This document shows positions 1-36,409 of a stretch of 36,409 nucleotides of DNA, one piece after another. The notes under the pieces are model-generated. The model did no database searches. It was not told where the DNA came from and saw only the letters and a list, made by a program, of their open reading frames with translations. Source of the DNA: Desulfobacterales bacterium (GTDB lineage Bacteria; Desulfobacterota; Desulfobacteria; Desulfobacterales; JAOZSB01); contig JAOZSB010000007.1 in the NCBI GenBank assembly GCA_029939895.1, positions 1-36,409 on the forward strand. Reading direction: 5' to 3'. Positions within the stretch are counted from its first letter, which is position 1, and each line of letters begins with the position of its first letter. The position numbers and the translations under genes are program-made.

Positions 1-531
1 ATTTGCTCCAAAACCGGACAAAACTATTTGTTGCTAACAGTGAAAATTTGAAATTTTCCGAATGTTTTCAAGCGGCTAGTGTTGCTTTTTTTATACACAC
101 GATCGTGTCATTTTTTCCACGCCGCATTAGCCCGCAAATCAAAACATACTAAATTTACCTATAAAATCGGCCAGTTACTATAAAATTTGAGATGTTTTTA
201 CAAATTTTTATAGTTCCTTATTTCATTTAAAAAAACTCTTTGTTAAAATTTTTAACAAAATAATTTTCTTTCACAAAAAATCAAATTTTTTAAAGAACAA
301 TCTATTGTGCTACATTTATTTGAAACATAATATGACGCATTGCGTTATATTTGTCAATAGCGGCTGGCCTTATATTTTAAATAAATAATATGTCTATCCT
401 CCTGGTCACCACCAAATATACACATGGTATTTTTAAATTTACACTATGGGTTGTGGTTTTGAGAGACATGTAATATAGACAGGATAATGCAAAAAAAATC
501 CATCTATTTGCCGTGGACGCACAAAAACAAA
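1..531. other. AT-rich gene-free stretch
   Basis: I find no convincing coding region here on either strand. The stretch is strongly AT-rich and carries a short perfect dyad (GAAAATTT-G-AAATTTTC, 42-58) and a longer imperfect dyad at 329-351, listed separately. It lies beyond the terminator of the flagellar operon and may hold the upstream region of a gene outside the window on the left. Confidence 0.6.
329..351. promoter_or_regulatory. Imperfect 11+11 bp dyad, operator-like
   Basis: AATATGACGCA (329-339) and TGCGTTATATT (341-351) are inverted copies around a single T, with one mismatch. Size and symmetry resemble the binding site of a dimeric helix-turn-helix regulator. No gene start is adjacent inside the window, so the target gene and the regulator are unknown. 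Confidence 0.3.
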
Positions 532-573
532 GCCTGCCTGGAAAAATTTGTGTTAAAATTTTTCCAGACAGGC
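532..573 (-). terminator. Intrinsic terminator of the flagellar operon / 147-aa gene
   Basis: An 18-base inverted repeat (532-549 with 556-573) has a 6-base loop. Its single mismatch (C537 against A568 on the plus strand) becomes a G-U pair in minus-strand RNA. The minus-strand transcript then runs into a U-rich tail (complement of 521-531, A-rich on plus). The plus-strand side has no T-tract, so it works for leftward transcripts. It lies 52 bases beyond the stop of the 147-residue gene. Confidence 0.85.
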
Positions 574-625
574 GTATGAATCATAATACAGCAGGATTAT
601 TTTTTAGTGTTGAGGTACCTTTTTT

Positions 626-1069
626 TTAATCTGACTTATTCTCTGACTTATTAATGGCGGGTGCTATATCTTTTTCATCGGTTTTGTCAAATTCATCATC
701 CAAAAGATCGTCGATCTCAACGCCTTCTTCTGTTTCAGCTTCAGCAGCCTGCTCTTCCTTTAGCTTGTCCTTCACTATCTGCTCTACATCACTACAAAAA
801 ACCTGCAAAGGCTCGGAACCGTCTCCATCTATAGTTTCTTTAATTGCTTTTGCAATTCTCGATGCATAGATTCCCGGAATATAAAAGCTCCTTCTCCTGA
901 AGGCCTTAATAAGACTTTCCATGCTTTCCTGAGCTGCACCGGCTAAAAGGGCAAGATCGTATTGCTCCTCATCAGCAAGATGGTAGATAGCTTTTTCAAG
1001 ATCAATATACTCCTTTATTATAAGAGTATTGTTTTCAGAATTTTTTTCAATAACGTATTTGTGATTCAT
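626..1069 (-). CDS. Unknown 147-aa protein, last gene of the flagellar block
   Basis: I do not recognise this protein. Residues 1-105 look like a compact mixed alpha/beta unit; residues 106-147 are a very acidic, low-complexity tail rich in Glu, Asp and Lys. There is no signal peptide, membrane segment or cysteine motif beyond one Cys, so it is probably cytosolic. The ATG at 1069 is preceded by AGGGGAA at good spacing. It follows fliH after 225 bases that contain a hairpin and a possible promoter, so it may be read through from the flagellar operon, transcribed alone, or both. A strong terminator follows it. It occupies the place where fliI/fliJ are often found but resembles neither: it lacks the P-loop of FliI and the long coiled coil of FliJ. 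Confidence 0.7.
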   Translation of the reverse strand: MNHKYVIEKNSENNTLIIKEYIDLEKAIYHLADEEQYDLALLAGAAQESMESLIKAFRRRSFYIPGIYASRIAKAIKETIDGDGSEPLQVFCSDVEQIVKDKLKEEQAAEAETEEGVEIDDLLDDEFDKTDEKDIAPAINKSENKSD

Positions 1070-1106
1070 TATGTTTCCCCTAAATATTTATTTGCCACAA
1101 AGATGA

Positions 1107-1136
1107 CATAAAATCAGAGGCTGGGAGGTTTGTCAA
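1107..1136 (-). promoter_or_regulatory. Possible sigma-70 promoter for the 147-aa gene
   Basis: On the minus strand TTGACA (1136-1131) and TTTATG (1112-1107) are separated by 18 bases, about 38 bases upstream of the ATG at 1069. The -35 hexamer is perfect; the -10 is poor. Confidence 0.3.
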
Positions 1137-1245
1137 TATGAAAATTTCAAGCAGTAACATTCGGAATTATTATGATTGTCATAAATCTGTGTGGGTATTT
1201 GATTTTTGGTTTGACCTTGTGGGGCTTACAGTACTTGCGGGTTGC

Positions 1246-1269
1246 ACCTGGGGTTTTTAAGCCCCAGGT
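1246..1269 (-). other. GC-rich hairpin just after fliH
   Basis: ACCTGGGG (1246-1253) and CCCCAGGT (1262-1269) form a perfect 8-bp stem with an 8-base loop, about 25 bases past the fliH stop. Neither strand has a T-tract after it, so it is not a classical intrinsic terminator. It may protect the 3' end of the fliH message or attenuate transcription into the 147-aa gene. Confidence 0.4.
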
Positions 1270-1294
1270 AAGTATATTGCTGTCTTTTCGGGTG

Positions 1295-2236
1295 CTATTC
1301 AGGATCCATTTCTATTCCAGCGGCATCATAGATGGAGCGTTTTACATTCTTGATGCGTTTTTTTATGTTGCCGTCCACTTCACCTGAGGCAGACTCGATG
1401 CGGCATCCGCCCCTGGTTATATTAACGTCTGAAATTACCGAAATATGCTTCAGTTCTTTTATGTAGTCAAAAAAATCACTTTTTACGGTTTCAATATAGC
1501 TGTAGTCCTCCTCATTAACAAAGACCGTCAGTTCGACAGGTTCAGGGATCAGTTCAATTGCGTTGAGGATGGTGGTTCGCACCAGTTCCTGCTCAATTTC
1601 GACCTTTGCGCCTACAACCTGTTCTGCGATTTTTGAAACAAGGCTTATAAGCTGTTTTTCATTGGCAGTGACAAGGTGTGTCCATATTTTTTCAACTTCT
1701 CCAAGTGCTGCTTCAACTACTTTTATTTTTTCTACGCCTTCTTCTTCAGCTTTTTTCACGCCTGCCTCATAGCCTTCCTTTTCTCCCTTTGCAAATCCTT
1801 CTTCAAATGCCTTCTTTTCTATCTCTGCAGGATCAGGCGGTGGAGGAATCTCTTCCTCGGGAACAAAGGGGGCATCGACAGGAGGTGATAATTCAACCAG
1901 GGTCTCGTCGGCTTCTTCATCAAAAACAAATTCATCGTCTTCCTGGGGATCAAAGGTTACTTCGGGATCAAATTCCTCTTCAACCTTGATCTCGGCTTTT
2001 TCTTCTACAATCTGATCCTCGAATATGGGAATAAATACCCTTTCTCTCCTTTTTCCATCATCTCCCATAGTGTTGACGGAAAAGCTCTTGTCGCCTTCAC
2101 CTCTGTAGTTGTAGGGAACAAAGGCCTGTCCTGGCTTTAGAGGTTTTTTAGAACCTATTACAACTCCTTCTGGAATAGTTTCATCAAATTCATCAAAGGC
2201 AAAAGGCTTCCAGTCGCTGTTAGACAAGTACGTCAT
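1295..2236 (-). CDS. fliH: Flagellar assembly protein FliH
   Basis: FliH is the peripheral stator and regulator of the FliI ATPase in the flagellar type III export apparatus. It acts at the cytosolic face of the basal body. The 313-residue protein has a long acidic N-terminal region (about 1-140, with a proline-rich stretch near 130), then the FliH-typical GxxxG ladder (glycines near 147, 151, 155, 159), a helical stalk and a C-terminal FliH/V-ATPase-E-like domain. I chose the ATG at 2236 (MTYLSN...) over an in-frame TTG at 2254, because GGAGGAAAGGG lies 6-11 bases before the ATG. That start lies inside the 3' end of fliG (17-base overlap), implying translational coupling. The N-terminal region is longer than in enterobacterial FliH. 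No fliI follows. Confidence 0.88.
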   Translation of the reverse strand: MTYLSNSDWKPFAFDEFDETIPEGVVIGSKKPLKPGQAFVPYNYRGEGDKSFSVNTMGDDGKRRERVFIPIFEDQIVEEKAEIKVEEEFDPEVTFDPQEDDEFVFDEEADETLVELSPPVDAPFVPEEEIPPPPDPAEIEKKAFEEGFAKGEKEGYEAGVKKAEEEGVEKIKVVEAALGEVEKIWTHLVTANEKQLISLVSKIAEQVVGAKVEIEQELVRTTILNAIELIPEPVELTVFVNEEDYSYIETVKSDFFDYIKELKHISVISDVNITRGGCRIESASGEVDGNIKKRIKNVKRSIYDAAGIEMDPE

Positions 2237-3248
2237 CTTTACCCTTTCCTCCAAGTGAGATAGTGCCGTCTGCTTCGAGTTCCTTGGCTGCGGTTATAAC
2301 TTCCTGCTGTGCCTCTTCTACCTCTGCAAGGCGAACAGGTCCCATGACTTCCAGGTCTTCCATAAGCATTTCAGCAGCTCTTGCAGACAGGTTTGACATG
2401 ATTTTCTGTTTGAGATCCTCGCTTCCGGTTTTCATTGCCATTACCAGGGTAGCACTCTCAACCTTCTTGAGAATCTCACGCATGGCCTTGTCATCGGCTC
2501 TGAGCAGGTCTTCGAATACAAACATCATAGACCTTACATCGGTTGCCATTTCATTATCTTCTTCATCAATTGTTTCCATGATAATATCTTCGCTGGCCTT
2601 ATCAAGCATATTGATAATGTCAACAAGAGTCTGAAGACCGCCGGCTTTTGCACCTGCGCCGCCAAGTTCGGAAAGCCCTGCTCTCAAGGCCTGGTCAACA
2701 TCCCGGACAATTTCTTCTGGAATACGCCCAAGCTTTGCAATTCTTATGGCAAGGTCGCCCTTGTTTTCATCGGGTACTGTGGAAAGAATTTCAGATGCAA
2801 TTTCCGTAGGCAGATGCGCCAGCACCATGGCTACGGTCTGGGGATGCTCCTCACGCAGAACACCGGCAAGCATTGTTACATCAACGTTTCTGCTCCAGAC
2901 AAAGGGCAGTTCCCTTCTCCTGTCTTCAATCTCCTTGAAGATGGCCTCGGCTGCGTCCTTATCCATGACCCTTTCAATTACGCTCCTTATGAAAGTTTCG
3001 CCCTGGATGTCAAAACGGTCCTTGTCCTCGAACATTTCATTAAACTCATCAACCACTAAACCGAAAACCTCTGGTGGAATCTCGCCCAGCTCTGACATTG
3101 TCGAAGCAACCTGCCTTATCTCATAATCGGTCATTTTCTGAAATGCCTCGGATGAGTATTCCTCCCCCATGGAGAGGAGGAATATTGCGGCTTTTTGCGG
3201 CCCGGTTATGTTTTCTGTTGTTACATCTATTTTCTTGTTCCCAGCCAT
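2220..3248 (-). CDS. fliG: Flagellar motor switch protein FliG
   Basis: FliG forms the rotor ring on FliF, couples to the stator and, with FliM/FliN, sets rotation direction. The 342-residue length is typical. The N-terminal FliF-binding domain starts with a GPQKAAIFLLSMG-type segment (about 14-26). The middle domain carries the EHPQ motif (about 134-137). The C-terminal charged torque domain follows (about 240-330, with alternating DD/K/R/E residues). The ATG at 3248 shares one base with the fliF stop (TAATG), which is tight coupling. Its 3' end overlaps fliH. Expression should follow the sigma-54 promoter ahead of flgB. Confidence 0.97.
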   Translation of the reverse strand: MAGNKKIDVTTENITGPQKAAIFLLSMGEEYSSEAFQKMTDYEIRQVASTMSELGEIPPEVFGLVVDEFNEMFEDKDRFDIQGETFIRSVIERVMDKDAAEAIFKEIEDRRRELPFVWSRNVDVTMLAGVLREEHPQTVAMVLAHLPTEIASEILSTVPDENKGDLAIRIAKLGRIPEEIVRDVDQALRAGLSELGGAGAKAGGLQTLVDIINMLDKASEDIIMETIDEEDNEMATDVRSMMFVFEDLLRADDKAMREILKKVESATLVMAMKTGSEDLKQKIMSNLSARAAEMLMEDLEVMGPVRLAEVEEAQQEVITAAKELEADGTISLGGKGKDDVLV

Positions 3249-4840
3249 TATAGTCCCTCAGCTAACCAACCTTTAAGTATGTTTACTGACTTGTCGATAT
3301 CCTGTTGCGCAAAGTAGACTGACTTTTCACGCGGTGTCATGTCCATGATCTGCTGTATCTCTTCCTTGGCCTCAAGACCTGGCAGGACTTCTTCTTCATC
3401 TATAGGAGCTGGAAGCATCGGCTCATCCGGTGGTGCCTGGATCTCTTTTACTGTTTTCATAATCGGTCTGAGGGCAAATGCGTAAACCACAAAGACCAGA
3501 ATTATCAATCCGCCAAGTGCGCCGTAATCCTTGAGCATAGCCTTCCAGTCATAAGGAGGAGTCGGTTTTTCAAGCTTGAGAAGCGACTCAAAGGGAAAGG
3601 ACTCTACGCTTATCTGGTCTTCCCTGTCAGCACTGTATCCCATAGCCTTCTGAACCAGAGAATTGAATTTTTCAATCTCTTCCTCGGTTCTGGCAATATA
3701 CTCTTTTACAGCTTTTCCATCTTCATTCATAACATATTTATATTTTCCGTCAATAACCGCAGCAACAGAAAGCCTGGTCAGTGTTGCAATGGGCTTTTCT
3801 GTCCTCCTGATTGTACGGCTTACTTCAAAATTAACTGTCTCGTTCTGCTTTACACAGGCATCACCGGTTCCGGTGCTGGTTCCGCCTGTTGCTGGCGGTA
3901 CTATTGGATTAACGCTTGAAACATTTCCTGTTCTGTTTGTGCTTTTAGATATTTGTTCGTTAACGGTCTGCCTGCTCCGTGCAACCTGACCGTCTGGATC
4001 ATATACTTCCTCATCAATATTAACCTTGTCAAAATCCATGTCCGTTGAAACCACAACCAGTGCTTTTCCCTTGCCAACAACCCCTTCGAGCATGGCCTGG
4101 ATTCTCCTGGTGAGGGTTCCTTCGTAGGATTTTTTATACTGAACCTGGGTGGTGGTTATGTTTCCGATTATCTCTTCCGCTGTTGCCTCTGCCGTAAGAA
4201 CTCCGCCCTTTGCATCAACAACTGTTACCTGCTCCGGCTTTAGATCCAGTACTGAAGAGGAAACCAGATGAACCACTGCCTGAACCTTTGTTTTCGGGAA
4301 GCTGTTGCCCTCTTTAAGTACCAGCAGAACCGATGCTGAAGGTGGCTTGGCTTCTTCTATAAACACAGATTCCTTGGGCATTACAATCATTACCCTGGCC
4401 TCTTCAACCTCATCAAAGGCCTTGATTGTTCTTGCAAGTTCTCCCTGGAGCGCCCTTTGATAATTGAGCTTCTGGACAAAATCGGTAACTCCAAAGTCGG
4501 TTTCATTAAACAACTCAAATCCGACTCCTCCGCCCTTGGGAAGGCCAACCTCTGCAAGACTCAGCCTGGTCTCAAGCACCTTGCCTGCCCTGACAGATAT
4601 TGCAGAGCCGCCCTGGTCCAAGGAGTATTCAACCCTCATGTCTTTTAACTTGCTCACGATTGCTGCTGCATCGTCTTCTGCAAGATTTGTAAACAGAGGC
4701 TTGTTACCGGGTTCACTCTTCACCAGGATCATCACCATTAAACCCGCTGATAAAAAAACCAGCAAGGAAGCGATTATGATCTTCCTGGACAGGGGCATCT
4801 TCTGATAAATGTCTACAATTTGCTGAAAAAAAGGATTCAT
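3248..4840 (-). CDS. fliF: Flagellar MS-ring protein FliF
   Basis: FliF builds the MS ring in the inner membrane, the base of the flagellum and the housing of the export gate. The 530-residue protein has a first membrane helix at about 19-40, a large periplasmic part with the ring-building/YscJ-like motif early on, a Gly/Thr-rich linker near residues 310-330, a second membrane helix near 437-458, and a cytosolic C-terminal tail (about 459-530) that binds FliG. It sits between fliE and fliG in the usual fliEFG order; the gap to fliE is 77 bases. A single Cys in the periplasmic linker is unusual but not diagnostic. Start at ATG 4840. Confidence 0.97.
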   Translation of the reverse strand: MNPFFQQIVDIYQKMPLSRKIIIASLLVFLSAGLMVMILVKSEPGNKPLFTNLAEDDAAAIVSKLKDMRVEYSLDQGGSAISVRAGKVLETRLSLAEVGLPKGGGVGFELFNETDFGVTDFVQKLNYQRALQGELARTIKAFDEVEEARVMIVMPKESVFIEEAKPPSASVLLVLKEGNSFPKTKVQAVVHLVSSSVLDLKPEQVTVVDAKGGVLTAEATAEEIIGNITTTQVQYKKSYEGTLTRRIQAMLEGVVGKGKALVVVSTDMDFDKVNIDEEVYDPDGQVARSRQTVNEQISKSTNRTGNVSSVNPIVPPATGGTSTGTGDACVKQNETVNFEVSRTIRRTEKPIATLTRLSVAAVIDGKYKYVMNEDGKAVKEYIARTEEEIEKFNSLVQKAMGYSADREDQISVESFPFESLLKLEKPTPPYDWKAMLKDYGALGGLIILVFVVYAFALRPIMKTVKEIQAPPDEPMLPAPIDEEEVLPGLEAKEEIQQIMDMTPREKSVYFAQQDIDKSVNILKGWLAEGL

Positions 4841-4917
4841 TTGCTTTTTCCGTTTTTTTTTACTTCAAGTTAATATTATTGTATTACTGCACATACCTTA
4901 AAAACTTTTTCCATCAC

Positions 4918-5220
4918 CTACATCTGCATCCGCATTATTTCCCGGTAAGCATCCATTGCCTTGTTCTTGGTCTGCACCAGCAGCCTCAGGGAAACATCAG
5001 CCTCCATCAGAGCAAGCATACCTTCATGGATTCCCATTTCGCCCATGACTACTTTTTCCGTAGACTCATCAGCAGTATGCTGTAGCGAATTAACATCATC
5101 AAATGCATTTTTAAGGCGATCTGAAAATGCCGGGCCAGAGGCTGGAGTGCTTTCGCTACTCTTTTTTTCCGGGCTTCCAAGCTGTCTGGCATACTGGTCT
5201 AATCCATTTAGTATCTTCAT
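4918..5220 (-). CDS. fliE: Flagellar hook-basal body adaptor FliE
   Basis: FliE joins the MS ring/export gate to the proximal rod (FlgB). The 100-residue length matches the family. The C-terminal half (about 35-100) carries the conserved pattern with SLQHTADE, helices rich in Met and Glu, and the ending RLLVQTKNKAMDAYREIMRMQM-type motif. The N-terminal part is variable. It lies 3 bases downstream of flgC and upstream of fliF, the canonical position. Start is the ATG at 5220. Confidence 0.95.
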   Translation of the reverse strand: MKILNGLDQYARQLGSPEKKSSESTPASGPAFSDRLKNAFDDVNSLQHTADESTEKVVMGEMGIHEGMLALMEADVSLRLLVQTKNKAMDAYREIMRMQM

Positions 5221-5223
5221 AAT

Positions 5224-5733
5224 TTATTTCCCTATCTCCAACGCTTTAATTATCATTGCCTTTGCATTTCCAATTGCAGCAGCACTGGCATCATATGCCC
5301 GCCTTGCCACAACCATGTCCGCCATCTCTGCCAGAATATCGACATTAGGCATTGCCACATATCCCGTAACCGGGTCGGCATCGGGGTGGCTTGGATTATA
5401 AATTAACGCAAAGTCCTCCTGGGATTTAACAATCTTTGTAACTTCCACACCAGCAGCATCAAGCTCAGGAAGAGGATCCTCGCAGGTATGGCAGGAGGCC
5501 TGGTCATATTCAGACTCACACTTCACACTGCCGCCACACATCTTGCTGCCGAGAACATCACCAAATCTTTTAACCGGCGCAGCCTCAAAAACCACCATCT
5601 TGCGCCTGTATGGCCCACCCTCTTCTGTCCTGGTGGTCTGCGCATTGGCAAGGTTGTCGGCTATTACGTTCAGCTTGAGCCGGTGTGCTGAAAGACCCGT
5701 GCTGCTAACTCTTATTGAATGAAGCAGATCCAT
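5224..5733 (-). CDS. flgC: Flagellar proximal rod protein FlgC, with Cys-containing insert
   Basis: FlgC is a rod subunit exported by the flagellar type III system. The N-terminal rod motif (SSTGLSAHRLKLNVIADNLAN, about 11-30) and the C-terminal motif (ARRAYDASAAAIGNAKAM, about 143-160) are both clear. At 169 residues it is longer than the usual 130-150. The extra length falls near residues 58-92 and contains four cysteines (66, 72, 81, 84) arranged C-x5-C-x8-C-x2-C, in a family that is normally nearly Cys-free. The insert reads in frame without disruption. The start codon shares one base with the flgB stop (TAATG). The possible role of the insert is discussed in the findings. Confidence 0.95.
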   Translation of the reverse strand: MDLLHSIRVSSTGLSAHRLKLNVIADNLANAQTTRTEEGGPYRRKMVVFEAAPVKRFGDVLGSKMCGGSVKCESEYDQASCHTCEDPLPELDAAGVEVTKIVKSQEDFALIYNPSHPDADPVTGYVAMPNVDILAEMADMVVARRAYDASAAAIGNAKAMIIKALEIGK

Positions 5734-6161
5734 TATCTTCCTCCTCCTTCAACTATTGAATGTTTTAGTACGGATATTTTTCTAAGGAGCATTTCAATGC
5801 TCGTTTTATATTTGATGTTATTTTCAGCGAGGTTTGTCATTTCTGTGTCGATATTGACATGGCCCACATCATAGCCAAAATCATTTGGCTCAATACCGTC
5901 GGGGTTGAGGCTGAAGGGGCAGAACTCATCCTTTACTGTGTACTGGTAATGTTTATCATCGGTATGGGCCATGGGCCTTTTTTCGACTGTCTTTCTATTG
6001 AGTTCATTTACAAGGGTCTTGTGAAAATCTATATCCCTTGGCTTGTACCCGACAGTGTCGACGTTGGCGATGTTTGAAGAAATCAGCTCATGCTTCCTGG
6101 CACTGATGTCCATGGACTTGCTGAGCATTGTGTAGGTATCATCGAAAAGTTTGACTGACAT
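5733..6161 (-). CDS. flgB: Flagellar proximal rod protein FlgB
   Basis: FlgB is the first rod subunit and binds FliE. The 142-residue protein has the rod signature SSNIANVDTVGYKPRDIDF (about 28-46) and a helical C-terminus (TNLAENNIKYKTSIEMLLRKI). The middle segment contains one Cys. The ATG at 6161 is preceded by AAAAGGGG with 6-base spacing. It is the first gene after the internal sigma-54 promoter (6221-6235) and heads the flgBC-fliEFGH set, translationally coupled to flgC. Confidence 0.96.
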   Translation of the reverse strand: MSVKLFDDTYTMLSKSMDISARKHELISSNIANVDTVGYKPRDIDFHKTLVNELNRKTVEKRPMAHTDDKHYQYTVKDEFCPFSLNPDGIEPNDFGYDVGHVNIDTEMTNLAENNIKYKTSIEMLLRKISVLKHSIVEGGGR

Positions 6162-6219
6162 AATAAACCCCTTTTGAATCTAAATAAACATGGAACTAAA
6201 AGTATTCAAAAGTGTTTAT

Positions 6220-6235
6220 TGCAAATGCCGTGCCT
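6220..6235 (-). promoter_or_regulatory. Sigma-54 promoter ahead of flgB
   Basis: The minus strand reads AGGCAC-GGCAT-TTGCA (6235-6220). It has the invariant GG (-24, 6234-6233) and GC (-12, 6222-6221) with exact 10-base separation, against the consensus TGGCAC-N5-TTGCA. It begins right after the stop codon of the flrC-like gene and would start RNA near 6209, giving a leader of about 48 bases before flgB. It probably responds to the FlrC-like activator encoded just upstream. Confidence 0.75.
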
Positions 6236-6238
6236 AAG

Positions 6239-7672
6239 TTATGCTTTTTCCACTTGTTCGTTGTATTCGTTGAGTTTGTTCCGAAGGGTGCGGACGCTGA
6301 TTCCGAGGATGGTTGCTGCATGGGTGCGGTTCCCCTTGGTGTGGTCAAGGGCTTGAAATATAACCTTTTTCTCTACTTCCTTAAGGGGTTCTATGGGTAG
6401 CTCAGAGGCTGGCTGCACCTCTGGAGAAACAAAGGAATCCGGCTCAAATAAAGATTCTTCCAGATAAAGATCCCCTGCATCTATTTTTTCGCCATCACAC
6501 AGCAGTACTGCCCGTTCTATGAGATTTTCAAGCTCCCGCACGTTCCCGCCGAAGGGAAGAGACAAAAGCTTGTCCATTGCCCTGGTCGTCACAGATTTGA
6601 CACTCCTTCCGTCAAGTCTGTTGTACTTTTCTACAAAGTGCTTTACCAGAACCTTAATATCTCCTGCCCTCTCACGCAGGGGCGGAATGCTCAGGGGGAT
6701 GACATTCAGCCTGTAAAACAAATCCTCCCGAAATTCACCCTTTTTAATGGTTTCCTTCACGTCCCGGTTGGTGGTGGCTATGATCCTGACATCTACTCTT
6801 ATGGGAGAAGCACCGCCTACACGGTCAACCTCCCGTTCCTGGATCACCCGCAGCAGCTTGGCCTGCAAGTGATACTGCATCTCGGTAATCTCATCAAGGA
6901 GGATGGTTCCCCGGTCTGCCAGTTCAAATTTACCTGATTTTTTTGTTATCGCTCCGGTAAAAGCACCCTTTTCATGACCAAAAAGTTCGCTCTCCAGAAG
7001 GGTCTCCGGTAAGGCTCCGCAGTTCACAGCCACAAAGGGCCCATTTCGACGACCGCTGTTTTCATGGATAAAACGGGCGAAAAGCTCCTTGCCTGTCCCG
7101 CTCTCGCCACGGATTAAAACCGATGCACGGCTGTCAGCAACCTGCTTGACCTTATCCAGAAGATTTAACATCCTCGTATCGCCAGTAACTATCTGCTTAT
7201 CCGCGCCGCCCTGCTCCTTGCTGTCTGATCTTCTTTCCGATCCCCTGACTGTTCTTTTGTCCGGCCCGCCTGAACTGGTTACTGCATGTGCATCATTGCT
7301 CTGGCTTGTCGATGCAAAGGCATAGTTGACAAGACTTTTTAAATGCGCTCCGTCAATGGGCTTGATAATAAAATCAAAGGCACCGTTCTTCATGGCGATA
7401 ACTGCATTTTCAATGGAGGTTTCCGAAGATATGAAAATTATCCTGGTGTCGGCATTGTCTTCAAGGACGCTTTCGAGCATAGATATCCCATCAACTCCTG
7501 GAAGCCCATAGCTTGATATCAAGAGTCCGTATTTTCCGGTCTTTGCTTTTTTAACAGCGTCCACCCCGTCAAGGGCAGTGTCTACCTTAAAACCCCATCC
7601 CTCTAAAGCATCCGCAAGAGCGAAACGCTCTTTGGGGTTCTCTTCCGCAAGGAGGATATTCTCATTTTTCAT
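6239..7672 (-). CDS. FlrC/FleR-like sigma-54 activator with degenerate receiver
   Basis: This is an NtrC-family enhancer-binding protein, probably the second-tier activator of rod/basal-body genes (FlrC/FleR type). Residues 1-120 are receiver-like, but the acidic pair is E10-E11 and the phosphorylation Asp is replaced by Ser54 (context LISSYGLPG); Lys104 is kept. The AAA+ domain (about 160-395) is intact: Walker A GESGTGKE (189-196), the sigma-54-contacting GAFTGA loop (236-241), Walker B ending D260-E261, and R-finger-type segments. The C-terminal Fis-type helix-turn-helix lies near 445-470 (GNRTHAATILGISVRTLRNKL). The linker at 121-160 is polar and charged. The ATG overlaps the TPR gene stop by 4 bases (ATGA). 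The degenerate receiver argues against classical phosphorylation control. Confidence 0.88.
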   Translation of the reverse strand: MKNENILLAEENPKERFALADALEGWGFKVDTALDGVDAVKKAKTGKYGLLISSYGLPGVDGISMLESVLEDNADTRIIFISSETSIENAVIAMKNGAFDFIIKPIDGAHLKSLVNYAFASTSQSNDAHAVTSSGGPDKRTVRGSERRSDSKEQGGADKQIVTGDTRMLNLLDKVKQVADSRASVLIRGESGTGKELFARFIHENSGRRNGPFVAVNCGALPETLLESELFGHEKGAFTGAITKKSGKFELADRGTILLDEITEMQYHLQAKLLRVIQEREVDRVGGASPIRVDVRIIATTNRDVKETIKKGEFREDLFYRLNVIPLSIPPLRERAGDIKVLVKHFVEKYNRLDGRSVKSVTTRAMDKLLSLPFGGNVRELENLIERAVLLCDGEKIDAGDLYLEESLFEPDSFVSPEVQPASELPIEPLKEVEKKVIFQALDHTKGNRTHAATILGISVRTLRNKLNEYNEQVEKA

Positions 7673-10212
7673 GATTGCCTGAGCTTTGCCTCTAACTCAA
7701 TGCCGCGAACTTTTTCTTCCGCAAGCTTTTTCCAGAAAGGATCATCCGAGTCAATAATCTTTTTGTACACCCGGAGGGCCATATCCATTTTATTACCTTT
7801 CTGGTAAGATTCGCCTAAACTGAAGCGTACGTCAACAGGATTTACATCATTACTTGCAATTTCTAATGCACTTGAGAATGCTTCGGCTGCTTTTATGTAG
7901 GAATTCAACTGTATATAGGTACCGCCAAGTTCCCGATAAGCTAAATAAATATCTTCATTATATCGGGTTTTGTCCAAATTTACAATTTCAAGGTGCTTTA
8001 TCAAGCTTTCTGCCACCATAGAGTACTCTTTCCGACCCTTATATGCTTTGGACATGCTCAAATATATTTCTGCCCGTGAATTATTTTTTTTCGTCCGCTT
8101 TAAAGCTGATTCAAAATCCTTGTTGGCCCTCTTGTATTGCTTGGCTGCCAAATAAATTATACCCCTGCTGAAATATGCTTCACTGGCTTTACTTTTATTC
8201 CGGTTCTTTCTCAGATAGGCGGTCAGGTGTTTTTCTGCCAGCTCATTTTTACCGGCTTTCTGTGAAGCAAGCCCAAGGTAGTATGTCAGCTCGGCTGGTT
8301 TGTCTCTCCTGCCGTACAAAAGGTCGGTTCGGGCCAGAAGTTCCGATGCCTTGTCGTAAAGATGCCCGTGGAGAAAAGCTTTGCTGACTGTAAAAAAGAT
8401 TGCCGGGTCCTTGAATTCTTCAAAAATTTCCTTTTCCCGTTCATAGCGTGTCATTATCCGGGTGTATTCTTTTTTCTTGAGGTATAATTCATACAACGCC
8501 CGGTATGCACTCTGCTTGATAACTGCTGCTTCATTTGCCAGGGCCTTTGGAAATCTTATTTTGAACTCTGCAATGGTGGCTATGCTTTTTTCATGCTGGG
8601 TTATCTTGTTTTGCAGGTCTGCAAGCTTGAGCATGGCAAACTTCGCCATTGTATGATCGCCATAATCGCTTATGACCATATCAAAAAGATCGTTCTTTTG
8701 CTTCATTTCGCTCTTGCCCTTTAATGCGGCAAGGCGCATGGTACTGATTACAAAGCCATCTGTGCTTGGATATTTTCCAGTGACAAGATAATACATCATG
8801 GCAGCTTTTTCACTATTATCCTGATCCTTGTAGGTGTCTGCAATTCTGGTCAATATCAAGTCACCATTGGTTTTTTCAGGAAAAAAGTTGTAGGACTTGA
8901 TAAGAGCCTTTCTGGCATCGGTATACTCCTCCTGCTGGTAGTGGCTGTTGCCGATGAATTCGAGAATATCCTGATGCTCAAACACTGCATGGGGATTTAA
9001 ACGGACAACCTCGGAGAAAAACCTTTGTGACTCATCCCAGTTCTTGGCAGCGTAAGCTGTTTTGCCCAGGTCTATCCGTGCATCCATTGCATATGCAGTC
9101 TTTGGACGCACCTTGATGACCTCCAGGAAACTGGCCCTTGCCTTATCAAGTTTATTCTTATTTTTGTACACCCGGCCAAGATCAAGAAGAAGCTCTGGCT
9201 TGCCGGAATAATTCTTATGATTCTGTAATATAAGGTCAGTATAAGCAATTGCACCGCCAGTACTGCCCATATCAGCATAAATTTTTGCGATTGCTGCAAG
9301 GCCGTAAGCCCGCAAAGGCGACTTTAGATCATTGATTAACGCATCGTTAAAAAGCTCTGTCAGGGTTACATGCTTTGTTTTGTCTATCTTAAAATATGTC
9401 TGGAATTCACAGAATGCCTTTAAATATAAAGCAGAGTCCCTGCATTCCATATCAGGGTTCGATTCAAGATCGCTGCTCAGGATATAGGCAGCATCCTGCC
9501 ACATCTCTTTTTCGCAATAAGAAAGTGCCGACTCAATAGTATTTGAATCCTTGGCGCACTGCATCCCTGCCACCGCACCAAGAAGATCATCAAGACCACC
9601 GTCCAGCTCCAGTTCGACGGGCTTGGCACCCTTTACGCTTTTGTACCTGATGGATTCTGCGTTGCCTTTTCGTGCAGTTTTAGTAAATCTGCTGCTTTTT
9701 ATATCCCCTGGTGCGATGTCGGTTTTCTTTGCCATACTTCGGGGACCGATACCTGGTTTACCAGAGGCACCTTTTTTAGTCAGATATTTCATGCTTTTCT
9801 TACTTTTTTTAGCATAAACCACCGCTGGTTGCAGCACTATCTCCAGAGTGTTCCTTGCTGACATCCACTGGGTTCTTACATTCTTTACATCCATTGTCGT
9901 TGTCACATAAATAATGATCGTGCCGTCTGGTCTCATTTTCGCGCTTATCTTTCTTATCAGGGGCGCGCCTGAGCCTATCTTCCTGATTCTTGAAGGAAGC
10001 GTAATGTCCCTGAAGGCTATCATTATTTCACGTTTTCCGGTCTGGTGTATTCTATAGGGTGGTTTTCCGTTCAGGGTAAAGCTGAGTCCATAAGGCCCAT
10101 TAAAAAGTCGTATCGATTCGAGCTGTACAGCAGCCTGTGCCGCAGACACGAAAAGCCCCCCAGAGAGAAGCATTAGAACCGATATGAAGATGACTTTACT
10201 TTTTTTAAACAT
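7669..10212 (-). CDS. Exported TPR protein with AMIN-like N-terminal domain
   Basis: The 847-residue protein starts with a signal peptide (about 1-27, cut near AQAA|VQ). An AMIN-like beta domain follows (about 29-135; such domains bind cell-wall or envelope structures), then a basic linker (about 135-190) and a long series of tetratricopeptide-like helical repeats (about 215-840). It should sit in the periplasm or on the envelope as a scaffold. It is the first gene after the sigma-54 promoter at 10365-10379 and overlaps the flrC-like gene by 4 bases. In gammaproteobacterial flagellar clusters the sensor kinase FlrB/FleS takes this place. No kinase motif is present here. A role in flagellar assembly, motor anchoring or checkpoint signalling is inference from context. 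Confidence 0.85.
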   Translation of the reverse strand: MFKKSKVIFISVLMLLSGGLFVSAAQAAVQLESIRLFNGPYGLSFTLNGKPPYRIHQTGKREIMIAFRDITLPSRIRKIGSGAPLIRKISAKMRPDGTIIIYVTTTMDVKNVRTQWMSARNTLEIVLQPAVVYAKKSKKSMKYLTKKGASGKPGIGPRSMAKKTDIAPGDIKSSRFTKTARKGNAESIRYKSVKGAKPVELELDGGLDDLLGAVAGMQCAKDSNTIESALSYCEKEMWQDAAYILSSDLESNPDMECRDSALYLKAFCEFQTYFKIDKTKHVTLTELFNDALINDLKSPLRAYGLAAIAKIYADMGSTGGAIAYTDLILQNHKNYSGKPELLLDLGRVYKNKNKLDKARASFLEVIKVRPKTAYAMDARIDLGKTAYAAKNWDESQRFFSEVVRLNPHAVFEHQDILEFIGNSHYQQEEYTDARKALIKSYNFFPEKTNGDLILTRIADTYKDQDNSEKAAMMYYLVTGKYPSTDGFVISTMRLAALKGKSEMKQKNDLFDMVISDYGDHTMAKFAMLKLADLQNKITQHEKSIATIAEFKIRFPKALANEAAVIKQSAYRALYELYLKKKEYTRIMTRYEREKEIFEEFKDPAIFFTVSKAFLHGHLYDKASELLARTDLLYGRRDKPAELTYYLGLASQKAGKNELAEKHLTAYLRKNRNKSKASEAYFSRGIIYLAAKQYKRANKDFESALKRTKKNNSRAEIYLSMSKAYKGRKEYSMVAESLIKHLEIVNLDKTRYNEDIYLAYRELGGTYIQLNSYIKAAEAFSSALEIASNDVNPVDVRFSLGESYQKGNKMDMALRVYKKIIDSDDPFWKKLAEEKVRGIELEAKLRQS

Positions 10213-10364
10213 AATAGCCTGTTTGCATTAACTTTGTATGAAAGAAACCTTAAACATTTACAACTCTTTCAATTTTGTTGTGGGCAAAAAATAAACACAT
10301 AAATAGTCTGCCCGTGTCAGTTGATGTTCAAAAAATCAATAATAAATATCTCAACTTCATTAAA

Positions 10365-10379
10365 GCAATCGCTGTGCCA
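10365..10379 (-). promoter_or_regulatory. Sigma-54 promoter of the TPR-flrC-flg/fli operon
   Basis: The minus strand reads TGGCAC-AGCGA-TTGC (10379-10365), a near-perfect -24/-12 element with GG at 10378-10377 and GC at 10366-10365. RNA would start near 10353, leaving a leader of about 140 bases before the TPR gene ATG at 10212. It should need a sigma-54 activator, most simply the FlrA/FleQ homologue encoded just upstream. Confidence 0.85.
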
Positions 10380-10488
10380 AAGTTGGCTCTCCCTATAATA
10401 ATTCACAGAATCAAACGTAAACTCTCAAGGAAAAACTTCACTTCAATACCCCATTTATAAAGACTCTATCGAAAAATAAAATAACCCC

Positions 10489-10509
10489 GGCCCTGTATTT
10501 GCAGTGGCC
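10489..10509 (-). terminator. Candidate terminator upstream of the sigma-54 promoter
   Basis: GGCC-CTG (10489-10495) pairs with CAG-T-GGCC (10502-10509) with one bulged base and a 6-base loop. The minus-strand RNA then continues through a GGGG run into a U-rich stretch (complement of about 10471-10484). It would end leftward transcripts from the cheX-cheY-flrA operon. It is far (about 450 bases) from the flrA stop, so another site may come first. Confidence 0.45.
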
Positions 10510-10567
10510 TTGCTAAAGAATATATTCTCAGCATATATATAATCGGCTCCAACAGCTTAAAAATAAA

Positions 10568-10586
10568 GGTTTTTAATCACAAAACC
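10568..10586. terminator. Weak bidirectional terminator-like hairpin
   Basis: GGTTTT (10568-10573) and AAAACC (10581-10586) form a 6-bp stem with a 7-base loop. T-rich tracts follow on both strands (plus: 10588-10602; minus: complement of 10561-10567 and beyond). The stem is weak. Confidence 0.3.
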
Positions 10587-10965
10587 GCTTTTTAGTTTTT
10601 TTTAAACTGCCAACAGGCACACATCCAGCTCTTGAATCACAAACATTTTTGCCTGCAAAGGGCCGAAAAATAAAGGCTCACATAAAAATTGGGGCTGCAT
10701 GTAAAAACAGGCCGGCACTTAAAATAATAACTTATCTTTTTTTTAAAGAAGGTCTCAAAAACAATAAAAAAAAACATGCTGTCATAACCAGTATTATAAC
10801 AAATCCTTTTCTTTTATTCAACTTCGCCCAGGATCCACCCATTCAAATATGCGTGCAAATTCCCAGTGTTCCAGGATTTGCATCCATACATACAAAACAG
10901 TTTTTAATATTTATTGATGAAAATTATGATAGTATGATTATGACGGTGTTGTCAAGATTTTGACC

Positions 10966-12414
10966 TTAATGCTGAGGATTGGGCCCGGGGTCTTCTTCGT
11001 CCAGCTTCATTTTTTTGATCTTTTCAACCAGGGTGGTTCTCTTGATTTTCAAAAGCTCCGCTGCCTTGGCCTTAACCCAGTCGGTTTTGTTCAGGGCCTG
11101 GAGGATGAGTTCTTTCTGATACTGTTCCACGGATGTATTAAAATCTATGCCGTCCTCTAATGAAAAAGGTGCCATTATGCCTGGGGTACTTTCCTTTCCC
11201 TTTATTTTGTCAGGGAGATCATCATATTCAATTACTTCCTCATCAACAAGCACGGACAAACGCTCCATGAGGTTTTCCAACTCCCTGATGTTGCCATTCC
11301 AGTCGTAGGTAAGCAGAGTTTTTTCTGCTTCAACGGAAAAACTTTTTTTAGGCTCCATAGTCCGCTCGCTGAAACGGGTGAGGAAGTGGTCAATTAAAAG
11401 CGGGATGTCCAGAAATCTGTCCCTGAGCGGGGGTACATGAACAGGAATCACGTTCAGGCGGTAATATAGGTCTTCTCTAAATTCGTTTTTATCAATTGAT
11501 TTGGGAAGATCTTTATTTGTTGCAGCCAGGATTCTTATGTCCACTGTAATGGTTTTCGCACTTCCGACACGCTCGAAGGTTCTTTCCTGAAGCACCCTCA
11601 ACAGCTTTACCTGCAAGCTCGGACTCATGTCGCCGATTTCATCGAGGAACATTGTCCCGCCTTCAGCCAGTTCAAAACGGCCAACCCTGGTTTTATGCGC
11701 TCCGGTAAAGGCTCCCTTTTCATGGCCAAAAAGCTCGCTTTCCAGAAGTTCGCCAGGAATTGCACCGCAGTTTATTATAACCAGCGGAAAATTCGCCCTG
11801 CTGCTGTTATTGTGTACGGCCCTTGCGACAAGCTCCTTACCAGTACCACTTTCCCCGGTTATAAGAACTGTGCTGTCGGTTGCTGAAACTTTTTTTATGG
11901 TTTTGAAAATCTTCTGCATCTGGGGACTGTTACCGACAAGACCGCTAAACCCGTTTACAGCCTTATCTGCCGATTCAGTTTTAGTTGAATTACTGCCCTG
12001 CTGGACTGCGCCCTGATCATTATCATCTGCTTCAAGGCTTTCAACACCTTCCTGGGAAGTGTTGCCTGCCTTTTTTATGGCACCTGAAATATCTTTTTTT
12101 TCAACAGGAAGATTTAGGTAGTCAAAGGCTCCGCGTTTGACTGCTTCCACGGATTCATGGATGGTTGCATTTTTTGCTAAGATTATACATTTTATTTGTG
12201 TGAGGTTGTCTACTATATGGTCAAAAGTCTCCTGATCGTCATTACTTTGAGTTTCTTTTTCTAAAAAAACAAGCCCATATTCTCCGGAATCGAGCTTATC
12301 TCTGGCATCCTGGGAATTCTCAGACAGCTCAATCATGAAACCATCCATGCTTTTAAGGATAGCCTTTGCTTCACTGTCTTCTACTATGGCAAGGATTTTC
12401 AAGGCACCTGCCAT
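10966..12414 (-). CDS. FlrA/FleQ-like sigma-54 master flagellar activator
   Basis: This enhancer-binding protein (482 residues) most resembles FleQ/FlrA. The AAA+ domain (about 155-395) has Walker A GESGTGKE (187-194), GAFTGA (234-239), and an LQERTFERVG segment as in FleQ. The C-terminal Fis-type helix-turn-helix includes the FleQ-like KRTTLVEKIKK motif. The receiver domain (1-115) is degenerate: Glu52 at the phospho-Asp position, no MPxxDG loop, and Leu102 where the conserved Lys should be. The FleQ c-di-GMP motif LFRS appears here as GFSG (155-158), so that contact Arg is missing. I chose the ATG at 12414, which shares one base with the cheY stop (TGATG), over an adjoining TTG at 12417. 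It lies in a cheX-cheY-flrA operon. Confidence 0.88.
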   Translation of the reverse strand: MAGALKILAIVEDSEAKAILKSMDGFMIELSENSQDARDKLDSGEYGLVFLEKETQSNDDQETFDHIVDNLTQIKCIILAKNATIHESVEAVKRGAFDYLNLPVEKKDISGAIKKAGNTSQEGVESLEADDNDQGAVQQGSNSTKTESADKAVNGFSGLVGNSPQMQKIFKTIKKVSATDSTVLITGESGTGKELVARAVHNNSSRANFPLVIINCGAIPGELLESELFGHEKGAFTGAHKTRVGRFELAEGGTMFLDEIGDMSPSLQVKLLRVLQERTFERVGSAKTITVDIRILAATNKDLPKSIDKNEFREDLYYRLNVIPVHVPPLRDRFLDIPLLIDHFLTRFSERTMEPKKSFSVEAEKTLLTYDWNGNIRELENLMERLSVLVDEEVIEYDDLPDKIKGKESTPGIMAPFSLEDGIDFNTSVEQYQKELILQALNKTDWVKAKAAELLKIKRTTLVEKIKKMKLDEEDPGPNPQH

Positions 12415-12788
12415 CAACCAAACACCCTCTTAAGCTTATCGCCAATCACTTCTGCGGTGAAGGGCTTTACTACATAGTTGGATACCCCTGCCTGAACTGC
12501 TTCAATAACATTTTGCTTCTGAGCCTCGGCAGTAACCATTAAAAAAGGAATGTTTTTGAGGTCATCATCGGCTTTCATCGTCTTCAACAGCTCAATCCCC
12601 GTCATCTTCGGCATGTTCCAATCACATATGATCATGTCGAATTTGGACGACTTCAGCTGCTCAAGGGCAGTACTCCCATCGTCAGCCTCGGATATGTTCG
12701 TAAATCCAAGCTGCTTGAGAATGTTTTTCATAATCCTGCGCATGGTTGCAAAATCGTCCACAACTAAGATTCTCATGGACATGTCCAT
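12414..12788 (-). CDS. cheY: Chemotaxis response regulator CheY
   Basis: This is a single-domain receiver of 124 residues that should bind the flagellar switch when phosphorylated. All key residues are present: acidic pair D11-D12, phospho-Asp D56 (IICDWNMPKMTG), T86 and K108 (VVKPF). The ATG at 12788 is preceded by AGGAGG with 6-base spacing. A small hairpin (AACCC/GGGTT, 12803-12819) spans the cheX stop just upstream of this ribosome site and could influence coupling. It overlaps flrA by one base and follows cheX by 30 bases. No CheA, CheW or receptor is encoded in the window, so it depends on kinases elsewhere. Confidence 0.93.
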   Translation of the reverse strand: MDMSMRILVVDDFATMRRIMKNILKQLGFTNISEADDGSTALEQLKSSKFDMIICDWNMPKMTGIELLKTMKADDDLKNIPFLMVTAEAQKQNVIEAVQAGVSNYVVKPFTAEVIGDKLKRVFG

Positions 12789-12818
12789 ATAGTCCCTCCT
12801 TTAACCCCGATCTTGGGT

Positions 12819-13280
12819 TTATCTGTCAAAGCACACCTCAATGGTGAAATTTCCAGCTTCCGTACCAAATGGAATTGCTACTTTTGGGCCATTTGTTATA
12901 TGTATTATGCTGTGATCTTTTCCCATAACTACCGATGGAATCGCTCCTTCAAATACTTTTCCGACTTCTGCCAATTCTTTTCTTGCCTGCCCGGAAATCA
13001 TATTTGTCAGTTCACCAACAGCATCTGCTATTTCATTGTTGAGTTCGGTCATTTCCTCACCAAACATATTTGAAACAATTTTTAAAATACTCAGCTCTTC
13101 AAAAGTTACTGCTATGGTCCCGTTTGCATCCCCTGTTATACCTATAATGCCAGTCACATCACCCCTGGCAGCATTGTCTTTTTTTAAAAACGGCTTACCA
13201 GGTTTTGAATCTATAAAAGCCATAGTACTTAATACATTTTTAGTGGCCACAATAAAAGGATTAATAATTAATGCGTCCAT
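12819..13280 (-). CDS. cheX: CheX-type CheY-phosphate phosphatase
   Basis: CheX dephosphorylates CheY-P and ends the chemotactic signal. The 153-residue protein fits the CheX/CheC/FliY fold. The catalytic ExxN motif is E90-L-T-N93, within the helix DAVGELTNMISGQARKEL. The preceding GxxGITGDANG segment and the C-terminal beta strand (ending NFTIEVCFDR) match the family. The ATG at 13280 has AGGAGA upstream at about 6-8 bases. It is followed by cheY, which supports the phosphatase-substrate assignment. It is the first gene of the cheX-cheY-flrA operon; I see no clear promoter in the 127 bases upstream. Confidence 0.88.
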   Translation of the reverse strand: MDALIINPFIVATKNVLSTMAFIDSKPGKPFLKKDNAARGDVTGIIGITGDANGTIAVTFEELSILKIVSNMFGEEMTELNNEIADAVGELTNMISGQARKELAEVGKVFEGAIPSVVMGKDHSIIHITNGPKVAIPFGTEAGNFTIEVCFDR

Positions 13281-13352
13281 TGAAAATTCTCCTAAAGGCG
13301 TTTGACTGCCTTATATTTCAACAATTGCTAAAACATCACAACTGTTTACTCT

Positions 13353-13383
13353 AAGATGTTATCGACCATAATCGTCACATCTT
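13353..13383. other. Hairpin between pilZ gene and cheX
   Basis: AAGATGT (13353-13359) pairs with ACATCTT (13377-13383), with a short inner CGA/TCG pairing in the loop. The T-tract lies on the plus-strand side (13384-13393), where no gene needs it; the minus-strand side has none. It may be a weak 3'-end structure for the PilZ message. Confidence 0.25.
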
Positions 13384-13407
13384 TATTTTTTTTGTACTTA
13401 TTTAGCT

Positions 13408-13899
13408 CTAATCCTTCAAATTTCTTATGGCTTTCCTCTGTTCCGCAAAAGAATATTTGATCAATTTCTCCTGATCAGCATCCATTATATCTAAAAAATT
13501 CATGGCAACGCAGAACTCATCCTCTGCATTTCCAGGCTCCGCCCTAACAACAACAGCCTTTGTTTCCAGGACACCAGAGGGCAGTTCCGGGGAGGTGATC
13601 GACAGGACAAACTCATCGCCTGCCTCAACTTTTCCCCTGACATGCAGCTTGACACCGCCACCGCTCAAATTTATGGCATCAAGAATTTCAACCTTGTTTT
13701 CTTTGTTCCCTGGCTCTAAAATTTCAAGAATTTTGTCGAGCTTCTCTTCTATTCTGACAAGATGCGACGCTACAACATCTTCATCATCAAGTCCGCCATG
13801 CATAGAACCGTGCGAGTCTGCGAGTCGCTTTAAGCGCAACGTCGCAGCAATTCTGCTTCTAACGAACTCTCTTTTCTCATTACTGTTCGATTCCGGCAT
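13408..13899 (-). CDS. PilZ-domain c-di-GMP-binding protein
   Basis: The 163-residue protein carries both c-di-GMP contact motifs of PilZ domains: RxxxR (R10-E-F-V-R14) and [D/N]xSxxG (N77-L-S79-G-G-G82). Between them is an unusually long stretch (about 25-65) with a predicted helix rich in Leu, Ile, Glu and Lys, possibly a dimerising coiled coil. No membrane segment is seen. It is encoded between an HD-GYP regulator and the cheX-cheY-flrA operon, which suggests it links c-di-GMP to motility in the manner of YcgR-type proteins; that role is inference. The ATG at 13899 has only a weak ribosome site, so the start is less sure. Confidence 0.85.
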   Translation of the reverse strand: MPESNSNEKREFVRSRIAATLRLKRLADSHGSMHGGLDDEDVVASHLVRIEEKLDKILEILEPGNKENKVEILDAINLSGGGVKLHVRGKVEAGDEFVLSITSPELPSGVLETKAVVVRAEPGNAEDEFCVAMNFLDIMDADQEKLIKYSFAEQRKAIRNLKD

Positions 13900-14142
13900 T
13901 GACAGGCCCGATACATCAAAAATTAATATTAAAGTTTATAGACTCAGGACTATAACACCTTTAAACAAAAGAGTAAACAGTTTAATGAAATTATTGGGGT
14001 AATATCATTTTTTTTATCTTTTGCACATCTTTTTGAATATACTATTATATCTTTGACCGACAAAAATAACAAACTATTTATCATAAATCGTTAAAAAAAA
14101 TACAAATTTTTCATCCAGCGACAAAATAATATTCAAATGCTC

Positions 14143-15684
14143 CTACTCAGCCTGAAATTTTGCGAATTCACCCTCATGATACAACATCATAAAAATATCA
14201 ACCACAGCAGGATCAAACTGGGCCTCCCTGCCGCTTTCGATTATCTCAAGGATCGCGCCTTCTTCCATTCTTTTTCTGTATGCCCTGTCAGATGCAACTG
14301 CATCATAAACATCGGCTACTGAAAGTATTCTGGCAAGAAAAGGCACTTCTTCTTTTGCAAGGCCGCTTGGGTAACCCTTTCCATCGTAACGCTCATGGTG
14401 ACTGCGGACAATATTTTTTTCCCTGTCCCACAGCCCCAGCCGCCCCATTATCTCAGAGCCGATTACAGGGTGTTCCTTTATTTTCATAAACTCATCATTG
14501 GTGAGCCTGCCGGGTTTTAAAAGTATGGAGTCCCGAATACCAATCTTGCCAATATCGTGGAGCCTTCCTGCCACATTCAGAACCTCGATTTCCTCTGCCG
14601 TGCATCCCATTGCCCGGCCCATGGTCATGGCCAGCCCCGTAACCCGGTTAGAGTGCTGCTGCGTATACGGGTCCCTGGCTTCCAGCGCCTTGACAAAGCC
14701 GTAAAGGGTAGCAAAAAGGTTCTCATATATATTTTCGTACAAAGCGTGATTCTCAATTGAGCTGGCAGCACTGCTGGTCATAAACGACAGGTAGTAAAGA
14801 TCCCGGTCATTAAAGCTTATACTGCTATCCTTTGTAATAACTGTAAGAACCCCGAATATCTTGCTTCGAATCTCAATGGGAACAACCATGAGGGAGCAAA
14901 TCTCCCTGGAAACGCCCCGCACACCCTTGTTATTTTCAACAACCAGGGGGCGGCCATCACTGGCAACCTCTTTTATCAGGGCCTCAAGGCTTTCCCTGCA
15001 TTCATCCTCACAGTTTGGCTCCCGATCCGGCGCAGTGTCGCTGCCGGCAATGGCTACCTCAAAGGGCTTTGGTACAGATTCATTAACTATATAAAAAGAT
15101 GCCTCAAACCCGGAGGATATTTCCATTGCACTTCCCACAATTTTTCTGAAAACATCAGAGGTGGTGCCGATCTGGGCTGAGAAGTCCTTCATAATATTGT
15201 TAAGGAGGTGGAGTTCATCGAGCTTGTATTTCAGTTCAAAATTGAGTTTTTCCAGCTCTTTTTTGCCTTCTATTTCTTTTTTTAATAACACATTATCAAC
15301 AAAAAGCTGCCGCTCCCGCAGAACTCTTTTCAGACATATCTCCATCTGGTTAAGGTTCACCGGCTTTATCAGAAAATCAACCACTCCGTTTTTAAGGGTC
15401 TGTATGGTGTTATCCAGGGACGGATAACCAGTCATTATTATAACGGGGATGGTGTTATCGATTTTTCGTATTTCTTCGGCAAGTTCCAGACCATCCATCT
15501 CCGGCATATTGATGTCGGAAAAACAGCAGTCAATTTTTACTGCGGCAAGCACATTAAGTGCTTCTTTTCCATTTTCCGCAGTAAATGCGGTGTAGCCCCT
15601 GAGCTTAAAAAATTCACTGGTGATCTCAAGGATGCTTGCCTCATCATCAACAATAAGTATATTTTCACTGCCGCTGTTATCCAT
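14143..15684 (-). CDS. Response regulator: REC-GAF-HD-GYP c-di-GMP phosphodiesterase
   Basis: The 513-residue protein has three parts. The receiver (1-120) is intact, with D13-D14, phospho-Asp D57, T85 and K107. A linker helix (about 122-165) leads to a GAF-like domain (about 165-315). The C-terminal HD-GYP domain (about 323-500) should hydrolyse c-di-GMP. Catalytic residues are visible: H376-D377 in GRLHDIGKIG, H405, H429-H430, D434 followed by GKGYP, and D458. The GAF domain suggests a second, small-molecule or redox input. The ATG at 15684 follows AGGGA at suitable spacing. It is apparently monocistronic (243 bases to the PilZ gene). The kinase that feeds it is not identified. Confidence 0.92.
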   Translation of the reverse strand: MDNSGSENILIVDDEASILEITSEFFKLRGYTAFTAENGKEALNVLAAVKIDCCFSDINMPEMDGLELAEEIRKIDNTIPVIIMTGYPSLDNTIQTLKNGVVDFLIKPVNLNQMEICLKRVLRERQLFVDNVLLKKEIEGKKELEKLNFELKYKLDELHLLNNIMKDFSAQIGTTSDVFRKIVGSAMEISSGFEASFYIVNESVPKPFEVAIAGSDTAPDREPNCEDECRESLEALIKEVASDGRPLVVENNKGVRGVSREICSLMVVPIEIRSKIFGVLTVITKDSSISFNDRDLYYLSFMTSSAASSIENHALYENIYENLFATLYGFVKALEARDPYTQQHSNRVTGLAMTMGRAMGCTAEEIEVLNVAGRLHDIGKIGIRDSILLKPGRLTNDEFMKIKEHPVIGSEIMGRLGLWDREKNIVRSHHERYDGKGYPSGLAKEEVPFLARILSVADVYDAVASDRAYRKRMEEGAILEIIESGREAQFDPAVVDIFMMLYHEGEFAKFQAE

Positions 15685-15962
15685 ATGTGCTTCCCTGCCA
15701 GGCGTTGTCTATTAAGGCTAAACAAGTTAAAAATACATAACACAAGGTCACAAGCAATATTATATATTTAAAATTGTCTAATAAAATACCCGATTTGTCA
15801 AGAAGGGCTTTGCTGTTTCCCAGGAAATTTGATATAAGCGCAACAGTTTCTTTAATAAAAGGGCGGTATCGATACAGCGCATCTAAATTTTTGACACCCC
15901 CTGAATTATTGTGGTTTTTTTATACCACCTCTTTTATAACAGCCTCGACCACGGAGAGTAAT

Positions 15963-16616
15963 ATGGACATAAAAGCATTTATATGGAAATCATCAAGCGC
16001 AAACAACTGCAACACATACCTTATAGACGGGGACTTTAAAATCCTCATAGACCCCGGCCACAAGGAATTTTACAGCAAGGTCGAAGAAAACCTGATCCAG
16101 GCCGGAACCAAAACCGAGGAGATTGACCTGGTCATCTGCACACACGCTCACCCGGATCATATTGAAGCTGTGCAGGTGTTTAAGGATACAAAGGCAAAAA
16201 TCGCCCTCCACGAAGCTGAGTGGAACTTTCTCAAATCAATGGATCAATATATAGAAGTAGCCTTTGGTGTCAGCCTCGATTACATAGCACCTGACCTGCT
16301 TCTCAAGGAAGGCGACTTTTCAGCAGGCGGTCATAATTTCGAAGTTTTCCACACTCCGGGCCACTCCCCCGGTTCCCTGTGCCTGTATCATCCAGACACG
16401 CAAATACTTTTCACTGGCGATGTAATTTTCAACGGGGGACTCGGACGGACAGACCTCCCAGGCGGAGACGGCACAGTCCTGAAAGAAAGCATACGCAGGC
16501 TCGGTGAACTCAAAATCCAGACCATATTCCCAGGCCACGGCGAACATATCCAGGGCGTACCAAAGGTGCTGGCAAACTTTCAAACCCTCATCAACCACTG
16601 GTTTCAGTATATATAG
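15963..16616 (+). CDS. Metallo-beta-lactamase-fold hydrolase (glyoxalase II-like)
   Basis: The 217-residue protein has the zinc-binding set of the glyoxalase II/YcbL group: HAHPDH, HTPGHSPGSLCLY, FTGDVIF with the metal-bridging Asp, and a final PGHGE. The compact size, without the C-terminal helical domain of full glyoxalase II, matches YcbL-type enzymes. These act on thioesters or related substrates; the substrate here cannot be told. It is probably cytosolic. An upstream in-frame TTG at 15774 would add 63 residues of non-conserved sequence. I prefer the ATG at 15963, which has GGAG (15953-15956) six bases before it and begins directly at the fold. It stands alone, divergent from the HD-GYP gene. 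Confidence 0.88.
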   Translation: MDIKAFIWKSSSANNCNTYLIDGDFKILIDPGHKEFYSKVEENLIQAGTKTEEIDLVICTHAHPDHIEAVQVFKDTKAKIALHEAEWNFLKSMDQYIEVAFGVSLDYIAPDLLLKEGDFSAGGHNFEVFHTPGHSPGSLCLYHPDTQILFTGDVIFNGGLGRTDLPGGDGTVLKESIRRLGELKIQTIFPGHGEHIQGVPKVLANFQTLINHWFQYI

Positions 16617-16718
16617 ACAGGCTGAACAGGGGCGGAACCAGGGTATTTCCCCAGGCTTCGTCCCCCTTGGGGCTGGAATTGCTCAAGGGCCACATATCCC
16701 TAAGAACCGCTACAGACT
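16617..16718. repeat. GC-rich intergenic element between convergent genes
   Basis: The space between the hydrolase and the solute-binding protein gene is markedly more GC-rich than other gaps. It holds short self-complementary pieces: CCAGGG/CCCAGG-type pairing around 16641-16658, and CCCC-CTT-GGGG near 16668-16678. There is no T-tract, so a standard intrinsic terminator is not evident. It may be a dispersed repeat or a structured 3' element; I cannot test copy number. Confidence 0.25.
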
Positions 16719-17495
16719 TCACTCATCATGCATGTTATAAATCTTCTTAAAAAAATTTGTTTCTTTTACTATGTTATAGCTTTTTACAATTTTTTCGACA
16801 ATCAGGGGGTCTGAGTCTTTATTAAAAGCAATGTAAGCTCGTGATTCCATCTCGGTCAGATCAAGGACAGGTTCCACAAGGTTGAAACCAAGACCTGCTT
16901 TTTCCATCTGCCATTTCAGTGATTCCTGATTAAAGGGAATCAGGGTTACCCGCTCAGATAATAGAAACTCAATCAAAGTTTTTTCAAAATTGGCAACCAC
17001 CAGCCTGGAAAACCCCTTTGACCTCAGATACTGATGCTGTACATCCTCTTGCCAGACTGCCGTGGTGTATTTTTTTGCATCGTCGAGTGTCTGTATTTCA
17101 ACATAGCTTTTTTTTAATTTATACAGCTTAAACTTTATTTTGTATAATGGACACACCCATAAAAAATGCTTATCTCTTTCTACTGTTCTAACCATTGAAA
17201 AAATCATTACATTCTTTTGATTTTTTGCCAGAGAATAGGCTTCGGGCCACTGGAGAAACTCAATCCGGGTGTTCAGGTTTGCATGTTCAAGCATTGTACT
17301 CAAAGTATCAATGGAATAGCCCCACTGCCTGCCATTGGCCTCATACTGGTATGGTGCTTCCTCTGCTGTGACGATACGGAATGGAAATTCTTCAGCATAA
17401 ATTTTTCCGGCATTTATTGAGCCTGCTGTAAAAACAACCGCAATAATCAATAGTTTGACGCTGCGGCCTGCACATGCAAAATTCAAGAGCCTCAT
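16719..17495 (-). CDS. Periplasmic solute-binding-like protein (SBP_bac_3 type)
   Basis: The 258-residue protein has a signal peptide (about 1-34, hydrophobic LLIIAVVFTAGSINA, cut near IYA|EE). A two-lobed family 3 solute-binding fold follows: FRIVTAEEAPYQYEANG at the start, GYSIDTLSTML, and a hinge region near TTAVWQEDVQHQYL. No lipobox Cys is seen. It lies 34 bases downstream of a 7TMR-DISM sensor kinase on the same strand, and there is no ABC permease or ATPase nearby. It could present a ligand to that kinase instead of serving uptake. Amino-acid-like ligands are usual in this family, but the ligand here is unknown. The ATG at 17495 has an AGGGTGG ribosome site. Confidence 0.82.
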   Translation of the reverse strand: MRLLNFACAGRSVKLLIIAVVFTAGSINAGKIYAEEFPFRIVTAEEAPYQYEANGRQWGYSIDTLSTMLEHANLNTRIEFLQWPEAYSLAKNQKNVMIFSMVRTVERDKHFLWVCPLYKIKFKLYKLKKSYVEIQTLDDAKKYTTAVWQEDVQHQYLRSKGFSRLVVANFEKTLIEFLLSERVTLIPFNQESLKWQMEKAGLGFNLVEPVLDLTEMESRAYIAFNKDSDPLIVEKIVKSYNIVKETNFFKKIYNMHDE

Positions 17496-17529
17496 TTAAC
17501 CACCCTGATATTAAAAGGTTTAATTTTTT

Positions 17530-20124
17530 TTAATCTGTATTTTCGATTTCTGTCTTTATCCCGTTTAAAATTGATGCAGCATCTTCATACTCGTAATCAT
17601 CAATTGCCTGTAGAAGGTCTGTCCGGTTTGGGATATTATAAGCCCTGATTTCTGCAACATGCGTGTTAATCCCCTGTGGGTTTGACTGTAACAGGGCATC
17701 AAGAAGGGCATCTATTACCGGTGCAACCTCGCCAGGCTCCGGCTCAAGCAGGGACTCGTTTTCATCGCTCAAGCCTGCCCCTTCTGCTCCATCGAGTAAA
17801 CCCATATTAAAAGGCCCGTCCATTTCCTGCCTTTTAATAAGCACGGTAAAGGAAAAGGTGCTGCCCTTGTCAAGCTCGCTTTCAACCTGGATCTTACCCC
17901 CCATCATTTCTACAAGCAGCCTGCACGATGACAGCCCGATTCCTACACCATCAAACTGGCGGGTGCTTGAAGTGTCTGCCTGGGAAAAGGGCTGAAAAAT
18001 TACCTCAAAATCCTTTTCGGAAATTCCAATTCCATTGTCGGTTATGGAAAACTGTAACAAAACATCCTCTGGAGATTTTTCAAGGGCAATTACTTCAATA
18101 ACCGCCTCTGGAGGATTTACTGTAAACTTTGCAGCATTCTCCAGGAGATGATTTAATATTTCAACCAGGCGGCCCTGGTCGCCTGTCAGGAGATTCGGGA
18201 TGCTTTCCGGGTCAATTTTAAAGCTGCTTTTTAAGCTTATACGGCCCCCTTTATAAAAGAATTCCGTTTTAATGCCTGCCAGCGTGGAGTCCAGCTCAAA
18301 GGGCAATTCTTCAAGCTCAAGCTTGCCATCCTGGGACTTAGTAAAATCAAGTATCTGGTCTACGATTTTAAGCAAAAAAAGCCCTGAGGACTTAATGGTG
18401 CTTTGCAGTTTTATCAACTCTGGTTTTGTTTCCACCGTTGAAATCAATTCAGCAGCAGCGATTGTACCGTTTAAGGGTGTTTTTAATTCATGACTCATGT
18501 TCATCAAAAAATCGGTTTTCGCACTGCTTGCGGCTTCTGCCTCTTCCTTTGCATTTTTCAAGGCATCGGCAACCCTTTTTTTCTCTGTAACATCTTCAAA
18601 AATACCTTCAAACAGAACCTGCTCCCCCTTTTTTTCCTGGACAGTCCGGCCTGACATGGAAACCTGAATTATTTGTTGATTTTTATTGTAAACCTCTACT
18701 TCAAATTCATGCACCATTCGTTGAGTGGCAAGCTGCCTTACCAGTTTTACATGGTCATCATAATCTACATACATCTGGTGTGCAGGGTCTGTTACCGACA
18801 CCTGGAACTCCTCTATGGACTGGTAGCCCAGAATATTTGCCATGGCTTTATTCGCATTTACAATCTGCCCTTCTTTGGTGGCCTGAAAAATACCCTGAAC
18901 AGAATTATCAAAAATATTCTGGTACTTATTTTTAATTCTCAGAATCTCAGCCTTGTAAATATTGATCCGGTCTGCCAGGGCAAGGGAAAGCAAAATTATT
19001 TCTATTGCCGACCCTATCCGAACCCCATTTTCCGACCAGAATGTTATTGGAATTAAACCGATTTTTTCAAGCACCATCACCAGCAACGCTATTAAAAGTA
19101 CAAACCTGGCCAGCAGGAACAGGCGGGCGGGCTTGTAGCCCTTTTTCCAGCACAGCAAACTTGAGCCAAACGATATTACAGGAAACACAAGGCCGGAGCC
19201 TAACAGATATTTTATACTGCCTGTTAACAGGGAATAAATCATTAATATGACGGTCAGGGCTATCATGCCGTAAATAAAATTATGCACCCTTGGTATATAT
19301 TCTTTTGTTTTTAGAAAACTCTGCGTAAAAATGTAAGCCAGAACAACAGCCGCGCCCATTGTCAGAATATTAATCCGATCCACCAGCCATGTCGCTTCCG
19401 GCCATAAATACTGATAACTGATTCCATCAACACTCATCAGGGCAAAACCAAAACTGCAAATATACAGGGTGTAAAAGATGTAGCCTGTATCCCGCATGGA
19501 AAAATATACAAAAAAATTATAAAAAACCATCACCAGCAAAATTCCATAATACAGGCCCAGGCCATACGATTCTGAGACTGTTTCTTCTGTGAATTTTTCC
19601 GGTGTCCAGAGAAACAGGGGAAACTGCATTGAATTTTTTGTTTGAAAACGCAAATAAATCCATTGCTTTTCACCGGGCCTGGTTGGAACCTTAAATATAA
19701 AATGGGGGTGGGCAATCTCCCTCTGGGAAAAGGGATACATATCGCCGGCGACTTTTTTTATAACTGCTTTGCCGGGCCTGAACTGAAAAAATTTAATTTG
19801 ATCCATCAAGGAAAAGGTGGCTTCCAGAAGGTAATCTTTTTCTATGGAGAGCCTGCTTTCAATCTGCACCCTGACCCAGTATGCTGACTTTGTGTAACCA
19901 TAATTCGGAGCATGGCTGTTGCCTGGCACAAACCGACTTGCCACCGGCTCCGAGGTAATGTCTTCAATTGTCCATTCTCCAGCCTTGTCCTCAAGGATTT
20001 CCAGGCTGTGACCCAGGTTGTATTCCCCCTGCCCTTTTTCAAGAATCACGGGGGTTCCTGCCAGCGCAATTGATGAACAAAGCATCAACAGCAAGACTGA
20101 ACAACAAATTGATTTATACCTCAT
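17530..20124 (-). CDS. 7TMR-DISM sensor histidine kinase with PAS domain
   Basis: The protein of about 864 residues has a signal peptide (to SIALAG), a periplasmic 7TMR-DISMED2-like beta domain (about 25-180) and seven membrane helices (about 187-390). A PAS domain (about 400-515), a coiled coil, the HisKA dimerisation domain with the phospho-acceptor His near 545 (MSHELKTPLNG), and an HATPase domain (N box ENAAKFT, G1 DNGIGIS, G2 GVGIGLS) follow. A receiver is lacking. Instead the last 65 residues form a helical segment also found in the kinase at 26466-28721. The catalytic core is paralogous to that kinase. I chose the ATG at 20124; a GTG at 20133 is the alternative and neither has a strong ribosome site. 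It follows kdsB by about 50 bases and precedes a solute-binding protein gene. Confidence 0.88.
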   Translation of the reverse strand: MRYKSICCSVLLLMLCSSIALAGTPVILEKGQGEYNLGHSLEILEDKAGEWTIEDITSEPVASRFVPGNSHAPNYGYTKSAYWVRVQIESRLSIEKDYLLEATFSLMDQIKFFQFRPGKAVIKKVAGDMYPFSQREIAHPHFIFKVPTRPGEKQWIYLRFQTKNSMQFPLFLWTPEKFTEETVSESYGLGLYYGILLVMVFYNFFVYFSMRDTGYIFYTLYICSFGFALMSVDGISYQYLWPEATWLVDRINILTMGAAVVLAYIFTQSFLKTKEYIPRVHNFIYGMIALTVILMIYSLLTGSIKYLLGSGLVFPVISFGSSLLCWKKGYKPARLFLLARFVLLIALLVMVLEKIGLIPITFWSENGVRIGSAIEIILLSLALADRINIYKAEILRIKNKYQNIFDNSVQGIFQATKEGQIVNANKAMANILGYQSIEEFQVSVTDPAHQMYVDYDDHVKLVRQLATQRMVHEFEVEVYNKNQQIIQVSMSGRTVQEKKGEQVLFEGIFEDVTEKKRVADALKNAKEEAEAASSAKTDFLMNMSHELKTPLNGTIAAAELISTVETKPELIKLQSTIKSSGLFLLKIVDQILDFTKSQDGKLELEELPFELDSTLAGIKTEFFYKGGRISLKSSFKIDPESIPNLLTGDQGRLVEILNHLLENAAKFTVNPPEAVIEVIALEKSPEDVLLQFSITDNGIGISEKDFEVIFQPFSQADTSSTRQFDGVGIGLSSCRLLVEMMGGKIQVESELDKGSTFSFTVLIKRQEMDGPFNMGLLDGAEGAGLSDENESLLEPEPGEVAPVIDALLDALLQSNPQGINTHVAEIRAYNIPNRTDLLQAIDDYEYEDAASILNGIKTEIENTD

Positions 20125-20179
20125 TATCTGCACCCGGCATCTGAATTATATTATTAGTTACAATTTCAGCATCATGCTG

Positions 20180-20908
20180 CTACAATTTTTCCTCTATTCT
20201 TTTAATATCTTCCGGCAGGTCAACCTCTGGTGAGTCATGCCGTGTTACAACAACCATTACCCGGTGTCCGTTCTCCAGCGCCCTTAGCTGCTCCAGCTTT
20301 TCAAGATCCTCCAGACGACCCGTTGCAAGGCTCCTGAATGTTTTCAGAAAACCGGTTGTGTATGCATAGACACCCAAATGCTTATATACGTCAAAATCCA
20401 GCCCCCTGTCCCTTGCAAAGGGAACCAGAGAGCGAGAAAAATAGAGGGCATGGCCATTTACATCCATGACTACTTTTACATCCTTTGGCTCGGTTTTTTC
20501 CCGTTCGTCAATTATTTTAAATGCCAGGGTGCTCATCCCCAGGGTGGGATCATCCACAAGGGGAGCAACTACCTGGTCAAGGCACTCAGGAGCCAGAAGT
20601 GGCTGGTCGCCCTGTACGTTCACTACAATATCGCTGTCTGACAAACCCAGGATCTCAGCAGCCTCGCCAACCCTGTCTGTGCCGGATCTGTTCTCCCCGG
20701 AGGTCATCACTGCCAGCCCGCCGGAGTTATTTACAGCATCAAAAATTCGTTTATCATCGGTTGCTACGCAGACTTTTTCCACAGAGCCTGCCATTGCAGC
20801 TCTTTTATAGACCATCTCAATCATGGGAACGCCCTTGATGGGTGCAAGGGGCTTTCCATCAAATCTGCTTGAGCCGTATCTTGAAGGTATTATAACTGTT
20901 GCTTTCAT
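20180..20908 (-). CDS. kdsB: 3-deoxy-manno-octulosonate cytidylyltransferase (CMP-KDO synthetase)
   Basis: KdsB activates KDO with CTP to CMP-KDO for lipopolysaccharide inner-core synthesis, so the organism has a Gram-negative outer membrane. The 242-residue length is typical. Diagnostic segments are IIPSRYGSSRFDGKPL at the N-terminus (nucleotide loop), ENRSGTDRV, VNVQGDQPLL, YFSRSLVPF, YKHLGVYAY and the C-terminal LEQLRALENGH...VDLPEDI. The ATG at 20908 has AGGA upstream at about 8 bases. It starts a minus-strand run with the 7TMR-DISM kinase (46-55 base gap) and is divergent from larB. Confidence 0.96.
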   Translation of the reverse strand: MKATVIIPSRYGSSRFDGKPLAPIKGVPMIEMVYKRAAMAGSVEKVCVATDDKRIFDAVNNSGGLAVMTSGENRSGTDRVGEAAEILGLSDSDIVVNVQGDQPLLAPECLDQVVAPLVDDPTLGMSTLAFKIIDEREKTEPKDVKVVMDVNGHALYFSRSLVPFARDRGLDFDVYKHLGVYAYTTGFLKTFRSLATGRLEDLEKLEQLRALENGHRVMVVVTRHDSPEVDLPEDIKRIEEKL

Positions 20909-20925
20909 ATGATTCCTGTTTTGCG

Positions 20926-20954
20926 TTGACCAGAAGAGTTCTATCGTTTAGTAT
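20926..20954 (+). promoter_or_regulatory. Sigma-70-like promoter of larB
   Basis: TTGACC (20926-20931) and TAGTAT (20949-20954) are spaced by 17 bases, with the start expected near 20961 and a leader of about 55 bases. It lies in the short divergent gap between kdsB and larB. Confidence 0.5.
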
Positions 20955-21015
20955 GTCTTTTTGTTTTTAGTTTTTCAAATGGGCCGAGGCTCATCTTTTT
21001 AAATAAAGGATAAAC

Positions 21016-21765
21016 ATGGATACACAGACCCTAAAAAAACTTTTATCAGCAGTCTCAAAGGGCGAAACACAGGTTGATGAAGCCCTGAGCGAACTATCAA
21101 ACCTCTATACCGAGAATATTGATTATGCAAATATAGACCATCACAGGAGTCTTCGCAAGGGATTTCCCGAAGTCATATTTGGGCAGGGCAAAACTGCCGA
21201 ACAGATTTGTGGAATAATTTCACATATGAAAGTCCATGAAAACGTGATTCTGGCGACACGGCTCGACCATGAAAAAGCTTTGGCTGTGCTTGAAAAATTT
21301 CCAGAAGCAAACTATTTTGAAGATGCAAAAATCCTTGTCCTGAAAAAAAAAGAGCCGGAAATAACCGGTCGGGGAACAATAGCTGTTATTTCCGCAGGCA
21401 CATCCGACATCCCAATTGCAAGGGAGGCTGCCATTACTGCCCAGGTCATGGGCAATCATGTTGAAACAGTTTTTGACGTGGGCGTGGCGGGGATACACAG
21501 GCTTTTTGAACATAAAAAACTGCTGGAGGAAGCCGTTGTCATCGTTGTGGTCGCAGGAATGGAAGGCGCGCTTCCCAGCGTAATTGCAGGCCTTGTTAAA
21601 AGCCCGGTAATTGCCGTCCCCACCAGCGTCGGCTATGGCGTAAGCTTTGGCGGGCTGACCGCACTTTTTGCAATGCTCAATTCATGCAGCTCAAACGTTG
21701 CTGTGGTCAATATTGACAATGGATTTGGTGCGGGATACATGGCCGCCATGATAAACAAATCATAA
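21016..21765 (+). CDS. larB: Nickel-pincer cofactor biosynthesis protein LarB
   Basis: LarB carboxylates and hydrolyses nicotinic acid adenine dinucleotide, the first step of the nickel-pincer nucleotide cofactor used by LarA-type racemases. The 249-residue protein has the family's N-terminal region (NIDHHRSLRKGFPEVIFGQGKT) and the PurE-like C-terminal domain (SAGTSDIPIAREAA, VVAGMEGALPSVI, PTSVGYGVSFGG, and a Gly-rich ending NGFGAGYMAA). The ATG at 21016 has AAGGA seven bases upstream. It stands alone: larC, larE and any LarA-type enzyme must lie elsewhere if the pathway is complete. It is a cytosolic enzyme. Confidence 0.93.
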   Translation: MDTQTLKKLLSAVSKGETQVDEALSELSNLYTENIDYANIDHHRSLRKGFPEVIFGQGKTAEQICGIISHMKVHENVILATRLDHEKALAVLEKFPEANYFEDAKILVLKKKEPEITGRGTIAVISAGTSDIPIAREAAITAQVMGNHVETVFDVGVAGIHRLFEHKKLLEEAVVIVVVAGMEGALPSVIAGLVKSPVIAVPTSVGYGVSFGGLTALFAMLNSCSSNVAVVNIDNGFGAGYMAAMINKS

Positions 21766-22034
21766 CCATACCCGCTACTCTGCTTTCATACACGCATAAA
21801 AATATACTCAGGCCTCCTAATACCACAGCCCGGACATGCAAAAAAACCACTGAAAACTAATCAGCCCCTGCAAAATATACATTTCATACCCTTTTTTTTC
21901 ATTTTCATATTGATTTTTATACCAGTAAGTGCTATTGTTTCTCATACTAAAAAAATTGATTGCACCCTCGCCTGAGGCTCTATTTGGCGTGGAATTTATT
22001 TTCAACTTCATGACACTCACAGAAAGGTTAACCA

Positions 22035-22814
22035 ATGACACGATTTCCTGCGTGGCTGTTGACTGCGCTTTTATTTTTTCTGCCTATGAAGTATGCTTCT
22101 GCCGATAATATTATAGCCGGGGCAGATGCCTGGTGTCCCTACAACTGTAACCCGAAAAGTGACCGACCCGGCTACATGGTCGAAATTGCAAAAACAATTT
22201 TTAAAAAAGCCGGACACACCTTTGAGTATCGCGTCATGCCCTGGACGCGCGCTATTGAAGAAGCAAGAATTGGATGCATAAGCTGCATTATTGGAGCTAC
22301 AAAAAAAGAAGTCTCTGATTTTGTTTTTCCTGAGCACACCCTTGGCAACTCATCCATGATATTTATTGTAAACAAGGGAAGCAAATGGCGATTCAAGGGC
22401 ATCGAGTCATTACAAGACATCCAAATCGGTGTAATTGCTGACTATTCCTATGGCGACACCCTTGATGACCATATTCTCAAAAACAACAAAAATCCTGCCA
22501 AAGTCAGAATCAGTTTTGGTAATGATGCCTTCAGCCAGAACATTAAGTATTTAAAAATGGGTCGCATTACAGCGATGGCTGTTGACCATGAAGTGCTGTC
22601 CTACTATGAATATCAAAACGAATCTGATCTTGAATTTCAACATGCAGGCGAAATCAAAGCCCTGCGTGTTTCCATAGCCTTTTCACCCATAAGCCTCAAA
22701 TCAAAGGAGTATGCTGCAATACTATCTGCGGGAATAATGAAGCTGCGAAAATCAGGGGAGCTGAAAACCATTCTGGATCACTATGGCATCCATGACTGGG
22801 TGAACAACCAATAG
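22035..22814 (+). CDS. Periplasmic solute-binding-like protein (SBP_bac_3 type)
   Basis: The 259-residue protein has a signal peptide (about 1-23, cut near ASA|DN). A family 3 solute-binding fold follows: an AWCPYNC start, GYMVEIAKTIFKKAG, the VMPWTRAIEEARIG motif common in orphan members, IGVIADYSYGD at the hinge, and a C-terminal lobe ending DHYGIHDW. Several Cys residues occur in the mature part (in WCPYNC and GCISC), and some could form disulfides. No transporter genes adjoin it. The next gene, 457 bases downstream, encodes a soluble histidine kinase, so a direct periplasmic partnership with it is unlikely. The ATG at 22035 has AAAGG upstream. Confidence 0.82.
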   Translation: MTRFPAWLLTALLFFLPMKYASADNIIAGADAWCPYNCNPKSDRPGYMVEIAKTIFKKAGHTFEYRVMPWTRAIEEARIGCISCIIGATKKEVSDFVFPEHTLGNSSMIFIVNKGSKWRFKGIESLQDIQIGVIADYSYGDTLDDHILKNNKNPAKVRISFGNDAFSQNIKYLKMGRITAMAVDHEVLSYYEYQNESDLEFQHAGEIKALRVSIAFSPISLKSKEYAAILSAGIMKLRKSGELKTILDHYGIHDWVNNQ

Positions 22815-23271
22815 TATTGTCTGTGAATTCAAGCATTGATTTTCCAGACCAAATATCACCACCACCATGTAAAAGCCACCCAGAGAAATCAGCAATAATG
22901 ATTCACACACTACAATTGTATACCTGCTTCTTTTACTGCTTTTTCCCCCGAAACAACCTCACTAAAGCAGGTATTCCTTTAATACACCCCCTGTTTATTT
23001 GCACATCCAGGCTGCTGATTTTGTCCATATTGCACTTGAATTATTAAATATTTTTTGGTAGCTTAATTTATGCTATATGATTTAGACTGATTTTGTATCT
23101 AAAATATGGTGAACAATAAAAAGATTTTCCATGAGTATATTGACCATTATAAAAAGCATTCGCCGCTAAAGCATACGGTTTTACTATAGATTCCATTATT
23201 GCTTTTTAAATAAACGGCGGTTTTTGCAGCAGAAACCACTGAGATTAAGTTTTGTGAAGGACTTTTACGTT
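22815..23271. other. Gene-free interval between solute-binding protein and kinase
   Basis: About 457 bases, AT-rich towards the right, without a credible gene on either strand. A CGCCG/CGGCG pair (about 23161 and 23215) brackets a long loop before a T-run, but it is weak. No clear -35/-10 pair stands out. The length leaves room for a promoter or a 5' leader for the kinase. Confidence 0.5.
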
Positions 23272-25338
23272 ATGGCTGAAAAACCAACCCGCGAGGATCT
23301 GCTAAAGCGCATTGCCGAGCTTGAGCAGGCTGATTTTGAACGCAGTCAGACTAAGAATGCACTCAAAAAACAGGAGGCCCAGCTTGCTGAATCCCAGTCT
23401 GTTGCCAAAATAGGAAGCTGGAACCTGGATCTTGTTTCCCAGAAACTTGAGTGGTCCAGCGAGACATACAAGCGGTTTGATAAGACAGAAGACAAGTTTA
23501 CACCAAGCTTTGATGAATTTGCCCGGCTGGTACACGTGGATGATTTTGAGGAAATGCAGACTGCATTTTATAATGCCCTTGAAAATGATGCTTATCCATA
23601 CCATGTTGAAATAAGAATAATCAACGACTCCGGGCGCGAATGGGTGATGGAGGCATTTGGCAAAACCGTCCGTGATGATCAGGGCAATGCTGTCAGGATT
23701 TATGGTACTGCCCAGGATGTCACACAACGCAGGTATGCCGAGGATGAACTGAAAACTGCTCATGCTGAGCTGGAAATACGTATTGCACAACGTACAGACG
23801 AGCTTTCCAGGACAAATCAGGCATTGCGGGATGAGATACTTGAACGGCAGCAGACAGAAGAGGCGCTGAGTGAAAGCGAAGAAAAATACCGCTCAATCAT
23901 GGAGGCAATGACCGACCCCGCATATATCTGTTCAAGCAATTACCGTGTATCATATGTAAACCCTGCCATGATACAGAGAGCAGGACGGGATGCAACTGGC
24001 GAAGTATGTCACATGATGATGCATAACTCCGATCAAAAATGCTCCTGGTGCATACACGACAAGGTGATGCAGGGCGAAAGCAACACCTATGAGATTCTCA
24101 GCCCCATGGATAAGCGTTGCTATCACATTATTAATTCCCCGATTTTTCATGCAGACGGTTCTGTTTCAAAGCTGTCAATTTTGCATGATATTACAGAGCT
24201 GAAACAAATCGAAGAAAAACTTCGCCAGGCCCAGAAGATGGAAGCCCTGGGAACCCTCGCTGGCGGCATAGCCCACCAGTTCAACAACTTGCTGTACATC
24301 ATATCCGGGAACATAGAATTATTAATTGAAGGTGCAGCTCCTGAGAATGAAACAGTATTGCAGGCAGTCCTGAAATCAACCCGGAAGGGATCTGATTTAG
24401 TAAAGCGAATTCTTGCTTTCAGCCGTAAATTTGAAGGCAATATGAAAACCACCCGCTTAAATGATGAAATAAGGGGAACCGTCAGAACTATCAACGAGTT
24501 GTTCCCGAAAAAGATAGACAGACAATTTGACCTTGCAAAGGATTTATATACCGTAAAAACAGACAAAGATCAGATAAAGCAGGTTTTGACTGATTTGTGC
24601 CTGAACGCAAGGGACGCAATGCCCAATGGCGGCAACCTGACAATCAAGACAGAAAACAGCTTCATAGATGAGACGTTTACTGCCAAGCATCCAAAAATGG
24701 AAAAAGGCAAATGCATTATTATATCAGTCTCTGATACAGGCGTTGGAATGAACCCGGAAACCAGTGAACGCATTTTTGAACCGTTTTTTACTGCAAAAGA
24801 TTTTGGCGCAGGAACCGGGCTTGGACTATCTGTGATTTATGGAATTATAATCGGGCACGAGGGAGTCATTACCTGCGACAGTAAACCTGGCAGGGGCACA
24901 ACATTTCACATTTACCTGCCTGCCTTTGAAGACAAACACAATAAACCCGAAAGCCAGGCAGGGGAGGCCCAGGAACAAAAAACCATCATGATTGTTGATG
25001 ATGAAAAGCAGATAATAGAAATCACCTCCCAGATGGTTAAACGGCTGAAGCATAAAACCATTTCTGCGGACTCTGGTGAATCAGCCCTGGAAATTTATAA
25101 AACCCAAAAAGCAGAAATTGATTTAATACTCCTTGATCTGCATATGCCTGGAATGGGCGGAGAAAAATGCCTTGAGGAACTTATAGCATTTGACAGGGAT
25201 GTAAAGGTTGTAATAGCCTCTGGATATTCAGACGAGGACTCTATCAAAAAAACTTTGCAGGCAGGAGCAAAGGACTATATAGTTAAACCATACTCCATGA
25301 AAGATATTTCAAACACAATCATCAAAAATCTGGAATAA
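23272..25338 (+). CDS. Soluble hybrid histidine kinase PAS-PAS-HisKA-HATPase-REC
   Basis: The protein (688 residues from the ATG at 23272) has no signal peptide or membrane helix and should be cytosolic. In order it has an N-terminal coiled coil (1-45), a PAS domain with PAC motif (about 45-155), a coiled coil, and a second PAS (about 205-310) bearing Cys246, Cys257 and Cys260 (the last two as CSWC). HisKA follows with His335 (GGIAHQFNNLL), then HATPase (N box LNARDAMPNGG, G1 DTGVGM, G2 GTGLGLS) and a receiver (about 571-688) with phospho-Asp near 622. I prefer the ATG with AAGGA (23257-23261) over the upstream TTG at 23224. The core is paralogous to the kinase at 31246-33558. The Cys-bearing PAS could sense redox or bind a metal; this is inference. 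Confidence 0.88.
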   Translation: MAEKPTREDLLKRIAELEQADFERSQTKNALKKQEAQLAESQSVAKIGSWNLDLVSQKLEWSSETYKRFDKTEDKFTPSFDEFARLVHVDDFEEMQTAFYNALENDAYPYHVEIRIINDSGREWVMEAFGKTVRDDQGNAVRIYGTAQDVTQRRYAEDELKTAHAELEIRIAQRTDELSRTNQALRDEILERQQTEEALSESEEKYRSIMEAMTDPAYICSSNYRVSYVNPAMIQRAGRDATGEVCHMMMHNSDQKCSWCIHDKVMQGESNTYEILSPMDKRCYHIINSPIFHADGSVSKLSILHDITELKQIEEKLRQAQKMEALGTLAGGIAHQFNNLLYIISGNIELLIEGAAPENETVLQAVLKSTRKGSDLVKRILAFSRKFEGNMKTTRLNDEIRGTVRTINELFPKKIDRQFDLAKDLYTVKTDKDQIKQVLTDLCLNARDAMPNGGNLTIKTENSFIDETFTAKHPKMEKGKCIIISVSDTGVGMNPETSERIFEPFFTAKDFGAGTGLGLSVIYGIIIGHEGVITCDSKPGRGTTFHIYLPAFEDKHNKPESQAGEAQEQKTIMIVDDEKQIIEITSQMVKRLKHKTISADSGESALEIYKTQKAEIDLILLDLHMPGMGGEKCLEELIAFDRDVKVVIASGYSDEDSIKKTLQAGAKDYIVKPYSMKDISNTIIKNLE

Positions 25339-25465
25339 GGCTATTGTCGCCGCCACCTGCAATTATTACACTAAATCGGCAAAATCCACAGCCACGTCCG
25401 AGGCATTAAATTTTTTTTTCAATTGCTATTTCAAACTTTTTAGGTTATTATTATTTTTCAACCTA

Positions 25466-25495
25466 CCGATATCTGGATATAAAATCTAATATCGG
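25466..25495 (+). terminator. Candidate terminator after the soluble hybrid kinase
   Basis: CCGATAT (25466-25472) and ATATCGG (25489-25495) form a perfect 7-bp stem with a 16-base loop, followed by AAATTTTT. A neighbouring 6-bp dyad, TAGGTT (25441-25446) with AACCTA (25460-25465), abuts it. It lies about 130 bases past the stop, and the stem is only moderately stable. Confidence 0.4.
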
Positions 25496-25581
25496 AAATT
25501 TTTGTCAACTTTTCGACCTGTCCGACCAAACGGACCACGCCAGCAAACCGTTATGATAACTTAACTTTTTCAGGAACAAGC

Positions 25582-26433
25582 ATGAAACATCTACAAAAAC
25601 TTAAAAAAAACAGCCCCCCTGAGATTTTTTTGACCTGTGTTGTTATCCTGCTTGTCCTGCTGTTGCCTGTCAGGGGATTTTGCGCTGATACTGTAAATGT
25701 TTGCGATGATATTGCACTGTGGCCCCCATTTATATACTATAAAATTGTTGACGGCAAGCCAGACAAGACCAAAATAACCGGAGCTACCGTTGATTTTTTA
25801 GATGCAATATTTAAAGAAATTAATATGCAGCATACCTTAACGCTTCTTCCCTGGAAACAGTGCCTCAGGCAAGTGGAACTATTTGACCGGGCCGGCAGAT
25901 ATGAAGTGTTTGTTGATGGCAGTTATACTGCTGAGCGTGCAAAAAGCTACTACCTGTCACCCCCTTTGTACAGAACAAATATTGGTGTATTCTATTCCAA
26001 AAAAAAGTTCCCGAACACTCCCCCCATCACCCAGGCCAGCGATTTGAACAAATATCGCCTGTGCGGAACCTTTGGGTATAACTTTCAACCCTTTATTGCT
26101 GCGGGTTTAGATGCTGAAATAAACACGACAGGAAAAACAAATCCAACCAATTTTATGCTGTTGACCAAGCAGCGTTATGATTTTTTTCTAAGCGCAATCC
26201 AACCGATCTATGGCGGGCATTTAACAGGCCTGTACGTAATCCCGGATGAAATTGCAAGCATGCCTGTACCAGGAGTTAAAAAGTTCACTTTCTACCTTTT
26301 TGTTTCCAAAACTTCCCCCCGCGCCCTTGAACTCTCCTCAAAAATCAACCAGGCTGTTATAAAACTTCACGAAACTGGTGTATCAAACGCTATCTTTAAA
26401 AAATATCTGCCAGGAGGAACCAGCCTGGAATAA
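25582..26433 (+). CDS. Periplasmic solute-binding-like protein next to a dCache kinase
   Basis: The 283-residue protein has a signal peptide (about 1-35; strongly hydrophobic IFLTCVVILLVLLLPV, cut near FCA|DT). A family 3 solute-binding-like fold follows, with the opening VNVCDDIALWPPFIYY, GATVDFLDAIFKEI, LLPWKQCLRQVE and DGSYTAERAKSYYLSPPLY. It is translated 32 bases upstream of a dCache-type sensor kinase on the same strand and is probably co-transcribed with it, with no permease or ATPase nearby. I infer a sensing rather than an uptake role. The start is the ATG at 25582 with AGGAA upstream. Confidence 0.83.
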   Translation: MKHLQKLKKNSPPEIFLTCVVILLVLLLPVRGFCADTVNVCDDIALWPPFIYYKIVDGKPDKTKITGATVDFLDAIFKEINMQHTLTLLPWKQCLRQVELFDRAGRYEVFVDGSYTAERAKSYYLSPPLYRTNIGVFYSKKKFPNTPPITQASDLNKYRLCGTFGYNFQPFIAAGLDAEINTTGKTNPTNFMLLTKQRYDFFLSAIQPIYGGHLTGLYVIPDEIASMPVPGVKKFTFYLFVSKTSPRALELSSKINQAVIKLHETGVSNAIFKKYLPGGTSLE

Positions 26434-26465
26434 AACTTAATCAATCAAATACAGGAATAGCTGCC

Positions 26466-28721
26466 GTGAATAAAAAAGATTTTAACGAAATTGATGCCAC
26501 AAAAAAGGTATTGAATTACTTTTTTATGATTTTTTTGTTTATTGGAACCATCCTTTCCGGCATAATTGTCATGCTTTTTAATATACAGTCAAAGGATTTT
26601 CTGGAGCGGCTGAAACACGAAGAGAAAGTAAACCTCAAGCAGCAGCAATCCCTTGTCACAAGCAGTCTCCATTCAATAGTTTCCGATCTCCTGTTTTTAT
26701 CAAACCAAAATGAATTGCAGCAGCTTATAAATAACGGTGATGATGATAATTCAGCAGTATACAAAGAATGGATTGCCAAAGAATACCTTGTATTAAGCCG
26801 GGAAAAACACATTTATGACCAGATCAGGTTTCTTGATGAAACTGGAATGGAAGTAGTAAGGGTTAACTTTAACAATGGAAATCCTGCAATTGTCAAACCT
26901 GAAAAATTGCAATCCAAGGGCAACAGGTACTACTTCACCGATGCCTTTGCACTTGGCCCGAATAAAATCTTTGTTTCACCCCTGGATCTTAATGTTGAAA
27001 AAGGCAAAATTGAACAACCCCTCAAGCCCATGATCCGCTTTGCCATACCTGTTTTTGATAACAAAAATCAAAAAAGAGGGATAATACTTCTCAATTATCT
27101 GGCTGACAATTTAATTGATTCTCTCAAAATGGCCTCAAAAACATCAAGGGGCAGCATAATGCTTGTGAATTCCGATAGCTATTGGCTTTGCAGCCCTGAG
27201 ATAGAAGATGAATGGGGCTTTATGATGAAGGATAGAAAAGAAAAAAAGTTTTCCAATATATACTCCCCTGCATGGAGCAAGATATTGCCTTCACAGGCGA
27301 CTCAGATTTTAGATAAAAATGGATTATTTACTTCTGCAACTGTATACCCCTTGAGGGATAGCTTAAGAGGTAATGTAAATGATACCCTGGTGCTGAATGA
27401 AAGCGACATCAGCAGCAATTACTTCTGGAAAGTCATATCACATATTCCGCAAACGGCCCTGGTTGACGGAACAGCAAAACATTCTGGCAATGCATTCATT
27501 CTGGCAGCATTACTGTTTATTTTAGCATCTTTTCCATCATGGATCATCGCAAAGTTCGTTGTTAAGCGCAATATGCACACCATACGCCAGCAGCAGCGCG
27601 CAGACAAGCTCGAAGCACTGGTAAAAGCAAGAACCCTGGAGCTGGATGCTGCAAATAAAGATTTGAAAGCAGCAAATATATTAGCAGAAAAAGCACAGCT
27701 CGCTGCCGAGGGTTCAAATAAAGCAAAAAGTGATTTTTTAATGAACATGGGCCATGAACTCAGAACCCCCTTAAACGGCGCAATCGCAGCCGCGGAATTG
27801 ATTTCAATGGTCGCATCTGACGAGGAACTCGAAGAGCTTCAAACTATCATCAAAAACTCAGGCTACTCCCTGTTGAAAACCATTGAACAGATACTTGAAT
27901 ATACAAAATCCAAAGATGGCGACCTTAAACTTGAAGATTTACCCTTTCGCCTGGACAAGGCCCTGACAAAGATTTCAAGAGAGTTCTTTTATAAGGGACA
28001 GAATATAGGTATAAAAAACACTATTAAAATTACTTCTGAAAATATCCCCAATAAACTCATTGGCGATGAAGACCGGATAATTGAAATACTGGATCATCTT
28101 TTGCTCAATGCTGCAAAGTTTACTACAAATCCTCCTGAGTCGGCCCTGGCAATTGCTGCACTGGAAACATCAAAGGACAGCACAGTACTGCAATTTTCCC
28201 TGACTGATAATGGGATTGGTATTGCCCAGGAAAATTTTGAATCAATCTTTGAACCATTTTCCCAGGCTGATACGTCAAGCTCCCGTGAATACGATGGCGT
28301 AGGAGTCGGGCTTTCAATATGCAGGCAATTTGTAGAAATAATGGGAGGCGCGATTTCCGTTGAAAGTGAACCTGGCAGTGGCAGTACTTTTATTTTTACC
28401 CTGCACCTGAAACGGCAGGAACCTGATGAAGCTTTTAACTTTGAACTGATAAAAGCTGATGAAACAGCCCCGGACTCTGAGGCCGAAACCGAGTCGCTGG
28501 CTGAACCTGAACTTGACAAGGTTTCACCTGTAATTAACAATCTGCTCAAGGCTTTTTCAGAATCTGATCCCCAGGGCATTAAGACATATTTGGAAGAAAT
28601 TAGAATATTTAATTTACCATATCGATCTAAACTCTTGCAAAGTGTAGACAACTACGAGTATGATGAAGCCGAAGCAATTTTGAAAGAAATTGCAGCAACA
28701 ATCGGGTTAAAGATTCAGTAA
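26466..28721 (+). CDS. dCache-type sensor histidine kinase
   Basis: The 751-residue protein starts at GTG 26466, with AGGAA about 9 bases before it. It has a membrane helix (about 17-39), a periplasmic dCache-like domain (about 40-335, including QIRFLDETGMEVVRVN and a FAIPVFD segment), a second helix (about 342-364) and a coiled coil. The HisKA has His430 (MGHELRTPLNG) and the HATPase has N box LLNAAKFT, G1 DNGIGIA and G2 GVGVGLS. The C-terminus is not a receiver but an acidic linker and a helical segment (about 685-751) matching the end of the kinase at 17530-20124. The core of these two kinases is near-collinear while the sensor parts are unrelated. The gene upstream encodes a solute-binding-like protein, a plausible ligand-presenting partner. 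Confidence 0.88.
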   Translation: MNKKDFNEIDATKKVLNYFFMIFLFIGTILSGIIVMLFNIQSKDFLERLKHEEKVNLKQQQSLVTSSLHSIVSDLLFLSNQNELQQLINNGDDDNSAVYKEWIAKEYLVLSREKHIYDQIRFLDETGMEVVRVNFNNGNPAIVKPEKLQSKGNRYYFTDAFALGPNKIFVSPLDLNVEKGKIEQPLKPMIRFAIPVFDNKNQKRGIILLNYLADNLIDSLKMASKTSRGSIMLVNSDSYWLCSPEIEDEWGFMMKDRKEKKFSNIYSPAWSKILPSQATQILDKNGLFTSATVYPLRDSLRGNVNDTLVLNESDISSNYFWKVISHIPQTALVDGTAKHSGNAFILAALLFILASFPSWIIAKFVVKRNMHTIRQQQRADKLEALVKARTLELDAANKDLKAANILAEKAQLAAEGSNKAKSDFLMNMGHELRTPLNGAIAAAELISMVASDEELEELQTIIKNSGYSLLKTIEQILEYTKSKDGDLKLEDLPFRLDKALTKISREFFYKGQNIGIKNTIKITSENIPNKLIGDEDRIIEILDHLLLNAAKFTTNPPESALAIAALETSKDSTVLQFSLTDNGIGIAQENFESIFEPFSQADTSSSREYDGVGVGLSICRQFVEIMGGAISVESEPGSGSTFIFTLHLKRQEPDEAFNFELIKADETAPDSEAETESLAEPELDKVSPVINNLLKAFSESDPQGIKTYLEEIRIFNLPYRSKLLQSVDNYEYDEAEAILKEIAATIGLKIQ

Positions 28722-28799
28722 AACAGTCAGCCAGGGAACAATCCGTATCTGTCCGCTCATAATTGAGAGGCTGATGAAAAAGGGGATTGAACATTTCAA

Positions 28800-29426
28800 A
28801 TGGATTCAGAAAAACAAATCAGTGACTATACTCCAAAGCCACGTGTGCTTGGTATCTGCGGCAGCCCCAGAAAAAACGGTAACTCAGACATTCTTTTGGA
28901 TCATGTTCTAAAAGGCACAATGGAACATGGAATTGCAACGGACAAGGTTGCATTGCGTAACTTGCAGTTTAAGGGATGCATAGGGTGCGAGTGCTGCAGA
29001 AAGGATAAAATCTGCACGGGATTGCCCGATGATATGTCTGAAGTTTATCCAAAAATTATTGAGTCCCAGGGGCTGGTACTTGTCTCCCCAACCCACAACT
29101 ATAATATTACCTCATGGATGAAAGCTTTTATTGACCGCCTCTATTGCTTTTATAACTTTGAGGATAATCGACCCAGGGGCTGGTCAAGTCAAATAGAAAA
29201 CCAGGGACGCAAAGCCGTTCTGGTGGCAGTGTGCGAGCAGGTAGACAGGCATGACATGGGATTCACCCTTGAAGCCATGCGCCTCCCAATCGAAGCACTT
29301 GGATATGAAGTAATCGAAGAACTGCCTGTATTCGGCATCTTTGATAAAGCTAAAGTTAAGGAACAAAACGATGTATTAGCCTCAGCAATAAGCCATGGTG
29401 TAAAACTGGCCAAATCTTTTCTTTGA
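28800..29426 (+). CDS. Iron-sulfur flavoprotein, NADPH-dependent FMN reductase family
   Basis: The 208-residue protein has a flavodoxin-like fold. The N-terminal GICGSPRKNGNSD phosphate loop (about 18-30) binds FMN, and SPTHNYNITSWMKAFIDR is the second flavin-contact region. A compact cysteine motif C60-x2-C63-x2-C66-x5-C72 (plus C65) matches the [4Fe-4S] site of archaeal and anaerobe iron-sulfur flavoproteins. It is cytosolic. The electron partners and substrate are unknown; oxygen or peroxide protection has been suggested for the family. It lies between the dCache kinase (78-base gap) and the diguanylate cyclase (39-base gap). AGGGGA is 13 bases before the ATG, a rather long spacing. Confidence 0.87.
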   Translation: MDSEKQISDYTPKPRVLGICGSPRKNGNSDILLDHVLKGTMEHGIATDKVALRNLQFKGCIGCECCRKDKICTGLPDDMSEVYPKIIESQGLVLVSPTHNYNITSWMKAFIDRLYCFYNFEDNRPRGWSSQIENQGRKAVLVAVCEQVDRHDMGFTLEAMRLPIEALGYEVIEELPVFGIFDKAKVKEQNDVLASAISHGVKLAKSFL

Positions 29427-29465
29427 TTGTGTTGATGCTATATATGAGTATTTGAAATTTTATAA

Positions 29466-31052
29466 ATGCAAGCCAATAAAACCAATAAGACCCAAAAGCA
29501 AATGCTGGCCCGTTTTCTCGGTGCCACCCTGCTGCCCATCCTCCTTCTGGGCATAACCATATCATACGGCATATTAAGCCTGAACGAGCAGCATTCCTTC
29601 GCCCAAAAAGAGGTCAAGGGAACCTTTGGTGTTCACCTTTTATTTAAAACAATGTCAGATATTCAGGAGCTTAGAGGGATCTCCCAGATTTTGTTATGGG
29701 ACAATAATTCAAAGATGGCCTCCCATGCAGCAGCTATAAAAAAACGGCTGGAAATCCGCCTGACTTCCCCAAAATGGAAAAACCTGTGTAAAGAATTTGG
29801 CATTTTCCAGGATGTTTCAAAAAATTATTCTGAGTTGCAAAATCTCTATAATTCAAAAGAAATTAAAAGTTCTGCTGACATTACTTACACAAAATTTGAT
29901 AGATACACAAAACTCATTGAAGAGCTGCGCCGCACCATTCACCTTGTTTCAGACCGTTCAAACCTCATACTTGACCCGGAACTTGATACTTACTATTTGA
30001 TGGAAATTGCAGTAAAACAGATCCCGGACATAAGCGAAGCATTTGCCATAATTCGTGGTATTGGAAGCGGGATGATAGCCCATGACAGCCCTGGAAATAA
30101 AGACAGGGCATTGTGTTTTGAAAAACTGCTCCTTATAAAAGCACAGCTAAAAGAATTTAATCACGTTGTTGCAACCATAAGCAATGAGGCCCCGGAATTA
30201 CAGGCAGAGATTAAAGCCACCCGTGCAAAATACAGCCCGCCATTAGAGTCCTTTATTGCAACCTGCGACTCCCTTGGTAAAGGGAAAGAAATCAACATGT
30301 CGGCTGAGCTTTTTTTTCAGCTCGGATCACAATCCGTGGGTATTTGGTGCAAAATCCACGAGACCACTATTTTAGAATTACGTCAGCGTCTGGAAACCCG
30401 CCTCACCAGCCTGAGACAAAAAATGATCATAACAATCCTGTTTGCAGTTATTACTATCGGGTTTGTCTTTTATTTTTCATTATCATACTTTTTAAAACTC
30501 CAGCAATCCTTCTGCGACCTTGAAAAAACTTCAATTACCGATCCCCTTACCGGATTAAATAATCGTCGATACCTTGATTTTATTTTTGAAAATGAAATCA
30601 TGCGATCCCAGAGGGATAGCAAAGGCGTTGCCTTTGGACTCATGGACATTGATTTTTTTAAGCCATACAATGACACCTATGGTCACCAGATGGGCGACAT
30701 TGCTTTGCAGAAAGTTGCCCATGCATTCAGGATGTCCCTGCCCAGAGCTGGAGATTTTATCTTTAGATACGGAGGGGAAGAATTTTGTTTTCTAATAAAC
30801 TCTACTTCAAAAGAAGATGTAATCAGGATTGGAGAACGTATCAGGGCGGACATAGAGGCGCTTGGCATTGAGCATCGTAATAGTAAAGTAAAGCCTGTTA
30901 TTACAATTTCCATTGGCATTATTTTTGTTGAAAAAGTCTCTGGTGAAACTCTTGACACCATGATAAAACAGGCAGATGACTTACTGTACCTGGCCAAGGA
31001 GCAGGGACGTAATCGCTGCATTGTGTCAACAATACCACCCAAAACCACATAA
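29466..31052 (+). CDS. Membrane-bound diguanylate cyclase (GGEEF)
   Basis: The 528-residue protein has a membrane helix (about 16-38) and a long helical periplasmic domain (about 40-318), of the four-helix type seen in some chemoreceptors and containing a SNLILDPELDTYYLM signature. A second helix (about 320-343) is followed by a GGDEF domain (about 355-525). The active site is GGEEF (436-440), and the metal-binding Asp lies in MDIDFFK (D394). The product-inhibition I-site RxxD (R427-A-G-D430) sits five residues before GGEEF. It should make c-di-GMP and be feedback-inhibited. It is the only evident cyclase in the window, opposite the HD-GYP enzyme. The ATG at 29466 lacks a good ribosome site; coupling to the flavoprotein gene is possible. 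Confidence 0.92.
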   Translation: MQANKTNKTQKQMLARFLGATLLPILLLGITISYGILSLNEQHSFAQKEVKGTFGVHLLFKTMSDIQELRGISQILLWDNNSKMASHAAAIKKRLEIRLTSPKWKNLCKEFGIFQDVSKNYSELQNLYNSKEIKSSADITYTKFDRYTKLIEELRRTIHLVSDRSNLILDPELDTYYLMEIAVKQIPDISEAFAIIRGIGSGMIAHDSPGNKDRALCFEKLLLIKAQLKEFNHVVATISNEAPELQAEIKATRAKYSPPLESFIATCDSLGKGKEINMSAELFFQLGSQSVGIWCKIHETTILELRQRLETRLTSLRQKMIITILFAVITIGFVFYFSLSYFLKLQQSFCDLEKTSITDPLTGLNNRRYLDFIFENEIMRSQRDSKGVAFGLMDIDFFKPYNDTYGHQMGDIALQKVAHAFRMSLPRAGDFIFRYGGEEFCFLINSTSKEDVIRIGERIRADIEALGIEHRNSKVKPVITISIGIIFVEKVSGETLDTMIKQADDLLYLAKEQGRNRCIVSTIPPKTT

Positions 31053-31122
31053 TTAGAGCAACTATTAGTCTTTATTTTTACTACTCACTTTCTGTTATAT
31101 CTATTTATTCATAAAGATTTTT

Positions 31123-31152
31123 TTGACAATCCCACATGAAAACTGGTATTGT
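31123..31152 (+). promoter_or_regulatory. Sigma-70-like promoter of the heme-sensor kinase gene
   Basis: TTGACA (31123-31128) and TATTGT (31147-31152) are separated by 18 bases. RNA would start near 31159, giving a leader of about 87 bases before the ATG at 31246. The -35 is perfect. Confidence 0.45.
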
Positions 31153-31245
31153 TTTATGTTTAGAGATTTCTCATAATATGGTGTCAATCTCATTTAACAT
31201 GACCCAGAAAAATAAAAATGCCTTGATGCTTCGAAAGAAACAGCT

Positions 31246-33558
31246 ATGATACAAAAACCGATTACCATTCGCACCCATTCGATTGCTGCTGTTGTGTGGT
31301 TTTTATTTTTGAGCTTGTCTTTATTTTTAAACATACAAAACGAGAAATCCGATGCAGCAGAGTCTGCCCGCATCATGGCGCATACTGCATTTGAAAAAGA
31401 TGTGCTGTACAGGCGCTGGAATGCCAAACATGGCGGTGTTTATGCCAGGGTTACTGAGCTGACCCAGCCCAACCCCTACCTTAATACGCTTGAGCGAGAA
31501 ATAATAACACCTTCAAACAAAACCCTGACCAAGATCAACCCGGCATTTATGACCCGACAGGTTCATGAATTAGGAAAAGACACCCTGGGGGTTGTGGGAC
31601 ACATTACCAGCCTTAATCCAATCCGCCCTGAAAATGCACCGGTTCCCTGGGAGGCCGAAGCACTCAAGCTCCTGGAAACCGGAATACCTGAATTTACTTC
31701 CATTGAAAACGTGCAGGGTGAAAAATATTTTCGATTCCTTCGCCCCCTGCTTACAGAACAAGGATGCCTCTCGTGCCATGCTGTCCAGGGATACAAGGTC
31801 GGGGACATACGAGGCGGCATCAGCATTTCCGTGCCAATGAAACCCTTTAACGATATGGCCAAAAAACATATTACTTTGCTTTCTGTCATCCATGGTATTC
31901 TTTTTTTCCTGGGACTTGCAGCTCTACGGTTTGCTGCTTTTCATATACGCATGCAAATCGAAGTACGAGAAAAAACAGAAACCCAATTGCAAACCAGCGA
32001 GGAAAGGCATCGCCTGTTTTTTGAAAACACTCCCATTGGAATGGTGCATTACAACAGCGATGGAATAATCACAGAAGTCAATGAAGCCATACTCAAAACA
32101 TTTGGCTCATCCCGTGAAAAGGTTCTGGGATTTGATATCAGGGATGTTCCCAGTGGTGATTTTGCAGAAACAATTTTAAAATCATTAAAGGGCCAGTTTG
32201 CACATTTTGAAGGTGAATACACCTCTGTTACAGGCAAAAAAACCTCCTACATTAAAGCAAGCATTATTCCAATTTTAAAAAATGGGAAAATGATATTAGG
32301 CGTTGGGCTTGTTGAGGACATCACTGAACACAGGCTGGCCCAGGAAGAATTAAGACTAAAGGAGTACCAGCTCCAGAGATCCCAGAAAATGGAAACCGTT
32401 GGAATTCTTGCTGGTGGTGTGGCGCATGAATTTAATAATCTTTTATATATTATTTCCGGCAACACCCAGCTCCTGCTTGACGATGCAACCCCTGGATCAA
32501 AAGAAATGCTCCAGGCAATTTTTCAGTCAACACAAAGGGGTGCAGACCTGGTTAAACAGCTCATGGCATTCAGCCGCAAAACAGAAATCCTCCTGAATAC
32601 TACTTTCCTCAATGATGAAATACAAAAAATCATGCGGATGCTTGACCGTGTTTTACCCCGCATGATTGACACAAAACTTGATCTTGATGAAAATTTATTT
32701 TCCATAAAGGCAGATGGCGGGCAAATTGAACAGGTTGTAATGAATGTGTGCATAAATGCAAGGGATGCAATGCCCGACGGTGGAACCCTTACCATAAAAA
32801 CCGAAAATGGTTTCTTTGATGAAGCACTTTACAACAGCCCCTCCAGCCATTCGCCAGATTTCAAGATAGGGCTGGATTCAGCCATGTCAACCGGCTTAAA
32901 AACAGGCCGTTGCGTTATTCTTACTATTTCAGACACAGGCACTGGAATGGACAGTAAAACCCAGGAACATATTTTTGATCCATTTTTTACTACAAAAGAA
33001 ATTGGCAAGGGAACAGGGTTGGGCCTTTCTGTTATCTATGGCATCATACAGAGTCATGGCGGGTATATTGCCTGTGAAAGCCAGCCTGACGAAGGAACAA
33101 CATTCAAAATTTATTTCCCCTTTGTCGCTGAGGAGCAGCTTGTGCCAACCCTGGACAGTGATGCGGCAAACCGTGCATCAAAGGGAACAGAAACAATATT
33201 GCTTGTTGATGATGAAAAAGATGTAATCAATATAACAAGGGCGATGCTGTCGAAGCTTGGCTACGATGTTATTACTGCGGACAGCGGAGAATCTGCTTTT
33301 GGAATTTACCTTGAAAAATATTTGCAGATTGACCTTGTCGTGATTGATCTGGGCATGCCGGGGATGGGTGGAAGAAAATGCATTGAAAAACTGTTGTACT
33401 TTAACTCAAAAGCAAAAATTCTTGTTGCCACTGGATACTTGGAAGAAAGCCTTATTAAAGACATTAAAAACCTTGGTGCAAAGGGATATGTTGCCAAGCC
33501 CTTTACAGCAGCCAACGCTTCACGGGCTATTCGAGAAATTTTAGACAAGGATGAATAG
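31246..33558 (+). CDS. Hybrid histidine kinase with heme-binding Tll0287-like sensor
   Basis: The 770-residue protein has a membrane helix (about 12-30), a periplasmic DUF3365/Tll0287-like domain (about 40-205), a second helix (about 210-232), a PAS domain (about 250-365), HisKA with His394 (GGVAHEFNNLL), HATPase (NARDAMPDGG, DTGTGM, GTGLGLS) and a receiver (about 650-770, phospho-Asp near 701). The sensor carries a c-type heme motif C174-L-S-C177-H178 within EQGCLSCHAVQGYKVGDIRGG, typical of heme-bearing members. Covalent periplasmic heme suggests redox or gas (NO, CO, O2) sensing. The core is paralogous to the soluble kinase at 23272-25338. No DNA-binding response regulator adjoins it, so output passes through the attached receiver or elsewhere. 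Confidence 0.9.
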   Translation: MIQKPITIRTHSIAAVVWFLFLSLSLFLNIQNEKSDAAESARIMAHTAFEKDVLYRRWNAKHGGVYARVTELTQPNPYLNTLEREIITPSNKTLTKINPAFMTRQVHELGKDTLGVVGHITSLNPIRPENAPVPWEAEALKLLETGIPEFTSIENVQGEKYFRFLRPLLTEQGCLSCHAVQGYKVGDIRGGISISVPMKPFNDMAKKHITLLSVIHGILFFLGLAALRFAAFHIRMQIEVREKTETQLQTSEERHRLFFENTPIGMVHYNSDGIITEVNEAILKTFGSSREKVLGFDIRDVPSGDFAETILKSLKGQFAHFEGEYTSVTGKKTSYIKASIIPILKNGKMILGVGLVEDITEHRLAQEELRLKEYQLQRSQKMETVGILAGGVAHEFNNLLYIISGNTQLLLDDATPGSKEMLQAIFQSTQRGADLVKQLMAFSRKTEILLNTTFLNDEIQKIMRMLDRVLPRMIDTKLDLDENLFSIKADGGQIEQVVMNVCINARDAMPDGGTLTIKTENGFFDEALYNSPSSHSPDFKIGLDSAMSTGLKTGRCVILTISDTGTGMDSKTQEHIFDPFFTTKEIGKGTGLGLSVIYGIIQSHGGYIACESQPDEGTTFKIYFPFVAEEQLVPTLDSDAANRASKGTETILLVDDEKDVINITRAMLSKLGYDVITADSGESAFGIYLEKYLQIDLVVIDLGMPGMGGRKCIEKLLYFNSKAKILVATGYLEESLIKDIKNLGAKGYVAKPFTAANASRAIREILDKDE

Positions 33559-33582
33559 TTCCCGTAATAAAAAACTTGACCT

Positions 33583-33610
33583 TTTACAATTTATTCTAAT
33601 GTGGTACAAT
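33583..33610 (+). promoter_or_regulatory. Promoter abutting the rsmE start codon
   Basis: TTTACA (33583-33588) and TACAAT (33605-33610) are 16 bases apart. The -10 box ends only 6 bases before the rsmE ATG (33617), so a start site 6-8 bases downstream would fall on or next to the ATG. Confidence 0.4.
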
Positions 33611-33616
33611 TAAAAG

Positions 33617-34381
33617 ATGAGAAGATTTTTTATTGACCCAAAAATTGTCCAGTCGGAGCGTCCCAGAATTGAAGGCCCGGATGCTAACCATTTAAGGAAT
33701 GTTCTGCGCCTGAAACCCGGAGCCGACGTGGTTCTCTTCGATGGTCAGGGGCTTGAATATGAAGCCCGGATAACAAGCATCTCGGCTGATTCTGCAACCT
33801 TTAAAATTCTTGGCAAAAGCCAGCCCACAACAGAATCGCCCATAGAAATTACTGCCGGAATCTCCCTCCTGAAGGACAAAAAGATGGACACCCTGGTGCG
33901 CCAGCTTACAGAACTCGGGGTTATGAAGATTGCTCCAATCCTTTCCAAACGGTCGATTGCAAAACCAAAAACTCTGGAAAAACGGATGGAGCGGTGGGAA
34001 AAAATAGCTTCGGAATCCCTGAAACAATGCAGGCGCAGCCACATCCCATCTATCATGCCCCTGATTTACTTCAAGGATGCAGTACTTGAACTGAAAAATC
34101 ACCCCTTAAAAATCATTTTATGGGAAGAGGAACCCCTGCCCCTGTCACAGGCAATTTCTCAATTTATTGAAAAAAACTATCCCAAAAAAGATGACAGCCA
34201 CATCAAATCCGCTGCAATCCTGATAGGGCCGGAAGGAGGCTTTTCAAAGGAAGAAGCCGGGCTTGCAATATCCAACGGCTTTATCCCGGCTGGTCTCGGT
34301 CCCCGCATCCTAAGGGCAGAAACAGCCGCAGTTGCTGCCTGCACAATCATAGGGCATCTTTTTGGCGATATTGGCCGGTAA
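33617..34381 (+). CDS. rsmE: 16S rRNA (uracil-1498-N3)-methyltransferase RsmE
   Basis: RsmE methylates N3 of U1498 in 16S rRNA using S-adenosylmethionine. The 254-residue protein has the N-terminal PUA-like domain (about 1-70, with NHLRNVLRLKPG) and a C-terminal SPOUT (trefoil-knot) domain. The SAM-binding motifs IGPEGGFSKEE and LGPRILRAETAA are intact, as is LLKDKKMDTLVRQLTELGV. There is no ribosome-binding sequence before the ATG at 33617, and a promoter-like pair ends just upstream. It is convergent with the DUF6178-like gene. Confidence 0.95.
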   Translation: MRRFFIDPKIVQSERPRIEGPDANHLRNVLRLKPGADVVLFDGQGLEYEARITSISADSATFKILGKSQPTTESPIEITAGISLLKDKKMDTLVRQLTELGVMKIAPILSKRSIAKPKTLEKRMERWEKIASESLKQCRRSHIPSIMPLIYFKDAVLELKNHPLKIILWEEEPLPLSQAISQFIEKNYPKKDDSHIKSAAILIGPEGGFSKEEAGLAISNGFIPAGLGPRILRAETAAVAACTIIGHLFGDIGR

Positions 34382-34417
34382 TATTAAAAAAACAGTAAAA
34401 ATCACGCAAAAAAAAAC

Positions 34418-34441
34418 TTCCTGAAAACCCTATTTCAGGAA
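34418..34441 (-). terminator. Intrinsic terminator containing the stop codon of the DUF6178-like gene
   Basis: TTCCTGAAA (34418-34426) and TTTCAGGAA (34433-34441) form a perfect 9-bp stem with a 6-base loop. On the minus strand a G and nine Us follow (complement of 34408-34417). The stop codon (34430-34432, UAG in the RNA) is inside the loop, and one arm is the last codons of the gene. It works only for leftward transcription. Confidence 0.85.
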
Positions 34442-36328
34442 AAACAGCAGAATAAATCTTGGATCAATATTTGCGGTCTCAACCTGCGAAAGCTCTGCTT
34501 CGAGTTCCTCAAAAAGCTCCTCAAAGGCAGCACCCAGGTTGCTTGAAAGCTCATCACGGGTAAGCTTCGTATTTGAAACAACCCAGTCCATGAAGTTTTC
34601 TTTCATGGAGTCCTTTACTGCCCGTTTTTCGCCTGTTTCGGTAAAAAGCTCGCTGAAAAACCGCCTGAACTCATCAACAGGAACCCTGATATCCTGGTTT
34701 GGCGCAGTTTCAAGGCCCAGAAAATTCCTCGCCCACAGTGTAAGCACAACATTTTTGTAGGTCATAAACCTGTCTGGAACCGGCTCAAAATCCTCAAGAA
34801 GGAGTGAGAATAAATCGTCAAAAACAAATATTCTGGACAATGCACTGCCTGTCTCCCGGATGTCTTCCAGGGATGCAAACTCCTTGTAAAGGCCTGAGGT
34901 TGTAGTATAGTTATCAAAAAAAAGAGGCTTTTTGAGAAGTACTCCGCCAAGGTGACCCAGCCACTGCTCTCCCCAAAAATTCAGGGGGATCTCATTGGCA
35001 AGTGTCCAGCTCTGTTTCATCCATTTCCCCGCCCTTGTTTTAAGGCCGGTCACCGCACCGTAACCCACACGGAATATATCAGCCAGGCTGTGATTCCTGA
35101 CAATAGAGATTTTTGATGCAGAGTCATCATCGCTGGCAAGTATTGCAAGACCCAGGCTCAAAAAACCCCCAACCTTCTTTACTACTGCATTTAGTTCTTC
35201 TCTGCTTTTTACGGTTGCGTTGTCCGCAGCAATTACCTGGTTGGCAAGTGCTGCAAATTCAGCCTGGATTTTTTCTATAACATCTTCCATACCAACTGTT
35301 TCAAGGGCCTCGGTAAACAGGTTTTCCCCTTCCATGGCAGCAGAGTGGTAATGGGGCGGAATGTCGAGCTTTACATCTTCGCTTTCCCTGTCCTGGTCTG
35401 CCTTCAGGATGTTAACCTTCATATCTTCAGGCTTTAAAGGTGCGTATATTCCCAGAGCCTCCTGAAAGGGCAGAAATCCCTTTTCAGCCAGCCGCACGCT
35501 TTTGAGCCGATATTCTTCTTCTTCCACCTCAGCCGGAAGTATTGCAGCAGTTTCAAGAAGAAAACCAATGTAATTGTTAAGGTCAAGGAGTGCTGCTTTT
35601 TCAAGGAATGTACTTATAAATTTGTTCCTTCTTTCCCTGAACACGCTTGACAGGTAGTCGTCGTCGGCTGCGCAGGTCACATCTCCATCATCGGCATCTT
35701 CTTCCCGGGCCTCACATTCCTGGTCGTCCTCGTCGGGCGTTTCGTTGCCTGGTATTTCAGCGTCAGGCTTATCTTCGTCCTGGCTTTCGCCTTCCCTTGC
35801 CTGATCTTTTTTATTTTTTTCCAGCATTTCCCCCGGCATCGGGCGAATCCTGAAATAGTAAACCTGATCAAAGGTAGTAAAACCTTCTCCCAGGGCAGAC
35901 GGGTCCTCGTCATGCTCCCTTACTGCAACTTCAATATTTTTGAAAAAGAAGTATTCTGCAAATTCAAGTTTTTGTGCAAATACCCACTTTATGAATCTTT
36001 CAGGATCAGCTTCAAGGAGCAAATCAAACCACTTTACAGTGCTTGTGAGGTCGATTCTGTCTTTTTTCCATGTTTCTGCATCAAGGAGATATTCCCATTG
36101 TTTTGCAGATGCCAGAGACAGGACTGGCACACTGTCTTCCGGCCCGATGTCGTTTACCAGAAAATGAAAATCCTCCTCGGTCATTGAATGCACAACCGCC
36201 ATGCCAATGGGAGAACTTATTATGGCATCAAGTGCATCTCCCGGCGGAAGAGACAGCATTTCATCCCGTTTGGCAACGAGGCTGTCGAGTCGTTGTTTTG
36301 CTTTTTGTAATTCTTTCTTTTGAGTCAT
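34430..36328 (-). CDS. DUF6178-like protein of unknown function
   Basis: The 632-residue protein resembles DUF6178 proteins, which I know mainly from Desulfobacterota; its function is unknown. There is no signal peptide or clear membrane helix. Visible parts are an N-terminal coiled coil (about 1-30), a helical region with VHSMTEEDFHFLVNDIG and a WEYLLDAETWKKDRID segment, and a very acidic low-complexity insert (about 178-225, many Asp/Glu). The C-terminal half is helical and continues to FILLFFLK at the end. The ATG at 36328 has no obvious ribosome site. It is convergent with rsmE and ends in its own terminator. The assignment rests on memory of the family, so I am only moderately sure. Confidence 0.65.
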   Translation of the reverse strand: MTQKKELQKAKQRLDSLVAKRDEMLSLPPGDALDAIISSPIGMAVVHSMTEEDFHFLVNDIGPEDSVPVLSLASAKQWEYLLDAETWKKDRIDLTSTVKWFDLLLEADPERFIKWVFAQKLEFAEYFFFKNIEVAVREHDEDPSALGEGFTTFDQVYYFRIRPMPGEMLEKNKKDQAREGESQDEDKPDAEIPGNETPDEDDQECEAREEDADDGDVTCAADDDYLSSVFRERRNKFISTFLEKAALLDLNNYIGFLLETAAILPAEVEEEEYRLKSVRLAEKGFLPFQEALGIYAPLKPEDMKVNILKADQDRESEDVKLDIPPHYHSAAMEGENLFTEALETVGMEDVIEKIQAEFAALANQVIAADNATVKSREELNAVVKKVGGFLSLGLAILASDDDSASKISIVRNHSLADIFRVGYGAVTGLKTRAGKWMKQSWTLANEIPLNFWGEQWLGHLGGVLLKKPLFFDNYTTTSGLYKEFASLEDIRETGSALSRIFVFDDLFSLLLEDFEPVPDRFMTYKNVVLTLWARNFLGLETAPNQDIRVPVDEFRRFFSELFTETGEKRAVKDSMKENFMDWVVSNTKLTRDELSSNLGAAFEELFEELEAELSQVETANIDPRFILLFFLK

Positions 36329-36409
36329 GGTCTGTCTTTTTTTTTAAATTATTTTCTATTTATTTTGTAAAGCAACTGATATTTGGTTTTACAATTATTT
36401 TCATTTTAA

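Follow-up and report, generated by a model that had tools for sequence, protein, structure and literature searches.

A predicted extracytoplasmic c-type heme sensor in a hybrid histidine kinase of a Desulfobacterales bacterium and the signals it may perceive

The hybrid histidine kinase gene at 31246-33558 (+ strand, 770 aa) of the window, by which the whole analysed stretch of 36,409 nucleotides is meant (contig JAOZSB010000007.1 of assembly GCA_029939895.1, Desulfobacterales bacterium), raises the question of which signal is perceived by the outward-facing part of its product. To our knowledge, only few heme sensors are situated outside the cytoplasm. Very probably, the outward-facing part of this kinase carries a covalent heme which senses NO or the redox state. 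We slightly favour, with little better than even confidence, an NO-responsive periplasmic heme hybrid kinase with an open or weakly ligated distal side; a redox switch is the main rival of this reading and a CO sensor a lesser one.

The family, its heme and its role as a sensor have already been described. DUF3365/Tll0287 was renamed sCache_heme in a preprint from February 2026 (PMC12889525), where CxxCH was found in 99% and 99.4% of two sCache_heme data sets. A role as NO sensor was assigned to the family only in this preprint. The window kinase is an ordinary, well-supported sCache_heme member. Among the papers listed for DUF3365, Tll0287 and sCache with heme, titles and abstracts revealed no other study of kinases of its clade.

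Kinase anatomy and heme site

The domain order according to Pfam is sCache_heme (Tll0287-like/DUF3365)-PAS-HisKA-HATPase-REC, with all features on the + strand. The match to the Tll0287-like family PF11845 (71.3 bits, cut-off 24.1) covers residues 83-197 (31492..31836) and is followed by a cytoplasmic PAS domain (residues 253-361; 32002..32328), a HisKA domain (388-446; 32407..32583) with the H-box HEFNN and His394, a HATPase domain (491-626; 32716..33123) with the motifs NARDAMP (504), DTGTGM (563) and GKGTGLGL (587), and a Response_reg receiver (REC, 651-759; 33196..33522) with VDDE from residue 654, D701 at the phosphoacceptor position, T729 and K751. As H394, the three ATP boxes, D701, K751 and all other kinase and receiver motifs are intact, the protein is a hybrid histidine kinase, and the fusion to PAS-HisKA-HATPase-REC which the sequence-only reading had described was recovered in full. 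Two predicted membrane helices, one at residues ~12-30 (31279..31335; hydropathy peak 2.19, within model helix 5-61) and one at ~209-227 (31870..31926; peak 2.33), flank the sensor domain, which is therefore predicted to be extracytoplasmic. A third, weaker hydropathy peak (1.40) at residues 338-356 lies inside the PAS domain.

The heme c attachment motif with its proximal His, C174-L-S-C177-H178, is located at 31765..31779. By composition alone, 0.001 CxxCH motifs would be expected in the 770-aa kinase; the one found starts at residue 174. C174, C177 and H178 are invariant in all 79 readable relatives (from the best 80 of at least 589), and CxxCH also occurs in all 108 distant family members, which were themselves selected for CxxCH during extraction. 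In an AlphaFold2 model built from the window sensor and the 79 relatives (pLDDT 95.6, pTM 0.88), CxxCH lies in a helix (172-181) which is inserted between strands 159-169 and 188-197 of a Cache fold.

The best VIA structure match of this model was Tll0287 of Thermosynechococcus (5B82; Z 16.1, 133 residues, rmsd 2.7, 20% identity), which was also the first Foldseek match (E 2.2e-05). The next VIA rows (Z 11.6 and 9.5) were integrative models, followed by Cache sensors at about 9. Tll0287 shares with the window sensor the fold and the position of CxxCH; it differs in that it stands alone and has its heme ligated by His and Cys (cited in PMC12889525), whereas the window sensor has no third Cys. 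The Geobacter sensors GSU0935 (3b42, prob 0.99) and GSU0582 (3b47, prob 0.93) were listed by Foldseek with poor superposition and were absent from the 50 VIA rows. A poor superposition of this kind would be explained by helix-swapped dimers, which are the crystal forms described for both proteins (PMC3460858). As predicted for the window sensor, their c-heme domain is periplasmic and flanked by two membrane helices; they differ from it in their chemoreceptor output and in a distal ligand that is Met60 or water (PMC8396549); the sequence similarity to 3b47 is weak (E 0.73). In DcrA of Desulfovibrio vulgaris, by its description, a c-heme sensor in the periplasm is likewise combined with a PAS domain in the cytoplasm; DcrA differs in being a chemoreceptor (PMC8396549). 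A phmmer search of the sensor against PDB sequences yielded no match at E 10, so that a profile search was needed.

Two Cytochrom_C_asm proteins (C94 and C289) are encoded in the genome, both being of the CcsB/CcsA type according to NCBIfam TIGR03144. The C94 copy scores above the cut-off, and the C289 copy, a partial query, reaches 186.5 bits against a cut-off of 187.6. A ResB gene adjoins the C94 CcsB copy, and together we take these genes to represent the System II pathway of cytochrome c maturation. Profile, 5B82 fold, conservation, topology and System II genes thus speak, at the level of sequence and model, for a sensor domain outside the cytoplasm with a site for covalent c-type heme. 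The earlier description of a DUF3365/Tll0287-like domain with this motif is thereby confirmed and its reading as a putative heme-bearing periplasmic sensor supported, and the structure prediction suggested as a check agreed with it.

The clade and the distal side of its heme

A scan of genome contigs gave at least 592 pattern matches, of which at least 589 were confirmed as relatives. The best 80 were kept, and one of them (L097, an unreadable frame of 35 codons) was dropped, which leaves 79. By their titles, these best 80 of at least 589 stem from Desulfobacteraceae, other deltaproteobacteria, Phycisphaerae, Nitrospirae, Bacteroidales, Calditrichaeota, Verrucomicrobia and others, so that the clade is widespread in deltaproteobacteria and many other groups. 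PF11845 was matched by all 80 members of the structure alignment (window included) and by 206 of 395 genomes of the phylum, 201 of them above the cut-off; the genome of the window itself holds five PF11845 places. The sensor was matched in 15 of 40 genomes, which are this genome, counted among the 15, and 39 others of the same order. A 28-residue fragment of GSU0582 had no match in a set of 6 genomes and matched 7 in a set of 395; no genome among these was identified as G. sulfurreducens.

Judged by eye, eleven short sensor relatives (L008, partial, as well as L034, L035, L043, L060, L064, L068, L074, L081, L090 and L098) have a Cys-rich end of the form ICxxCKKIRDDxGxW...CPxC and no kinase. 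Seven others (L032, L039, L047, L056, L057, L077 and L086), also inspected by eye, are short and stop behind a HisKA-like pair of helices (CHELNQP), leaving no space for an ATPase domain, which looks like a heme sensor on a phosphoacceptor-only half kinase.

The distal side was analysed in an alignment of 202 rows, comprising the window, its 79 relatives, 108 other family members, 10 further loci and 4 stand-alone proteins or fragments. The 108 other members are loci from genomes of the phylum, namely the 30 best hits and 80 picked among the matches listed, minus two loci without a CxxCH frame (L222, fetched without its upstream flank, and L225, at a contig end). This survey of 110 loci is non-random and favours profile-like members, and its frame lengths were taken on clipped loci. 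Within these bounds, a Cys at the start of alpha2 was found in 14 of the 108 other members, 13 of which are closed frames of less than 275 codons, and a Met at the column of I97 in 56, of which 55 are in longer frames. Expressed by frame class, Cys is present in 13 of 19 short (stand-alone) members, a strong yet incomplete link, and Met in 55 of 89 longer ones; 38 of the 108 (5 short, 33 long) have neither. By its position alone, the Cys would correspond to the axial Cys of the preprint (PMC12889525), and we infer that the Met of the other column is a ligand, too. Met60 of GSU0935 may be another Met near the end of alpha1 and not the residue of this column; one locus (L120) has a Met 84 residues before the heme His, which is the same spacing as from Met60 to His144.

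In the window sensor, C174 and C177 are the only Cys residues and alpha2 starts with I97-N98-P99-A100. The stretch N98-P-A-F-M102 (31537..31551) lies in or next to the one which holds Cys in most short and Met in many long relatives. A distal Cys is thus excluded by sequence, and, with the axial Cys absent and the PAS-HisKA-HATPase-REC output fused, the window kinase stands outside the Cys/His stand-alone subgroup, to which Tll0287 and a P. putida protein belong. Since the window sensor lacks the Cys seen in stand-alone members and has Ile in the Met column, its distal side is, judging from the alignment, probably open or weakly ligated. Lacking both ligands is not peculiar to the window clade, as 38 of the 108 other members do so as well.

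With the sCache_heme family as described (PMC12889525), the clade shares the profile, the Cache fold, the insertion of CxxCH between strands, the predicted extracytoplasmic place and the fusion to a histidine kinase. It differs from the family in a longer alpha1-alpha2 linker with extra strands and in the motif RxWxxxHGG, and from the stand-alone members in having N-P-A about where their axial Cys sits. In the window, the motif R56-x-W58-x3-H62-G-G (31411..31437) at the end of alpha1 is followed by the linker (residues 65-97; 31438..31536), for which the model gives short strands at 65-68, 85-87 and 93-97. The spacing from R56 to N98 is 42 residues in the window, 42-44 in the 79 relatives (best 80 of at least 589) and 26 in the median of the 108 others (17-46), which makes the linker of the clade about 16 residues longer than this median. 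The motif is kept in the same 79 relatives (best 80 of at least 589) with R in 78, W in 79, H in 65, G63 in 77 and G64 in 78, and N-P-A with N in 79, P in 79 and A in 77. Invariant in all 79 (best 80 of at least 589) are, besides the heme motif, W58, N98, P99, R104, H119, W135, E136 and G190.

A tree was calculated from residues 103-197 only, omitting the ligand stretch and the linker. In this tree, 79 of 80 HGG/NPA rows fall into one split of 84 (support 0.91), a grouping which partly follows from the sampling, since the window query had retrieved most of the relatives; the five extra rows are relatives of the window and the one row outside is L024. The Met rows, 57 in total, share one split of 63 (support 0.83); the Cys rows, 17 in total, share one of 26 (support 0.90). 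At the start of alpha2, the clade is unlike both the Cys type and the Met type, and the missing Cys and Met are a point worth testing. It is conceivable, as a tentative proposal to which we give somewhat less than an even chance, that the RxWxxxHGG/NPA clade forms a distal-ligand class of its own beside the Cys and Met classes and among the wider set with neither, in which the lengthened linker would close the pocket, the distal ligand would be another one or absent and a signal would be read that the tested members do not read. This view is weakened by the 38 other members which also lack both residues.

Nitric oxide, redox state and other candidate signals

For the favoured reading, the periplasmic single-Cache domain would hold one covalent c-type heme, bound by thioethers to C174 and C177 with H178 as the proximal ligand and loaded by the System II maturation proteins of the genome. 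A diatomic ligand, most likely NO, would alter the heme pocket, and this change would travel along alpha1 and the helix that follows the last strand to the two membrane helices and on to the cytoplasmic PAS domain. There it would set the autophosphorylation of H394 and the subsequent transfer to D701 in the receiver of the kinase itself; a separate phosphotransfer protein and a response regulator would then carry the signal onward. Among the window ORFs scanned, no phosphotransfer domain was found, and proteins with a receiver and without a kinase lie at least 15 kb upstream on the other strand, by the flagellar genes.

NO as the most likely ligand is suggested by analogy to characterized relatives, among them the tested NO sensor, which is from Pseudomonas and may stand outside the window clade. 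The tested proteins include WP_033902098 of P. azotoformans. A tested stand-alone protein with an axial Cys releases NO fast, whereas a tested membrane-bound HAMP protein without it holds NO (koff 6.25e-4 per s), and neither is reported to form a stable O2 complex (PMC12889525). It is this slow release of NO by a signalling-associated member without an axial Cys, together with the missing O2 complex, which favours NO for the window kinase.

The hybrid cluster protein family is linked to NO handling, and the genome has one hybrid cluster protein/hydroxylamine reductase gene, which speaks mildly for NO and has no tie to the window kinase. A second such gene had to be discarded as support, since one of the two Prismane matches is an anaerobic CO dehydrogenase; this lowers the probability of the NO reading and raises that of a CO or O2 sensor. 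NrfA had no match in the genome (assembly 94.5% complete), which counts against NO, and no match was found there for the MauG/CCP family either.

According to the main rival, which we consider rather unlikely, the domain senses the redox potential: an internal distal ligand (M102, H62 or H119) would make the heme six-coordinate when reduced and be lost or swapped on oxidation, and this switch would drive the kinase, as proposed for GSU0582 and GSU0935. In these Geobacter sensors, the oxidised form is high-spin and the reduced form low-spin, a change ascribed to Met60, with potentials of -156 and -251 mV (PMC8396549). H62, M102 and H119 could each be a distal ligand and are highly conserved or invariant, so that redox switching would gain if one of them took this place. 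H119 is His in all 79 relatives (best 80 of at least 589) and is replaced by Arg or Lys in 102 of the 108 other members. M102 is Met in 77 of the 79 (best 80 of at least 589), a conservation which is partly an artefact as one of the two search patterns demanded this Met, and 78 of the 108 others have Val, Ala or Ile at its position. H62 was rejected as a strict axial ligand, since 14 of the 79 relatives (best 80 of at least 589) replace the His (by Gln in 6, Leu in 2 and six other residues in one each). Against such a switch also speaks that the column with Met in 56 of the 108 others is Ile in the window, with M102 close by.

A CO or O2 sensor appears improbable. The reduced Geobacter relatives bind CO, and they bind NO in both forms; DcrA senses redox potential and oxygen (PMC8396549). 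Moreover, the genome encodes the anaerobic CO dehydrogenase mentioned above (TIGR01702, 555.8 bits, cut-off 478). This enzyme is, however, encoded on another contig and has no tie to the window kinase. O2 is the least likely ligand, given that neither of the two sCache_heme proteins tested formed a stable O2 complex (PMC12889525) and that the Geobacter relatives are described as binding CO and NO (PMC8396549). From the list of redox state, NO, CO and O2 offered by the sequence-only reading, the first three can therefore be kept on account of the relatives, and O2 falls back. That the fold is kept and senses without heme, with CxxCH being structural or metal-holding, fits the general view once held that Cache domains bind ligands without a cofactor (PMC12889525), but is very improbable in view of the Cys and His residues kept in all 79 readable relatives (best 80 of at least 589), the motif in all 108 distant members (selected for CxxCH) and the cytochrome c maturation genes.

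The surrounding locus

Upstream of the kinase gene lie genes for a GGDEF protein (29466-31052, + strand; Pfam), a flavoprotein of the FMN reductase family (28800-29426, + strand; Pfam), another histidine kinase and a solute-binding protein, and downstream lies RsmE. The long N-terminal region of the GGDEF protein had no Pfam match at E 0.01. Both the cyclase and the flavoprotein thus exist as proposed earlier; the redox-linked signalling locus that had been suggested on their account did not survive the comparison with related loci. None of 80 such loci (best 80 of at least 589), searched by tblastn with flanks that reach at most 6 kb and are often truncated at contig ends, held a relative of the flavoprotein, the solute-binding protein, the N-terminal region of the GGDEF protein, RsmE or DUF6178, and the case for a redox locus from synteny was dropped. 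With the whole GGDEF protein as query, 8 of the 80 (best 80 of at least 589) were matched through its catalytic domain, in L083 within the sensor protein. Two other kinases of the window matched 59 and 50 of the 80 (best 80 of at least 589), which is put down to shared catalytic domains.

The flavoprotein bears a C-x2-C-x2-C-x5-C motif (CIGCECCRKDKIC), which in our view is similar to the compact cluster motif that iron-sulfur flavoproteins have.

A gap of 193 bp separates the kinase gene from its upstream neighbour. It holds a promoter-like TTGACA-N18-TATTGT with a TG before the second hexamer (31123..31152, + strand), a consensus match only, which is weak as the scanned region has 9 such sites compared with 5.7 +/- 2.7 in shuffles. 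The site gives a weak hint that the kinase gene may be expressed separately.

The kinase at 23224-25338 (+ strand) is 40% identical to the window kinase over its residues 234-762 (E 4e-132), so that one signalling half is joined to different inputs in this locus. The two hybrid kinases, about 6 kb apart, have like PAS-HisKA-HATPase-REC halves and different inputs. Between 16719 and 28721, family-3 solute-binding proteins (16719, 22035 and 25582) stand beside histidine kinases (17530, 23224 and 26466), as if paired. Further upstream, on the - strand (1295-13899), the window encodes flagellar fliH, fliG, fliF, fliE and rod proteins together with two sigma-54 activators, a single receiver, CheX and a PilZ protein.
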